Shown piece after piece: positions 1 to 46,005 of a DNA stretch of 46,005 nucleotides. The position numbers were made by a program, and so were the translations under genes. The stretch is from a virus. Location of the stretch: IMG/VR virus record IMGVR_UViG_3300033149_002637, positions 1 to 46,005 of that record; one strand, given 5' to 3'. Below the pieces are notes generated by a model that worked only from the letters and a program-made list of their open reading frames with translations, searched no databases and was not told where the DNA came from. The first letter of the stretch is position 1, and each line of letters opens with the position of its first letter.

Positions 1-292
1 ACACAGTGGCAAAGATAAAAGCATTGGCATAAGATGATTGATGACCCAGACATGTGCTCTTGCGAAGGATCAATAGTTGTTTACCGAAAGGAATGCTTTT
101 AGGAGCTGCAACTCCGAGGAAGTTGTTGGTGACAAATTCTGGAGCACCTTGTGGTGTTTCATTGTGCCAGTAAGCAGCGTGGTATTTGCCAATGAAGTTG
201 TCCTCATTACTTCCATACCAAGTGGCAGTACCATTTTCGCTCACTGGTGTCAGTATGAACAGGAATGAGAGAAGGAACGCTATGCTATTCAC
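1..292 (-). CDS. RlpA-like secreted double-psi beta-barrel protein (partial, runs off left edge)
   Basis: The - strand is open from a GTG at 292 to the left edge, with no stop, so the C-terminus is missing. The product begins with a hydrophobic stretch (residues about 4-16, IAFLLSFLFILTPV) that looks like a signal peptide, followed by GTATWYGS and, about 45 residues on, VAAPKSIPFGKQLLI. That pair is the hallmark of the RlpA/DPBB family (ATWYG near the start; AA-x-x-x-LPFGT-x-V later), whose members act in the envelope on peptidoglycan or bind cell-wall glycans. The GTG overlaps the stop of the upstream methyltransferase, with an AAGGT ribosome site about ten bases before it. Role in this phage is inferred: a cell-wall or lysis-associated protein, or a host-derived envelope protein. 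Full length and catalytic residues cannot be judged from the fragment. Confidence 0.68.
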   Translation of the reverse strand, partial: MNSIAFLLSFLFILTPVSENGTATWYGSNEDNFIGKYHAAYWHNETPQGAPEFVTNNFLGVAAPKSIPFGKQLLILRKSTCLGHQSSYANAFIFATV

Positions 293-1145
293 GTATGAGG
301 TCTACCTTTTTGAAGGCGACAAATAACTGCTTAGGGCGTAGTGATGAAGGCTCTTGTGTTCGAGATTCTGCTAAGGTTGCATACTCACTAATGGTGTCAT
401 AACCAACGAATTGCCGCTTTAGGTAATTTGCAACTTTAGTTGTCTGCCCAGAACCTACAAACGGATCAAGGATGATGTCACCAGGATATGAGTAGAGGTT
501 TATAAGGCGATATGGAATTTCCTCTGGGAAAGGACATGGGTGTGCAATTGTTCCTGGTGGTACTGGTGCAATATGCCAAATGTTATTGGCAATCTCCATA
601 GTGAACAGTCGATCAATCGGAGTTCTAGCGTTTTGCTTCTCTGAAAATGTATGAGCATTGTAAATCTTGGGGCCTTTTTTGTGGAATACCAGAATGTACT
701 CCGTCATAATGTTTGGGTAGTAGTACCCAGGAAATGGGTGTTGAATGAAAACGCCAGCACGCTTTACGCCGCCAGTACATTTATGCCATACTATATCCTG
801 ATGCAGTGACCACCCAAGATTACACATTCTCGATGCTAAGTCAAAGGGTATAGGAAACATTTTACCCTTTAATAGGAGGGTGCCTATTACTACCGCACAG
901 AAACCACCTGGCTTTGTCACTCTATGGACTTCTGTAAAAATACTTTCCAGCCAAAGCAAGTAGTCCTCGTAGGTATCTTGTGTTTCAATAGAAGTGCGGT
1001 TGCGGTAGTTCACACTTGCATCAAGCGCATGACTGTCATAGTCTATCGCGTTCCAATATGGAGGGGATGTTACGGTTAACGAAACGCTACCACTTAAAAG
1101 GTCGGCCATATGAGCAGAAGATTTGTTATAGATTACGTTTAGCAC
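285..1145 (-). CDS. DNA methyltransferase, beta class (N4-cytosine or N6-adenine)
   Basis: About 286 residues. The catalytic motif IV is TSPPYW near residue 30 and the SAM-binding motif I is DPFVGSGQT near the C-terminus (about residue 235), so the motif order (IV before I) is that of beta-class amino-methyltransferases; an SPPY motif is commonest in N4-cytosine enzymes but also occurs in N6-adenine ones. Start: an in-frame TTG lies at 1154 but directly abuts the GGGGG ribosome site, whereas the GTG at 1145 has a normal spacing of about nine bases, so GTG is preferred. It overlaps the end of the DUF4406 gene upstream and the start of the RlpA-like gene downstream, so the three are likely co-translated. 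No restriction endonuclease is adjacent; an orphan phage methylase protecting against host restriction is the usual role. Confidence 0.9.
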   Translation of the reverse strand: MLNVIYNKSSAHMADLLSGSVSLTVTSPPYWNAIDYDSHALDASVNYRNRTSIETQDTYEDYLLWLESIFTEVHRVTKPGGFCAVVIGTLLLKGKMFPIPFDLASRMCNLGWSLHQDIVWHKCTGGVKRAGVFIQHPFPGYYYPNIMTEYILVFHKKGPKIYNAHTFSEKQNARTPIDRLFTMEIANNIWHIAPVPPGTIAHPCPFPEEIPYRLINLYSYPGDIILDPFVGSGQTTKVANYLKRQFVGYDTISEYATLAESRTQEPSSLRPKQLFVAFKKVDLIRE

Positions 1146-1677
1146 GTCGGTCAACCCCCGTCATTGAGCGCTTGTCCATGATGTGTTCTTTCCGCCGTAA
1201 CTCGGCACAATCAGGACACCAGTGAATATGCCTGTGGTATTCTTTGCGCAATGCCTCGATCTGCCGTAGAATCTTCTGGCCTTTTTCACAAACTACCACA
1301 GTCTCTACTCCTATCTTCTGAGTGATAGCCATTTGATTGCCATCAAGTGCATCCTCTTCCAATCTCATTATGCGTATAGCTCTGTCCATGTTGTAGAAAA
1401 CGGGGATTCCAATTTCTTGCGCATGCTTCACTTCAGCATCCGCTCCTTTGCTTTTGCCTGGGAGTCTAAGTACAGCATCACATTGCTCCAGCCACTCCAA
1501 GTCCTGAGCGAGCCAGGAGGAATATTCGTGAGGGAAGAGAAGATGCCAGAAATGAGACAAGTGTGGGATAAATGGCGTAAAACCCACCTGAGCTAGACGC
1601 TCGCCTGCTCCGATGGCAATCTTTACATTGATTGCCACATCACCATTTGAGTATGGCCCTGCGATATAAATCTTCAC
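1126..1677 (-). CDS. DUF4406 / nucleoside 2-deoxyribosyltransferase-like protein (copy 1)
   Basis: 183 residues. The start KIYIAGPYSNGD, the FTPFIPH segment near residue 35 and the LRLPGKSKGADAEVKHAQ segment near residue 70 followed by GIPVF are the conserved blocks of DUF4406 and related nucleoside 2-deoxyribosyltransferase-fold proteins, which handle deoxyribonucleosides or nucleotides. The C-terminal third has a pattern Cys-Pro-x-Cys-x-x-Cys (WCPDCAEL) not expected in the core family. GTG start at 1677 preceded by GAGGTG at good spacing. A shorter, diverged paralogue lies at 2037-2336. The neighbouring DNA methyltransferase makes a role in nucleotide supply or DNA modification plausible, but this is inference; substrate is unknown. 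Confidence 0.75.
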   Translation of the reverse strand: MKIYIAGPYSNGDVAINVKIAIGAGERLAQVGFTPFIPHLSHFWHLLFPHEYSSWLAQDLEWLEQCDAVLRLPGKSKGADAEVKHAQEIGIPVFYNMDRAIRIMRLEEDALDGNQMAITQKIGVETVVVCEKGQKILRQIEALRKEYHRHIHWCPDCAELRRKEHIMDKRSMTGVDRRAKRNL

Positions 1678-1731
1678 GGTTTTGTCACCTCACCGAGATG
1701 TAAATCTGTCAACCGCTCACTAAGGTGTAAG

Positions 1732-2055
1732 TCAGAAAAACTCCTGCTGAAAGCACTCATAGATTTCAACTGTCTCATCGTAGTCAGGATGTTGTACCAG
1801 GTACTTTTTCTTCCACGCAGCAAATGCTCGCAATAAATCTTGAGATGGAGACTTTGGTTGTGTACATACACATGAGTAGAAAAAAGGACAGGGCTTCTTA
1901 CCTCTTATGAAACACGCAACATCGCTAGGCCACCTAGTGTCGGTGTAGCATCTTGGTAGATATGGACATTCACCACTCGCACAGAACATGGTGCCAAAGA
2001 AGATACACCGGTAGTTTCTAATTCTAATGGTGTCAGTCAATTGTGTACCTTGCAT
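1732..2055 (-). CDS. Cysteine-rich small protein, function unknown
   Basis: Up to 107 residues. The N-terminal half holds eight cysteines, in the order C-x(9)-C, C-x(4)-C, a single C, and a C-x(7)-C-x-C cluster (FIRGKKPCPFFYSCVC), suggesting a metal-binding or disulphide-rich fold; the C-terminal half is a charged, aromatic helix (AAWKKKYLVQHPDYDE). The ATG at 2055 has only a weak ribosome site; a TTG at 2040 has AAGGT at proper spacing and overlaps the upstream stop as TTGA, so the true start may be 2040. No family recognised. Confidence 0.55.
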   Translation of the reverse strand: MQGTQLTDTIRIRNYRCIFFGTMFCASGECPYLPRCYTDTRWPSDVACFIRGKKPCPFFYSCVCTQPKSPSQDLLRAFAAWKKKYLVQHPDYDETVEIYECFQQEFF

Positions 2056-2336
2056 GCGATTCTTTTTAGATGATCTAGTGATGTAGCTACAGGTATGTTA
2101 TGCTCTTTTGCATACTTTACTTCTGCGTCTGCACTTTTACTTTCACCAGAGACTCGTAGCAGGAAATCACACTTTGCTATTTGTTCAAGGTCATGCTCTT
2201 GATGTGGAATGTACGGAATAAAACCAAGGAGGGATAGGTTCTCACCTATAATAATGGCTCTTTCGATGTTCTTTTTTGCATTACCATTCTTGTGGGGACT
2301 TGCAATGTAGACCTTTGCGAACATACCATCTATCAC
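2037..2336 (-). CDS. DUF4406 / nucleoside 2-deoxyribosyltransferase-like protein (copy 2)
   Basis: About 99 residues from a GTG at 2336 that has AGAGGA seven bases upstream; the longer open frame (to 2420) would overlap the preceding gene by 140 bases and is not preferred. The sequence KVYIASPHKNG, LLGFIPYIPHQEHD and LLRVSGESKSADAEVKYAKE, then NIPV, lines up block for block with the larger copy at 1126-1677 but lacks that protein's central insertion and C-terminal cysteine motif. It is therefore a minimal version of the same nucleoside deoxyribosyltransferase-like fold. Two diverged copies within 1.2 kb suggest an old duplication with specialisation; substrate is unknown. Confidence 0.7.
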   Translation of the reverse strand: MIDGMFAKVYIASPHKNGNAKKNIERAIIIGENLSLLGFIPYIPHQEHDLEQIAKCDFLLRVSGESKSADAEVKYAKEHNIPVATSLDHLKRIACKVHN

Positions 2337-2733
2337 GTTTGTTTCCTCTGTCCAGCCATGCCCCAAATACGAGGCACATAGCTTTGGCATCGGTGTCACT
2401 GGTTTCCTCAACACTGACACCCTCGTATATGTGAGTTATAGAGACGTAGTGCCACCAACTGCTAAGTGTATGAAGTTCAAATTGCACGTGCGGTTTCATT
2501 ATGACATTCTTAAGCTGCATAGCCTGTGCAATGTCAATGTGTGGTTGCCATACATGGTGGTATTCTACTACACAACCCTCTGTTTCAGCTGCGAAAGCTT
2601 CTGCCGCTTCAGAAGACCACATTACTAGAAGAGGATTTTTAGGGTCTCGCCAACGCCCTTCATTATCTATGTACCAGTTCAAAAGTTTTATTGCTAGTCG
2701 TGCATCAAGAATTTGCCAATCAGATTCGTTCAT
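2281..2733 (-). CDS. Hypothetical protein, 150 residues
   Basis: Starts at the ATG at 2733, which overlaps the stop of the SWIM protein as ATGA; the upstream in-frame extension lies inside that gene and is rejected. The protein begins NESDWQILDARLAIKLLNW and is rich in aromatic residues and histidine (EYHHVWQPHID, LSSWWHYVSI), with no signal peptide or membrane segment. I do not recognise a family. Its position between the SWIM finger and a nucleotide-related enzyme gives no firm clue to function. Confidence 0.7.
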   Translation of the reverse strand: MNESDWQILDARLAIKLLNWYIDNEGRWRDPKNPLLVMWSSEAAEAFAAETEGCVVEYHHVWQPHIDIAQAMQLKNVIMKPHVQFELHTLSSWWHYVSITHIYEGVSVEETSDTDAKAMCLVFGAWLDRGNKRDRWYVRKGLHCKSPQEW

Positions 2734-2981
2734 ATTTCTCTCCGCTCTTTTTCCATGGCCAATTGAACGGCAAGTGCGTGAACGCAGAGATCGCCAGTAT
2801 AAGAATGGTGTTGGCCCCAATCGCAAGTGCAGGAGAAGCAGCCAGAGTCGTAGATCACAGTGCGGTAGAAGCCCCCATCTCTCAGTATCCTGGCTTCAAT
2901 ACAGGTGTGCCGTCGCATAATGGCACAGACCCGTCCTTCATCCTCCAGCCGTTGTGCCTTCTCCAGGCGTGTCTCTGTCAT
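2730..2981 (-). CDS. Stand-alone SWIM zinc-finger protein
   Basis: 83 residues. Residues 51-68 follow the SWIM pattern C-x-C-x(12)-C-x-H (Cys51, Cys53, Cys66, His68: CTCDWG ... LCVHAL), a zinc-binding module used for DNA or protein contacts. The rest is an N-terminal helix with a charged heptad-like run and a region of beta-strands (YRTVIYDSGCFSC). SWIM domains usually sit inside larger proteins, so a phage protein that is little more than the finger is unusual. Its first residues MTETRLEK resemble the MTETHMEK start of the gene immediately upstream, with which it overlaps by one base. Likely a DNA-binding or adaptor protein (inference). Confidence 0.78.
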   Translation of the reverse strand: MTETRLEKAQRLEDEGRVCAIMRRHTCIEARILRDGGFYRTVIYDSGCFSCTCDWGQHHSYTGDLCVHALAVQLAMEKERREI

Positions 2982-3214
2982 CAGTCACTTCCCCACTCAC
3001 AACGTAAATATGGCTGAGTAATAACCTGGGGAGGCTTCGCCATCTCCTCCTCATAGCATTTTTGGTTCCAGCTCTCTTTCGTAGCGATAAGGCTCCTTGC
3101 TTCCTCTACGCTGTGCGCAAACGCAAAGATGACACCAAAAGTATAATTCTCAAGTACGTCCTCCCAGACATAAAGATTGAGCTGATCAGTCTTTTCCATG
3201 TGAGTTTCGGTCAT
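2981..3214 (-). CDS. Hypothetical small protein, 77 residues
   Basis: ATG at 3214 with a strong GGGAGG ribosome site. The middle (YTFGVIFAFAHSVEEARSLI) resembles the amphipathic strand-helix of small phage 'AHSLEEAR' type proteins that are common in phage genomes but uncharacterised. First gene after the 340-base gap holding inverted repeats, and coupled to the SWIM protein by a one-base overlap (TGATG type). No cysteines pattern, no membrane segment. Function unknown. Confidence 0.7.
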   Translation of the reverse strand: MTETHMEKTDQLNLYVWEDVLENYTFGVIFAFAHSVEEARSLIATKESWNQKCYEEEMAKPPQVITQPYLRCEWGSD

Positions 3215-3319
3215 TTGTTCCTCCCATTATTGTGATAGCCCACCAGGTTAGCTATCACGCTATCACAGATTTTGCTCAGCGTCCCGTCCTGGACGAACGG
3301 ATTATATTATCCTCCTTAT

Positions 3320-3345
3320 TATGTGACTGGCTACTATGTCACATA
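3320..3345. repeat. 8-bp inverted repeat, operator-like
   Basis: Arms TATGTGAC (3320-3327) and GTCACATA (3338-3345) separated by 10 bases, perfect match. The arm spacing (18 bases centre to centre) fits a dimeric repressor site, and it lies about 110 bases before the start of the 77-residue gene. Binding protein unknown; the HTH protein next door is a candidate. Confidence 0.4.
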
Positions 3346-3448
3346 ACCTTTGGTAAGATTGTAGCCTATTTCTTGGACGCATTGCAATAGAATGTGTGGG
3401 GCATGATTCAAACATGCTTTTTCGTCAGAATGCCATCCACATCGATAA

Positions 3449-3492
3449 CAGGAGCAGGATCACATGCTATGATATTATTGATCCTGCTCCTG
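3449..3492. terminator. 14-bp perfect stem-loop downstream of the HTH gene
   Basis: Arms at 3449-3462 (CAGGAGCAGGATCA) and 3479-3492, perfectly complementary over 14 bp with a 16-base loop. It lies 60 bases after the stop of the HTH gene. There is no clean run of T on the - strand, so it may be a processing/stability hairpin or a protein-binding palindrome rather than an intrinsic terminator. Confidence 0.45.
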
Positions 3493-3552
3493 GAAAAATG
3501 GGATGTGGGGTGAGGTATAGGGTAGACAGAGGCGCTATACTTATCACCCCCG

Positions 3553-3945
3553 CTATTTGTTATGCTTGGCTATGTCAGCGGACAAAAGCTCCTGAAGAAC
3601 ATGGAGTGTGGTTTGCTTGTCGTTATCATCACATTCACTAGCACTTACCATGAGCATAGCTGCACGAAGTTTCTTGCCAACACTTGAAAGTGTTCGATAT
3701 GGAATGTCACCAGCCTTGCGACCACCACGTGCAGGCTGTGCAAGATATGCGTCAAGAGCTTCACGGTGAAATGATGGATTACCATCTGCGTCAACTACAG
3801 CTTCAATCTTACCTTTTCGCCATAATATCCGCGTGTAAGATTTCGATCTGCCAATGTAAAGTGCAGCATTAGCCAAATCGAAATAACCAGACTCATCTAC
3901 CTCGATTGTTACTACTAACTGACCATCAACTTCTGCCAAAGGCAT
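3553..3945 (-). CDS. Helix-turn-helix DNA-binding protein (excisionase/MerR-like HTH_17 type)
   Basis: 130 residues. Residues 20-66 (FDLANAALYIGRSKSYTRIL, then a GKIEAVVD wing, then REALDAYLAQ) match the winged HTH_17 layout used by excisionases and small phage regulators: helix, turn, recognition helix ending in an aromatic/Arg, a short wing with W-R-K-G-K-I-x-A, and a helix ending in YL. The C-terminal half is a helical tail (VGKKLRAAMLMVSASE) that could dimerise. It is the first gene behind a good sigma70 promoter at 4071-4099, alone before a hairpin, which suits an early regulator. No integrase is in the window, so regulation is a better guess than excision. Confidence 0.75.
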   Translation of the reverse strand: MPLAEVDGQLVVTIEVDESGYFDLANAALYIGRSKSYTRILWRKGKIEAVVDADGNPSFHREALDAYLAQPARGGRKAGDIPYRTLSSVGKKLRAAMLMVSASECDDNDKQTTLHVLQELLSADIAKHNK

Positions 3946-4070
3946 TGTATGTACCCCCTCTTTCTCTTTCTATGAAATGTTTGTGGATAGTTTCAACTTC
4001 TGAATTATTTGACGCTGGGCTAACTCCTTGAAAGATTTTTGACTGCATAGTGCTCTTTAAGGACGCTCCC

Positions 4071-4099
4071 AGTATAGCACAGTCAGAGAGCATAGTCAA
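4071..4099 (-). promoter_or_regulatory. Sigma70-like promoter for the HTH gene
   Basis: On the - strand: -35 TTGACT (4099-4094), 17-base spacer, -10 TATACT (4076-4071). Expected start near 4064, giving a leader of about 120 bases to the ATG at 3945. Confidence 0.75.
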
Positions 4100-4297
4100 G
4101 CAACATAGATATAGGGATATGAATTCAATTCGTTGACATAGAGGTAGAACCGAATGGAGTTATGCGATAGGTTATCGTGGTAGATTACCGTGTGGCTTAT
4201 GGCGATGGATTATGATGTGGCTCGTGCTGTGACACGTAGTGGTAGCTTGCTTGATTTTTCGTTATGCGATATGGTTTGGGTTTGAAACAGATGAGGT

Positions 4298-4365
4298 ATT
4301 GGTAAATGGTTTCAAGAGTTATGCTATAGGTAAACTATAATGTTGCTCAGAAACCATTTACCAAT
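4298..4365. repeat. 16-bp perfect inverted repeat with 36-base spacer
   Basis: Left arm ATTGGTAAATGGTTTC at 4298-4313, right arm its exact complement at 4350-4365. It follows the 3' end of the long - strand operon, before the HTH promoter. The long spacer argues against a simple intrinsic terminator; a looped operator pair or recombination/replication site is possible. Confidence 0.5.
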
Positions 4366-4396
4366 TTCAATCAATAGACTTATGGAGGGGCTATAG

Positions 4397-4417
4397 GTGG
4401 ATTGTGGATTGTGGATT
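4397..4417. repeat. Triple tandem repeat of GTGGATT
   Basis: Three exact consecutive 7-base units. It overlaps the last base pairs of the 29-residue microprotein gene, so it may be only chance repetition. Confidence 0.4.
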
Positions 4418-4505
4418 ACATTCTGTTGGAAAAGTACTCAGATGCAATATAGGACACAACGCCTATAAGAAACAAGAAGCCGATCAAGCATAGAGCATCT
4501 AACAT
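4416..4505 (-). CDS. 29-residue single-pass membrane microprotein
   Basis: Below the usual length cut-off. ATG at 4505, five bases after an AAGGAG ribosome site that is itself the last two codons (AAG GAG) of the upstream gene, which stops three bases before this start: textbook translational coupling. The product MLDALCLIGFLFLIGVVSYI followed by ASEYFSNRM is one transmembrane helix (residues about 4-21) with a short polar tail. Last gene of the 7178-to-4416 operon. Function unknown; small phage membrane proteins can be holin-like, lysis-timing or superinfection factors, but nothing here decides. Confidence 0.72.
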   Translation of the reverse strand: MLDALCLIGFLFLIGVVSYIASEYFSNRM

Positions 4506-4507
4506 TT

Positions 4508-4840
4508 CTACTCCTTATTCTGTGCTGATTGAGTTTGACCATCAAGTGCAATAGAAGCGTGAGCTTCTGTGAGAACGGCAAATTCTGTGAGTGCACCAAA
4601 AGGCCCTGTTACGATCTCTGGTGCTTTTAGCACATGGTCTTCCGTGTTGAAGATTTCATTGTCACAGACTTTTACTGATGCTTGTGGTCTGTTCTCATTG
4701 GGTTCATTTTGCATTTCGATTGTGATGTAAAAACCACGTAATTGAAGTGTGGCAGTAATTCTATCACCCTCCAATGAGTACCCCTGTTGAAGATGTCCTT
4801 TTTCATAAACACTTACATTGGCGCTGGTATTTGTATTCAT
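4508..4840 (-). CDS. Hypothetical protein, 110 residues
   Basis: ATG at 4840 overlaps the previous stop as ATGA; an in-frame ATG 36 bases upstream lies within the previous gene and is rejected. A Ser/Thr/Asn-rich start (NTNTSANVSVYEKG) is followed by beta-strand-like sequence (RITATLQLRGFYITIEM) and an Ala/Thr-rich helix ending in QSAQNKE. No motif recognised. Followed three bases later by the membrane microprotein. Confidence 0.7.
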   Translation of the reverse strand: MNTNTSANVSVYEKGHLQQGYSLEGDRITATLQLRGFYITIEMQNEPNENRPQASVKVCDNEIFNTEDHVLKAPEIVTGPFGALTEFAVLTEAHASIALDGQTQSAQNKE

Positions 4841-5076
4841 TCCTCTTTCCTCCAGTTTTCTTGTGAGCTGATGCACTCATTGAGTAGGTCAACCAATTGC
4901 AACGTGGGTACGGAAATTGGGTTTAGAAATTCTAATGTCACTTTGTAGCTACCTGGCGCTGAGTATGTACGCCAATCGCTGCCGTATCCAAACAGTCCGA
5001 AAGTTTCAAAAAAGTCTTGTGATCCTTTATGGTTTTTTACATCGACTGTAATACTGACCAATGATGTGTCGTTCAC
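4837..5076 (-). CDS. Hypothetical small protein, 79 residues
   Basis: GTG at 5076 with AAGGAG eight bases upstream. The N-terminal part alternates hydrophobic residues (TSLVSITVDVKNH) and the central part is aromatic and glycine-rich (FFETFGLFGYGSDW), then SYKVTLEFLNPIS, a beta-rich small domain ending in a helix. Coupled to the next gene by ATGA. Not recognised. Confidence 0.7.
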   Translation of the reverse strand: MNDTSLVSITVDVKNHKGSQDFFETFGLFGYGSDWRTYSAPGSYKVTLEFLNPISVPTLQLVDLLNECISSQENWRKEE

Positions 5077-5092
5077 TCTTGATTCTCCTTTG

Positions 5093-5266
5093 CTAATCTT
5101 CCAACCAAATGCTTAGAACTGTCAGTGCAGTCAATGCGATTCCCACTAGGGAAACTATTCTGTGCTGCCCACCAAAGTTTGGATATAGACTGTCCACAAC
5201 GAATGCTAACACAAATGCAACTGCATATATCCAAAGGCCTAGCAGAAGTCTTGAGGGTTTGTACAT
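5093..5266 (-). CDS. 57-residue two-pass membrane protein
   Basis: Below the usual length cut-off. ATG at 5266 with AAGGAG at nine bases, starting four bases after the previous gene's stop. The product has two hydrophobic helices, about residues 7-24 (LLLGLWIYAVAFVLAFVV) and 38-54 (IVSLVGIALTALTVLSIW), joined by a short polar loop (DSLYPNFGGQHR) and ending in LED. A competing open frame over the same bases (5073-5342) is cysteine- and serine-rich and lacks a good start. The topology would suit a small holin or inner-membrane host-takeover protein; neither is shown. Confidence 0.78.
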   Translation of the reverse strand: MYKPSRLLLGLWIYAVAFVLAFVVDSLYPNFGGQHRIVSLVGIALTALTVLSIWLED

Positions 5267-5269
5267 TAT

Positions 5270-5809
5270 TTAGCACTCCTTTTCTTTGAGGCAATCTTCC
5301 TCGAAACATTCTGTGATGCGAATTGTCATGTACACCTCCCACCTATAACCAGAAGATGTGAAGTCATCAAATTCGCGGAGCAGTACATCATAGCCTATGT
5401 GCTTATTTCCCTCCACTTTATAATATAGACGACCATTTGCATCATCCCAAACGTCACGAAAATCTTGGGCTTCCCAAAACGCACAATGTTCTGCTTCACC
5501 ACGTGTGCGAAAGGTATAGTTAGTGTTTGGCGTGAAACCAGGCATACCAATTAGCACGTGAAAATGTGACCGCTTGTTTTTGTTGTACCTTCTCTTTCTG
5601 CAAACGCGAATGTGATAGTCTGCTGAATCTGGGTCATCAATGAGTCGTGATGTCCAAGTGCATGGCGTTGCATAAATGCGTGTGCGATGCCGTGCCATCT
5701 CAATGGCCATGTCGAATACGCCTTCATTGACAAAGCATTTTGGTGTCTCTGGAAATGCGTCTCGTGGAACGTACACATCGTAGTAGTCATAGACAAATTC
5801 GCGTGTCAC
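5270..5809 (-). CDS. Hypothetical protein, 179 residues
   Basis: The open frame extends to a TTG at 5860, but a GTG at 5809 has GGAGGA at ideal spacing and removes the overlap with the previous gene, so it is chosen. The protein begins TREFVYDYYDVYVPRDAFPE and is strongly aromatic and basic in the middle (CRKRRYNKNKRSHFHVLIG), with a glycine-rich strand pattern after. Ends in EEDCLKEKEC. No signal peptide. The basic block might bind nucleic acid; function unknown. Confidence 0.72.
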   Translation of the reverse strand: MTREFVYDYYDVYVPRDAFPETPKCFVNEGVFDMAIEMARHRTRIYATPCTWTSRLIDDPDSADYHIRVCRKRRYNKNKRSHFHVLIGMPGFTPNTNYTFRTRGEAEHCAFWEAQDFRDVWDDANGRLYYKVEGNKHIGYDVLLREFDDFTSSGYRWEVYMTIRITECFEEDCLKEKEC

Positions 5810-5837
5810 TTTGATCCTCCATTCTGTGTGTTTCCCT

Positions 5838-6047
5838 CTATAAATATTCTCTTGTGCCAAAGTGCTTTATCATTTTTTCAAGGCACATTGACATCGCTGT
5901 GATCTGACGTTTCATCGTGCTAATTGCATGTTTCTCCGCAGCATACATTGTGTGACGCCCAAGAAAGAAGCTCTGCAATTCTGTTAGTGCTGCTTCAGCG
6001 GCATCAACACGTGCTTTTGCCTCTTTAAATCTCCGTGAAATACTCAT
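5838..6047 (-). CDS. Small coiled-coil protein, 69 residues
   Basis: Almost entirely helical: RRFKEAKARVDAAEAALTEL gives a clear heptad pattern, followed by a second helix (AISTMKRQITAMSMCLEKMI). ATG at 6047 overlaps the previous stop as ATGA. Probably an oligomerising or partner-binding protein; function unknown. Confidence 0.7.
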   Translation of the reverse strand: MSISRRFKEAKARVDAAEAALTELQSFFLGRHTMYAAEKHAISTMKRQITAMSMCLEKMIKHFGTREYL

Positions 6048-6244
6048 TTTACTATTTCCTCCTGTACATTTGGTGCAAAGTACACGTGGAAAGTGTAGTC
6101 TTTGTTATTAGGTAGCATGAGACTTACGTGTAAATAGTTGGTGTCGTCATCTTTTGATACCTTTCTCACGACGACTACATAGTCTCCTGGTGCTAATATT
6201 TTTTGCTTGTGCTTGTGTCTACGCATATGCCCTAGTAAGTGCAT
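6044..6244 (-). CDS. Hypothetical small basic protein, 66 residues
   Basis: ATG at 6244 after a GGAGG ribosome site. N-terminal basic/histidine cluster (MRRHKHKQK) followed by PGDYVVVVRKVSKDDD and LHVSLML, a small beta-barrel-like (SH3/KOW-like) pattern. Coupled to the coiled-coil gene by ATGA. Nucleic-acid binding is a guess from charge only. Confidence 0.68.
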   Translation of the reverse strand: MHLLGHMRRHKHKQKILAPGDYVVVVRKVSKDDDTNYLHVSLMLPNNKDYTFHVYFAPNVQEEIVK

Positions 6245-6245
6245 T

Positions 6246-6530
6246 TTACTGTCCTCCGTCTAGGTATTCAAAAAGCTTTGGGTGAATCTCTCGCGCCTTT
6301 GCCTCACTTATACGCTTGCAGCAATCGCGCACATAGGAAAAAGTGCAGGTGCTGAACATGACTGGTGAATTAGGCAGATCATAGACTCCTGCGACACATT
6401 CGTATCTAGGAGGGGTGCCTAGAAGAAATGTGTTCAAAGGATTTTCTGGGATTAGAACTGCAACTACAGTTCCAATCGACTCCTTGCGTTTCGATGTTTT
6501 GTACTGCTCATAGAATCGCAAACCTTTCAC
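6246..6530 (-). CDS. Hypothetical protein, 94 residues
   Basis: GTG at 6530 with AAAGGAG at seven bases. Begins KGLRFYEQYKTSKRKES, then a hydrophobic strand (GTVVAVLIPE) and a paired-cysteine region (STCTFSYVRDCCKRI). Sits one base before the next gene. Not recognised. Confidence 0.7.
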   Translation of the reverse strand: MKGLRFYEQYKTSKRKESIGTVVAVLIPENPLNTFLLGTPPRYECVAGVYDLPNSPVMFSTCTFSYVRDCCKRISEAKAREIHPKLFEYLDGGQ

Positions 6531-6542
6531 TATGTGCTCCTT

Positions 6543-7178
6543 TCAGAACGCTGCTTGTAGGGCTACATTTAGATTTTCTGTTACATCTTCTCGAAGAGTG
6601 TCAAGGTCATAAAAGCCCCAGCAAGAGTCTACTGGTGTATCGCTGTCATCAAGTATAGTGTACCCATATACCTCACCACGTAAAAACGTATCATATGTAT
6701 TCACCTCATTGATGAGCATCCGCTTTACTTGTGCTCTGCGCTTTGCACTAACTCTTTTACACGACCATTCTTTGCGTACATCCTCCAGGGTCACATAGAT
6801 GTAGCCAACTTGTCCAGAGTCCCATGGAGATGAGAAAGGTTTGGTGTGCATTGTTATGCCAGAATGGTCGTAGAGAAACAATGGAAGCATTATAACTTCC
6901 TGCTCAAGTACCCGCTCCATTGCTTTCTGATACAGGTCTTGGAACAAGTCAGCAGATTTCTGTAATGCAGCTTCTGTGACTCTGTTGCTCCAATACTCCA
7001 ATCTATTGGAGGTGTCCAAGCTTTCAGCCAGAGATTCGAGCCATTCTTCTGGTGGCTCATTTGGCTGCTCATCACCAAGAACATATCTCTTGTGCCAGCA
7101 AACCATTGTACCAAGATTGTCATCCTCTCTTGGTGATTCAGGGGAATTATCCCGCTCGATTTTGATGGTGAACTCCAT
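6543..7178 (-). CDS. Conserved phage protein with CWHKRYxLGDEQP motif, 211 residues
   Basis: ATG at 7178 after GGAGGT. The segment VCWHKRYVLGDEQP near residue 27, followed by a proline/glutamate-rich helix (PPEEWLESLAESL) and a later YDHSGITMHTKPFSSPWDSG with GYIYVTLEDVRKEW, is a combination I associate with an uncharacterised protein seen in many unrelated phages. The C-terminus (EVYGYTILDD ... DSCWGFYDLD) carries another conserved-looking block. No known catalytic motif. First gene after the hairpin at 7221-7250. Confidence 0.78.
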   Translation of the reverse strand: MEFTIKIERDNSPESPREDDNLGTMVCWHKRYVLGDEQPNEPPEEWLESLAESLDTSNRLEYWSNRVTEAALQKSADLFQDLYQKAMERVLEQEVIMLPLFLYDHSGITMHTKPFSSPWDSGQVGYIYVTLEDVRKEWSCKRVSAKRRAQVKRMLINEVNTYDTFLRGEVYGYTILDDSDTPVDSCWGFYDLDTLREDVTENLNVALQAAF

Positions 7179-7220
7179 TTTGTGACCTCCTTATTGAATG
7201 TGTGCAAATGGTTTCCATAT

Positions 7221-7250
7221 AAAAGACCCCCTCATAAGAGGGGGTCTTTT
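7221..7250. terminator. Bidirectional-looking intrinsic hairpin
   Basis: 13-bp perfect stem (AAAAGACCCCCTC, 7221-7233) with ATAA tetraloop and the complementary arm 7238-7250 ending in TTTT. On the - strand it follows the gene ending at 7298, with a second partial copy (TCAAAAGACCCTC) just before it. Confidence 0.78.
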
Positions 7251-7297
7251 GAGAGGGTCTTTTGATGCGGAATGGATTGTCTGCGTTTTATTTTTGG

Positions 7298-7939
7298 CTA
7301 AAGCCAGTCACGGAATCTTGGTCGCAGACGATCATATCCGCTGCTACTTTTGTCAGCAAGGAGTTCTTTGCGAATTTCTTCTATGTCAATTGGTTGTGGG
7401 CGCAGCCAGACATCATATAGAGTTGTGAATGGATCAAACAGCGCAGTGAATACAATGTCAAGATGGTGTTCGTGCGCCCAAGTAATGAGCTTTCTTGGAT
7501 CGTCATTCTGTCCTGGGTGCAGACCGTACTCCAAATCTGCAATGGCAAATGTAAAGCCATACTTGGGTGGCCTGAGCACACAATTGACTGCATGCCCTTT
7601 CATTGCTTGGTCTGCAAGCCAAGTAAAATACGCAGGTGCATTTGCTTCTGCGCATTCATTGCAGAAGATTTCTCCATTGTCTAAATCCAGCCAGAAATCT
7701 TCTGCAACTAGGGAGGATGGTCTTGTGCAAATTACGTCGCCACACCCACTGCATGTGGTATAGCTGTCGCTAAAACCCCAACGAGCAGAATTTCCAAGAG
7801 CGGAAATAGCCTCACCAAAAAGTGGGTCACTTGTTGGGTCAGTACCATCCATGCCGACAATAACAAAGTCATTGCCTTTGTACATAGCAATGAAACACCC
7901 ATGTTCTGTGAGCCAGCCAACCGCTTTATCTTTGTTCAC
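7298..7939 (-). CDS. Hypothetical protein with a zinc-ribbon-like cysteine set, 213 residues
   Basis: GTG at 7939 preceded by three consecutive AAAGG units that serve as ribosome site. Cysteines at CSGCGDVIC (about residues 63-71) and CNEC (about 93-96) form a C-x2-C ... C-x2-C zinc ribbon, separated by a strand pattern (FWLDLDNGEIF). The C-terminal half (HPGQNDDPRKLITWAHEHHL) looks alpha/beta. It closes the 9676-to-7298 operon, followed by the hairpin at 7221-7250. Function unknown. Confidence 0.75.
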   Translation of the reverse strand: MNKDKAVGWLTEHGCFIAMYKGNDFVIVGMDGTDPTSDPLFGEAISALGNSARWGFSDSYTTCSGCGDVICTRPSSLVAEDFWLDLDNGEIFCNECAEANAPAYFTWLADQAMKGHAVNCVLRPPKYGFTFAIADLEYGLHPGQNDDPRKLITWAHEHHLDIVFTALFDPFTTLYDVWLRPQPIDIEEIRKELLADKSSSGYDRLRPRFRDWL

Positions 7940-7964
7940 TGTTGATTTTCCTTTCCTTTCCTTT

Positions 7965-8342
7965 CTAGTGGAGCAAATGGTCTAAAGCCCATGTGTGAGC
8001 TATTAGTTCTTTAGCACAGAATAGTGCGTCATCGTAACTATTGGAGCAGAACGTGCAGTGTGCATCTGTATCCTCGCGATAGATACAAGCTAAACCGACC
8101 TCATCTTGTGAAATCCATAGTCTGACGACGCCAACATTTTGCACGGCCAACTGATATGGTCTTTGTCCAAGACGTACGTCTTTTCCTATAAGAATGTAGG
8201 GGCCTTGATATTGATCAAACGGTTGTAGTGTGGCGTCATAGCCAAGCTCTTGCAGACCTCGTACAATGTGAGCGTGCAATTCCCAAACATTGCCGTCATT
8301 GTCTTTGCCATTTTGATTGATGTGTAGCATTTCACCTGTCAT
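7965..8342 (-). CDS. Hypothetical protein, 125 residues
   Basis: The open frame reaches 8435 but the upstream part overlaps the zinc-ribbon gene; the ATG at 8342 is preceded by AAGGAG about 11 bases away and is preferred. Sequence is alpha/beta-like (LHAHIVRGLQELGYDATLQP, PYILIGKDVRLG, VVRLWISQDEVGLACIY) with a Cys-Thr-Phe-Cys pair and a C-terminal AKELIAHTWALDHLLH helix. Not recognised. Confidence 0.7.
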   Translation of the reverse strand: MTGEMLHINQNGKDNDGNVWELHAHIVRGLQELGYDATLQPFDQYQGPYILIGKDVRLGQRPYQLAVQNVGVVRLWISQDEVGLACIYREDTDAHCTFCSNSYDDALFCAKELIAHTWALDHLLH

Positions 8343-8359
8343 GTTCTCTCTGTTCTCCT

Positions 8360-8575
8360 TTATTCTTTGTTCTTCAAACGCCAATATTTGGCGATTTTCA
8401 GTTCCTCTTCCCAAGTTGCGCCACATGTTAGGCATGTTACTTTTCTGAAGATTACGTTTGGGTATACGCTAACTTCTGCTGCCCTACATATGTCACTTGA
8501 TTTGCAGCTCGGACATAGGTCTCCATCTGCTTTGGTGAAGTCTCTTTGTGACATTGACCTTTTTTCGCTTGTCAT
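8360..8575 (-). CDS. Small zinc-ribbon protein, 71 residues
   Basis: ATG at 8575 overlaps the previous stop as ATGA. Two cysteine pairs, CPSCKSSDI and CLTCGATWEEELK, spaced by a beta-hairpin of about 22 residues, form a zinc ribbon covering nearly the whole protein. The C-x2-C-GA-x-WEE-x-LK signature is shared with the N-terminus of the larger protein at 9179-9676, three genes upstream, so the two are paralogues. Possible role in nucleic-acid binding or transcription takeover (inference from fold). Confidence 0.78.
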   Translation of the reverse strand: MTSEKRSMSQRDFTKADGDLCPSCKSSDICRAAEVSVYPNVIFRKVTCLTCGATWEEELKIAKYWRLKNKE

Positions 8576-8772
8576 GATGCGACCTCTATTTCTTTCCTCC
8601 ATGCATCAATAACATTCTCTAGTGTAACAAGCGCATTCATAATGTCGCGGCGTACACTCGTTGGTGGTGTGTATTTTCCTTCTATTTCTCCTCTCACCTG
8701 TGCTGCATTGACGTGATATTTTGCGTCGATTAAAGAAACGGTTGCTTCAATCAGATTCTCTTCACAAGTCAT
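8572..8772 (-). CDS. Small helical protein, 66 residues
   Basis: ATG at 8772 overlaps the preceding stop as ATGA. Composition is helical (ENLIEATVSLIDAKYHVNAA and MNALVTLENVIDAWRKEIE) with a short proline turn between the two helices (YTPPTS). No motif recognised. Coupled on both sides within the operon. Confidence 0.68.
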   Translation of the reverse strand: MTCEENLIEATVSLIDAKYHVNAAQVRGEIEGKYTPPTSVRRDIMNALVTLENVIDAWRKEIEVAS

Positions 8773-9182
8773 GTTTTGACCTCCGTCATCCCCATGCTCT
8801 CAAACCATTCGTAAATCTCGATTAGCAAATCTTTGTCATCTCCTACTAGTTCCACATATGCTCCATCAAACCAATCCAGGAACCAATATTCAATGCGCCA
8901 ATGTTTGGGGAAGAATCTGAATTCATCTTGTGGCCCACCACAAGAAAGCTGATAACGATAGTAGCCCTCCTGTTGATCCCTGAAAGTATTTGGTGCAATC
9001 CAATCAAAGGAAAGGCCATAGTCGAAAATGCTACCGAGATCATTCGTTGTCGTTGCTGTCGCTGTGTCTATTTCTTCTTCTTCTTCGCCTGCACAATATC
9101 TAGTCCAGAGTTCGTGCAGGTCTTGTATACGACCATCAAATTCTGCTGGTAGTCTTTCAGCACATGTTGGTGTCGTTGTCAT
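8769..9182 (-). CDS. Hypothetical acidic phage protein, 137 residues
   Basis: ATG at 9182 overlaps the upstream stop as ATGA. An acidic run (GEEEEEIDTATATTT) precedes a conserved-looking aromatic block: FDYGLSFDWIAP, GYYRYQLSCGGPQDEFRFF, then IEYWFLDWFDGA. This arrangement resembles small uncharacterised proteins carried by many actinobacterial and environmental phages. No catalytic motif; very acidic (DNA-mimic-like charge) so an anti-host role is conceivable but unproven. Confidence 0.72.
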   Translation of the reverse strand: MTTTPTCAERLPAEFDGRIQDLHELWTRYCAGEEEEEIDTATATTTNDLGSIFDYGLSFDWIAPNTFRDQQEGYYRYQLSCGGPQDEFRFFPKHWRIEYWFLDWFDGAYVELVGDDKDLLIEIYEWFESMGMTEVKT

Positions 9183-9676
9183 CCTGCATACTCCCTTCTG
9201 CTGGCGGTCAATAAATCGTGTACGGGAAGATTTTCTGCGCGTGAACGGTACGCAAAGAATTTTTCGTACCTTAGTTTATCGAGGTACTTTTCCCAGACGA
9301 GAAAGATTGGCGTGTTTCTGCCGTTAGATTGCCATTCTCTTGGACTGTATTCATCAGGATATGCAGGCATGTTTGCATCCCACCAAGTTGAATCGTGTGA
9401 TGGTGTCTTGGACATAAAATCGTCCATAAGTTTCAGTTGCTTTCTGATAGTGAGCAGGTCTAAGTGCCCACTATCTAAATTCGTGTAGCCTATGACTTTA
9501 AGTTTCTCCTCCCATTCTGCGCCGCAATGAGCACATTCGACACGTTGGTGTACAATTCCCAGCGTGAAAGTTCTGAGCGTGTGCTCTGTCCTAATTATGT
9601 CTTCAGATTCACAAAGAGGACATCTTGTAGGATTGTTTCTGTACTCCGCTTGTGAGATTCGCTCTCGCTCTGACAC
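9179..9676 (-). CDS. Zinc-ribbon protein with C-terminal extension, 165 residues
   Basis: GTG at 9676 after a GGGGGG ribosome site and a CA-rich leader (CGCACACACAAAAG). Residues about 19-57 (CPLCESEDI ... CAHCGAEWEEKLK) form a C-x2-C ... C-x2-C zinc ribbon matching the 71-residue protein at 8360-8575 almost position for position; residues 70-165 are a unique extension (LTIRKQLKLMDDFMSK, then a Trp/Pro-rich part). First gene of the operon running to 7298. Function unknown, probably nucleic-acid or protein binding. Confidence 0.78.
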   Translation of the reverse strand: MSERERISQAEYRNNPTRCPLCESEDIIRTEHTLRTFTLGIVHQRVECAHCGAEWEEKLKVIGYTNLDSGHLDLLTIRKQLKLMDDFMSKTPSHDSTWWDANMPAYPDEYSPREWQSNGRNTPIFLVWEKYLDKLRYEKFFAYRSRAENLPVHDLLTASRREYAG

Positions 9677-9718
9677 TTTACTGCCCCCCTTTTGTGTGTG
9701 CGGAACATTCTTTCCAAT

Positions 9719-9744
9719 AAAAAAGCCCTCTCCGAAGAGAGGGC
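9719..9744 (-). terminator. Intrinsic terminator
   Basis: 8-bp GC-rich stem (GCCCTCTC at 9725-9732, complement 9737-9744) with a tetraloop; on the - strand it is followed by six T (9724-9719). It lies between the gene ending at 9764 and the one starting at 9676. Confidence 0.8.
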
Positions 9745-9763
9745 AATTGTGGGAGCATCAGTT

Positions 9764-10063
9764 TTAGCAGGGCACAATCTCAAACGTTGCGCCCACTATT
9801 TTGCATCTGCGCATGAGTACACGCTTTGCGATTGACGCAGCTTCGCGCCATGTTCTGCCACTGCCAGTGGTGATGTAATAGTTGAGGTAGAAACAACCCC
9901 ATCGAATTGTGTGACCAGGGCCAGGGTGCTTGCCTTTTGGCTCGTCCAGATAATACTCCATCAGGTGTGGTGTGAATGTTCCACCACCTTTCTTGCCACC
10001 GTCCCAATAGCCATTTATTGGCTCAGGAAAAGTGACTGCCACTGCATACTGTTGCTCATTCAT
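9764..10063 (-). CDS. Hypothetical protein, 99 residues
   Basis: ATG at 10063 with GAGG seven bases upstream and an 8-base overlap with the previous gene. Glycine-rich start (INGYWDGGKKGGGTFTPHLM), then a beta-strand pattern (IRWGCFYLNYYITTGSG) and a basic helix (REAASIAKRVLMRRCK). Not recognised. Followed by a clear terminator. Confidence 0.7.
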   Translation of the reverse strand: MNEQQYAVAVTFPEPINGYWDGGKKGGGTFTPHLMEYYLDEPKGKHPGPGHTIRWGCFYLNYYITTGSGRTWREAASIAKRVLMRRCKIVGATFEIVPC

Positions 10064-10322
10064 AATTGGCCTCGTTTGCTTCGTCTCGTGCTATTCTCTC
10101 TGCATCTGCTACTGTTATTACGTGAGGATTATTTTCGCATGCAGGGGATGCTCCGAATAATGCGCCGCGCTTTGTGCGAAAAGGCCCCCATACTGCTGCA
10201 TATTTGTGGCCGTGGGTGTCTTTTGTGGGTAATACTTTGGACGAGAAGATTTCTCGCTTGGGTGCGTGCTTTGCTGCATTTAATCCTACGTACCAGTGGG
10301 AACGGGATCGTGTGCGTGTCAT
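10056..10322 (-). CDS. Possible internally initiated C-terminal product (88 residues)
   Basis: Within the KOW-like gene and in the same frame, ATG at 10322 is preceded by AATAAGGAGTCTGAA, an AAGGAG site at proper spacing. This would give the basic C-terminal domain by itself. The AAG GAG bases are also ordinary Lys-Glu codons, so chance is possible. Confidence 0.35.
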   Translation of the reverse strand: MTRTRSRSHWYVGLNAAKHAPKREIFSSKVLPTKDTHGHKYAAVWGPFRTKRGALFGASPACENNPHVITVADAERIARDEANEANYE

Positions 10323-10568
10323 TTCAGACTCCTTATTCGTTATTCTTTCGATATTATCTCGTAGTAAAGCTGCTGACCAAGATTGACCAATCTTGTCGAA
10401 TGTTACGCGCGTAAAAGTTCTGTTGTGAGTTGTGCTAGGCACTTTGAGATCAACAATGGTGCCTATATCACCAGGTTCAAACTCACAGAAAGGATTGCCA
10501 CCATAGTTACTATAATAGGCCTCCACAGAATGCTTGCATGTCACCTTGTCACCCTTTTTGTACTCCAC
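10056..10568 (-). CDS. KOW/SH3-like domain protein, 170 residues
   Basis: The frame is open to 10670 but the GTG at 10568 has AAGGAGG seven bases before it, so the longer form is rejected. Residues 2-60 (EYKKGDKVTCKHSVE, FEPGDIGTIVDLKVP, TRVTFDKIGQSW) show the turn-strand pattern of a KOW or SH3-like barrel. Residues from 83 form a second, basic domain (MTRTRSRSHWYVGLNAAKHA) ending in a helix VADAERIARDEA. An in-frame ATG at 10322 has its own AAGGAG, so the second domain may also be made alone. Nucleic-acid binding is plausible for both parts. Confidence 0.72.
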   Translation of the reverse strand: MEYKKGDKVTCKHSVEAYYSNYGGNPFCEFEPGDIGTIVDLKVPSTTHNRTFTRVTFDKIGQSWSAALLRDNIERITNKESEMTRTRSRSHWYVGLNAAKHAPKREIFSSKVLPTKDTHGHKYAAVWGPFRTKRGALFGASPACENNPHVITVADAERIARDEANEANYE

Positions 10569-10613
10569 TTTGGGCCTCCTTTTTGTGTGAGTGTGTGCGA
10601 AAAGATTCAGTAC

Positions 10614-10694
10614 AAGGCACATGATTGTTGCTGTACATGATTGTCGCTGCACATGGGTATTGCTGCGCATGATTGTCGCTATTCATGTGCCTTG
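10614..10694. repeat. Five-unit 16-bp tandem array bracketed by an 11-bp inverted repeat
   Basis: CATG recurs at exactly 16-base steps: 10620, 10636, 10652, 10668 and 10684. Units follow CATGATTGTYGCTGYR, with the third most diverged (CATGGGTATTGCTGCG). The array is closed by a perfect inverted repeat, CAAGGCACATG at its left edge (about 10613-10623) and CATGTGCCTTG at 10684-10694. It sits about 45 bases upstream of the GTG of the KOW-like gene, on the template for that gene's leader. Confidence 0.8.
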
Positions 10695-10947
10695 CACTAT
10701 TCCTTTGTCAACGATTGAGCGTTTTATAATAGCACTGCCCCACAGTGCTATATGCCGCTTGATTATTGATGTACTATCGGCTAATTGTATACTGCTGTGT
10801 ATTGCTGTATACTACTGTATACTACTGTTGTACCATTATGCTATTTGCTATCGCTAATGGGTTTGGAATGATTTACCTACTATTATTATATGTTATATCC
10901 CCAAATTCTAGGAATACCCATGTAGAAAGTTGTACTGTAAAGAATAG

Positions 10948-10978
10948 ACCATTTGGTGAGTTATTTACACCAAATGGT
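10948..10978. repeat. 11-bp perfect inverted repeat
   Basis: ACCATTTGGTG (10948-10958) and CACCAAATGGT (10968-10978), spacer nine bases. Operator-like geometry (centres 20 bases apart, about two helical turns). No T-run for termination. Confidence 0.55.
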
Positions 10979-11001
10979 AGGGTTGTGAACACTCTGCCTG
11001 G

Positions 11002-11048
11002 ATAATGGAGATATAATATATAATAATACTAATAATAATAATAATAAT
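11002..11048. repeat. AT-rich tract with (TAA)6
   Basis: A 47-base stretch almost free of G and C (GATATAATATATAATAATAC then six TAA units at 11030-11047). Possible DNA-unwinding element next to the repeat array; contains TATAAT on the + strand but no -35 or downstream + strand gene. Confidence 0.5.
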
Positions 11049-11224
11049 GAATTGTGTTTGCTTTCATCTCTTCACTCTCCCAATTTTGCAATATCAAAAG
11101 GATTTGCAACGAAAAGAGCTCTTATAGAGCTCGCCTACTTTCGATGCAGAAAATCGTGCCGACTGCCTGCTGGGGCGCATAATTCCCTGCCGTGGACTTG
11201 GGGAAATTTTGCGCTTTCATGTAA

Positions 11225-11252
11225 AAAGCGCCAGTCATGCGACTGGCGCTTT
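11225..11252 (-). terminator. Intrinsic terminator
   Basis: 12-bp stem (AAAGCGCCAGTC, 11225-11236) with ATGC loop and its complement 11241-11252; on the - strand it runs into a T-rich end. It lies 20 bases past the stop of the 109-residue zinc-ribbon gene. Confidence 0.82.
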
Positions 11253-11272
11253 ACTGACAGGGTTTGTGTTGG

Positions 11273-11602
11273 CTAGCGCGAGGTATCGATATAATTCGTG
11301 TGCAAGCAGTACGGGCAAGCTAGCGACAAGTATGCTCGACGTGATTGATTCGGCGTGATGCTATTCTCTCCGAATCTATGACCGCACGCCATGCAGAGAT
11401 AATGGCCGTGCAAGCTTCCGACTATTGGAGTCCAGGTTGCCATGTCATAGGGTTGCTTGGCTGGTGCAACCTGGTGCACATGTGCTTCCAGCCAGGCCAA
11501 CACCTTGCATAACTCAGTGCGTCGATTCGGATATTTGGTATAGTCAGTCTTTGCCATGGCCAGCGCATACGTAAAGGCATTACGCTGGTATGTTATGCTC
11601 AC
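11273..11602 (-). CDS. Small zinc-ribbon protein, 109 residues
   Basis: An ATG at 11608 touches the GGGAGG ribosome site, so the GTG at 11602 with six-base spacing is preferred. Residues about 70-100 carry CMACGHRFG and, 25 residues later, CPYCLHTN: a C-x2-C ... C-x2-C ribbon. The N-terminal part is helical (YALAMAKTDYTKYPNRRTEL, then a Leu/Ala helix ending EAHVHQ). Followed by a strong terminator, and preceded by another, leaving only about 70 bases for a promoter. Function unknown. Confidence 0.72.
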   Translation of the reverse strand: MSITYQRNAFTYALAMAKTDYTKYPNRRTELCKVLAWLEAHVHQVAPAKQPYDMATWTPIVGSLHGHYLCMACGHRFGENSITPNQSRRAYLSLACPYCLHTNYIDTSR

Positions 11603-11624
11603 AATCATCCTCCCTGACAGGCGA

Positions 11625-11654
11625 AAAGCCTTGCCGTTTGTGCGGCAAGGCTTT
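11625..11654 (-). terminator. Intrinsic terminator
   Basis: 12-bp stem AAAGCCTTGCCG (11625-11636) with complement 11643-11654 and a six-base loop, extended by an outer GGCG/CGCC pairing; T4 follows on the - strand. Lies between the gene ending at 11680 and the one starting at 11602. Confidence 0.78.
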
Positions 11655-11679
11655 GTGCGCCGTCTATTGTGCTGACTGC

Positions 11680-12054
11680 CTAGTCAAATGTTATATCCTC
11701 GGCAGTAATCACACTCGATTCGCTGGCAGCGATGGCATCGATCAAATGACCATCGGCCCAGGTTGCCGCGTCTGTATTGCCATCAGCATTGGCAGTATCA
11801 GTGACATAGCGCCATAGCCGTACGTCATCGGATTCAAGTGCTGCATTTGTACGTTCGCGAACGATCATAGCGACATACTCGGCTATGTCATTCACTGAAT
11901 ATAGTACAGTGCCATTGCTATTCTTGCCGTTGCGAATGTTGTGCTGATCTGCCCAATATGGACGCAGTAACGCTACTGCTCCTGATCCTTTGAGCAAAGC
12001 CTTGGCTTTGCTCACATTTACGAATCGATCAATCTTCCCTGACTTGCTGGCCAT
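11680..12054 (-). CDS. Hypothetical protein, 124 residues
   Basis: The frame is open to 12162, but that extension would read the dinucleotide repeat as a His-Thr run; the ATG at 12054 has AAGGAG and is chosen. Begins ASKSGKIDRFVNVSKAKALL, then a helix (NDIAEYVAMIVRERTNAALE) and an acidic Ala/Asp-rich C-terminus. No motif recognised. Its leader contains (CA)16 immediately before the ribosome site. Confidence 0.7.
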   Translation of the reverse strand: MASKSGKIDRFVNVSKAKALLKGSGAVALLRPYWADQHNIRNGKNSNGTVLYSVNDIAEYVAMIVRERTNAALESDDVRLWRYVTDTANADGNTDAATWADGHLIDAIAASESSVITAEDITFD

Positions 12055-12065
12055 GACATGCTCCT

Positions 12066-12102
<37 letters not shown>

Positions 12103-12158
12103 CAATCGACTAGATTCATGACATAGGCGACTCCTTGCGTTTGTGCGTGCCAGGATCA

Positions 12159-12416
12159 TCACCCTAGCTTCGTCATCTCTGCAAACACCTCATCTCTCTT
12201 GCGTGCAATGTAGCATACAGCGCAGGATTCTTCTAACCTAACAAGCTTGACTATCATACCTGCAATGTCCTTGGAGTCCAGCATATCTGTTGTGCATACT
12301 GCATCGAGCAACATCGCGAATGCTTGCCCTAGCTTTGATTCACCGAATTCAGCGTATAGGGCTTCCGAACTACGTGTGGTAGTAAGGCTGTCCTCCAGGT
12401 CTTTGAGCTTGCTCAC
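12159..12416 (-). CDS. Hypothetical helical protein, 85 residues
   Basis: GTG at 12416 preceded by GGGGG. Predicted mostly helical: KLKDLEDSLTTTRSSEALYA, GQAFAMLLDAVCTTDML, then a Cys-x2-Cys (ESCAVCYIARKRDEV) in the last helix. Not recognised. Second gene of the operon that starts at the promoter 12756-12784. Confidence 0.68.
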   Translation of the reverse strand: MSKLKDLEDSLTTTRSSEALYAEFGESKLGQAFAMLLDAVCTTDMLDSKDIAGMIVKLVRLEESCAVCYIARKRDEVFAEMTKLG

Positions 12417-12445
12417 CGTGAATCCCCCCGTTGTGCTTGTGCTAG

Positions 12446-12664
12446 CTATATGAACACTCGATCCCTTTGTGTTGGAGATATGCGATCAATCATATCGACT
12501 ATATCGCCATCGTCGACTGGAGTAACCCTTGGTACTAGCAGGCCTTGTGCTAATGCTTCCTCGAATTCGCGCATGCTCCTGTCCTCGTCCTGGAGTCCAG
12601 GATCAACGTCAAGCCCTAGCTTGGGCAAGACGTATACCGTGCGTCGTGACCTGTACGATTTCAT
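12446..12664 (-). CDS. Hypothetical small protein, 72 residues
   Basis: ATG at 12664 with AGGAGG at eight bases; the frame continues upstream through the (CA)n tract as a His-Thr run, which is rejected. Begins KSYRSRRTVYVLPKLGLDVD (basic), then an acidic middle (EDRSMREFEEAL) and DGDIVDMIDRISPTQRD. It is the first gene after the leftward early promoter. Function unknown. Confidence 0.7.
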   Translation of the reverse strand: MKSYRSRRTVYVLPKLGLDVDPGLQDEDRSMREFEEALAQGLLVPRVTPVDDGDIVDMIDRISPTQRDRVFI

Positions 12665-12675
12665 GTGAATCCTCC

Positions 12676-12712
<37 letters not shown>

Positions 12713-12755
12713 CAATACTGTTATCGGCAGTCAGTCAGCAAACTTGAGCAAGGCA

Positions 12756-12784
12756 AGTGTATAGCTAGTCGCGCAACCTGTCAA
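12756..12784 (-). promoter_or_regulatory. Leftward sigma70-like promoter of the early block
   Basis: - strand: -35 TTGACA (12784-12779, perfect), 17-base spacer, -10 TACACT (12761-12756). Transcript would start near 12749 and begin with the CA-repeat leader of the 72-residue gene. Confidence 0.72.
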
Positions 12785-12937
12785 ATTCGGAAAAAACACG
12801 TGTAGGCGTGCACGTGCAAACAGGATAGCCATGCGCTTGCGCTTGCACTGGCGAGGACGTGAATTGAAAATCGGCCCGTGCCCATGCCCATGCGCTTGTC
12901 CTCGCGCGTACCAAACAACATGCCCTGGTACACCTCA

Positions 12938-12968
12938 AAAAGTGGGGGGCAGGCTCTCTCCCACTTTT
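12938..12968. repeat. 9-bp stem-loop between the divergent promoters
   Basis: AAAAGTGGG (12938-12946) pairs with CCCACTTTT (12960-12968) across a 13-base loop. On the - strand the stem ends in a T-run, so it may stop leftward transcription leaking from the late side. Confidence 0.4.
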
Positions 12969-13056
12969 GCGCTAATAAATCACTGCCTACCAATAATTGA
13001 TACATTCATTACAGAAGCAGACTATGCTCATAAATATGCCGTATCAGAAAATAGAA

Positions 13057-13085
13057 TTGACGCCGAGAAATCTGTGTGGTATAAT
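13057..13085 (+). promoter_or_regulatory. Rightward sigma70-like promoter of the late block
   Basis: -35 TTGACG (13057-13062), exactly 17 bases, -10 TATAAT (13080-13085, perfect). Predicted start near 13092, about 23 bases before the first late gene, whose AAGGAG is at 13103-13108. Confidence 0.85.
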
Positions 13086-13114
13086 GATGTAAGGCCACAA
13101 ATAAGGAGACCATA

Positions 13115-13774
13115 ATGCCTAGTGTCAAACTAAGCGAGCAAGATTCAGAACTTCAACAGAATAAATATGAGGAATTCATTGAGTCCCTTCAGCACCAACG
13201 AAGTAATGTACCTGTGTCCATGTCCATGTCCACAGCTGATGCACCGGATAGTATTGAAAACAGCGAACACAAACAAGACATCTTTAATTGCCTTGCGAAT
13301 AACTGGAGCGCAGAGCGGATTCACGCATTTCTTTTGCAAACGGATGGTACCAACATATCCATAGATGCAATTAAAGAGTACCGCAACAGTTTGCCAGATG
13401 ATGTCTTTCTCCCTATTACATACCTCCAGAGTAAGTTTAAAGAACTTGACATTGAAGTTGATGCGGTTGGTGAACTTGCTCGCTTGCTTAAATTGAAAGC
13501 AGAGCGTTTGGATATGGCGCTATTCCTTGAGAGCTGTACACATCCACTTAATCCAATAGTTGATGAGCAGGCACGTGGGTACTGGAACTTGCTCAGAGAG
13601 TATCTTGCAATTCAAAAGGGGCTTGGTTTTTTCACTGTAGATACAGCGAGCAATAGATTACCTGCAAATGTACCAGTGGGTGAAATACCAACCATACACG
13701 CTCTGTTAGAGTTGGTTCCGACTGAGCGTGCTACATCGATTGATGCTGATGTGAGGGAGTTAGAAAAGGTATGA
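13115..13774 (+). CDS. Putative terminase small subunit
   Basis: 219 residues, first gene behind the late promoter and ending one base before the large terminase. N-terminus is polar and low complexity (VPVSMSMSTAD), followed by EHKQDIFNCLANNWSAERIH and a region resembling a small HTH (ISIDAIKEYRNSLPDDVF), then helices (VGELARLLKLKAERLDMALF). Position, size and the HTH-like part fit a small terminase that recognises packaging sites on the genome, but I see no diagnostic motif, so the call rests mainly on context. Confidence 0.55.
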   Translation: MPSVKLSEQDSELQQNKYEEFIESLQHQRSNVPVSMSMSTADAPDSIENSEHKQDIFNCLANNWSAERIHAFLLQTDGTNISIDAIKEYRNSLPDDVFLPITYLQSKFKELDIEVDAVGELARLLKLKAERLDMALFLESCTHPLNPIVDEQARGYWNLLREYLAIQKGLGFFTVDTASNRLPANVPVGEIPTIHALLELVPTERATSIDADVRELEKV

Positions 13775-13775
13775 G

Positions 13776-15599
13776 GTGCAGAACTTGAATCTAGCTACCA
13801 AAGACCTCCTGTTAATCCGCGCTGCATTAATGCGCAACTTTACTGTTGAACAGCTTGAGCGCACTGGCTTAATTAATGAACCAATTGATAGCCATATTGT
13901 TCGCCTTGCATTAGCAGCAGTTGATTTTGAGTTCTTTAAGCAGTTCTATCTTGGTCATCACTTCTATCTTCCATCCGCTGAGATGCACCATGAGATAACC
14001 AAAGAGATTGAGTACATCATCCGCACGAAGGGGAAAATCTACAGTGCGGTTGTATGGCCTCGTGGTTTTGCAAAAACAACAACGGTTACGTTAGCACTAC
14101 CTTTGTGGTGTGCACTTTTACGTAAGCGACGCTACATTCTAATTATCTCTGACTCACATGACCAAGCAAAACAACAGCTTGCAAATTTGCAGGACGAGAT
14201 TGAGAACAACGAACGTATACACGAAGACTTTGGTGACATGAAAGGTCGTGTATGGCAGCGTTCAGAGATTGAGCTTGCTAATCACGTTCGCATAGAAGCA
14301 CTTGGTTCTGGTATGAAGATTCGTGGGCGTAAGTATCTGCAATTCAGGCCAGATTTATTCGTGCTTGATGATATTGAAAACCTCAAGAGCGTTCAATCTA
14401 AAACACAGCGCGGGGCTACCTATGCGTGGCTCACACAATCAGTTATACGTGCTGGTTGGGATGACACTAAAATCTTTATTGCTGGTAACTTCTTACACTT
14501 TGATTGTATGCTAAAGCGCGTTGTTGCCAATCCTATGTTTAGGAGTAGGGTTTTTAAAGCGGTAGTTTCATGGGCTACGAATCAGGGTCTCTGGGATGAG
14601 TGGGAAGCTTTATTAACTAATCTTGGTGACAAAAACAAGAGTGAGACAGCACGTGCATTCTTTAATCTGCACAAAGATGAGATGCTTGAAGGTGCTAAGA
14701 GTGCTTGGCCAGAAGCTTACTCATACTACGATCTTATGGTTATAAAAGTCTCTGAGGGTGATACTTCATTCTCAACTGAGCTACAGAACGATCCAAGAGA
14801 CCCATCTAGGTGTATCTTTAATCGCTGGCACACATATAGAAAGGAGTATCGACCAAACAAGGATGGTGCACCTGAGCTTTGGCTGGTTCCTACTGGTAAT
14901 GGAGTAGCTACGCGCCTCATTGACTGCATGAAATTCGCTTTCACTGATCCATCACTTGGTAAAACAGCATCAGCCGACTATTCTGCCATAATGATTATCG
15001 CCAAAGCACCTAACAATCAAATGTATCTCCTTGAGTCTGATATTAAAAGACGTTCGCCAACACAATTAATGCTGGATCAAGATGCATGGGCGCGTAGGTA
15101 TACATTCTCTCGTTGGGGAATTGAGAGCAATCAATTCCAAGCCTTCTTTGCATCTCAATCAGCACGTGATAGCATGGCAAAGGGCACCAACATTCCATAC
15201 ATGCAAATACCTCAGTACGGTGATAAAAGTCTGCGCATCTCCACTTTGGAACCTGATCTAACGAATGGCTATTTGCTCCTACTTGAAGGTGGACAAACTC
15301 TTCTGAAGCAACAATTATCTGAGTTTCCAGTTGGTGCCCACGATGACGGCCCAGACGCTTTAGAGGGCTGCCGTACAATCGCACAGAAGTGGGCACCTAT
15401 TGCAAGCTCAGAAATACTACAATCAGAAGCATACAATTTTGGAAGACAAGAAGCATTTTATGGCCATAGGCGAATTAACATGCCTGATCCCTACGCTGAA
15501 CATGATGCACGTGCACGTGAGGTTGAAAATGAACGTAGAGCGGCACTAAAACTGGAACCCTTACCTGAGCCAGTATTTGTACCTCAAATGTTCTACTAA
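13776..15599 (+). CDS. terL: Terminase large subunit
   Basis: 607 residues, GTG start with AAAGG seven bases before. ATPase: Walker A-type WPRGFAKTTT at residues 94-103, followed by the YILIISDSHDQAKQQL coupling strand, and Walker B LFVLDDIEN near 193-201 (hydrophobics then Asp-Asp). Nuclease (RNase H fold): AFTDPSLGKTASADYSA near residue 388 supplies the first catalytic Asp, and DDGPDALEG near 523 the last. This is the motor that cuts and packages DNA into the prohead. The length and the motif set are typical. Lies between the putative small subunit and a metallophosphoesterase. Confidence 0.96.
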   Translation: MQNLNLATKDLLLIRAALMRNFTVEQLERTGLINEPIDSHIVRLALAAVDFEFFKQFYLGHHFYLPSAEMHHEITKEIEYIIRTKGKIYSAVVWPRGFAKTTTVTLALPLWCALLRKRRYILIISDSHDQAKQQLANLQDEIENNERIHEDFGDMKGRVWQRSEIELANHVRIEALGSGMKIRGRKYLQFRPDLFVLDDIENLKSVQSKTQRGATYAWLTQSVIRAGWDDTKIFIAGNFLHFDCMLKRVVANPMFRSRVFKAVVSWATNQGLWDEWEALLTNLGDKNKSETARAFFNLHKDEMLEGAKSAWPEAYSYYDLMVIKVSEGDTSFSTELQNDPRDPSRCIFNRWHTYRKEYRPNKDGAPELWLVPTGNGVATRLIDCMKFAFTDPSLGKTASADYSAIMIIAKAPNNQMYLLESDIKRRSPTQLMLDQDAWARRYTFSRWGIESNQFQAFFASQSARDSMAKGTNIPYMQIPQYGDKSLRISTLEPDLTNGYLLLLEGGQTLLKQQLSEFPVGAHDDGPDALEGCRTIAQKWAPIASSEILQSEAYNFGRQEAFYGHRRINMPDPYAEHDARAREVENERRAALKLEPLPEPVFVPQMFY

Positions 15600-15611
15600 A
15601 AAGGAGACAGC

Positions 15612-16445
15612 GTGATTCATAGAAGCATCATTTTTGCTGACATACATGTGGGCAGTACCTCCGCTTTATGGCCGCCTGAACAGCCATTAAGTGGTGGTGG
15701 GAGATATGTACTTAACAAGAAGCAGGAATTCCTTTTAAAGTGGTGGGGAGATGCCACACGTCAAATCAGGAGGTTGAAACCGGATGTAGTTGTGGTGCTA
15801 GGTGATGTTATACAGGGTAAAAGTACCCGCGATGGACAGCTAGTCACCAATCGAAGTGATATTCAAAGGAGTGCAGCCTTTAAGCTGATGAGTCCGATAA
15901 GAGAAAAAGCCCACAAGTTTTTCATGCTCAGGGGAACACCATGGCATGAGGGTAAGGCGTCTGAAGATTCCTATGACTTAGCAGAGATGTTACACGCTGA
16001 GATGTGTCCTGAAACTGATGAAAGGCTTTTTTGGGAACTTTTTCTACGGCTTCCAGGTGGGAGTAAACCCGTCTTACACTTTACACATCACATAGGAGCA
16101 ACAAAGGTTTCCTGGTATGAAGCTACTGTACCGCTGAGAGACACTTTAATGCTGCTTTCAGAATTAGGGCGTTGGTATAAGAAAGAAGCTCCTGATGTTC
16201 GCTTGACAGTTCGTGCACACAGACACCGCTGTATTGGTGTCTTTATTGCGCCTGACATTCAAGCGTGGACTGTTCCTGCATGGCAGATGAAAACAGCCTA
16301 TGCACATCAAAAAGCTATAGTTACACTGCCACACATCGGTTATCTGATAGTAGAATGGGACGGAGATGACATTGTAGTGAAACCACGTATGCGTCCAGTG
16401 CCACCACCCAACATTGTAGATTTTCAGCTCAAAGGTGAGGAGTAG
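15612..16445 (+). CDS. Calcineurin-like metallophosphoesterase
   Basis: 277 residues; GTG start after AAGGAG. Metal-binding motifs of the calcineurin-like superfamily are in order: FADIHVG (Asp10-x-His12), VVVVLGDVIQG (GDxxxxG), RGTPWHEGK in the place of the GNHE/D block, FTHHIG, and RAHRHR (GHxH equivalent). The usual Asn-His of GNH is replaced by Thr-Pro-Trp-His, so substrate range may be altered. Such phosphoesterases are recurrent next to terminases in some phages; candidate activities are nuclease or phosphodiesterase in packaging or DNA end processing, none demonstrated. Confidence 0.85.
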   Translation: MIHRSIIFADIHVGSTSALWPPEQPLSGGGRYVLNKKQEFLLKWWGDATRQIRRLKPDVVVVLGDVIQGKSTRDGQLVTNRSDIQRSAAFKLMSPIREKAHKFFMLRGTPWHEGKASEDSYDLAEMLHAEMCPETDERLFWELFLRLPGGSKPVLHFTHHIGATKVSWYEATVPLRDTLMLLSELGRWYKKEAPDVRLTVRAHRHRCIGVFIAPDIQAWTVPAWQMKTAYAHQKAIVTLPHIGYLIVEWDGDDIVVKPRMRPVPPPNIVDFQLKGEE

Positions 16446-16475
16446 AAAAGGTGTCTAGTAAGGATATTTACCACA

Positions 16476-17249
16476 ATGTGTGATGTGACAATTATCGTGC
16501 CGACGTATGACACACCTGACTTTTTGAAACAGTGTCTATCAGCTATAGAGCGTAATACAGTCGCGCCTTACAAGATATTTGTTGTAGACGATAAAAGTCC
16601 ATCACTTGAAATGCGCAACCTCTTGCGGAGCATCAAAAGCAGATGTAGTGTTGCCAAGTCACGCATTCGTCGTGGCTTTGCTGGTATTAACAACTGGGCA
16701 GTGTCTCATACGAACACCAAATATGTGTGCCTTTTGAATTCTGACACTGAGCCTGGTTACATGTGGCTGACTTATTTGCTTGAAGAGCTTGATAATCATG
16801 AAGACGTTGGAATAGTTGGTGCAAAACTGCTATACCCACCACAAAAGGGCTACAGTTTGGGGGGTAGCATCCAACATGCAGGAGTTGCTCGTAATAAAGA
16901 GGGATTGCCATATCACATCTATGGCGGGCAGCCTTCAGACTTTCCAGCCGCTAATGTTCGCAGGGAGTTAAATGCTGTCACATTTGCGTGTGCACTTATT
17001 CGACGCAAGTTATGGGACGAAGTGGGCGGTCTTGACGAAGGCTACGTTATGGGTCAGTTCGAGGACATAGATTTTTGCAATAAGACACGACGCGCCGGTT
17101 GGAAAATCATTTATCAACCGAAGGCAACGCTCTTACATTATGAGCATGGTTCAGGTGATGAGTTTGTTACTAAGCACAGTCTACACAATCGAGATCGACT
17201 TATGAGCATTTGGGGTAATCTTGGATCGGATGAACACCTATTTGTTTAG
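16476..17249 (+). CDS. Glycosyltransferase family 2 (rhamnosyltransferase-like)
   Basis: 257 residues. The GT-A fold signature is complete: VTIIVPTYDTPDFLKQCLSA at the start, IFVVDDKSPS near residue 35, LNSDTEP near residue 85 (the DxD-type sugar-nucleotide/metal site), GGLDEGYVMGQFEDIDFCNK with the ED acidic pair near 190, and a closing RAGWKIIYQPKATLLHYEHG. This is the layout of GT2 enzymes that add sugars to glycan chains. First gene of the sugar cassette, 30 bases after the phosphoesterase. Cytosolic, no membrane segment. Acceptor unknown. Confidence 0.93.
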   Translation: MCDVTIIVPTYDTPDFLKQCLSAIERNTVAPYKIFVVDDKSPSLEMRNLLRSIKSRCSVAKSRIRRGFAGINNWAVSHTNTKYVCLLNSDTEPGYMWLTYLLEELDNHEDVGIVGAKLLYPPQKGYSLGGSIQHAGVARNKEGLPYHIYGGQPSDFPAANVRRELNAVTFACALIRRKLWDEVGGLDEGYVMGQFEDIDFCNKTRRAGWKIIYQPKATLLHYEHGSGDEFVTKHSLHNRDRLMSIWGNLGSDEHLFV

Positions 17250-17257
17250 GGGGAAAA

Positions 17258-18145
17258 ATGTTTAAGTTCTCTGTGATTATTCCGACGTACAATAGAAGAG
17301 AAAACCTCTACTTGACGCTTTGTGCTCTTGATAAAACATTGCTGCATTACAAGCATCCTGTTGAAATCATTGTCATGGACGATGGGTCTACTGACAACTC
17401 ACTTGAGGTAATGCATGAGTTCAGAGACAGATTTGCATTGCAATACCGCTGGCAGCCACATGATGGTTTCGGCGTAACGTCAGCGCGTAATCGCGGGTGT
17501 GCTATTGCGCGTGGAAAGAACTTCCTGTTTGTGGATTCTGACATATTGCTAACACCGGAGTCACTCGCTCATTTAAGCAACATAGTCAATGCCAATCCAA
17601 GCGTTATCATCGCTGGTCGCTACGACTGGATGCTGCCAATGCACATACGTCCGTATGATGTTTACCACAACTGGGACAAGATAATTGCCGGCACACTTCC
17701 TTCGGCACAGTTTGGTGGTGATCCAAAGGGTATTATCGGTGTAGACCCTCGGTATAGAGAAAATCCTGAAGTGTTTGACAGGCGTATTATTCAAACAGAG
17801 TATGCTTCGAAATTATACAGTGGCGTCTTGATGTTTCCAAAGGAAATCTTCTGGGAACTTGGTGGTTACGATGAGAAAATTAGGGCGCATGGTGGCTCAG
17901 ACTGCGAGATGGGCATTCGTGCACAGCTGGCAGGTTACAAAGCAATTTTCACCAGCTTGGTACATGGCTACCACGTGTATCACGATAGAAATCAATCTGC
18001 ACATCGTACAAGTGTCAAAGCTAATGTTAAATACATAGCGTCGAAGCATAATCTGAACAAAGTTGGTTTGCACGTGTGGCATGTTGGTGACGATTATGGC
18101 ATTTGCGAAAAGGGACATAGTCCATTAGCGAGGGAAGAATTGTGA
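17258..18145 (+). CDS. Glycosyltransferase family 2 (galactosyltransferase-like), copy A
   Basis: 295 residues. FSVIIPTYNRRENLYLTLCA, then IIVMDDGSTDNS, then ARNRGCAIARGKNFLFVDSD (the Asp-Ser-Asp of DxD near residue 92), and a C-terminal GGYDEKIRAHGGSDCEMGIR block with an acidic Asp-Cys-Glu. This is the GT2 plus GT27-type C-terminal domain seen in chondroitin-polymerase-like enzymes. Strong resemblance to the next gene throughout, including a shared RYDW-LPMxI-P-DV-H-W segment in the middle, so the two arose by duplication. Starts at ATG 17258 after GGGGG. Confidence 0.92.
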   Translation: MFKFSVIIPTYNRRENLYLTLCALDKTLLHYKHPVEIIVMDDGSTDNSLEVMHEFRDRFALQYRWQPHDGFGVTSARNRGCAIARGKNFLFVDSDILLTPESLAHLSNIVNANPSVIIAGRYDWMLPMHIRPYDVYHNWDKIIAGTLPSAQFGGDPKGIIGVDPRYRENPEVFDRRIIQTEYASKLYSGVLMFPKEIFWELGGYDEKIRAHGGSDCEMGIRAQLAGYKAIFTSLVHGYHVYHDRNQSAHRTSVKANVKYIASKHNLNKVGLHVWHVGDDYGICEKGHSPLAREEL

Positions 18146-18963
18146 AAGCAGTATCGTTCTCCTTTGTCATCCCAACATATAATCGTAAGCGAAATGTCTC
18201 TCTACTACTGCATGCACTAACCCTTCAGACTGACCAAGATTTTGAAGTCATCATTTCTGACGACGGTAGTACAGATGGTACAGAGAAAATGCTTCAGGCA
18301 TTTAGAGGGCGTCTACGTCTCAAATACCTTTGGCGCGAGCACAATGGATATCGTGTAAGTTTAGCACGTAATGAGGGAACTCGTCATTCTGATTCAAGTT
18401 CTACCCACATTTGGTTTCTTGACAGCGACATTCTCTTGAATAAACACGCTGTTGAATCCGCGCGTGCCCTTTGCACTCGTGAGCCTGATGCCATCATATG
18501 TGGTCGTTACGATTGGCTGCCACCTATGAAGATTACACCACATGATGTAGAACATAGATGGAATGTACTAACAACTGGGCGTTTACAAAGGATTAGCGTT
18601 GATTATCCTCACGAAACTGGTGTACGACCAGATCACAGGGGTACTAAGTATAAAGACAAGGGGCTTTACTTTGACTGTAAAACGCGCCGTAAAAGTGGTG
18701 GCACTCTGAGTGGAAATCTAATTGTGCCTAAAATCTGGCTCGCGCGCGGTTTTGATGAAACTATACATGGACAGGGACAAGATGGAGAGTTTGGTCATCA
18801 CATAAGCGATACACTTGGTGCTGAGTGTATCTTCTGTGACAAGATTGTAGGCTATCACATGGCACATTTTTGTGACAATGAGTGGCGAACCTCGTCAGTA
18901 AAAAGAACCATACGTTATATTAATGCTAAATACAGATTGCATGACACGTCAGCAAAGTGGTGA
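18142..18963 (+). CDS. Glycosyltransferase family 2 (galactosyltransferase-like), copy B
   Basis: 273 residues; GTG start overlaps the preceding stop as GTGA. VSFSFVIPTYNRKRNVSLLL, VIISDDGSTDGTE, SLARNEGTRHSD and WFLDSDILL give the GT2 core; RYDWLPPMKITPHDVEHRW and HGQGQDGEFGHHI repeat features of copy A. The second acidic motif here is Gln-Asp-Gly-Glu instead of Ser-Asp-Cys-Glu. The pair are tandem paralogues that probably add two related sugars or act on two acceptors. The predicted protein ends before the coupled methyltransferase. Confidence 0.92.
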   Translation: MKAVSFSFVIPTYNRKRNVSLLLHALTLQTDQDFEVIISDDGSTDGTEKMLQAFRGRLRLKYLWREHNGYRVSLARNEGTRHSDSSSTHIWFLDSDILLNKHAVESARALCTREPDAIICGRYDWLPPMKITPHDVEHRWNVLTTGRLQRISVDYPHETGVRPDHRGTKYKDKGLYFDCKTRRKSGGTLSGNLIVPKIWLARGFDETIHGQGQDGEFGHHISDTLGAECIFCDKIVGYHMAHFCDNEWRTSSVKRTIRYINAKYRLHDTSAKW

Positions 18964-18967
18964 AACA

Positions 18968-19537
18968 ATGAAACTAGACCTCACACAGAAATTAGAGAAT
19001 CCCCAAAAGTCTTGGGATGATGATTGGGAAAGGATTTGGACGTTCTATTACTGGCGTCTTCACAGTAACTACCGTGCAATGGAGCCTTTTTTACACGCGC
19101 CTGTTTTGGATGTAGGCTGCGGGCCTGGTTTTCTATCTGCACGTGTTTTCCCAAACCTCAATTGGTATACAGGTATCGACATATCACCAAAAGCGCTTGA
19201 GTATGGTAGGTTCCTATTCCCAGGCGCTCGTTTTGTGCTTGGAGACGTAGAACACAATCCGCTTCCGTTTAATGATAATGAGTTTAAAACTGTGGTCTGC
19301 ATGGAGCTGATAGAACACATTCAGGAGCACAATGTGTTAGTACCTGAGATGGTACGAGTAAGTAATGAGTACATCGCTTTCACGGTGCCAATTTCTATGT
19401 CTGGCGTCGGGCATATCCATCCAGTTTGGTCTGCTAATGACGTGTATCGATTTGCTTCCAAGATGGGTACTGTGTTGGAGATACATAGTTATCACGAAAC
19501 AAATCACCATCTTGCTTGGGTGAGGGTGAACAAATGA
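18968..19537 (+). CDS. SAM-dependent methyltransferase (class I)
   Basis: 189 residues from ATG 18968, four bases after the previous stop (an in-frame ATG at 18923 inside the upstream gene is rejected). Motif I is VLDVGCGPG at residues 46-54, with the acidic end of strand 2 at GIDISPKALEY and motif III-like DVEHNPLPFNDNEF; then CMELIEHI. This is the small-molecule class (UbiE/Methyltransf_11 type). Within a sugar cassette it most likely methylates a sugar or glycan hydroxyl or carboxyl group, but the substrate cannot be read from the sequence. Confidence 0.9.
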   Translation: MKLDLTQKLENPQKSWDDDWERIWTFYYWRLHSNYRAMEPFLHAPVLDVGCGPGFLSARVFPNLNWYTGIDISPKALEYGRFLFPGARFVLGDVEHNPLPFNDNEFKTVVCMELIEHIQEHNVLVPEMVRVSNEYIAFTVPISMSGVGHIHPVWSANDVYRFASKMGTVLEIHSYHETNHHLAWVRVNK

Positions 19538-20241
19538 AGCACGCTTCTTTGTGTGTGTTATCATTCAATCGGAAGGAAGTGATGGAGAGAAGCTTAAAAA
19601 CTCTTCAAGCTAACACACGTTATCCATACGAGTTGATTATCCTAGATGATGGTAGCAACAGATTTACACAGGAGTATCTGTTCAAGGTTGTGAGAGCACA
19701 CGCAGCAGCTACTGTACTATTTAATACAGACCGAAATCTCGGCATTGGAATTGCAGTTAATCGTGGCTTTCAAATCGCGCGTGGCGATTATCTGTTCAAG
19801 CTGGATGCCGACCTAATGTATAAGTCAGGTTGGTTAACCGAGTCAGTGCGTTTGTTGGAACAGCATAGAGAAATTGGCTGCCTCGGCTTGTTCAAGTATT
19901 GGCACAAGCCACGTATCTTTTCGGAGAACATCATCAATACCTATGCTGATTACTATGAAGTAGTAGATTTTGTGGGTTCTGCAATCGGGATGCGTCGTGA
20001 AATCTATGAGCAGTTTGGTGCTTGGCATGAACAGACACATACATTTGGTGAGGACAAACAATTCAAGATGAAAGTGCAAGCTGGTGGCTTTCAACTAGTG
20101 CTACCAAAAAATGACCTTGCAGAGAACGTTGGCTTTGGCGAGTATAAAACATCACTAATCAAAGAGGTGCATATGGAAACCGGGAAGCATGTCTACAATG
20201 CACCATATAAGGAACCCCTCATATTCGGAAAGGTGCGGTAA
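19534..20241 (+). CDS. Glycosyltransferase family 2
   Basis: 235 residues; ATG at 19534 overlaps the methyltransferase stop as ATGA. ASLCVLSFNRKEVMERSL, LIILDDGSN, ARGDYLFKLDADLMYKSGW (DAD form of DxD) and FGEDKQFKMKVQAGGF near 180 (the ED motif) define a GT2 enzyme with a short C-terminal tail. It lacks the GT27-like extension of the two preceding enzymes and has no membrane anchor. Donor and acceptor unknown. Confidence 0.92.
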   Translation: MKHASLCVLSFNRKEVMERSLKTLQANTRYPYELIILDDGSNRFTQEYLFKVVRAHAAATVLFNTDRNLGIGIAVNRGFQIARGDYLFKLDADLMYKSGWLTESVRLLEQHREIGCLGLFKYWHKPRIFSENIINTYADYYEVVDFVGSAIGMRREIYEQFGAWHEQTHTFGEDKQFKMKVQAGGFQLVLPKNDLAENVGFGEYKTSLIKEVHMETGKHVYNAPYKEPLIFGKVR

Positions 20242-20243
20242 TC

Positions 20244-21254
20244 ATGACAGACCAGTATATGCAGAATTATGTGCGCCCAAAAGGTGAACCCCGCGTTGCA
20301 TTTGTCTCTCGCTGGTACTACATATGGCCCGCATGCGGCGAGCTTGCACATGCGTATAGAGAATGGGCTACTACAATGGTGTTACCATTTCCGATAAAGG
20401 AAAAAGGTGTGCCATTTCAAAAGACCTATGAGGACATGATTACTTACTTCGATCCCCAACTATTACATCTTGGCCCAACTTACTATGGGAGCAATTACAT
20501 CAGCTATGATTTTCTGAAACGTTTCAAAGATGCAAAACCCTACCGTAAGATTATAGCCACTCACGCTGAGACCACAGTAAAGGGCAATCGCATGAGAACG
20601 TTCACTGAATTGCCTAAACTGGTAGACATTGTGTACACTTGTAGTCCATCACTTGTGAGGACAATCAAAAAAGCGTCAGGCTGTGATAATGTCAGGTTCC
20701 TGCCAACTGCTGTTGACCATGAGGCATATCATCCAGTTAATGTGAAAAAGCAATTTGATCTACTTTTCTTGGGTTATCCTGGTGGGGCTAAGAAATCTAG
20801 GGACAAAGTAATAGTTCAACTAGATAGGGATTTTGCTGACCTTTGGGTTGGTGGAGCTTGGTGGGAGCCTTACAATCTACGCCACACTTTCCCTGGTGCA
20901 TTCAGATCGCATTTCAATGAATGGAACTCACGTGCTCGAATTGGATTGTGCTTGATACCCGATGAGCACAAGACACTTGAGCAATATTACACATACCGCT
21001 TGACAAACACTATGGCGACACAAACCTTTGCGATGACGAGCTACACACCTGGATTGGAGAAACTGTTCACCCGTAAGGTGCACCTTGATTGGTACGAAAC
21101 TTACGACGAATTGGTTGCATTACTTAAATACTGGTTGTCGCATGACAAGGAACGTGAGCAAGTGGCTCGTCAGGGTAGAGAACATGTTCTGAAGCATTTT
21201 ACTCTTAAACAGCAAACACGACAGCTTTTGATGGATGTAGGAATAACAGTATGA
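20244..21254 (+). CDS. CgeB-like / GT-B glycosyltransferase
   Basis: 336 residues. N-terminal Rossmann-like half includes VAFVSRWYYIWPACGELAHA and IATHAETTVKGN; a switch segment FLPTAVDHEAYHPV (near residue 155) is followed by the C-terminal half with FDLLFLGYPGGAKKSRDKVI, LCLIPDEHKTLEQYYTYRL, a TYRLTNTMATQTFAMTSYTP segment corresponding to the family's donor-binding region, and a C-terminal helix with REHVLKHFTLKQQT. This is the CgeB/Glyco_trans_1_2 type of GT-B enzyme. The preserved LP-x-A-V-D-x-E-x-Y-x-P switch supports function as a glycosyltransferase. Coupled by ATGA to the ATP-grasp gene. Confidence 0.85.
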   Translation: MTDQYMQNYVRPKGEPRVAFVSRWYYIWPACGELAHAYREWATTMVLPFPIKEKGVPFQKTYEDMITYFDPQLLHLGPTYYGSNYISYDFLKRFKDAKPYRKIIATHAETTVKGNRMRTFTELPKLVDIVYTCSPSLVRTIKKASGCDNVRFLPTAVDHEAYHPVNVKKQFDLLFLGYPGGAKKSRDKVIVQLDRDFADLWVGGAWWEPYNLRHTFPGAFRSHFNEWNSRARIGLCLIPDEHKTLEQYYTYRLTNTMATQTFAMTSYTPGLEKLFTRKVHLDWYETYDELVALLKYWLSHDKEREQVARQGREHVLKHFTLKQQTRQLLMDVGITV

Positions 21255-22243
21255 ACATTTTGGTTACTGGTATAGGTGGTGGTGTTGGACAGAGTATTGT
21301 CAAGAGCTTACAGGACACCGAACATACCATCATTGGTGTTGATAGCGAAGTATTAGGCGCTGGGGTTTATGCTGTTGCAAAAGCATATAAAGTGCCTTAC
21401 GCGAACGCGCCTGGCTACATAGATAAACTATTAGAAATCTGTGATAAAGAAGAATGTGACATGCTCTTCCCAGGTCTTGATGCTGAGCTGCTGATACTAT
21501 CAGAGAATGCGAAGATGTTTCAAGACATTGGTACTTTTGTTGTTGTAAGCTCACCAGATGTCATTAAGATTTGTGATGATAAATTGCGTACTTCTTGGTT
21601 CCTGTTAGAGCATGGGTTCTATGCTCCAGAAACTTGGTCGCTAACAGATTCTGCTGTTTCCTATTTGAAATTTCCTTTGGTATTGAAGCCAATGAGGGGT
21701 GGTGCACGCTCTAAGGGTGTGTACGTAGTTAGAGATTTTGCGGAACTTTCTTATAGGCTTGCTACAATAGATATGAATAACTATGTTAAGCAGGAGTACA
21801 TTGCTGGCGATGAGTATACCTGTGGAAGCATTACAATCAATGGACGCTGTAGTGGTACTATTGTGATGCGCCGCATACTACGAGATGGAGACACATACAA
21901 GGCTTTTGTTGTGGCAGATCAAAGAATACACGACTATGTATGTGCCGTTGCAGATGCTTTGAAACCACTTGGCCCTTGTAACTTTCAACTAAGAATGAAG
22001 GGCGATCAACCGTACATATTTGAAATTAACCCCAGATGTTCAGGGACTACATATTGCCGTGCTTTGGCTGGTTTCAATGAGCCTCTAATGACTGTAGATT
22101 ACTTTGAAAGTGGTAGCCTCCCAACATACAAGATACATGAGGCAACCTTTTTGCGTTACTGGTCAGAGTTGATGGTGGAAAATATTCGTGTTGACACGTT
22201 TCGAGAGTGGGGCGTGTTGAAGAACTATGATGGAAGGTTATAG
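21251..22243 (+). CDS. ATP-grasp enzyme, carbamoyl-phosphate-synthase-like
   Basis: 330 residues. A Rossmann-type start (ILVTGIGGGVGQSIVKSL, FPGLDAELLIL) precedes the ATP-grasp: KFPLVLKPMRGGARSKGVY supplies the lysine that holds the ATP phosphates, YVKQEYIAGDEYTCGSI the adenine pocket, and FEINPRCSGTTYCRA the magnesium-binding Glu and Asn. Family members ligate a carboxylate to an amine or thiol. In an amino-sugar cassette it may amidate or acylate a sugar or peptide (inference). Start overlaps the CgeB-like gene; ends before an epimerase. Confidence 0.9.
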   Translation: MNILVTGIGGGVGQSIVKSLQDTEHTIIGVDSEVLGAGVYAVAKAYKVPYANAPGYIDKLLEICDKEECDMLFPGLDAELLILSENAKMFQDIGTFVVVSSPDVIKICDDKLRTSWFLLEHGFYAPETWSLTDSAVSYLKFPLVLKPMRGGARSKGVYVVRDFAELSYRLATIDMNNYVKQEYIAGDEYTCGSITINGRCSGTIVMRRILRDGDTYKAFVVADQRIHDYVCAVADALKPLGPCNFQLRMKGDQPYIFEINPRCSGTTYCRALAGFNEPLMTVDYFESGSLPTYKIHEATFLRYWSELMVENIRVDTFREWGVLKNYDGRL

Positions 22244-22256
22244 TGGGGGTTGTTTG

Positions 22257-23171
22257 ATGAATGTTGTGGTTACAGGGGCTACGGGCTTTATTGGGCTTCA
22301 TTTGGTGAAATCTTTGCTGCTGAATGGCCATGAAGTTACTGCTGTGCTGCATGAACGCAATATACCAGCATATATGATGACGGATGCGTTGCATGTAGTT
22401 TGGGGCGACCTAGAGCGTCTTGAATCTGTGCACGATGCTGTGGCGCACTCAGATGTGGTTTGTCACCTTGCTGGTTTTATACCACCAAAAATGCAATCTG
22501 CATGGTATGCCAAGGAGTGCTTGCTTTATAATAGTCTATTCACACTTGAGGTAGCTAAGTTTGCTAGTGAAAATGCTACTCGCTTTATTTTACTATCATC
22601 AGGACAGATTTATAAATATTCAGCAACACCAGTTTCAGAGGATGCTCCTGTGCACCCTGTCGAGTATGGTGCATATTATCTTGCAAGTAAATTGCTCAGT
22701 GAGCTCTACGTTGAGCATTTGCAATTCGAGCGTGCACTGCCTACGTGTATACTGCGCATAGGAAACTGCTATGGCCCTGGTATGAAGGCCAGCTCGGTTG
22801 TGTCTTATTTCATGCAATGTGCTGCTGCTGGTCAACCATTAACTGTTTTCTATAATGGAACGCCGACACATGACTTTGTGTACGTGGATGATGTTGCTGA
22901 TGCTATTGTATCAGCAGTGCAATCTGGGGTGGTGGGTATTTATAACATTGGTTCTGGTTGTGCTACGTCCTTACAGGAGTTGGCTGAAACAGTTGTGGAG
23001 GTGTATTCAGATAAAGACATTTCCGTTGAAGTTGATTCTACAGATGCACATGTGTCTAAGGGTTTTTCAGCATTGTCGATTGAGAAAGCGCGTAGGGAGT
23101 TGGATTATTCTCCTCGGTCATTGAAGGATGGGCTATCTCTGTATCGACGGCAGTTGGAGAGAAACACGTGA
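22257..23171 (+). CDS. NAD-dependent sugar epimerase/dehydratase (extended SDR)
   Basis: 304 residues from ATG 22257. The cofactor site is GATGFIG at residues 7-13, the DL of GDLERLES and HLAGF follow, and the active-site YxxxK is Tyr141-Leu-Ala-Ser-Lys145, with the catalytic serine in ILLSSGQ upstream. RIGNCYGPG, HDFVYVDDVADAIV and YNIGSG complete the extended SDR pattern of NDP-sugar 4-epimerases and 4,6-dehydratases. It would supply a modified NDP-sugar to the glycosyltransferases. Which reaction is catalysed cannot be settled from motifs. Overlaps the aminotransferase by four bases (GTGA). Confidence 0.93.
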   Translation: MNVVVTGATGFIGLHLVKSLLLNGHEVTAVLHERNIPAYMMTDALHVVWGDLERLESVHDAVAHSDVVCHLAGFIPPKMQSAWYAKECLLYNSLFTLEVAKFASENATRFILLSSGQIYKYSATPVSEDAPVHPVEYGAYYLASKLLSELYVEHLQFERALPTCILRIGNCYGPGMKASSVVSYFMQCAAAGQPLTVFYNGTPTHDFVYVDDVADAIVSAVQSGVVGIYNIGSGCATSLQELAETVVEVYSDKDISVEVDSTDAHVSKGFSALSIEKARRELDYSPRSLKDGLSLYRRQLERNT

Positions 23172-24328
23172 GAAACCTTGCAGTCTTCGGTGGACAGCCT
23201 ACATTTAAAGAGCCTTTGCACGTAGGGCGTCCTAATCTTGCGCGAACATCTGAACTCATAAGCGCATTCAGGGGAATACTTGAGAGCAAATGGCTCACCA
23301 ATGATGGTTGGTGGGTTCATGCACTGGAGGGTGAGATTAGACGTTATCTGAATGTGAAGCACTGTGTTGTTGTGGCCAACGGAACGCTTGGCCTTGAAAT
23401 AGCAGCTAAGGCACTTATGCCAAAGTGTGGGGAAGTCATCATGCCTTCGTTCACATTCGCAGCAACGCCACATGCGCTTGCTTGGCAAAGATATAAGCCC
23501 GTTTTTGCTGATATTAATCCAACGACTCATGTTCTCGATCCGGTTGATGTAGAATCTCGAATCACTGATGCCACTGTTGGTATCCTTGGTGTACACACAT
23601 GGGGAACCCCATGCGAGATAGAGGCACTGACTGCGATTGCTGTGAGGCATAGCCTGCCACTCTTTTTCGACGCTGCACATGCGTTTGGATGCAAATATAG
23701 AAATCGCAGCATTGGTAACTTTGGACGGTGTGAGGTGTTCTCTTTTCATGCCACAAAGTTCTTTAACACTGTTGAAGGTGGTGCAATCACGACGAATGAT
23801 TACCAACTGGCTAAAAGACTTCGAGAACTGCGGAACTTTGGCTTCGTTGGTGATGGGACGCACACAACAACAGGTATTGGTATTAATGCTAAAATGAGTG
23901 AGTTACATGCTGCTGTTGGAGTGATGAATCTTGCAGAGATTACGTCGTTCGTCGATCGTAACTTTGTGAACTATGTGAATTATAAATATAATTTAACGAA
24001 TTGTGATTTGCAGGTTTACCAGCAAGAAGGTGGAAATTATCAATACGTGGTTGTTGAGTTGTTGAGCAATGCACTATCAGCGGATGTTTTAGTCAAAGTG
24101 CTACAAGCCGAGAACATCATGGCACGCCGTTACTTTTCACCACCTTGCCATAAGATGACTCCTTATAATCAGGAGGGGAGTTATTTGCCAAACACTGAAA
24201 CTGTCTCGAATCGTGTTTTCGTTCTCCCAACTGGCATGTCGGTTAGACAGCAAGATGTGGATAAGGTTTGTGAGATTATCCTTTATTGCATTGAACACGC
24301 GGGGGAGATTATGGAGAAAGTGATATGA
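23168..24328 (+). CDS. DegT/DnrJ/EryC1-type sugar aminotransferase (PLP)
   Basis: 386 residues, GTG start. Pyridoxal phosphate lysine is Lys197 in FHATKFFNTVEGG; the cofactor Asp is in FFDAAHAFG; NGTLGLEIAAKAL near residue 68 binds the phosphate, and FGGQPTF plus LTNDGWWVHALE open the fold as in the DegT/StrS family. These enzymes make NDP-amino-sugars from 3- or 4-keto-sugars, using an epimerase/dehydratase product like that of the previous gene. The pair together imply an amino sugar. It ends by overlapping the portal gene by four bases (ATGA), the clearest sign that the sugar genes are co-translated with capsid genes. Confidence 0.95.
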   Translation: MRNLAVFGGQPTFKEPLHVGRPNLARTSELISAFRGILESKWLTNDGWWVHALEGEIRRYLNVKHCVVVANGTLGLEIAAKALMPKCGEVIMPSFTFAATPHALAWQRYKPVFADINPTTHVLDPVDVESRITDATVGILGVHTWGTPCEIEALTAIAVRHSLPLFFDAAHAFGCKYRNRSIGNFGRCEVFSFHATKFFNTVEGGAITTNDYQLAKRLRELRNFGFVGDGTHTTTGIGINAKMSELHAAVGVMNLAEITSFVDRNFVNYVNYKYNLTNCDLQVYQQEGGNYQYVVVELLSNALSADVLVKVLQAENIMARRYFSPPCHKMTPYNQEGSYLPNTETVSNRVFVLPTGMSVRQQDVDKVCEIILYCIEHAGEIMEKVI

Positions 24329-25752
24329 TAGATGCACCCAAGAAGGCTAGCTTTGTTGGACGTGTTGTGACGCGCATTCGAAGGCTTCTAGCTTCACCGC
24401 TTGTTCCTGAGTCACAGCCCACAAGTGCCATTGGCGTTGTTGATGACACATTAGATAGACTTTCAAATCTCTTCATGAACATCTCGACCAAGAGAATTAA
24501 TGTCTACATTGACGTGGAGGAAATGGACGAGACTGTTGATGAAGTGACAGCAGCCCTTGACATCATGGCTGATAACGCTGTGAACTCAGAGGAAGGTGCA
24601 GGTCACTCATTTGTCCTGCATTACGTCAACGTGCCAGATACCCTAAAAAACAACATCGAACTGATGTTGAAGAAAACTAGATGGGCAGAGAAGGCATACT
24701 CATTTGCTAGACAGACTCTCAAATATGGTGACTGTTTTGTGCAGTATGTCTTTGACAAGCAATTCAACATCGTGCGCCTGATGGATATGCCTGCAAGTAC
24801 TATGAAACGATACGAAGATGCGCAAGGTCTGCTGTTGAATGGTAATAAGCAGGGCGAGGCTGCTTTTGAGCAGTGGATTAATGGTGGTATGAGATTCGTT
24901 GCTGGTTTTTATCCATGGCAGATAGAACACATGCGTTGGAACCGTGCAGGTAGTTCAAAGTATGGAACTTCTTTACTCTATACGGCTCGCACTGCATGGA
25001 AGAAGTTACAGGCGATGGAAGAGGCATTGGTCATCAATTGGCTCACTCGTGCTTTTGCTCGTCTTCTCTTTATCATTGACACAACTGGTAAAGGGCCACT
25101 TGAGTCTCAGAAGGCCATTGCGGATTTTAAGAGAACGCTGAAGACGCGCCAAGTTGCTACTGATACAAAGGGCGCACAGCAAATTTCCGTTGTAAAAGAC
25201 ATCTACATTGCCAAGTCACACCGAGAGATGGGTGGTCGTGTTCAAGAAGGTTTAACCGATGTTAAGGTACTCGATACTAGCAATACTGGTTTCTGGAACC
25301 TGTCAGCGATTGAATACTATCAGAACAAAATAATTACATCGCTGAAAGTTCCAAAAGCACATCTTGGTATTGAGCGTGACATCAATGCCAAAGCTACTTT
25401 GCAGCAACAAGATCGTCGGTTTGCACGTTCTGTTAGACGTGTACAATCTATGTTGAGTCAATCAATTCGACATACAATTACATTGCAGTTGTTGATGTGG
25501 GGACTTGATCCTACTGATGTTGAGTACAGAGTTGTTTGGCCCGCTCCCAGTTGGGAAGATGAACAGGAGAAAAGTATAACAACGAAAAACTACATTGATG
25601 CTGCTGCGGTTGCACTGAAGCTGGGATTGGTTGACCACAACTACGTCCGTCAAAATTGGCTAAGCATGTCACAGAAACAGTTGAAGGAACTTGAGGGAAT
25701 AGAGAATAACGTCGAACCAACACAGACACCAGAATCAGATAATGAGGAGTGA
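24325..25752 (+). CDS. Portal protein (T4 gp20-like)
   Basis: 475 residues, coupled to the aminotransferase. The N-terminal region has ISTKRINVYIDVEEMDETVD and VTAALDIMADNAVN, the block that opens gp20-type portals, followed by SAYSFARQTLKYGDCFVQYV-like strands, FYPWQIEHMRWN, SSKYGTSLLYTARTAWKKL (the helical clip region with a conserved YG-S), and a C-terminal helix with an acidic tail. The portal is the dodecameric ring at the unique capsid vertex through which DNA enters and leaves. Position before the protease and capsid genes is as expected. Confidence 0.82.
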   Translation: MIDAPKKASFVGRVVTRIRRLLASPLVPESQPTSAIGVVDDTLDRLSNLFMNISTKRINVYIDVEEMDETVDEVTAALDIMADNAVNSEEGAGHSFVLHYVNVPDTLKNNIELMLKKTRWAEKAYSFARQTLKYGDCFVQYVFDKQFNIVRLMDMPASTMKRYEDAQGLLLNGNKQGEAAFEQWINGGMRFVAGFYPWQIEHMRWNRAGSSKYGTSLLYTARTAWKKLQAMEEALVINWLTRAFARLLFIIDTTGKGPLESQKAIADFKRTLKTRQVATDTKGAQQISVVKDIYIAKSHREMGGRVQEGLTDVKVLDTSNTGFWNLSAIEYYQNKIITSLKVPKAHLGIERDINAKATLQQQDRRFARSVRRVQSMLSQSIRHTITLQLLMWGLDPTDVEYRVVWPAPSWEDEQEKSITTKNYIDAAAVALKLGLVDHNYVRQNWLSMSQKQLKELEGIENNVEPTQTPESDNEE

Positions 25753-25760
25753 TGTGAATT

Positions 25761-25973
25761 ATGTTTGGTCTAAAAAAGATTTGGGAAGAATTGCATGTTC
25801 AAGGTGCACACATTGCTGTAATCAACGATGAATTAGGTGCGGTGCAAAAAGACACCAAACATATCCCAGTGATGCGTAATAATATAAAGTGGCTTACATG
25901 GCTTGTGTCTGCTATTTTCATTGCGGTCGCTGTGGGTTTGCTCCAACAGTTCTTTGGGATATTCGCAATATAA
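25761..25973 (+). CDS. XhlA-like small membrane protein
   Basis: 70 residues. A polar, amphipathic N-terminal helix (IAVINDELGAVQKDTKHIPV) is followed by one transmembrane helix at residues about 43-66 (WLTWLVSAIFIAVAVGLL). This two-part plan, a coiled-coil-like head and a C-terminal membrane anchor, is that of the XhlA haemolysin/holin-accessory family. It lies between portal and protease genes, far from any lysis gene seen here, so a role in lysis, in membrane-linked prohead assembly, or in exclusion is open. ATG has a GAGGAG ribosome site. Confidence 0.6.
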   Translation: MFGLKKIWEELHVQGAHIAVINDELGAVQKDTKHIPVMRNNIKWLTWLVSAIFIAVAVGLLQQFFGIFAI

Positions 25974-25985
25974 GGAGGTAATGAC

Positions 25986-27368
25986 ATGCCATATAAGAAA
26001 AACACAGCACCACATCAACTAAAAGGGAAAGGCATTCCACAGAGGTTTATGAATATCTTCATCAGTACGTACAACAGTCTGATGAAGAAGTACAAAGACA
26101 CCGCGCGGCGTTTTAGAATTGCATACGCTGCAATGAACAAAGCTCTGCGCAAGGCTGGCTATCGTAAAGGCACTGATGGTAAATGGCACAAGGTTCGTAA
26201 GGGAGAAGCTTTTGCGTCTGTTCTTGAGGAGCAGATAAACGAAGACGCTCTAGTTGGAGCTTTTGGACAGGGTATCGTTGCCGAGGGCCTTTCGCTGTCA
26301 GAAGCACTAAGCAATGGTTTGCACTATGAAGGTATTGCGCTGATGGATAATGTTATCAGTCAGCAAGGCACAGGTAGAGAACGCTTCTATAGCGAAGAGT
26401 TTAATGACCTTTGTATGGAGAACACCAACGCATATATGAAGCTTGGGCATGTGGTTACCGTTTACAATAAGCATGGTAGTGCATATGGCTCAGGTTCGTT
26501 TGGTATGCCTTCTAAGAATCCAGTTGGTAGACTTACTAAACCAATGTGGCGAGATGGTGAAAACATTCGTTATGCCGCGTTTATTTCACCTACATCGGAG
26601 GGAAAAGATTTGATTCAACTGTACTACGATGGGATTGTCAAGGAGACTTCTGTGCGTATGAATGAAGTCTCAAGTCTTTCTCAGATTTTAGATTCGGGTG
26701 GAGATGACGATGGAAAGGAGGGCGCTGGTTATCTTGAGGTGATGATGAATGCGAAAATAGTTGGGATTGACTTTTGCGACGAAGCTGGTATAATTGGGGC
26801 AGGAACCTTCAAGCGAGAAAATATCGCCTTAGATTTTGGTGAGGAGAATAACATGAACTACGATGAACTGACATTGGAGTTACTGGAGAGTAATGCACAG
26901 GCATTGCTGGATGAGTATCTGGCAAGACACTTGGATGCTGCAAAGGAACAGATTGCTGCATTGACCGCAGAAGTTGAAACATTAAAGGCGGCTGCACCTG
27001 ATGTTGTGCTCACGGAAAAGGTCACTGAATTAACTAACACGCTTGACGTTAAGACCGAGAAGATTTCTGAGTTGGAGTTTGATCTTGCTGTTGAGAAGGC
27101 CGCGCAGATTGGTTTGAGTTCAGTGATTGCGGAAGTTTTGCATGAGGAAGCAAAAACGGTTGAGGAGATCAACGAGAAGTTGCCTGGAATCAAGGAACGT
27201 GCACTGGCAACTTTCCAAGCGTCTTTTGGAGTAGAGGTCAAACCACATGGTGTAAGTAAAGTCAGTGATGCTGTTGGCGACAAGGATGATTTGAAACCAG
27301 ACATTAAGGAACACGAGGAATACACCGAAGAGCAAGAGGCAATGGCAAGTTACGCCAGACCTGCATAG
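25986..27368 (+). CDS. ChaB domain - prohead protease - scaffold fusion
   Basis: 460 residues after AAGGAGG. Residues about 3-75 (APHQLKGKGIPQRFMNIFIS, YAAMNKALRKAGYRK, GKWHKV) resemble a ChaB domain. Residues about 90-285 (EGLSLSEALSNGLHYEGIAL, SFGMPSKNPVGRLTK, FISPTSEGKDLIQLYYDGIV) resemble a capsid maturation protease core, although I cannot assign its catalytic residues. Residues 290-460 are a long acidic coiled coil (LLDEYLARHLDAAKEQIAAL), typical of a scaffold, which in many phages is cleaved out. An internal ATG with its own ribosome site may make the scaffold alone (see 26853-27368). Followed directly by the major capsid gene. Confidence 0.7.
   Translation: MPYKKNTAPHQLKGKGIPQRFMNIFISTYNSLMKKYKDTARRFRIAYAAMNKALRKAGYRKGTDGKWHKVRKGEAFASVLEEQINEDALVGAFGQGIVAEGLSLSEALSNGLHYEGIALMDNVISQQGTGRERFYSEEFNDLCMENTNAYMKLGHVVTVYNKHGSAYGSGSFGMPSKNPVGRLTKPMWRDGENIRYAAFISPTSEGKDLIQLYYDGIVKETSVRMNEVSSLSQILDSGGDDDGKEGAGYLEVMMNAKIVGIDFCDEAGIIGAGTFKRENIALDFGEENNMNYDELTLELLESNAQALLDEYLARHLDAAKEQIAALTAEVETLKAAAPDVVLTEKVTELTNTLDVKTEKISELEFDLAVEKAAQIGLSSVIAEVLHEEAKTVEEINEKLPGIKERALATFQASFGVEVKPHGVSKVSDAVGDKDDLKPDIKEHEEYTEEQEAMASYARPA
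26853..27368 (+). CDS. Possible scaffold protein from internal start (171 residues)
   Basis: Within the protease gene and in frame, an ATG at 26853 (residue 290) follows GAGGAG by six bases. The product MNYDELTLELLESNAQALLD onwards is just the acidic coiled-coil scaffold part. In lambda, HK97 relatives and other phages a nested scaffold gene is expressed the same way, to provide excess scaffold over protease. Bases also encode Glu-Glu normally, so expression needs proof. Confidence 0.6.
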   Translation: MNYDELTLELLESNAQALLDEYLARHLDAAKEQIAALTAEVETLKAAAPDVVLTEKVTELTNTLDVKTEKISELEFDLAVEKAAQIGLSSVIAEVLHEEAKTVEEINEKLPGIKERALATFQASFGVEVKPHGVSKVSDAVGDKDDLKPDIKEHEEYTEEQEAMASYARPA

Positions 27369-27395
27369 TATAGAGAATAAAAGGAGAGAAACGAA

Positions 27396-28574
27396 ATGGC
27401 AAATATTATAATGCCACTTGGTACAACTTATGAGGACTATCAAGCTGCACAGGAAGCGTATGTTGATTCACTGATTGATAAGTGGGAGTTTTTCTTAGGG
27501 GAAGGTACTAAGAAGCATCCTCTTAAACCAATTCCTAGAAATCTGTGGCGTGCAATGGCTATCATCTTTGAGAATCAGTCCATTGCGAGCACCAGGGGTG
27601 CGATGTCTGAGCAAACTTTGACAACGGATGTTACGCTTCCTGTCAAGTATGCTCTGCCCATTGTACGAGATGTGTTCCCACAGCTTATTATTTCTAAGAT
27701 TGCATCCATTCAGCCTCTACCAATGAGTTCTGGTGGGACTGGACAGGTGTTCTATCTCGACTTTCTTAGGGAAGATGTGACGCCTAACACTAATGTTACG
27801 AGTCAAGATAGCGACTACGCATTCTCTCTTGAGAATGAGGTACCTCGCAGGCTTAAGATGACCGTTGAGGCAGAAACTCTAACAGCTACAAAGGACATTC
27901 TTGCTGCAACTTGGTCTACTGAAGTTCAGGAAGATGCCCGTGGTGCTATTGGTCTTAATGTTCCTGCTGAATTGGTATCTGCTTGCGGTAGCGAAATTCT
28001 CCGAGAGCTTGAACAAAGAATGCTCAACGAAATTCTTGCTGGTGCAGGTGCAGGTAATGTTAATTGGAGTTGGACTGTTCCGACTGGTTACACCACTAAG
28101 GAATGGTACGAGACTTTGCATCACGCTTTCATCGACGCACAAGCCCTGATCTATAACAATAGATACCGTAATGCCGACTGGATTATCTGCGGCGTTAATC
28201 TTGCGGGTTATGTTATGAAGGGTGCAGACTTTACACCTCTTGAGCGTATGGTTCCACCTGGGCCGCAGCTTTCCGGTGTGAGACTTATTGGCACAAAGAC
28301 GGGCTTCTGGGACATCTACATGACCCCATATATCAACACCAACAAAGCAATCATGGGCACATATCCAAGGAGCACTATCGATACTGGTTATGTGTTTGCT
28401 CCATACATCCCACTTGCTGCAATGCCACTTGTGTATGCAGACTTCCGTGAGCGTGGTCATGCGCGAGAGGGTGCTTATGAGAATAAAGACAAATGGTCGA
28501 GAAATGTACGCACAAGAAACGCAAAAATGATGGTGGTATCGTCTATGTACGCTACAATCACCATTTCTGCATAG
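27396..28574 (+). CDS. Major capsid protein (T4 gp23-like, HK97 fold)
   Basis: 392 residues, with an AAGGAG ribosome site. Conserved blocks: LPIVRDVFPQLIISKIASIQ followed by PLPMSSGGTGQVFYLDF near residue 90-115, which is the E-loop/N-arm region of gp23-type capsid proteins; then LEQRMLNEILAGAGAGNVNW, NADWIICGVNLAGYVM, and a C-terminal WDIYMTPYINTNKAIMGTYP typical of the A-domain. Position after the scaffold and before head-tail genes agrees. Forms the icosahedral shell. Good candidate for the protein that the adjacent glycosyltransferases modify. Confidence 0.85.
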   Translation: MANIIMPLGTTYEDYQAAQEAYVDSLIDKWEFFLGEGTKKHPLKPIPRNLWRAMAIIFENQSIASTRGAMSEQTLTTDVTLPVKYALPIVRDVFPQLIISKIASIQPLPMSSGGTGQVFYLDFLREDVTPNTNVTSQDSDYAFSLENEVPRRLKMTVEAETLTATKDILAATWSTEVQEDARGAIGLNVPAELVSACGSEILRELEQRMLNEILAGAGAGNVNWSWTVPTGYTTKEWYETLHHAFIDAQALIYNNRYRNADWIICGVNLAGYVMKGADFTPLERMVPPGPQLSGVRLIGTKTGFWDIYMTPYINTNKAIMGTYPRSTIDTGYVFAPYIPLAAMPLVYADFRERGHAREGAYENKDKWSRNVRTRNAKMMVVSSMYATITISA

Positions 28575-28608
28575 ACAAAACTGTAAGCATAGAAAGTGGG
28601 GGACTTTT

Positions 28609-30471
28609 ATGCGAGTACGGAACACTACTGCTATAACGCAAATAGCACCTGGTGGGAGCCGTTTAGACCCAGCAGTTTGGTTAGCGGTTCCCACGCAGGT
28701 ATCCTACGCAGATGCAATTTGGATGCTTACTCGACGCATGGCGGATATTAATGAAGTAGAAGACAGTGAAGATTTACTGTGGAAACAGGGCAATCAAACT
28801 CATCTTTATTGGCTTTCACCATTTTCAATGGGAGATGGTTATGGTACTGCTGCTGAGAACATGATTCTGGCTCTAACAAAGTTGGGCGTTAACTTGTTTG
28901 TGCGTCAGTGTTGGTTCCTAGATAGAACAGCATTAGATGACATTACCCGTGCAAAGCTCAACGAGCATATAACCGAACTTTATCGTGTCGGTATTTGTAT
29001 GGCAACGCCGGGTGAGTTCATAAAGTTGCCTACGGCTTTTAGGATTGGCTTTACGATGTATGAATCAAGTGAGCCACTTAAAATCCATCCTGAGTGGCGA
29101 CATGATTGCTACAATGTTGATATGCTTGTAGTCCCTAGTGAATTCAGCAAGGAAGCATTTAGTAGTTTTGTGGACGTTCCAATTGAAGTTTGTCCACTTG
29201 CACTTAATGAGTTATACATTAAGCCAACACGCAGGAAACCAAAAGCAGATGGAAGTTTCAAGTTCGTTTGTTATGGCACATTAACTGGGAGAAAAGCACC
29301 TCTTGAGCTTATGGAGGTTTTCACACGTGCCTTTCCAATTAAACAGTATCCAAACGTGCGAATGGAATTCAAAACGCGCCTTGGGATATTTGGTTGGGGC
29401 GAAAATATGCTGCCCGACATTACAGACCCTCGTGTGGTTATTCATAATGGTGATTGGTTCCCGAATCAAATGCTGGCGTGGTTACTTGATGCAGATGCAA
29501 TGGTTTTCCCATCAAAGGGAGAAGGTTATGCGCTACCTCCACGAGAAGCAATGGCTACGGGCTTACCAACTATCTTTGCTGCGAATACTGGAATGCTTGA
29601 CTTTGTAAATGATAAGTATAATTGGTCTGTTCCTACGCATCACACTGAGGATTCGCCACTTGGAGGTGTTTGGCATATTCCAGATTGGGACAATCTGGCT
29701 GATGTAATGCTTAACGTTTATCACAATCAGAAGAAATCATTTGATAAAGCATATCGTGGAGCAAAGTGGTATGCTTCTGAATTTGGCCCACAGAATGCTG
29801 CAAAGAGGTTGGTATCTATCGTAAATAATCTTGATCCATCTACGAGTAGTGTGCGCCGACTACGGAAGCCTAGTGAGTTGCATATTGATGAGCATCAGCC
29901 ATTTATAGACCTTTTGCAGCGCAACTTAGCACCTAACTCTGTGATTTGGGATATTGGTTTAGGCTCACAGAAAATTCATAGAAGGCTTCGTGATCTAGGC
30001 TTTCAAGTATACGCTCTGGTTGACGACAGTGATGACGTTGACACGTCTGGCGTAGAGATGCACGCCGCGTGTAATCTTATGAGTGAACAGCGGGATGGTT
30101 TAATTCGTTTTGGTTTGCCAGCAGCAGATGCTTGTATTTTCTGCTGTAATCTACAAAGGTTCAGCGCAGAGGAAATACGAGTTCTTTTGCTTAAAGCCCT
30201 TGATTTCTCCAATACGCCTGGTTCTTCAAAGAGCGGCAAGGTCTTCTTCAATGTGCCTTCTGTGTACTTTCCACAGTTTTATGATAAGCGTTCGTCTTTG
30301 ATGCGGGAAACACAATGGCGCAGGATATTGAAGCGGTTTGTTTACAAATTAACTCCGTATGGTGAAGACAAGCGCTTCTTCATGTTCAGTGTACTTGGAG
30401 AGGACAACAGTTCCGCAGCCTTTTACGTGCGTAATCTAGGTAGGGTATTGCAAGGAGTTTGGCACGCATGA
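28609..30471 (+). CDS. GT4 glycosyltransferase fused to a methyltransferase-like domain
   Basis: 620 residues. Residues about 65-400 are a GT-B/GT4 enzyme: LYWLSPFSMGDGYGTAAENM, VVPSEFSKEAFSSFV, FVCYGTLTGRKAPLELMEVF (donor-binding G-x-R-K), and MVFPSKGEGYALPPREAMAT with the family's E-x7-E pair (GEGYALPPREAMA). Residues about 420-620 include NSVIWDIGLGSQKIHRRLRD, which resembles a degenerate SAM motif I (DIGLGSG-like), and a C-terminal GEDKRFFMFSVLGEDNS. The function of the second half is uncertain because no other SAM motif is clear. Located between the major capsid protein and head-tail genes, and coupled to another GT2. Confidence 0.78.
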   Translation: MRVRNTTAITQIAPGGSRLDPAVWLAVPTQVSYADAIWMLTRRMADINEVEDSEDLLWKQGNQTHLYWLSPFSMGDGYGTAAENMILALTKLGVNLFVRQCWFLDRTALDDITRAKLNEHITELYRVGICMATPGEFIKLPTAFRIGFTMYESSEPLKIHPEWRHDCYNVDMLVVPSEFSKEAFSSFVDVPIEVCPLALNELYIKPTRRKPKADGSFKFVCYGTLTGRKAPLELMEVFTRAFPIKQYPNVRMEFKTRLGIFGWGENMLPDITDPRVVIHNGDWFPNQMLAWLLDADAMVFPSKGEGYALPPREAMATGLPTIFAANTGMLDFVNDKYNWSVPTHHTEDSPLGGVWHIPDWDNLADVMLNVYHNQKKSFDKAYRGAKWYASEFGPQNAAKRLVSIVNNLDPSTSSVRRLRKPSELHIDEHQPFIDLLQRNLAPNSVIWDIGLGSQKIHRRLRDLGFQVYALVDDSDDVDTSGVEMHAACNLMSEQRDGLIRFGLPAADACIFCCNLQRFSAEEIRVLLLKALDFSNTPGSSKSGKVFFNVPSVYFPQFYDKRSSLMRETQWRRILKRFVYKLTPYGEDKRFFMFSVLGEDNSSAAFYVRNLGRVLQGVWHA

Positions 30472-31049
30472 GTACTGAAAGGATTCATGACTCTAGCTTG
30501 CACATGCTTGTAAAGGATGAGATTGACCTTTTACCGCGCTTGCTAGAATACATCAATGAATGGGTTGATGAAATTATCATTGTGGATACCGGTTCAACTG
30601 ATGGTACTCTTGATCTGGTAAGGAAGTATACACCAAACGTTTTTCAAATGCCACTTAATCGTAACTTTAGTGCTGCACGTAATTTTGGTTTATCAAAAGC
30701 AACGAAGAGCTGGATTTTTCATTTGGACGCTGATGAGCGTCCGACGGAATCCCTTCTGCTATGGTTAACACGTTTTGTTGGGCGTAGAGCGAGTACATTA
30801 TATGATGGAGTATCTATACACAGACACAATCTTGTAGGTGGCAATCCAATAGGGCGTGCAACGCATGAAAGACATGTACGATTTTTTCGCAATACAGCGT
30901 GGTATAGATTTGAAGGTCTTGTGCATGAGCACATTAATGTGCCAGAAGCTTTGGTATTGGATGCTCCACGTGAACTGCTGATTGAGCATTATAAAACTGT
31001 GGAACGTCAGAATATGCAAAATGCTTTTTACGAAACCTTGAAGGAGTGA
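30468..31049 (+). CDS. Glycosyltransferase family 2 (SunS/WaaE-like)
   Basis: 193 residues from ATG 30468, which overlaps the stop of the previous gene as ATGA. HMLVKDEIDLLPRLLEYINE, EIIIVDTGSTDGTLDLVRKY and FHLDADERPTESLLLW show the GT2 core with DAD as the DxD; FEGLVHEHI is the family's motif near the end. Short relative to usual GT2 enzymes (about 240 residues), ending in a plain helix (MQNAFYETLKE). Related enzymes add sugars to lipopolysaccharide cores or, in SunS, to cysteine of a peptide. Together with the fusion upstream it forms a second, capsid-proximal glycosylation pair. Confidence 0.88.
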   Translation: MSTERIHDSSLHMLVKDEIDLLPRLLEYINEWVDEIIIVDTGSTDGTLDLVRKYTPNVFQMPLNRNFSAARNFGLSKATKSWIFHLDADERPTESLLLWLTRFVGRRASTLYDGVSIHRHNLVGGNPIGRATHERHVRFFRNTAWYRFEGLVHEHINVPEALVLDAPRELLIEHYKTVERQNMQNAFYETLKE

Positions 31050-31054
31050 ATGAC

Positions 31055-31165
31055 ATGGCGAAGAAGAAGAAGAGACCATGCCCTGGTAGTAAAATCAGGA
31101 GTAATGGTAAGGGTCGAGGTCGTGGAGTAGGAAAGGGTAAAGGGCCAATAGGTCGTCACAAGTAA
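31055..31165 (+). CDS. 36-residue strongly basic protein
   Basis: Too short for standard gene finding. ATG at 31055 is eight bases after AAGGAG, whose last bases overlap the stop of the GT2 gene; stop at 31163. The product begins AKKKKRPCPGSKIRSNGKGR and ends GVGKGKGPIGRHK: 14 of 36 residues are Lys or Arg, with many glycines and one cysteine. It has the look of a DNA-condensing, minor head or decoration peptide, or a ribosomal-protein-like tail. Also could be a target for glycosylation at its Cys or Ser (speculative). Confidence 0.7.
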   Translation: MAKKKKRPCPGSKIRSNGKGRGRGVGKGKGPIGRHK

Positions 31166-31183
31166 CGTTGAAGGGGTGTTGTT

Positions 31184-31876
31184 ATGTTGTTAACCGAGAT
31201 TACTCAAAGGTTTAACGATATGATTACAACTGAGGTGGTAGCAGCAGACCGTTTAAACAGGTTTATATCCGCTGCTGTAGACTACTACAGTCGATATAAC
31301 CCCATCATAACTGCTATGACTATTGATGTAGTTGAAGATCAAACCCTATACGACTTGCCATCTGATTGCACAACCGTCATTAGTTGTTACTGGTGGCCTT
31401 TGGGCGAATTATTTGCAGAGTTGCGTGCAGGTGCAGAGCAGACTTTTATGCTACATAGACCAGCACGCTATCATCTAATCTCTGAGCGTATTATAGATGA
31501 CATCACTCAGGGTGCATATCTTGAGCGTGTGGTAGGTTACTGGGAGCAAAGGAACAAGCAAATATATGTTGCACCTGAACCAACTGTTGCTGATGAAGAC
31601 GGTTTGGTATTGTTATACGCTGCAAAACACAGCCTAAATGCTGATGGCACCGGTTATGACAACATCCCTGATGAGGACTTAGGTATTTTCACCGATCTAG
31701 TGCTTGCAGAGTTCCTGGGGAGTAAGAGTGCTGAAGTGGCCTGGGAGCCTGACTATTCGGAGGGACAGTCTCGTGTTGCCAAGCACTTTATACCAAAACA
31801 GTTGCGTGAGCACATTACGGCGCTACGCAACGGGGTGCGTGACAAATACAGTGCAGTGGGAATCGCGGTGGGATAA
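31184..31876 (+). CDS. Head-tail connector / adaptor-like protein
   Basis: 230 residues. Begins LLTEITQRFNDMITTEVVAA then DRLNRFISAAVDYYSRYNPI, an N-terminal pair of helices resembling the adaptor (gp6/gp15-like) that docks beneath the portal, followed by a beta-rich middle (LYDLPSDCTTVISCYWWPLG) and a C-terminal helix (REHITALRNGVRDKYSAVG). Position after capsid and before tail genes fits a head completion role. No diagnostic motif; call by layout and size. Confidence 0.6.
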   Translation: MLLTEITQRFNDMITTEVVAADRLNRFISAAVDYYSRYNPIITAMTIDVVEDQTLYDLPSDCTTVISCYWWPLGELFAELRAGAEQTFMLHRPARYHLISERIIDDITQGAYLERVVGYWEQRNKQIYVAPEPTVADEDGLVLLYAAKHSLNADGTGYDNIPDEDLGIFTDLVLAEFLGSKSAEVAWEPDYSEGQSRVAKHFIPKQLREHITALRNGVRDKYSAVGIAVG

Positions 31877-31879
31877 CAT

Positions 31880-32242
31880 ATGCCAATCAATTTGACAGTG
31901 CGTCGCAGAGACACTGAACACATAATAAGTGCAGACCCGTGGTCGATAACTGCATATCGTCATGGTGAGACTCAGGATGACGCTGTTCAAACATTCACAA
32001 TGACGGGTACGCTTATGCCAGCGAGTTCGAGAGCGGTAGCAAGAGCGGTGGATTATGGTGAAGCGCCTGTTGGGATGTCTCTAGCGTTGCTGTTATTGAA
32101 ATATGACGCTGATGTGTTACAGGCAGGGGATGAAGTTCGTGCCGTTCAAGATTCAACTAGCATTGCGCGTAATTTCATCGTCGTGACACATCTAGGGCAG
32201 AACGGATATAAGCAAGAGATCATTATGGACGAAAGGGATTAA
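31880..32242 (+). CDS. Head-closure / stopper-like protein
   Basis: 120 residues, ATG four bases after the previous stop. Sequence is beta-rich (NLTVRRRDTEHIISADPWSI, FTMTGTLMPASSRAV, RNFIVVTHLGQNGYKQEIIM) with a polar helix between, consistent with the small beta-barrel that closes the portal channel after packaging. No motif; inference from position between adaptor and tail-completion genes. Confidence 0.5.
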   Translation: MPINLTVRRRDTEHIISADPWSITAYRHGETQDDAVQTFTMTGTLMPASSRAVARAVDYGEAPVGMSLALLLLKYDADVLQAGDEVRAVQDSTSIARNFIVVTHLGQNGYKQEIIMDERD

Positions 32243-32256
32243 TACGGTGATTCTCT

Positions 32257-32460
32257 ATGAATGCAACTAAGCTTGACACGAAAACATTTTCTGCTGATGG
32301 TTGCTTTGTACGAGCAGAGGCTGGTTTTGTTTGCTCCAAATGCGGATCGGGTAACTTGGTTATTTTGCCAACTCGTAGCGGTGCCATTTTGATGTGCGCC
32401 GATTGCACCAACAGTCAGAAAATGGTTATCGCAAAATCTGAGGAAAAAAATAGTGGTTGA
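32257..32460 (+). CDS. Small zinc-ribbon protein, 67 residues
   Basis: C-x2-C pairs CSKCGSG (about residues 26-32) and CADC (about 47-50) separated by a strand (LVILPTRSGAILM) give a zinc ribbon; the ends are polar (KLDTKTFSADG, KMVIAKSEEKN). Located among head-joining genes, overlapping the next gene by eight bases. Ribosome site is weak (GGTGA). Purpose unknown; such ribbons can serve as minor structural clips. Confidence 0.65.
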   Translation: MNATKLDTKTFSADGCFVRAEAGFVCSKCGSGNLVILPTRSGAILMCADCTNSQKMVIAKSEEKNSG

Positions 32461-32944
32461 CATCGTAGACGGCTCAACATTAATCTGGGATCATCTAAAG
32501 ACCAATGCTGACTTAGCAGCCTTTCGTGCCATGGTAGTTTCTGGTGCTGATGGTATCTATGAGGCTGGTGATTTAACTGCTAAGATATTATCGAGAGAAG
32601 TTGCAAAGCGTAGAACGGATGTTGCGCCTACTAGGATACTTGCTGTTTCTGTGCAAGATGCAGCGGAAAGGCCCAGCCACAGAAATAGGGGCATATCCGA
32701 GCAAACTGTTCGGATTAGATTACTGGATCGTGATAAGGGCTATCGTAACATCCGTACTGCACGTGTTGAGTTGATGAACCAGTTTAAACCAGGAAACTTT
32801 CGGGCAAATGTAGATTCTGGTCAAGGTATTGGGGTGCTTACAATTACTTGGGTTGGAAGGACGGGACACATGAGGGACGCAGCTTTGAGTTTAGATTTCG
32901 AAGTCCTGACGTACAACTTGACCGTGGTAAGGAAAGAGAGCTAG
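32453..32944 (+). CDS. Tail terminator / completion-like protein
   Basis: 163 residues; GTG at 32453 after GAGG. Composition alpha then beta: LIWDHLKTNADLAAFRAMVV, a long R/K-rich strand (SEQTVRIRLLDRDKGYRNIR), and FEVLTYNLTVV. Size, position before the major tail protein, and fold pattern suit a tail-to-head joining protein like lambda gpU or SPP1 gp17. No motif that settles it. Confidence 0.5.
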   Translation: MVDIVDGSTLIWDHLKTNADLAAFRAMVVSGADGIYEAGDLTAKILSREVAKRRTDVAPTRILAVSVQDAAERPSHRNRGISEQTVRIRLLDRDKGYRNIRTARVELMNQFKPGNFRANVDSGQGIGVLTITWVGRTGHMRDAALSLDFEVLTYNLTVVRKES

Positions 32945-32950
32945 GTTACT

Positions 32951-33715
32951 GTGGGAGCATTCATCGACTTGACTGGCAATCGCTACGGAAGGTGGATGGT
33001 ATTAGAGCGCACTGGGAATGATAAACGGGGACGTGCACGCTGGCTGTGCCGTTGTGATTGTGGAAATGAAAAGATTGTAGCTGGCGCAAGTCTTCGGTCG
33101 GGTGCTTCTAGGAGTTGTGGATGCCTACAGAAAGAGCGAGCAAGTCGGGCGGGCTTCGTTGATTTGACAGGACATAGGTATGGAAGATTAACTGTCGTCA
33201 AAAGGATGGCTTCAAATAAACATGGTCAGACCACTTGGCTGTGCAAATGCAATTGCGGGAACGAGGTCATCGTTCTTAGCAACAATCTGCGTAGTGGAAA
33301 TACTAAGAGTTGTGGTTGTTTGAACAAGGAACGTGTGAGAGAAGCACATCTGTTACCTGAAGGTGTTGCTGCGTTCAATGAGTTGTTCACTAGAATGCAA
33401 CGTAATGCCGAGGAGCGTAATCTTGAATGGCAACTAACCAGAGAACAAGTTCGTTATCTTACCAAACAATCCTGCTATTACTGCGGCGCAGAGCCTTCAA
33501 AGGTATCACACAGACCTCAGTTCAATGGAACTTACGTTTATAACGGTATAGATCGTGTTGACAATGCCAAGGGTTACACAGTAGACAATGTTGTTCCTTG
33601 TTGTGAACATTGTAATTATGCCAAACGGACTAGAAGCGTCGAACAATTCAGAGACTGGGTTATAAAAGTTTATGAACATTTCGCTGTCGGCGAGGTGTTC
33701 ACCACTAAAGGATAG
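32951..33715 (+). CDS. HNH homing-type endonuclease with duplicated N-terminal Zn/AP2-like repeats
   Basis: 254 residues, GTG start. Two tandem copies of one module occupy residues about 4-68 and 69-132: each reads F-x-DLTG-x-RYGR-x-x-V-x-x-R, then WLC-x-CxCGNE, then LRSG-x-x-x-SCGCL, i.e. four cysteines per copy. The HNH nuclease follows: SCYYCGAEPS, NGIDRVDNAKGY and NVVPCCEHCNYAK hold the His/Asn-type catalytic region with Cys-x2-Cys zinc pairs. Such free-standing HNH genes are mobile intruders in phage late operons; the duplicated DNA-binding module could give longer target recognition. It separates the tail-completion gene from the tail tube gene. Confidence 0.9.
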   Translation: MGAFIDLTGNRYGRWMVLERTGNDKRGRARWLCRCDCGNEKIVAGASLRSGASRSCGCLQKERASRAGFVDLTGHRYGRLTVVKRMASNKHGQTTWLCKCNCGNEVIVLSNNLRSGNTKSCGCLNKERVREAHLLPEGVAAFNELFTRMQRNAEERNLEWQLTREQVRYLTKQSCYYCGAEPSKVSHRPQFNGTYVYNGIDRVDNAKGYTVDNVVPCCEHCNYAKRTRSVEQFRDWVIKVYEHFAVGEVFTTKG

Positions 33716-33726
33716 GAGGTTTTATC

Positions 33727-34572
33727 GTGGCCATCTATGAGGAAACAACTGGTGTAGGTTTGAACAGAGTTCAGATATTTGTTCGAGGTACTGATGGTAC
33801 TCCACAGTCACAGGGATCACCTGCTGCTGGAGTAGCTTATGGTGGTGAGAGAATTAGTGGGGCGAATGCGTTGACGCTTAATGTACCTGATCCACAGAGG
33901 GTCACTGCTACGGGAGATGACAAAGCATATCACACCTTCAGTCTTCCACCTACAGAGAATCCAAGTGGTGAGTTGCGTGTGTCTAAAACTAACATGGACG
34001 CAATCGCAATTTTGACATCTACTCAGGAGTTTGGTAGTGCTTCTCAACGGCGTATTGGTTTTGCTACTGATAAGGTTGGTGAGGAAGAGGCAATAATGCT
34101 TTGGGGGTCGCGTCAGGCAATTGACTCTGAAGAGGATAGTGTAAGCTTTGGTCAGCGTGTCTGGCAGACGTACTTTGTCTTTAATGCTAAAGCATCAATA
34201 CGCCCTGCTGCTATGGAATATGCAACAGTCGGCGAGTTTGTGTATTCGCTGGCTGCAAACCCATCAACGCTCGATCAGTTTGGAGATCAATTTACTAGTA
34301 CGACGCATGGATTCACCAGAGCGTCTTTTACGATGATGGTAACACTGTACAAATACTGGCTTGATGTCTTTGATGGTTCCGGTGCTGGTGCTGGTAGTGA
34401 TGAGTATACACTTACTCATGCAAGCTCTATGCCAGCAACTGGTGGTGTAATAAATGTTTACGTTGACGGTGCAATGGCTGCGTATACTGAGAATGCTGGT
34501 GTTATTACACTTACTGGTGGTGATCCTGGTGCAGATGCAAAGGTAGTCGTTGAGTATACATACGACGACTGA
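33727..34572 (+). CDS. Major tail (tube) protein
   Basis: 281 residues, GTG start. AIYEETTGVGLNRVQIFVRG, SGANALTLNVPDPQRVTAT and SLPPTENPSGELRVSKTNMD fit the beta-sandwich tail tube; the C-terminus from about residue 220 (GSGAGAGSDEYTLTHASSMP then GGVINVYVDGAMAAYT and VVVEYTYDD) is an added Ig-like or DUF-type beta domain that would protrude from the tube. It sits just before the tail chaperones, the canonical place. Polymerises around the tape measure. No neighbouring sheath gene, hence a non-contractile tail. Confidence 0.75.
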   Translation: MAIYEETTGVGLNRVQIFVRGTDGTPQSQGSPAAGVAYGGERISGANALTLNVPDPQRVTATGDDKAYHTFSLPPTENPSGELRVSKTNMDAIAILTSTQEFGSASQRRIGFATDKVGEEEAIMLWGSRQAIDSEEDSVSFGQRVWQTYFVFNAKASIRPAAMEYATVGEFVYSLAANPSTLDQFGDQFTSTTHGFTRASFTMMVTLYKYWLDVFDGSGAGAGSDEYTLTHASSMPATGGVINVYVDGAMAAYTENAGVITLTGGDPGADAKVVVEYTYDD

Positions 34573-34593
34573 TGATAAATAAGGGGGATGAAT

Positions 34594-35001
34594 ATGCAAA
34601 GCAAAAATGTGGTGTATAGTGATGGCGATGAGTATGATGTCGTCATCACTGTGCACACAGCCACTGTACTTGACGGCATGAGGCGTGCAATTCTTGATAT
34701 TGAAGCCTCTACCGAAGAGCTCAATCTTGTAGAGGAGAAGTATGCTGGATACCTTCGATTCATGGTATCGGAGGTATATCCTAGCTGTTTAGCAGCTACA
34801 GTAACGATTGAGAATGGTGAGAACGCAAAAAAGAAACTATCGAAAGACATGTCTTTCAATGACTTCGCAAAACTACCAGATGCACTTTTTAAGCAGTGGC
34901 AAAAGGCAGTTTATGAGTTGAATCCACATTGGGTTTATAAGAGTTCAACAGCAAAAGAGGGGGAAGAACAAGAGCCAACCAACGGCAACAGCGAGAGCTA
35001 G
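34594..35001 (+). CDS. Tail assembly chaperone G-type
   Basis: 135 residues. An ATG at 34588 abuts AAGGGGG, so the second ATG at 34594 (six-base spacing) is preferred. VVYSDGDEYDVVITVHTATV, RRAILDIEASTEELNLVEEK and a C-terminal DMSFNDFAKLPDALFKQWQK are typical of gpG-type chaperones; the last residues (EEQEPTNGNSES) read over the frameshift region. It coats the tape measure before tube assembly. A minus-one frameshift would make a longer G-T product (see 34941-35279). Confidence 0.72.
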   Translation: MQSKNVVYSDGDEYDVVITVHTATVLDGMRRAILDIEASTEELNLVEEKYAGYLRFMVSEVYPSCLAATVTIENGENAKKKLSKDMSFNDFAKLPDALFKQWQKAVYELNPHWVYKSSTAKEGEEQEPTNGNSES

Positions 35002-35279
35002 ATAAAAAGCTGTTGCGTTGGCTCAACAGCAGTAAAAGTACTTCTGTTGCTGATCTTACTGATGAACAGTGGACGTTGAATAATCCTGATTTATCGTGGA
35101 AGGTATGGGTGCTGTTAGAGAACATGGGGTGGCAACATTTACCTTACCCTGGCAGTTTGCTTGAACAACCAGAGTGGCTGTTCAACGATCTATTTACAAT
35201 TTCATGGCGACGCAGATGGATTGATGAACATGCCGCTTCTGGTGTAGGCGCAAAACCTGGGACTAAAGCTGTGGGGTAG
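34941..35279 (+). CDS. Tail assembly chaperone T part, minus-one frame of the G gene
   Basis: The frame one base behind the G gene is open from 34941 to a stop at 35279; within it, after the G stop, lie DKKLLRWLNSSKS, DLTDEQWTLNNPDLSWKVWV and SLLEQPEWLFNDLF, and a basic end (RRRWIDEHAASG). It has no ribosome site of its own for its first TTG at 35013. This is the usual arrangement in siphoviruses, where minus-one slippage at the end of G gives a G-T fusion, here about 228 residues. The two share the N-terminus and sit between the tail tube and tape measure genes. Confidence 0.75.
   Translation, partial: EFNSKRGGRTRANQRQQRELDKKLLRWLNSSKSTSVADLTDEQWTLNNPDLSWKVWVLLENMGWQHLPYPGSLLEQPEWLFNDLFTISWRRRWIDEHAASGVGAKPGTKAVG
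34959..34965 (+). promoter_or_regulatory. Candidate minus-one frameshift slip site
   Basis: In the G frame the codons read GAG-GGG-GAA, giving G GGG GAA at 34959-34965. The GGG tRNA can re-pair exactly one base back (GGG), and a GCAAAAG stretch lies just before. The A-site codon does not re-pair perfectly, so it is a weaker heptamer than the lambda GGGAAAG. Confidence 0.5.
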
Positions 35280-35283
35280 TAAG

Positions 35284-35793
35284 ATGTACATCACGCTAAA
35301 GGCAAATAAGGAAAATGGAGCGAATGTGCAACGTGCATTCGCACCTATCAATATTTTCTTCAACAGGGTGATAGAATTGTTCCCTATGGTAGTTGAAGAG
35401 ACTGTTGCTAGTGTGATTGCAGAAGTTTTTGAAGCAGAGGGTGGTCAGAATGAATGGACTGCACTAGCGGAGTACACTCAAGCAGAGCGAATGCGCCTGG
35501 GTTATGGCCCCAAGCATCCCATCCTTGTACGTGAGGGGAGTTATATGCAGTCATTTGCTCCAGACTCGCCTCAGTACGTTTCCGAATATGAATCATCTGG
35601 TGAAGGCTCCTTTGTACAAAAGATTGGTACTACAAATCCCCTGTTTCCCTGGCATGAGAAGAGTACTAGACCTCCCCACAATATGCCTGCACGTCCTGCA
35701 ACCCCAGTCGGTGATCCCTTTGTCTATGAGGTAATAGTCAGGCAGCTGAATGAGCATTTAAATGCTTGGTTGGAGGATATGAAGCGTGGCTGA
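35284..35793 (+). CDS. Tail completion / virion morphogenesis protein (Phage_tail_S-like)
   Basis: 169 residues. WTALAEYTQAERMRLGYGPK then HPILVREGSYMQSF corresponds to the 'W-x-x-L-x(2)-T-x(4)-R ... P-I-L-x(3)-G-x-L-x(2)-S' pattern of phage virion morphogenesis proteins (Mu gpG/HK97 gp10 group), followed by strands (YVSEYESSGEGSFVQKIGTT). The C-terminus has a cluster of prolines (TRPPHNMPARPATPVGDPF). Its gene sits, unusually, after the chaperones and ends in an overlap with the tape measure start. Predicted to attach or finish the tail. Confidence 0.7.
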   Translation: MYITLKANKENGANVQRAFAPINIFFNRVIELFPMVVEETVASVIAEVFEAEGGQNEWTALAEYTQAERMRLGYGPKHPILVREGSYMQSFAPDSPQYVSEYESSGEGSFVQKIGTTNPLFPWHEKSTRPPHNMPARPATPVGDPFVYEVIVRQLNEHLNAWLEDMKRG

Positions 35794-38700
35794 AGAGCAA
35801 GTGTCTCGTTTTTACTTTGAAATTGAAGTCACGGGTGATGAAGCTGTTAAGAAAGCTGCCGAGCTACAAGAGCAGCTGACTAAAGCCCTTACCAAGTCTG
35901 TCAAACCAACTAAAGATTTGGCGAGTGCTTTTGCCAGCCTTGATAAAAGCATCGCTGAAGCAAATAAACACGTCAAGAGCCTTCTTGACAAGTTGCCTAC
36001 TGACATTCAACGTATTGATAAATCTGTCAAGAAAACACTAGATGTTGTCGAAAAGGATTTTGAAGACCTTAGTGATGCAGTTGTTGGTCATTCCATTGTA
36101 ACGGAAATGATTGACAAAATCAATGCCGAGTTTGATAGACTTAAAGCCAAACACGGTAGCACCACTGATGAAATGACTGCACATTGGAAAGAATACGTAG
36201 AGGCTACTAGAAGAATTCTTGCTGAGTATTTTACTGTAGACTGGTCAGAGGATTTAGAAAAAGGCATTGATGCTCTTGCTAGGAAAATTGCTAACAACTT
36301 AGACAAGCTAAGAGCTAAAATAACTACGACTGGTGGTTTGGGAGGTGTTCTTGGTGTTGGCGTAACAGCTGGTGCTGGTGCAATTCCAACGCCGCCACCA
36401 GTTGTGTTACCAACGTACAGGGAACAGATTGCAACATGGGCCGAAGACTTTGCCGCTGCTACACAGAAAGCTAGTGTTGCAACTTGGGGCCTTCGTCGCA
36501 TGGGCTTCATGTTCACACAGTTGGGCAATAACATTGAGCAGTCAGGTAAGAAAATAGTCAACACGATGGCATCGGCTGTCCAAAGTTATTTGGATTTCAA
36601 CGAAGTTATGGCTAAAACAGGTGTAGCTATAGGGTTAACTTCTAAGGAGTCCGCTGCTTTAAGCGACAACATTGTGGATATGGCGAAAGAGCTTGGTGCT
36701 ATTTCACCAGAGGAATTAGCCACTGGCTACAAGTCTTGGGCACAGGCTGAAGGTGCTCTACTTGAGACGGAAGACCAGCGTAATACGGTGCTTGCTCAGA
36801 GTGTTAAGGTCGCAAAGCTCGCTGAAATGCACAACGCTGACCTCGGAAATACTATTGACTCAGTAAGTGGTATTATGACTGTCTTTAACAAAGACGCTGG
36901 TGATCTTGATGATGTGCTGGCACAGTTAAACTTTGGTGTCACGAAAACGTCAACGACACTAGGTGACTTTGGTATTCTTATGCGAGACGTTGGGCCTGTT
37001 GCAAAAGATTTAGGTATGGATTTTGAAGACTTAATTGCCGCGCAGATGCTCCTAGCAAAGGCTAACATTCGTGGCAGTCAAGCCATGATGACAACGCGCT
37101 CAACCCTTCAAAACTTAGCTGAGCCTTCAACTACCTTCACCGAGAATATGAACAAGCTGGTGGGTGTCAATGACACACTTGCAGCATACGGTTTTTCTTG
37201 GTTAGATGAATTTGGTGGTAGACTTCCTACTCTTGCTGAGTTCGTGGGCCTTCTAGCACGCGAAACGGAGAATCTTACCGATAAACAACGCGCAGAAATC
37301 ATTGCAACCGTTTCAAACTCACGTTCACAAGCTGGCCTGCTTGCTATGGTGAACGCGCAGATTGAAGCTTACAAGCGAAACAGTGATGCCTTTGAAGAGG
37401 CAATGGTAAGTAACGCTGAAGCTGTTGACTTTATGGGTAAAGCTTGGGCTGAGTATGAAAAGCAGGATAGTGTACGTGCCCAAAAAATGAAGCAGCGTTG
37501 GGATGAGGTTGGTAGGAGTATAGGTAAGAGTTTAATTGATCTTGGACTTGAGCCAGCAGAAGCACTATCTGAACACTTGGACAAGCTGTCAGAATTTTTA
37601 GAGGAGCATCCAGGTTTATCGACTGGTGCAGCGCTTACTGGTGGTGGACTGATTGGTGCTGGTCAAGTGTGGGGACTTCTTGGTTCGCTTGCACAGGTGG
37701 CAACACTCATTACAATGCTTGCTAGTAAAGGAGTGTTAACTACTGCGGCAACAGTTGGTACTGGCGTGCTAGGTGCGGGTGCTGCTGCGGTTGCGCCTGC
37801 ACTACCTGCCGTTGCATTGGCTGCTGCTATGGCGGGTGTCATTCTGGCTCTAAGGAAGTTTGGCAAAGACATTGAGGAAATTAGACTTAAAGGTGGTTTT
37901 GGTGAGGAGTCAAGGACTTTCCTTGAGAGCAATTTTGAGTTTTACAAAAGACAAATAGCCACGCACGACTTTGTTGATATTATACGACCTACCACCCCTC
38001 TAGGTGAGGAATTGCTTGGTGGGCCAGAGATGACGTTTGACCTTCAGGAAAAGGAACGCATCCTAGCTAGAATAGTCGATCACCTGCAGGGTGTTTCATC
38101 TATCGAAACTAAAGAACTTTTTCCTATGTCCGCAGCTGAACGCGCTATGCTTAGTGGTAGACAAGGGCCTTTACAGTTCGCACAAGAAGATTTCCCTATG
38201 TCAGCTGCTGAGCGTGCTATGCGTGGTGCTGGACTTGGTGGTGTTATAACAAGTGCGGAAGAGTTTATTCCTGATGCAGTGAAAGCAAAGTTTGAATCTG
38301 ATATGCTTAGCTTTGTTGAGGATATAAAGAGGATTGAAGACAATGCTAGGCACGAATCTACTAGACTTGCTGAACAGGCTGCTGAGAATAAGCTTGCTGT
38401 GATTAAGAGTTATGATGACAAAGAAATTGCAGCAGCAGAAGACCTAACGCAGCGACTTAAATCGATTGTTATAGATATGCACGAATCTAAAGAGCGTGCA
38501 GTAGCATCTAGTGAAAAGCGGATTGAAGCTTTGGATGCACGTCATCATAAGGCACTGATTCGCGCAGAAGAGGACTTTGCGCGTCAGATGGCTCGTGCAG
38601 CACAGGATTATGCATGGTCGGAGGCTAGGGCGCAAGAAGACTACAATGCTAGTCGTGCAGAGAGTATAAAGCAATATCAGAAGAACGAGGCTGATGACGC

Positions 38701-39814
38701 TGAACGCTTTAATCTTCAGATGGAGCGTCTTGAGAAGGATCACGCTGATAATCTACGTGGCATCATTCGCAACCGTGATGCACGTGGTTTCATTGAAGAG
38801 ATGCTTTCCTACAACAGAAGGAAGGCAGAAGCACAAGAAGACTATGACATTCGCAGGCGTGATGCACGTGAGTCATTTGATGAGCAACAGGCTCAAGCCA
38901 AAGAGAACTACGACAAATCTCGTGCACGGGCGCGAGAAGACTATGAGCGACAGCGTAAGCTTGCTGAAGAGCAATATACTTTTGCACGAAACCGTAGGAT
39001 TGCGGACTACGAAGATCAACGAAAATTGATGAAGGCTGCACTGGCCGAGCAGTTGTATATGATCGAAAAAGAAGCACATGATCGACACAATGAAGAAGTT
39101 GCAGCAGCACAAAGGTCTCAAGCTGAGCGAGATAAAGCAGAACAAGAAGCACTTACCAGTATTGACGAAAATTTAGAAAAACAACTTACAAAGTTGCGTA
39201 AAAACCTTCTGGATCAAGAAGCGCGTGTAAGATTACACTTTTGGGGGCCTGATGGCTTACGTGCCATGCGTGATCAATTCACAGATGAAGAATATCAAGC
39301 TATTGAAGATGCCCATAATGATGAGAACTACTTCTATGAAAACACTGTTATTCCAGACACTGACTCAGTTTGGGATAGAATATTTGATATTGTTAAAAGG
39401 CATGTAGATGACATAGAGAAGCAGAGAGAAAAAGCACGTGCAGCTTACCTTGAAATCATTAATCTTGAAACACAGGCAGCTGCGGCAACAGCAACGACTG
39501 GTGGTGTTCCCAAACAGATTGGTGGCTATGCACCATATGGTACATATATGCTAGGAGAGGCTGGCAGAGAATTCATCCTCTCTAATACTACTACTAGAGC
39601 TTTGGAAATGCAGGTTGGCGCTCTTACGCAAAGTAATGTGTTGGGATTAGGTAGAGACAATGGGTCGGGCAAATTGATCTCCATTGTTTTAAGACAGGAA
39701 AACTGGCAATTTGCTGGTGCATTGTCTGCTGCTGAAAAAGCGGAGTTGCATGAAGTCGCTCGTATCGGTGCACTCGAAGCATTTGATGAGATTACTGAGA
39801 AGGCATGGGGATAA
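35786..39814 (+). CDS. Tail tape measure protein
   Basis: 1,342 residues, GTG start overlapping the previous gene by eight bases. N-terminal coiled coil (to about 230); residues about 234-560 carry the TP901-type core (FMFTQLGNNIEQSGKKIVNT, DIVDMAKELGAISPEELATG); about 614-693 is a hydrophobic region with putative membrane helices (GAALTGGGLIGAGQVWGLLG, LPAVALAAAMAGVILALRKF); residues 779 and 803 start two copies of FPMSAAERAM, 24 residues apart; and about 926-1075 is a hendecad array with an aromatic residue every 11 positions (RAEEDF, ARAAQDY, ARAQEDY, AKENY, AREDY). The measure sets tail length, roughly 200 nm at 0.15 nm per residue (inference). Followed by the distal tail gene. Confidence 0.93.
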   Translation: MAEEQVSRFYFEIEVTGDEAVKKAAELQEQLTKALTKSVKPTKDLASAFASLDKSIAEANKHVKSLLDKLPTDIQRIDKSVKKTLDVVEKDFEDLSDAVVGHSIVTEMIDKINAEFDRLKAKHGSTTDEMTAHWKEYVEATRRILAEYFTVDWSEDLEKGIDALARKIANNLDKLRAKITTTGGLGGVLGVGVTAGAGAIPTPPPVVLPTYREQIATWAEDFAAATQKASVATWGLRRMGFMFTQLGNNIEQSGKKIVNTMASAVQSYLDFNEVMAKTGVAIGLTSKESAALSDNIVDMAKELGAISPEELATGYKSWAQAEGALLETEDQRNTVLAQSVKVAKLAEMHNADLGNTIDSVSGIMTVFNKDAGDLDDVLAQLNFGVTKTSTTLGDFGILMRDVGPVAKDLGMDFEDLIAAQMLLAKANIRGSQAMMTTRSTLQNLAEPSTTFTENMNKLVGVNDTLAAYGFSWLDEFGGRLPTLAEFVGLLARETENLTDKQRAEIIATVSNSRSQAGLLAMVNAQIEAYKRNSDAFEEAMVSNAEAVDFMGKAWAEYEKQDSVRAQKMKQRWDEVGRSIGKSLIDLGLEPAEALSEHLDKLSEFLEEHPGLSTGAALTGGGLIGAGQVWGLLGSLAQVATLITMLASKGVLTTAATVGTGVLGAGAAAVAPALPAVALAAAMAGVILALRKFGKDIEEIRLKGGFGEESRTFLESNFEFYKRQIATHDFVDIIRPTTPLGEELLGGPEMTFDLQEKERILARIVDHLQGVSSIETKELFPMSAAERAMLSGRQGPLQFAQEDFPMSAAERAMRGAGLGGVITSAEEFIPDAVKAKFESDMLSFVEDIKRIEDNARHESTRLAEQAAENKLAVIKSYDDKEIAAAEDLTQRLKSIVIDMHESKERAVASSEKRIEALDARHHKALIRAEEDFARQMARAAQDYAWSEARAQEDYNASRAESIKQYQKNEADDAERFNLQMERLEKDHADNLRGIIRNRDARGFIEEMLSYNRRKAEAQEDYDIRRRDARESFDEQQAQAKENYDKSRARAREDYERQRKLAEEQYTFARNRRIADYEDQRKLMKAALAEQLYMIEKEAHDRHNEEVAAAQRSQAERDKAEQEALTSIDENLEKQLTKLRKNLLDQEARVRLHFWGPDGLRAMRDQFTDEEYQAIEDAHNDENYFYENTVIPDTDSVWDRIFDIVKRHVDDIEKQREKARAAYLEIINLETQAAAATATTGGVPKQIGGYAPYGTYMLGEAGREFILSNTTTRALEMQVGALTQSNVLGLGRDNGSGKLISIVLRQENWQFAGALSAAEKAELHEVARIGALEAFDEITEKAWG

Positions 39815-40198
39815 ATGGCACAATATTCGTATGAAATTGGTGCAAATGCTGGTGCTCGTGTAAACGTTGAGGACTTAGCTACAGGCTTCCCTCCACCGAG
39901 GGGAACACATGACCGTTACTCTGTAGTACGTGTTGGTGGTGATGGAATCTCTGTAGGTGATGGTTATCCTCGTATCACTTGGGTTTTTGATTACCTAACG
40001 ACTGCTGCATTCAATATCTTAATGGCTTATATCACTGGTGCATCGTCGTCTGTATCTATAAATACGCGCCTAGACGATGGAACATACCAAGCGTATGCAA
40101 CTGCTATTATGCACAGACCAGAGATACCAGGTGGAGCTAGACGTGTGTTTGCAGGCTACCGAGATGTTACGATTGTGTTCACAAGGTGTGAAGTATAA
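39815..40198 (+). CDS. Distal tail-like protein, 127 residues
   Basis: ATG directly after the tape measure stop. Beta-rich: YSVVRVGGDGISVGDGYPRI, ITWVFDYLTTAAFNILMAYI, and RVFAGYRDVTIVFTRCEV. Size and position directly after the tape measure and before the hub protein fit a small tail-tip or distal tail subunit, with the TWVFDYLT-x-FNILMAYI pattern common in small tail proteins. Overlaps the hub gene by one base. No diagnostic motif. Confidence 0.55.
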   Translation: MAQYSYEIGANAGARVNVEDLATGFPPPRGTHDRYSVVRVGGDGISVGDGYPRITWVFDYLTTAAFNILMAYITGASSSVSINTRLDDGTYQAYATAIMHRPEIPGGARRVFAGYRDVTIVFTRCEV

Positions 40199-43100
40199 TG
40201 CCAAATCTAAGTGCACCACAACTTGCCACACTACGAACGCATCCCCACAAGATAAAGCTCTATCTCGCTGTACTTAAACCTGCAACTATTTACTCTGCGC
40301 GGGTGAACGATGGTGGTATCGAGCGAGGTGAACGCACGATTACTTTTGATGGTGGTGCTGGCACACTCGCTAATGTTAAAGCTGGAATGAGCTTGTGGGT
40401 TGGTACAGCTGCTGGTCTACAGGACAAGGGACGTGTCAGAATAAAAAGCACAACCGATGATGGTGGTGGAACTGGTACAATTGTTATTGCTGAGAACGGA
40501 CATATTGATTGGCAAGATGATGACTACCTTACAGCTAAAGAGAACTATGAATATTGGCCTGTCTATCCGCGTATAGATGATGATGGCGTGTTTTATAAAG
40601 ACTATGATATTGAATACGATGACCATAACGAGCACTTCTATCCTATACCTGTAATGGGGCCACCTGCTTGCGCCTTCTTATCTGATGGTGCTGTTGACGT
40701 ATTTTTCGATGGTCAAGATAGTTGGTGCCCAGGTACTACTATCGCTTGGGGTGCAGGCAATTCTACGTGGACATTTCCTAGTGGAAACCCTGGTACTAGC
40801 ACAGCTGAAACACCAGGTAACGTTGAATGGAATACCGCTGGTACATACTGGGTAAGTCTATTGGCTAAGGCAACAGCAGCACCTAATAAAACTACCACTG
40901 GTCATCGACCTGTGTTCATTTTCGACCGTACTGGATCGGGCGCACCTTACACTGACTTTGAGGTTCGCAACATCCGTGGCTCACTCAGAAGTGGTGGTTG
41001 GTCTTTTGATGTAACTGTGTTTGGCGATGCTGATTCAGATGAATTCGCCGACGGCACAATGGTTGTCCTATTCGCCGAAACATGGTATGGTAATACAGTA
41101 AAAGACTTTGGCATGAACCATCCGGGTCGTCAGAACATTCGATGTGTTGGTTGGATTGTTGATGAGACCGTGCGTAAAGACCCTGAGAGTGGGGATGTCT
41201 CTTTTAGTGTTCAGGGCCTTGCCGGTCTAATGAAATCTCGCCAAAACTTCTCAGTTGCGTTAGATTACGTTAGTGGTTCGCCAACGAAGTGGTATGAGTT
41301 GAAAGAGCTAGACACAGAGCGAGCGATTCATCATTATCTGTACTGGCATTCAACTGTATGCCAAATGACCGACGTTCGTGTACCAAGTGTTTTCCGTGCG
41401 GGTTTTCCGAGTGCATATAAGATAAAGTTCCAGGATTTTGCGCGTGGCTCATTGTGGGGAGCACTTTCGCGTCTGTGCCAGGAAGCATTTTATGTGTGTG
41501 CAACTGACAGAGATAGCTGCCTCTGGATAGATTTCAACCTGCAATGTTTGGAAGAAAGTTACAGAGGTAGCGTTACAAACGTCATGCTATTGACACATGG
41601 AGATTGGACTGGAACATTAGAGATACGTAGGGATGTTGAACCTAACGTTAGCATTGTTGACTTTGAGGGTATGGCTTATGATGGTACGACCGTAACGCCA
41701 GTAATTTCAATCGCGCCTGGTGAGGCTCCTGCATACATGGGGTCACCGAAACCATCGAAGCGTCATATACTTGATCCCAGCGGTGATTGGCAAGCAAAGG
41801 CGAATCTGTTAGCAGGGCTAAAGTATGCTGAACTGAATAATGAATTCCCAGACATTTCATTCCATTGTATGGGTGATTATTCAATATCTGACATTGTGCC
41901 TAGAGAGTATTTCACGCTAACGCTGGTTGCTACCGACACAAAGCGTGGGATTGAGTGGTCAGCACAAAACCTTGTAATTCAACAGATGGAAGAGCATTAC
42001 GATCACGAAGCTGGCACGTGTGCTGTATCATTTTCCTTTGCTAAAGCCACGCTTGGTACTGCTGGTGTGACTGGAGATTATCCACCTACTGAACCACCAA
42101 CTCCACCAGATAATCCACCACCTGCACCAATACCACCTCCAACACCTGGACTTGGTGGATGGGCAAAGAAAGTGTACGTTGCCACCAAAACACTTGGGGT
42201 ATTTTACACTGAGAACTTTGTTGATGACACGAGTAGTCCTGCTGGCGTTCCAACTTGGACTGCTATAAGCACAGGATTGGATTTAGGAGAAGACTGTCTT
42301 GGTTTCCGAGGAGACCCATTTGATCCAGAAGGGCGACAATACTGCTTGATGGAAGATGGTCTGTACCGTAGAACTGGTGGTGCTTGGTCACGAGTTTTAG
42401 CTATAGCCGATCTTCAACCTGGGGATGGCGATGAGAAATTCATAGCGAATGGTATGGAAACCGATATAAATACTCAGGGGCATGTAGGCGTTCTATCAAA
42501 AGCGCCGACAGATTTAAGTGCTTGGTATAATGTTTCGTATGATTACGGAGCTACTTGGTCGCACAATTTGATTGTAAGGATAGTTAATGCATGGCAATCA
42601 CCAACGCGTGTTTCTTCCTTAGCGATTGGACAGTTTCAAGGTGATTCTGCTGCTGAACCAGGTCAACTACTTTACACAATCATGGGGCATTCTGGTCAAT
42701 ATTTTTATCGTTCCGAAGATGGGGGCGAAACCTGGAGTGTTGTATATCAGAGTGGAGCTGATTCATATTTAGGAATCTCTGGGTGGAGAGCACATGTTTT
42801 AGTTGATCCTATGAATCAAGACACTGTGTACATAGGGTACTATGCAGGGCTATTCTCACCTAACGTAGCAAAATCTACAGACAGAGGCACCAGCTTCACG
42901 AAGTTCGATCTTAATGCTAGTGAGACCATGGGTGCACTTGACAAGGTGTTTTATCATTTATCGGTGACTACTGGTGGAGTAGTACGTGTAGGTGCATTTT
43001 CTTCAGCTCAACACATTCACGGAACTTGGGATGATGGGGATACTTGGAACGAGGTAACACCACAATATTCTGAAAACTCACTTGGTATCTCGCTGCTTCA

Positions 43101-43308
43101 AAGTGCTCCAGATAATTTATATCTTTTGGGGCGGGGGTCTGGAACTCCCGACACGCTTCGGAACGTCATCTGGGCCTCTATAGATGAGGGAGCTACAATG
43201 ACTCCAAAAAGTGGGGCACATGCTGATGTCATTGATACTGGTGGTGGTGATAGTATTCCATACAATTGTAATGGTATTCGTGGCATCCTTCAGATTTGGG
43301 AAGTCTAA
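40198..43308 (+). CDS. Tail hub / baseplate protein with PKD-like domain and BNR beta-propeller
   Basis: 1,036 residues. Residues about 1-150 and 245-625 are tail-tip/hub-like beta domains (IRGSLRSGGWSFDVTVFGDA, PGRQNIRCVGWIVDETV); about 154-243 resemble a PKD/Ig-type domain (FLSDGAVDVFFDGQDSWCPG then GTYWVSLLAKATA); about 628-654 is a proline-rich linker (PPTEPPTPPDNPPP); and 655-1036 is a propeller with repeated Asp-box loops: YDYGATWS (781), SEDGGETWS (839), STDRGTSF (892), WDDGDTWN (944) and SIDEGATM (994). Asp-box repeats occur in sialidases and in carbohydrate-binding sortilin-type propellers. It may bind or trim host surface glycans on adsorption; no catalytic residues can be assigned. 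Confidence 0.72.
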   Translation: MPNLSAPQLATLRTHPHKIKLYLAVLKPATIYSARVNDGGIERGERTITFDGGAGTLANVKAGMSLWVGTAAGLQDKGRVRIKSTTDDGGGTGTIVIAENGHIDWQDDDYLTAKENYEYWPVYPRIDDDGVFYKDYDIEYDDHNEHFYPIPVMGPPACAFLSDGAVDVFFDGQDSWCPGTTIAWGAGNSTWTFPSGNPGTSTAETPGNVEWNTAGTYWVSLLAKATAAPNKTTTGHRPVFIFDRTGSGAPYTDFEVRNIRGSLRSGGWSFDVTVFGDADSDEFADGTMVVLFAETWYGNTVKDFGMNHPGRQNIRCVGWIVDETVRKDPESGDVSFSVQGLAGLMKSRQNFSVALDYVSGSPTKWYELKELDTERAIHHYLYWHSTVCQMTDVRVPSVFRAGFPSAYKIKFQDFARGSLWGALSRLCQEAFYVCATDRDSCLWIDFNLQCLEESYRGSVTNVMLLTHGDWTGTLEIRRDVEPNVSIVDFEGMAYDGTTVTPVISIAPGEAPAYMGSPKPSKRHILDPSGDWQAKANLLAGLKYAELNNEFPDISFHCMGDYSISDIVPREYFTLTLVATDTKRGIEWSAQNLVIQQMEEHYDHEAGTCAVSFSFAKATLGTAGVTGDYPPTEPPTPPDNPPPAPIPPPTPGLGGWAKKVYVATKTLGVFYTENFVDDTSSPAGVPTWTAISTGLDLGEDCLGFRGDPFDPEGRQYCLMEDGLYRRTGGAWSRVLAIADLQPGDGDEKFIANGMETDINTQGHVGVLSKAPTDLSAWYNVSYDYGATWSHNLIVRIVNAWQSPTRVSSLAIGQFQGDSAAEPGQLLYTIMGHSGQYFYRSEDGGETWSVVYQSGADSYLGISGWRAHVLVDPMNQDTVYIGYYAGLFSPNVAKSTDRGTSFTKFDLNASETMGALDKVFYHLSVTTGGVVRVGAFSSAQHIHGTWDDGDTWNEVTPQYSENSLGISLLQSAPDNLYLLGRGSGTPDTLRNVIWASIDEGATMTPKSGAHADVIDTGGGDSIPYNCNGIRGILQIWEV

Positions 43309-43310
43309 CG

Positions 43311-44372
43311 ATGAGTAGGATTGACATCTTACGTCAGCGAATAGTTAAACGCTTACAGCGGTTTGAGAATTCACGCGAACCAAGGCATGAAATCATTTGG
43401 GGTTTACTGGGTGATATTGATGGAACAGTTAGCGTTCCCAATCAGTCTGGTAAAGTTTATTGCAGGTTGCTTGGATTAAATAGCATTTTGGTTCGTGCTT
43501 GGAACGCAACAGTACCCCTTGTTGCTAACTTACGTGTGGATGTTGAGGTCGAGCGACAGGAGGGTATGCCAAATGATTACTCTGTTCTTGGAATTGCGAA
43601 GGTTGGATATGGTGGTTATGAAAATGAAACACGATTCTATTTACCACCTCACCATGAAACACATGAGTATTCAAGCGGAGAGGGTGGCTATGACATAGTA
43701 AATGTGTACACTAGAGCATTAGCGGAGTTACGTGCTGATGCTCAAGCAACTCCAGATATGACATTGCACATTAGTGCTGGATTGTATATGACAGAAACGC
43801 ACCTTGTGATTCGAGCTGCTGCTGATTCGCCAGCGTTTTCAGCTGCTCCAGCGGCAGGCTACAATCGATTTGATTTGCTTTATTTGAACACGAGCAATAA
43901 TCAATACGAAATCACTGAAGGTACTGCTGCGCTTGCTGGGTTTGCTGCTAGGCCCTTACCAGAGAGCAAACAAATAGCAATTGTATGGGTGTTTTTTCAG
44001 GCTGGTGATACAGCAATTACGAACTCAATGCTTATTGATGCTCGTGTGTTTTTGCTACCTGTAGGAGCACTTGAACTTGCAGAACATGCTCTCGATCCAC
44101 AAGCAGCAAACTCAAAACATACTGGTACATTGGCAGGGCTTCATGCACACGTGTATAATGAGAATAAGTCAAATGAGTGTGATGGTGCAAAGACAGTTTT
44201 CATTACTGCCCACGAGTTTATGCCCGAATATCTAGGTGTGTTTCTTAATGGGCAACTACTAACACTCGATGACGATTACACAGAAGGAGCATTCTACGAT
44301 TCCTTTACAATGTCCACAGCACCGATTGCCGGTGACACATTTATTGTGGCTTATGCTCCACAGATTGCATAG
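43311..44372 (+). CDS. Tail fibre / baseplate wedge-like structural protein
   Basis: 353 residues, taking the ATG at 43311 rather than a TTG 15 bases before it inside the hub gene. SRIDILRQRIVKRLQRFENS is an N-terminal helix; GLLGDIDGTVSVPNQSGKVY and YDIVNVYTRALAELRADAQ follow, then FDLLYLNTSNNQYEITEGTA and a hydrophobic C-terminal beta domain (AKTVFITAHEFMPEYLGVFL, TLDDDYTEGAFYDS). Layout resembles phage fibres with a beta-rich distal domain that binds a receptor. Enzyme motif absent. Confidence 0.6.
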   Translation: MSRIDILRQRIVKRLQRFENSREPRHEIIWGLLGDIDGTVSVPNQSGKVYCRLLGLNSILVRAWNATVPLVANLRVDVEVERQEGMPNDYSVLGIAKVGYGGYENETRFYLPPHHETHEYSSGEGGYDIVNVYTRALAELRADAQATPDMTLHISAGLYMTETHLVIRAAADSPAFSAAPAAGYNRFDLLYLNTSNNQYEITEGTAALAGFAARPLPESKQIAIVWVFFQAGDTAITNSMLIDARVFLLPVGALELAEHALDPQAANSKHTGTLAGLHAHVYNENKSNECDGAKTVFITAHEFMPEYLGVFLNGQLLTLDDDYTEGAFYDSFTMSTAPIAGDTFIVAYAPQIA

Positions 44373-44383
44373 GAGAAGATATT

Positions 44384-45298
44384 ATGCCTGCTATTGATAT
44401 GATTAGAGGACGACAAACAGTTGTGCCATTAACCAATAAATCTGGTGGTACGCGCTCAGAGGGCGACGTTATTATTAGAGATACAACGGCTGATGATGCT
44501 TTCACAACCACAACAACCTCTCAAGATAAGAAGGTTATTGGTGTTGTTGCTGAAACTATAGCTGATGATGCTGCTGGGCGCGTTATCGTAGGTGGTTATG
44601 TGTCTGTGCTAGCTGTTGACGCTGCAACGAGTAGAGGTCAATATCTTTATGCGTCAAGTACCACTGGAAAAGCAACACCTAGTACGAATCTCGTCCAAGG
44701 TGTGTTTGGAATTGCTTTATCGGCTGTCGGAGCTGCTGGTAATGTAAGTGCTCTTATTTGGCCTATGGCTCCTTATTCGCCCGTTGGTCACATCGTCTTG
44801 TTAGCACAGCATGGAATGGCACGAACTGATAACGGTTGTGCTGCTCCTGCAAAGGTGGAAATCGGTGGCACTAATAAAGTTGACATGTTCGTCATGGCAT
44901 TTGATAAAGATGCTGATGAATATGGTCAATGGACTGATGTTATGCCTGACGACTGGGATGGTGGAACTGTAACAGCAAAAGTGCATTGGACTTGTGGTGT
45001 AGGCGGCGGTGCTGACGAAACTGTTTCATGGGACATAAGTGGACGCTCTTATGCTGACGATGACACTATTGACCAAGCTATGGGAACAGCAATAACTGTC
45101 AACGATACTTGGCATGCAGATAAAGACTTGCACATTACAGATGCAACATCTGCTATTACACTTGCTGGTACACCTGCTGCTGGCGAATTAGTTCAGTGGC
45201 AAGTTATGCGAGATGTCTCAGACGACGACTTGGCTGTAGACGCACAACTATTGGCAGTTCACATTACCTACACTAGAGCATTTGCGGTGACGCCATGA
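44384..45298 (+). CDS. Virion structural protein with DUF2190-like N-terminus
   Basis: 304 residues after AAGGAG-like AGGAGAAG. The N-terminal 130 residues (DMIRGRQTVVPLTNKSGGTR then GDVIIRDTTADDAF, VIGVVAETIADDAAGRVIV and SRGQYLYASSTTGKATPS) resemble DUF2190-type capsid or tail decoration proteins; the C-terminal half (WDGGTVTAKVHWTCGVGGG, WDISGRSYADDDTIDQAMGT) is a beta-sandwich like those of phage receptor-binding fibres. Coupled to the next gene by ATGA. Exact place in the virion not shown. Confidence 0.6.
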   Translation: MPAIDMIRGRQTVVPLTNKSGGTRSEGDVIIRDTTADDAFTTTTTSQDKKVIGVVAETIADDAAGRVIVGGYVSVLAVDAATSRGQYLYASSTTGKATPSTNLVQGVFGIALSAVGAAGNVSALIWPMAPYSPVGHIVLLAQHGMARTDNGCAAPAKVEIGGTNKVDMFVMAFDKDADEYGQWTDVMPDDWDGGTVTAKVHWTCGVGGGADETVSWDISGRSYADDDTIDQAMGTAITVNDTWHADKDLHITDATSAITLAGTPAAGELVQWQVMRDVSDDDLAVDAQLLAVHITYTRAFAVTP

Positions 45299-46005
45299 CC
45301 ACACAATTTAGACCCGAACAAGCTAATCTAACTAAGTATTGGGATTTTGGTAGTGGTACTATGCGAATCCCTGCTGGAGTGGATTTTCCTGGTGCTCCAA
45401 ATGATGGTGATGTATATTACCGCACTGATTTGGATGTGTTCTATATCTATGATGGTGCAGACTGGGAGAGCATACAAGTAACGGCAGCTGATGTTGTTGT
45501 TGAGCAGGTTGATGCACCAACTTATGAGGATGTTCAGGACTGGATTAATACTACTCAAAGTGCTGGTGCTATCTCTGGTGGAGCAATTACAGCAACGTCA
45601 TATGCCATCACTGACGCCGACGATGTGGCAAATACATTCAAAGTCGCTGATGATATGACAGCATATTTTACTGACGGAGTGGAGTTCACAGTTTCTGGGT
45701 CTACTGGCAATGATGGTGACTATACGACTGTTGGCAATGCAACCTTTGCTGCTGGTGAAACCACAATAACGGTAGCGAATGTACCCGATGGAACAGATGA
45801 TGGTGATATTGTTGATGGGCGTGTGGATGTTGATTTTGGCGCAGGAATGATCAAGAAGACGGATGATGATATAGACGGTGTTACAGCTTTCATGGACTGG
45901 CCCAAAACTGAACACATCTTGTTGGTTGATGCTACGCGAAATGTTATCTATGTTGATTACAATGCTGGAACCCCACTTGTCAAGGCTACGGATGACCCTG
46001 GTACA
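45295..46005 (+). CDS. Tail fibre-like structural protein (partial, runs off right edge)
   Basis: ATG at 45295 overlaps the previous stop as ATGA, and the frame is open to the edge (237 residues so far). It begins TTQFRPEQANLTKYWDFGSG; then FPGAPNDGDVYYRTDLDVFY with YIYDGADWESIQ, the short segment common in fibre and baseplate proteins that end in virion-bound beta domains, then repeats of D/G-rich strand sequence (FTVSGSTGNDGDYTTVGN, TTITVANVPDGTDDGDIV). Last complete gene in the late cluster visible here; C-terminus missing. Confidence 0.68.
   Translation, partial: MTTQFRPEQANLTKYWDFGSGTMRIPAGVDFPGAPNDGDVYYRTDLDVFYIYDGADWESIQVTAADVVVEQVDAPTYEDVQDWINTTQSAGAISGGAITATSYAITDADDVANTFKVADDMTAYFTDGVEFTVSGSTGNDGDYTTVGNATFAAGETTITVANVPDGTDDGDIVDGRVDVDFGAGMIKKTDDDIDGVTAFMDWPKTEHILLVDATRNVIYVDYNAGTPLVKATDDPGT

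Follow-up and report, generated by a model that had tools for sequence, protein, structure and literature searches.

The window analysed here is the whole of a 46,005-nucleotide stretch of viral DNA, IMG/VR record IMGVR_UViG_3300033149_002637. Nine intact genes lie in it on one strand between the terminase gene, with an adjoining phosphoesterase gene, and the gene of a T4-type portal protein (Table 1). They encode, in this order, three GT2 glycosyltransferases, a SAM methyltransferase, a fourth GT2 enzyme, a GT-B enzyme of family PF13524, an ATP-grasp ligase, an SDR protein and a DegT aminotransferase. Each scored above the curated Pfam threshold for one or more specific families, in agreement with the first-pass annotation, which had named all nine enzymes with their order and strand. 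At 7.85 kb (16476-24328) the block is smaller than the ten-kilobase scale given there. The genes had also been described as coupled mostly by 4-base overlaps; with refined starts, the stretch between phosphoesterase and portal has ten junctions, and five of them are such overlaps, including the claimed one of the last cassette gene, DegT, with the portal gene (ATGA), while the other five are gaps of 2-13 bases, or 30 bases before the first cassette gene, GT2a. Two further glycosyltransferase genes, overlooked at that time, follow the major capsid gene and precede that of the head-tail adaptor. Since the orthologous gene order is repeated in independent contigs, a chance arrangement is of no concern. 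Scans for promoters and terminators gave sites no commoner than in shuffled sequence.

Table 1. Features of the late operon around the two groups of sugar genes.
Feature	Position	Strand	Remarks
Promoter-like site TTGACG-17-TATAAT, extended -10	13057..13085	+	directly 5' of the rightward late operon; suggestive by its position only
Terminase large subunit, left border of cassette slot	13776..15599	+	PHROG 38, tblastn
Calcineurin-like phosphoesterase	15612..16445	+	borderline Pfam score; in G003 (76%) and G004 (48%)
GT2a, GT2 glycosyltransferase	16476..17249	+	conserved in close relatives as the cassette's first sugar gene
GT2b, GT2 glycosyltransferase	17258..18145	+	galactosyltransferase-like C-terminal motif
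GT2c, GT2 glycosyltransferase	18142..18963	+	
SAM methyltransferase	18968..19537	+	start refined to ATG at 18968
GT2d, GT2 glycosyltransferase	19534..20241	+	start refined to ATG at 19534
GT-B glycosyltransferase, PF13524 (CgeB-like)	20244..21254	+	
ATP-grasp ligase, NF009402 carbamoyl phosphate synthase-like	21251..22243	+	
SDR nucleotide-sugar epimerase/reductase	22257..23171	+	TGATGFIG, YLASK; start refined
DegT/DnrJ/EryC1/StrS aminotransferase, DesI-like, K197	23168..24328	+	
Portal protein, T4 gp20 type, bordering the slot on the right	24325..25752	+	
Major capsid protein, Gp23 family	27396..28574	+	candidate acceptor
GT4x, GT-B (GT4-type) glycosyltransferase	28609..30471	+	small N-terminal domain, C-terminal methyltransferase-like domain
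GT2e, GT2 glycosyltransferase	30459..31049	+	downstream of GT4x in the majority of relatives
SU10-type head-tail adaptor, bordering the second sugar slot on the right	31184..31876	+	

The DegT protein contains the lysine noted earlier (K197, within FSFHATKFFNTVEGG) and matched the DesI structure 2po3 over its full length with 315 bits, the next PDB relative reaching 147. The DesI model TIGR04427 was its best NCBIfam match, yet the score stayed under the equivalog cut-off (405 vs 650 bits), so the enzyme is called DesI-like and not filed as DesI. Its bacterial relatives have at most 49% identity and are spread over many phyla, and the nearest bacterial neighbourhoods showed no synteny with the phage cassette. 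The SDR protein carries SSGQIYKY from residue 124 and lacks the D-E pair that follows the catalytic Ser/Thr in 4,6-dehydratases; thus, of the epimerase/dehydratase assignment made before, the SDR fold and the epimerase were retained, the dehydratase was dropped, and an epimerase or reductase is more likely. No 4,6-dehydratase was found in the window, and the RmlC family was not found. The ATP-grasp ligase passed the cut-off of NCBIfam NF009402 (308 vs 218 bits), and a search for its relatives in other viruses found none. A PDB search with the PF13524 enzyme gave no sequence relative. In two related contigs, G001 and G002, hexapeptide acyltransferases matched the PDB entries 3vbi-3vbp, which we take to be AntD (the record name is 'galactoside O-acetyltransferase'), at 1e-31 to 1e-33, the next family at 1e-9. 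AntD is described as an N-acyltransferase that takes part in the synthesis of D-anthrose (Kubiak and Holden 2012, as cited in PMC8141488). Hexapeptide proteins are also present in G010, G017 and G021; the cassette of the window has the ATP-grasp ligase instead of an AntD-like acyltransferase. The amino-sugar pathway proposed at first is thus strengthened by the DesI-like character of DegT and by the AntD-like enzymes of the relatives. The proposed acylation and methylation agree with this chemistry, the part of the ATP-grasp enzyme in acylation being putative.

In each of the 24 testable loci (capsid identity at least 48%, with DNA present downstream) the gene of GT4x came directly after the capsid gene, its start mostly within about 65 bases; GT2e is found in most of the clade. 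The region of the GT4x EX7E motif (KGEG...PPREA) is invariant or nearly so across 18 sequences. In the structure predicted from these 18 sequences (pLDDT 83.8; an earlier model from 8 sequences, pLDDT 53, was discarded) the closest PDB entry was a chlorovirus glycosyltransferase, 3oy2. The protein narrowly exceeds the Pfam GT4-conflict threshold (27.4 vs 26 bits), and its N-terminal and C-terminal parts, searched alone, had no Pfam match.

The related contigs are all metagenomic. A search for the host through the capsid gave no relative in genome_contigs, and a terminase-based search for relatives yielded one locus only. In 10 contigs, which represent at least three portal subclades, the slot between terminase and portal is occupied by a sugar cassette, and in 4 contigs it is empty; the sugar genes are kept with the head genes across the clade, close relatives included. 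DegT, GT2a and GT2b are retained over deep divergence (portal identity 51-83%), and an SDR gene is present in G004 according to both the profile search and the ORF listing. Inside the cassette, genes are exchanged: a DesI-like aminotransferase with an AntD-like acyltransferase, a PseC/ArnB-like aminotransferase with a GNAT, or an arabinomutase family with an SDR occur where the window has the ATP-grasp and SDR pair. The enzymes are not degraded, their motifs being intact, and dN/dS against G001 was 0.06-0.09 for GT2a, GT2b and DegT, similar to the head genes, these values being rough since dS is near saturation. One family of HNH endonucleases (54-61% identity) is inserted at several late-operon junctions in G001, G002 and the window. 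In an unrelated phage lineage (XkdF protease, Phage_capsid_4), a sugar cassette of 13.5 kb that contains related genes likewise lies in the head operon.

Gene content, intact motifs, purifying selection, synteny and swapping point to a phage that probably decorates its virion, most likely the capsid, with a glycan of its own making, of the N-acylated 4-amino-4,6-dideoxyglucose type. From these data we infer the following sugar, acceptor, order of steps and purpose. GT4x and GT2e would form a conserved pair that starts the glycan chain on a head protein, and the terminase-portal cassette would provide the rare sugar and lengthen the chain. The DesI-like DegT may convert dTDP-4-keto-6-deoxyglucose of the host to dTDP-4-amino-4,6-dideoxyglucose, for which the host would have to supply the dTDP-glucose 4,6-dehydratase. 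The amine would be capped through an amide bond, by the AntD-like acyltransferase in relatives and by the ATP-grasp ligase in the window; the methyltransferase could add an O-methyl group and the SDR could produce or epimerise a second sugar donor. The soluble GT2 and GT-B enzymes would transfer the sugars in the cytoplasm at head assembly. The glycan may serve particle protection, altered adsorption or shielding, and exchange of the cassette interior among phages would give related phages different coats. As counterpoints, the late-operon position could be a matter of timing alone, and the cassette is not essential for the head since some relatives have none.

Many of the GT2 matches are exopolysaccharide and O-antigen enzymes, and phage GtrB-type PHROGs match with weak scores, as would be expected if the enzymes remodelled the host surface at a late stage of infection, for instance to block the adsorption of released progeny onto debris or to keep other phages out. 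This reading is unlikely, however: the Wzx flippase family was not found, no cassette protein has a hydrophobic or transmembrane segment, no integrase that would serve lysogenic conversion was found, and the genes sit among the head genes with the core glycosyltransferase locked behind the capsid gene. Hypermodification of the phage DNA with sugars against restriction, a known function of phage glycosyltransferases (Pyle 2024, as cited in PMC12619734), would suit the GT4-conflict match of GT4x, which is just above the cut-off. We regard it as rather improbable, since neither the window (a fragment) nor 9 related records, among them G021, closed through a terminal repeat of 114 bases, yielded a thymidylate synthase/hydroxymethylase family; moreover, methylation, N-acylation and at least five glycosyltransferases are too much for one base, and the sugar genes are linked to the capsid and not to replication genes.

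Soluble cytoplasmic enzymes could take any acceptor, so the cassette might be directed at non-virion proteins or small molecules, such as host enzymes or defence signals, and be placed here for late expression; the close association with head genes, seen in several subclades and also in an unrelated lineage, together with the constant capsid-GT4x pair, makes this very unlikely. The HNH family at the late-operon junctions would fit hitchhiking cargo, in which homing endonucleases shuffle sugar genes of little function, but the intact motifs, the low dN/dS and the retention of DegT, GT2a and GT2b leave this explanation highly improbable.

The virion glycan that we favour can be set beside known systems. 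Mycobacteriophage glycosylation systems are not known to include a nucleotide-amino-sugar pathway. Glycans on capsid and tail-tube subunits are described for mycobacteriophages Che8, Corndog and Myrna (Freeman et al. 2023, as cited in PMC12619734 and PMC12363180), and from these accounts phage-encoded glycosyltransferases are common to both. The present system, as predicted from its genes, differs in its nucleotide-amino-sugar pathway, methyltransferase, ligase, seven glycosyltransferases, T4-type capsid and swapped interior. In the Megavirinae, as in the Vio4NAc cluster R141/L136/L142/R132 of Mimivirus, an aminotransferase, N-acyltransferase, methyltransferase and several glycosyltransferases are likewise virus-encoded together, and the sugar varies by clade (PMC10117803). 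Mimivirus, however, is a eukaryotic giant virus with a UDP-linked route and its own 4,6-dehydratase (PMC10117803), whereas here a tailed phage has a DesI-like (dTDP) aminotransferase and no dehydratase in the window. Chloroviruses PBCV-1 and NY2A encode the glycosylation of their major capsid protein (PMC5408694, PMC7826918), but they belong to an unrelated virus class, and GT4x has just 14% sequence identity with 3oy2. Bacterial anthrose and viosamine clusters (AntD; the P. syringae Vio island, as far as described in PMC10117803) share 4-amino-4,6-dideoxyglucose, N-acylation, O-methylation and glycosyltransferases, but make bacterial glycans and, judging from the nearest DegT neighbourhoods, differ in gene order. 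Glycosyltransferase genes also occur in head-tail operons of actinobacteriophages; in Arthrobacter phage KellEzio, for example, a GT4-like protein, gp28 (23% identity), lies between capsid and tail genes; that stretch has one glycosyltransferase only, without a sugar pathway.

Virion glycosylation by phages is thus already known, and what is new here is a swappable cassette, placed in the head operon, that makes sugar donors. Tentatively, this clade and at least one unrelated lineage may possess serotype-like coats, comparable to bacterial O-antigen loci and Megavirinae glycan clusters, in which a fixed, capsid-locked initiation glycosyltransferase and an exchangeable cassette in fixed head-operon slots give close relatives chemically different virion glycans. 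If this is true, phages themselves produce the glycans of their particles and vary them, using rare bacterial amino sugars, and the capsids of close relatives would not be alike in antigenicity, stickiness or recognition. The capsid-linked glycosyltransferase and the swappable cassette would then offer a genetic handle on the role of virion glycans in phages, a question first raised through the work on mycobacteriophages.

The nine sugar genes that the first-pass annotation had placed in the terminase-portal slot were confirmed by profile search as real, intact and collinear in the complete IMG/VR record (46,005 bases, linear ends). With refined starts, the claim that they are mostly coupled by 4-base overlaps held for five of the ten junctions in the run from phosphoesterase to portal; the rest have 2-13 bases between the genes, apart from 30 bases ahead of GT2a, the first glycosyltransferase. 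Since the G+C content is the same in the cassette and the head genes (0.42-0.46), composition gives no sign of a recent arrival of the cassette. Two glycosyltransferases had been missed. The first, a 620-residue GT-B (GT4-type) enzyme, is encoded immediately after the major capsid gene (Gp23 family); a fifth GT2 enzyme (GT2e) follows it, and next comes an SU10-type head-tail adaptor. The finding holds and extends further than first described.

A search with the capsid alignment gave 31 loci, 24 of which were testable (capsid identity of 48% or higher, over 300 bases of downstream sequence; several near-duplicates). In all 24 the GT4-type gene came next after the capsid gene, usually starting within about 65 bases, and it was absent from this position in two distant capsid relatives (21-26% identity). 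The region of its KGEG-PPREA motif varied little or not at all across 18 sequences. The structure model built from these (mean pLDDT 83.8) matched retaining GT-B enzymes, with 3oy2 of chlorovirus NY2A at the top; among the viral matches are glycosyltransferases of phages, giant viruses and archaeal viruses. The last third of the protein, at the C-terminus, looks like a SAM methyltransferase; some relatives retain its glycine motif, which the subclade of the window has lost.

Relatives carry sugar cassettes in the same slot: in ten of the contigs holding both terminase and portal genes (several near-duplicates) it contains mostly sugar genes, and measures 7.2-11.1 kb in cassette-bearing contigs where the stretch is contiguous. 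In G021, a circularly closed record, the cassette runs across the ends. Exact repeats of 114 bases (G021) and 50 bases (G010) at the two ends make it likely that these records are complete genomes of about 65-69 kb. In four contigs the slot is empty, the terminase and portal genes overlapping by 25-28 bases. Two of the lineages with an empty slot have methyltransferase, radical-SAM-like and glycosyltransferase genes elsewhere in the head region: G014 upstream of the terminase, G005 between GT2e and the adaptor. Radical SAM/SPASM-type genes were seen with methyltransferases and glycosyltransferases near the head genes of empty-slot relatives; the proteins they encode are further candidates for virion modification. 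In the portal tree, the base of which lacks resolution, the cassettes fall into three or more groups that lie well apart. Compared with the related contig G001, dN/dS was 0.085 for GT2a, 0.064 for GT2b, 0.066 for the aminotransferase DegT and 0.079 for the terminase, at a dS of about 2, near saturation; for several genes dS could not be calculated. Cassette and head genes evolve at similar rates.

Features in the window and in related loci
Feature	Record	Position	Strand
GT4-type glycosyltransferase	window	28609-30471	
Its methyltransferase-like part	window	29821-30471	
GT2e	window	30459-31049	
HNH endonuclease, same family	window	32951-33715	
HNH endonuclease, same family	G001 (L002)	7400-8194	
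HNH endonuclease, same family	G001 (L002)	14850-15599	
HNH endonuclease, same family	G002 (L068)	404-961	
HNH endonuclease, same family (portal-protease junction)	G002		
N6/N4 DNA methylase	window	285-1154	minus
N6/N4 DNA methylase	L064	6408-7148	
PF03214 gene	L050	13446-14417	minus
Radical SAM/SPASM-type gene	L078	2588-3436	
Radical SAM/SPASM-type gene	L009	9908-10831	
Ligase-methyltransferase-protease fusion	L135	2850-7373	minus
Late protein, 1036 residues	window	40198-43308	

By its sequence DegT is DesI-like: it aligns with 2po3 (DesI) over the full length, lysine motif included, at 315 bits (next PDB relative, 147); with the NCBIfam DesI equivalog model it scores below the cut-off. The product of DesI is dTDP-4-amino-4,6-dideoxyglucose. 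The acyltransferases of the relatives G001 and G002 match PDB entries 3vbi-3vbp (1e-31 to 1e-33), which we take to be AntD of anthrose synthesis. AntD is reported as the N-acyltransferase of D-anthrose synthesis (Kubiak and Holden 2012, as cited in PMC8141488). Thus the aminotransferase and acyltransferase of these relatives are predicted to form a pair that makes an N-acylated 4-amino-4,6-dideoxyglucose. The cassette of the window has an ATP-grasp enzyme and an SDR without an acyltransferase; since ATP-grasp ligases join carboxylates to amines, this one may stand in for it. No dTDP-glucose 4,6-dehydratase was seen in the window, therefore the precursor must be supplied by the host.

Close relatives share GT2a and GT2b at the left end, and many cassettes have the DesI-like DegT on the right; the middle differs. 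A hexapeptide acyltransferase is present in G001, G002, G010, G017 and G021, the last also having a PseB-like dehydratase. Instead of the acyltransferase, G003 encodes a second kind of DegT enzyme, close to PseC/ArnB, together with a GNAT that scores as PseH-like. G004 carries an SDR and a protein of the reversibly glycosylated polypeptide family, the UDP-arabinopyranose mutase family, and G003 a gene resembling the latter, judged by its first residues. A member of this family (PF03214, 137 bits) lies near an SDR gene in the phage sugar cassette at L050, which suggests an arabinofuranose donor. One HNH endonuclease family (54-61% identity) occurs at different late-operon junctions in related phages, cassette borders included, and HNH homing may drive cassette exchange. 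N6/N4 DNA methylases were also seen; in G021 one sits within the sugar cassette.

The proposed glycan could be attached to DNA, exported on a lipid carrier or serve lysogenic conversion. The lack of the thymidylate synthase family in ten records argues against DNA as the target, while lipid-linked export is disfavoured by the failure to find the Wzx family or any hydrophobic segment in the cassette proteins, and conversion by the failure to find an integrase. The virion is favoured as acceptor because of the constant capsid-glycosyltransferase pair, the placement in the head operon and the like cassette in an unrelated lineage, G025. There, genes sharing 42-64% identity with genes of the window or G003 lie between a portal-like gene, for which Pfam gives no confirmation, and XkdF protease/capsid genes. 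The virion glycan proposed by the first-pass annotation, its putative acceptor argued from gene context, is plausible; the loss of the cassette from every close relative, which would have refuted it, is not seen.

A 1507-residue phage gene at L135 combines an ATP-dependent DNA ligase domain with those of a D12 adenine methyltransferase and an XkdF-type prohead protease. The 1036-residue late protein of the window, whose C-terminal end has a weak sortilin/Vps10-like match, is probably a tail or adsorption protein.

Mycobacteriophages are reported to glycosylate their capsid and tail tube with their own glycosyltransferases (Freeman et al. 2023, as cited in PMC12619734 and PMC12363180). For its fibrils, Mimivirus produces viosamine by means of an aminotransferase and an acetyltransferase of its own, the genes of which share a cluster with glycosyltransferases and a candidate methyltransferase; within its subfamily, the sugars are specific to each clade (PMC10117803). 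Judged by its genes, the system of the window looks as if it would work like those of mycobacteriophages and Mimivirus.

Follow-up and report, generated by a model that had tools for sequence, protein, structure and literature searches.

A three-domain glycosyltransferase gene behind the major capsid gene of uncultivated tailed phages, a candidate for glycosylation of a head protein

The window, by which we mean the whole stretch of DNA analysed here, is an IMG/VR virus record of 46005 bases, and all the genes discussed lie on its plus strand. A Gp20-type portal protein (24325..25752; Pfam PF07230, 7.8e-31) is encoded upstream of a 392-aa major capsid protein of the Gp23 type (27396..28574; Pfam PF07068, E 1.3e-24; PHROG 138). 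Thirty-four nt beyond the capsid stop codon is the ATG of a gene for a 620-aa enzyme of glycosyltransferase family GT4 (28609..30471; Pfam, PHROGs and an AF2 model). The stop codon of the GT4 gene overlaps, within ATGA, the start of a 193-aa GT2 (30468..31049; Pfam PF00535, 1.7e-16), for which a TTG at 30459 would give the 196-aa form that appears in the list of open reading frames. A basic peptide of 36 aa follows, starting with ATG at 31055 (31055..31165), or of 39 aa if read from a GTG; by eye it can be aligned with a peptide found at the same place in a close relative (L003). The interval is closed by an SU10-like head-tail adaptor (31184..31876; Pfam PF24175, E 2.4e-8). From capsid to adaptor the genes run in one direction with almost no spacing, and GT4 and GT2 probably share a transcript with the capsid gene cluster. 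The coordinates bear out the reading frames and junctions proposed in the original prediction (GT4, a GT2 coupled through ATGA and a 36-residue basic peptide, in that order after the capsid gene), and Pfam and PHROGs confirm capsid, portal, GT4, GT2 and adaptor. A tape-measure gene is present further downstream of the adaptor, and none of the scans made of the window picked up a tail sheath. Together with the Gp20-type portal, this points to a long-tailed phage, probably a siphovirus.

The GT4 protein was modelled with AF2 from an alignment of 28 sequences (A3), giving a mean pLDDT of 87.8 and a pTM of 0.87. Its first 60 residues (28609..28788), delimited by the model and by profile search, form a small strand-and-helix domain with the conserved pattern VRNxTG...LxPGxW..VP. 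This domain appears to be private to the enzyme: profile search found no convincing copy on other ORFs of the loci read, three N-terminal stretches matched nothing in Pfam up to E 10, and five stretches searched against PHROGs up to the same limit gave one weak match only, that of the window's sequence to phrog_21516 (unknown function, E 0.032).

Residues 61-415 (28789..29853) make up the catalytic domain. They match PF13692 (1.2e-8) and PF00534 (4.7e-8) above cut-off, as well as PHROG 2170, and in the model residues ~61-412 adopt the GT-B fold. The best VIA matches are GT4 enzymes, with chlorovirus B736L (3oy2; Z 30.4, rmsd 3.3, 327 aligned) and BshA (Z 29.7) tied within 1. A double Rossmann fold of the GT-B kind and a Glycos_transf_1 profile are thus both found in this protein. 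Residues E305-x7-E313, R228 and K229 are invariant in 28/28 aligned homologues. We take the E-x7-E motif, with the basic residues for the donor phosphate, to be the signature of retaining GT4 enzymes, and both parts of it are present. The likeness to 3oy2, BshA, MshA, SdgB and TarM (Z 24-30) extends to the E-x7-E motif and the R-K pair; the phage protein differs from all of them in having the N-terminal and the methyltransferase-fold domains, and is only about 10-18% identical to them. As modelled, the fold is like that of enzymes whose acceptors are small molecules, lipids and polymers, and is not tied to proteins. The GT-B part is the most conserved of the three domains, with a mean pairwise identity of 0.53 against 0.40 for the N-terminal and 0.30 for the C-terminal domain. 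The arrangement is not a chance one, since all three domains are conserved among the 28 aligned homologues and dN/dS is 0.05-0.19 in those pairs where it could be calculated, many others being saturated in synonymous distance (nan). By this measure all domains of GT4 are under purifying selection.

The C-terminal part (residues 421-600 and a conserved tail; 29869..30471) was proposed at the outset to be methyltransferase-like and fused to the GT4, and the models uphold this. When residues 421-600 are modelled alone from the 28 sequences, the pLDDT is 89.8, and methyltransferases fill nearly the whole list of closest folds (Foldseek E down to 1e-7; VIA Z 13.9-15.2 among the 50 matches listed, the best with rmsd 3.1 over 159 aligned residues). 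The predicted structure is thus the seven-strand Rossmann-like fold of class I SAM-methyltransferases, the fold of an enzyme and not a non-enzymatic domain. The fold matches also include TamK and RdmB, which bear other names but have the methyltransferase fold. By sequence, the window's own copy matched no family in Pfam or NCBIfam. Among the C-domains of the 28 homologues, 11 match Methyltransf_25, 9 MetW and 11 CpaM (E up to 0.1).

The SAM-binding motif I (D/E-x-G-x-G-x-G) is incomplete in the window. DIGLGS occupies residues 448-453, and the sequence, read on to DIGLGSQ, lacks the third glycine; for this reason we call the window's copy methyltransferase-like and not a methyltransferase. 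That the motif is degenerate, as the original prediction had it, holds for the window and for L001-L003, the three relatives closest to it, from which the third glycine is likewise absent. It does not hold for the lineage: the motif is intact in 18 of the 28 aligned homologues. The 10 in which it is not intact comprise, besides these four, five that differ in other ways (L008, L009, L017, L018 and L026) and L038, which has lost the segment. It is therefore doubtful that the window's copy binds SAM, and methylation may be absent here. H429 and P550 are kept in 28/28 even where the SAM motif is gone, and purifying selection persists in the degenerate clade, the dN/dS of the pair L001-L002 being 0.086 and the pairs of the window's own C-domain being saturated.

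The GT2 has D40, D87 and D89 invariant in 15/15 sequences (alignment A4). With phmmer against all PDB sequences, GmaR ranked first (5.1e-19, residues 12-176), followed by SunS (1.7e-6); with a profile against solved structures the values were 2.8e-29 and about 1e-17, respectively. As controls we used three of the four GT2s of the sugar block upstream of the portal gene (18142 was left out), and their best match was chondroitin synthase, a polysaccharide synthase. Among solved GT2s the closest sequence kinship is therefore with GmaR, the O-GlcNAc transferase of Listeria flagellin, and SunS, a peptide S-glycosyltransferase. Matches to NCBIfam are far below the cut-offs (SunS 6.4e-9, TIGR04283 5.4e-9), which makes the GT2 kin of SunS and not a member. 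Nor is it a GmaR proper. The GT domain of GmaR, which transfers GlcNAc to flagellin, is followed by C-terminal TPR and antirepressor domains (PMC9638930). The phage protein, in contrast, is a bare catalytic domain that stops after 193 aa and is partnered with a GT4.

A longer GT2 (350-399 aa) occurs in L018, L038, L123 and L124. Pfam finds a methyltransferase domain on the long GT2 in 3/3 of those scanned (L018, L038 and L124), L123 being called long by length; the window's GT2 is without one. In these four lineages motif I of the GT4 is not intact in 4/4, compared to 8/26 of the others (Fisher p 0.018, relatedness uncorrected; the rows are the 28 of A3 plus L123 and L124). The sequences suggest a possible shift of methylation between the GT4 and its GT2 partner in the long-GT2 lineages. 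This stays a suggestion because the four lineages may go back to a single event and the window's clade, whose GT2 is free of a methyltransferase domain, is an exception to the pattern.

How constant is the placement of the GT4 gene? Capsid-based scans of IMG/VR yielded 47 distinct contigs with a capsid identity of 44-87% and, separately, 29 loci with an identity no higher than 35%. The contig end cuts off the capsid gene in four of the 47. In each of the 43 that extend beyond it, GT4 is the next head gene; 42 of these calls were made by profile and one (L015, where 163 nt are left) by the N-terminal domain (E 1.4e-13). In 4/43, an ORF of 128-157 codons, endonuclease-like by eye, intervenes between capsid and GT4, presumably an HNH enzyme in L002 and L005 and LAGLIDADG in L045 and L070. 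The independent cases are fewer than 43 because three pairs (L009/L010, L012/L021 and L043/L044) look like the same virus on two contigs. The distant capsids behave differently: no GT4 match was found in any of the 29 loci, 24 of which have at least 1 kb downstream of the capsid gene, and profiles of the window-type GT4 and GT2 found no glycosyltransferase behind the capsid in any of these 24 outgroup loci.

Not all parts of the module are equally constant. The C-domain is present in 32/33 contigs that reach the end of GT4, L020 being the exception; in L045 it has slipped out of frame. The GT2 lies downstream in 25/33 contigs that run past GT4, sometimes cut by the contig end and in L002 separated from GT4 by an HNH gene. 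It is absent from the other eight (L020, L032, L034, L041, L042, L043, L044 and L047). What was first described as a pair of glycosylation enzymes is therefore one fixed, lineage-wide enzyme (43/43) with one frequent but dispensable partner.

Two unusual ORFs deserve mention. In L018, a 968-aa ORF joins capsid and GT4; we do not consider it a fusion gene, as L015, from the same metagenome, has an undamaged capsid 3' end, a capsid stop and a separate GT4 start. The two contigs are 85% identical upstream of the junction and 100% over 119 nt downstream, and to judge from this comparison the joined ORF most likely arose by chimeric assembly or through a deletion. The GT4 of L045 is split (413 + 182 aa), and is better read as a frame-shifted, shortened copy than as two genes.

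GT4 distances also follow those of the capsid. Domain by domain, the Mantel r is 0.62 for the N-terminal, 0.48 for the GT-B and 0.54 for the C-terminal domain (19 taxa; none of 999 permutations reaches it), and with whole ORFs it is higher, 0.76 with the capsid and 0.82 with the adaptor. The constant linkage and the tracking of capsid distances mean that GT4 behaves as a core head gene. That an uncultivated lineage of tailed phages holds it as a core head gene is our best reading of these sequences. Profile searches of genome contigs with the GT4 and capsid alignments found no relatives in prophage or host copies. Compared to 50,697 phage records, the capsid has no match reaching 60% identity and about 26% for the best listed, so the lineage is without a close cultured member in that collection. 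Matches to GT4 in these records are about 22-27% identical, and relatives of GT2 at E 1e-5 are confined to 10 of them.

Upstream of the portal gene lies the sugar block (15612..24328), which encodes a phosphoesterase-like protein, four GT2s, a methyltransferase, a GT-B enzyme, an ATP-grasp protein, an NAD-dependent epimerase/dehydratase and a DesI-like aminotransferase. It is possible that this block supplies the donor. TerL adjoins the portal gene in 10/11 records that have both, and the window alone has the 8.7-kb block between them. This sample is biased: with loci trimmed at 6-8 kb from the match, any block would put TerL out of view, and several loci that show no TerL do have relatives of block genes ahead of the portal. 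The block is not constant in the lineage. GT4 is kept in 9/9 of the block-less records with TerL and portal that extend past the capsid gene, and it is thus independent of the block.

We lean, by a modest degree, towards the view that GT4 and GT2 form a dedicated module for glycosylation of a head protein within the capsid gene cluster, the capsid being the best-candidate acceptor. GT4 would attach or extend a sugar on a head protein while the capsid subunits are being made, most plausibly on the abundant Gp23-type capsid protein, its private N-terminal domain perhaps docking the enzyme on the substrate. The C-domain would methylate the sugar where the SAM motif is intact, and in the window's clade may have turned into a binding or positioning domain. 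In most relatives the GmaR/SunS-like GT2 would add the other sugar.

The suggestion that the acceptor is a head component has gained from the 43/43 linkage to the capsid and from the kinship of GT2 with protein glycosyltransferases. Operon position alone is no proof of an acceptor; it is the kinship and the position together that favour a head protein. A protein acceptor, the capsid in that role, the order of addition and the methylation are all still things that we infer. The relatives of GT2 prime on proteins. Here GT2 is missing from 8/33 contigs and so cannot account for protein priming throughout. Some GT4 protein transferases prime, and SdgB is among the GT4 fold matches. By analogy, GT4 may itself prime, being invariant and present without GT2.

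A more far-reaching version is also conceivable, in which a methyl-capped glycan, made by an enzyme whose gene comes straight after that of the capsid protein, replaces a protein decoration or cement layer. The GT4-methyltransferase would then be indispensable to head maturation, and methyltransferase activity would have shifted from one of the partners, GT4 and GT2, to the other in different branches. We hold this to be speculative and rather unlikely. If true, the phage head would be a glycoprotein shell by design.

The enzymes could, instead, modify a surface polysaccharide of the host against superinfection, with the site in the head operon serving late expression only. Blocking of superinfection has been proposed for other phage glycosyltransferases (PMC7029224, PMC10202952), LPS and cell-wall enzymes (WaaG, TarM) are among the neighbours of the GT4 fold, and the window does have a separate, large sugar block. 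However, a host-surface trait usually varies with the host, and adjacency to one capsid type in 43/43 is not what would be expected of it; moreover, among solved structures the nearest kin of the GT2 modify proteins. Modification of the host surface is unlikely.

The invariant position of GT4 and its co-inheritance with head genes would also suit a protein whose main task is in structure or assembly: an enzyme co-opted to decorate or chaperone the head, for which catalysis is secondary. The private N-terminal domain, the retention of H429 and P550 in 28/28 despite loss of the SAM motif, and the purifying selection on all domains are in keeping with such a role. But the GT-B domain has all its catalytic residues invariant and is the most conserved part of the protein (0.53 vs. 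0.40 and 0.30), as expected for an enzyme. A chiefly structural role is, in our judgement, quite improbable.

A glycosylated virion protein could also be one other than the capsid, such as the tail tube, the adaptor or a fibre. In mycobacteriophages, glycans are described on both capsid and tail tube (PMC12619734, PMC12363180), and over whole ORFs GT4 distances follow the adaptor (r 0.82) no less closely than the capsid (r 0.76). Nevertheless, the GT4 gene comes straight after that of the capsid and, in the loci read, accompanies no other capsid type; another virion protein is a very unlikely acceptor. Just as poorly placed is glycosylation of hypermodified phage DNA, for which phage glycosyltransferases are known (Pyle et al. 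2024, as cited elsewhere): the kin of the GT2 are protein transferases, and the thymidylate-synthase family PF00303 (used for hydroxymethylated bases), the one family searched, was found in 0/8 related records, all of them possibly fragments.

Returning to head-protein glycosylation, the nearest functional parallel is mycobacteriophage Che8, whose glycosyltransferases modify the major capsid protein (PMC11256854, PMC12363180). The likeness is that of phage-encoded glycosyltransferases acting on a capsid, a role that in our case is read from genes. The enzymes of Che8 (gp108-110) are encoded near the right genome end, whereas here they are in the head operon, and they have no detectable homology to GT4 or GT2 (hhalign probabilities 1.4% for gp110, 5.0% for gp109 and 3.4% for gp108). 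Virion glycosylation in mycobacteriophages is reportedly the subject of work by Freeman et al. from 2023, involving Che8 gp108-110 and Corndog gp38. With no homology detected between the glycosyltransferases, the capsid-adjacent module is best called one that works like virion glycosylation but stands outside the Che8 system.

Relatives of the GT4 in other annotated phages are placed differently. In Arthrobacter phage KellEzio, gp28 is encoded in the morphogenesis operon, four genes after the capsid and beside the tail terminator; its match, 22.7% identical over residues 59-403, stops short of the methyltransferase-fold domain, and its gene is not adjacent to the capsid gene. In Rhodococcus phage Trina and Streptomyces phage Annadreamy, the relatives are beside ribonucleotide reductase genes, away from an annotated capsid in the stretch read. 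In the literature covered, from which subscription journals are largely missing, we found no account of glycosyltransferases fixed behind a capsid gene.

In closing, glycosylation of phage capsids has so far been known from a few mycobacteriophages. A three-domain GT4 as constant as the capsid gene itself points to a core function of the head rather than an accessory trait. With two or three small soluble genes lying beside their supposed substrate, glycosylation of the capsid during assembly becomes testable.

The boundary between the gene for the Gp23-type major capsid protein and that for GT4, the glycosyltransferase directly behind it, is a recurrent insertion site, where two unrelated kinds of ORF, both endonuclease-like by eye, have inserted: one in the related loci L045 (1279-1740) and L070 (5943-6407; coordinates are each locus's own), the other in L002 (7593-7979) and L005 (4324-4797). 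A family labeled HNH-type by eye is probably a mobile endonuclease. Its members, of about 250-290 aa, are 54-56% identical across the window (32951-33715), L002 (2431-3225 and 9881-10630) and L004 (1774-2652), and the location of the gene varies among relatives within the head/tail region, falling once in the gap between GT4 and the second glycosyltransferase, GT2.

Altered copies of GT4 are also found. In L020 (3721-5681) it lacks the methyltransferase-fold C-domain and is followed by two short ORFs, which by eye resemble degenerate GT2 remnants without DxD. A single 968-codon ORF spans capsid and GT4 in L018 (5226-8132); it was set aside as probably an assembly chimera or a deletion.

The interval between GT4 and the head-tail adaptor is enlarged in the L038 branch (8908-14996 in L038), where a GT2-methyltransferase lies together with a radical SAM/SPASM protein (PF04055, 1.6e-18) and several genes without assigned function. 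In L019, the GT2-adaptor gap carries a 65-aa highly basic ORF (6753-6950) where the window has a different, 36-aa basic peptide. A GT2 relative of 30% identity occurs in OR848533.1, OR847070.1 and OR848573.1 (matches H121-H123), short unannotated records filed under Listeria phages; it is possibly host DNA encoding GmaR, the flagellin O-GlcNAc transferase.

Elsewhere in the window, an N6/N4 DNA methyltransferase gene (PF01555, 1.5e-43) lies on the opposite (-) strand at 285-1154. The terminase-portal gap contains a ten-gene sugar block (15612-24328) that includes a phosphoesterase-like protein, four GT2 enzymes, a methyltransferase, a GT-B enzyme, a PylC-like ATP-grasp protein, a dehydratase/epimerase and a DesI-like aminotransferase, and may constitute a deoxyamino-sugar pathway of the phage's own.
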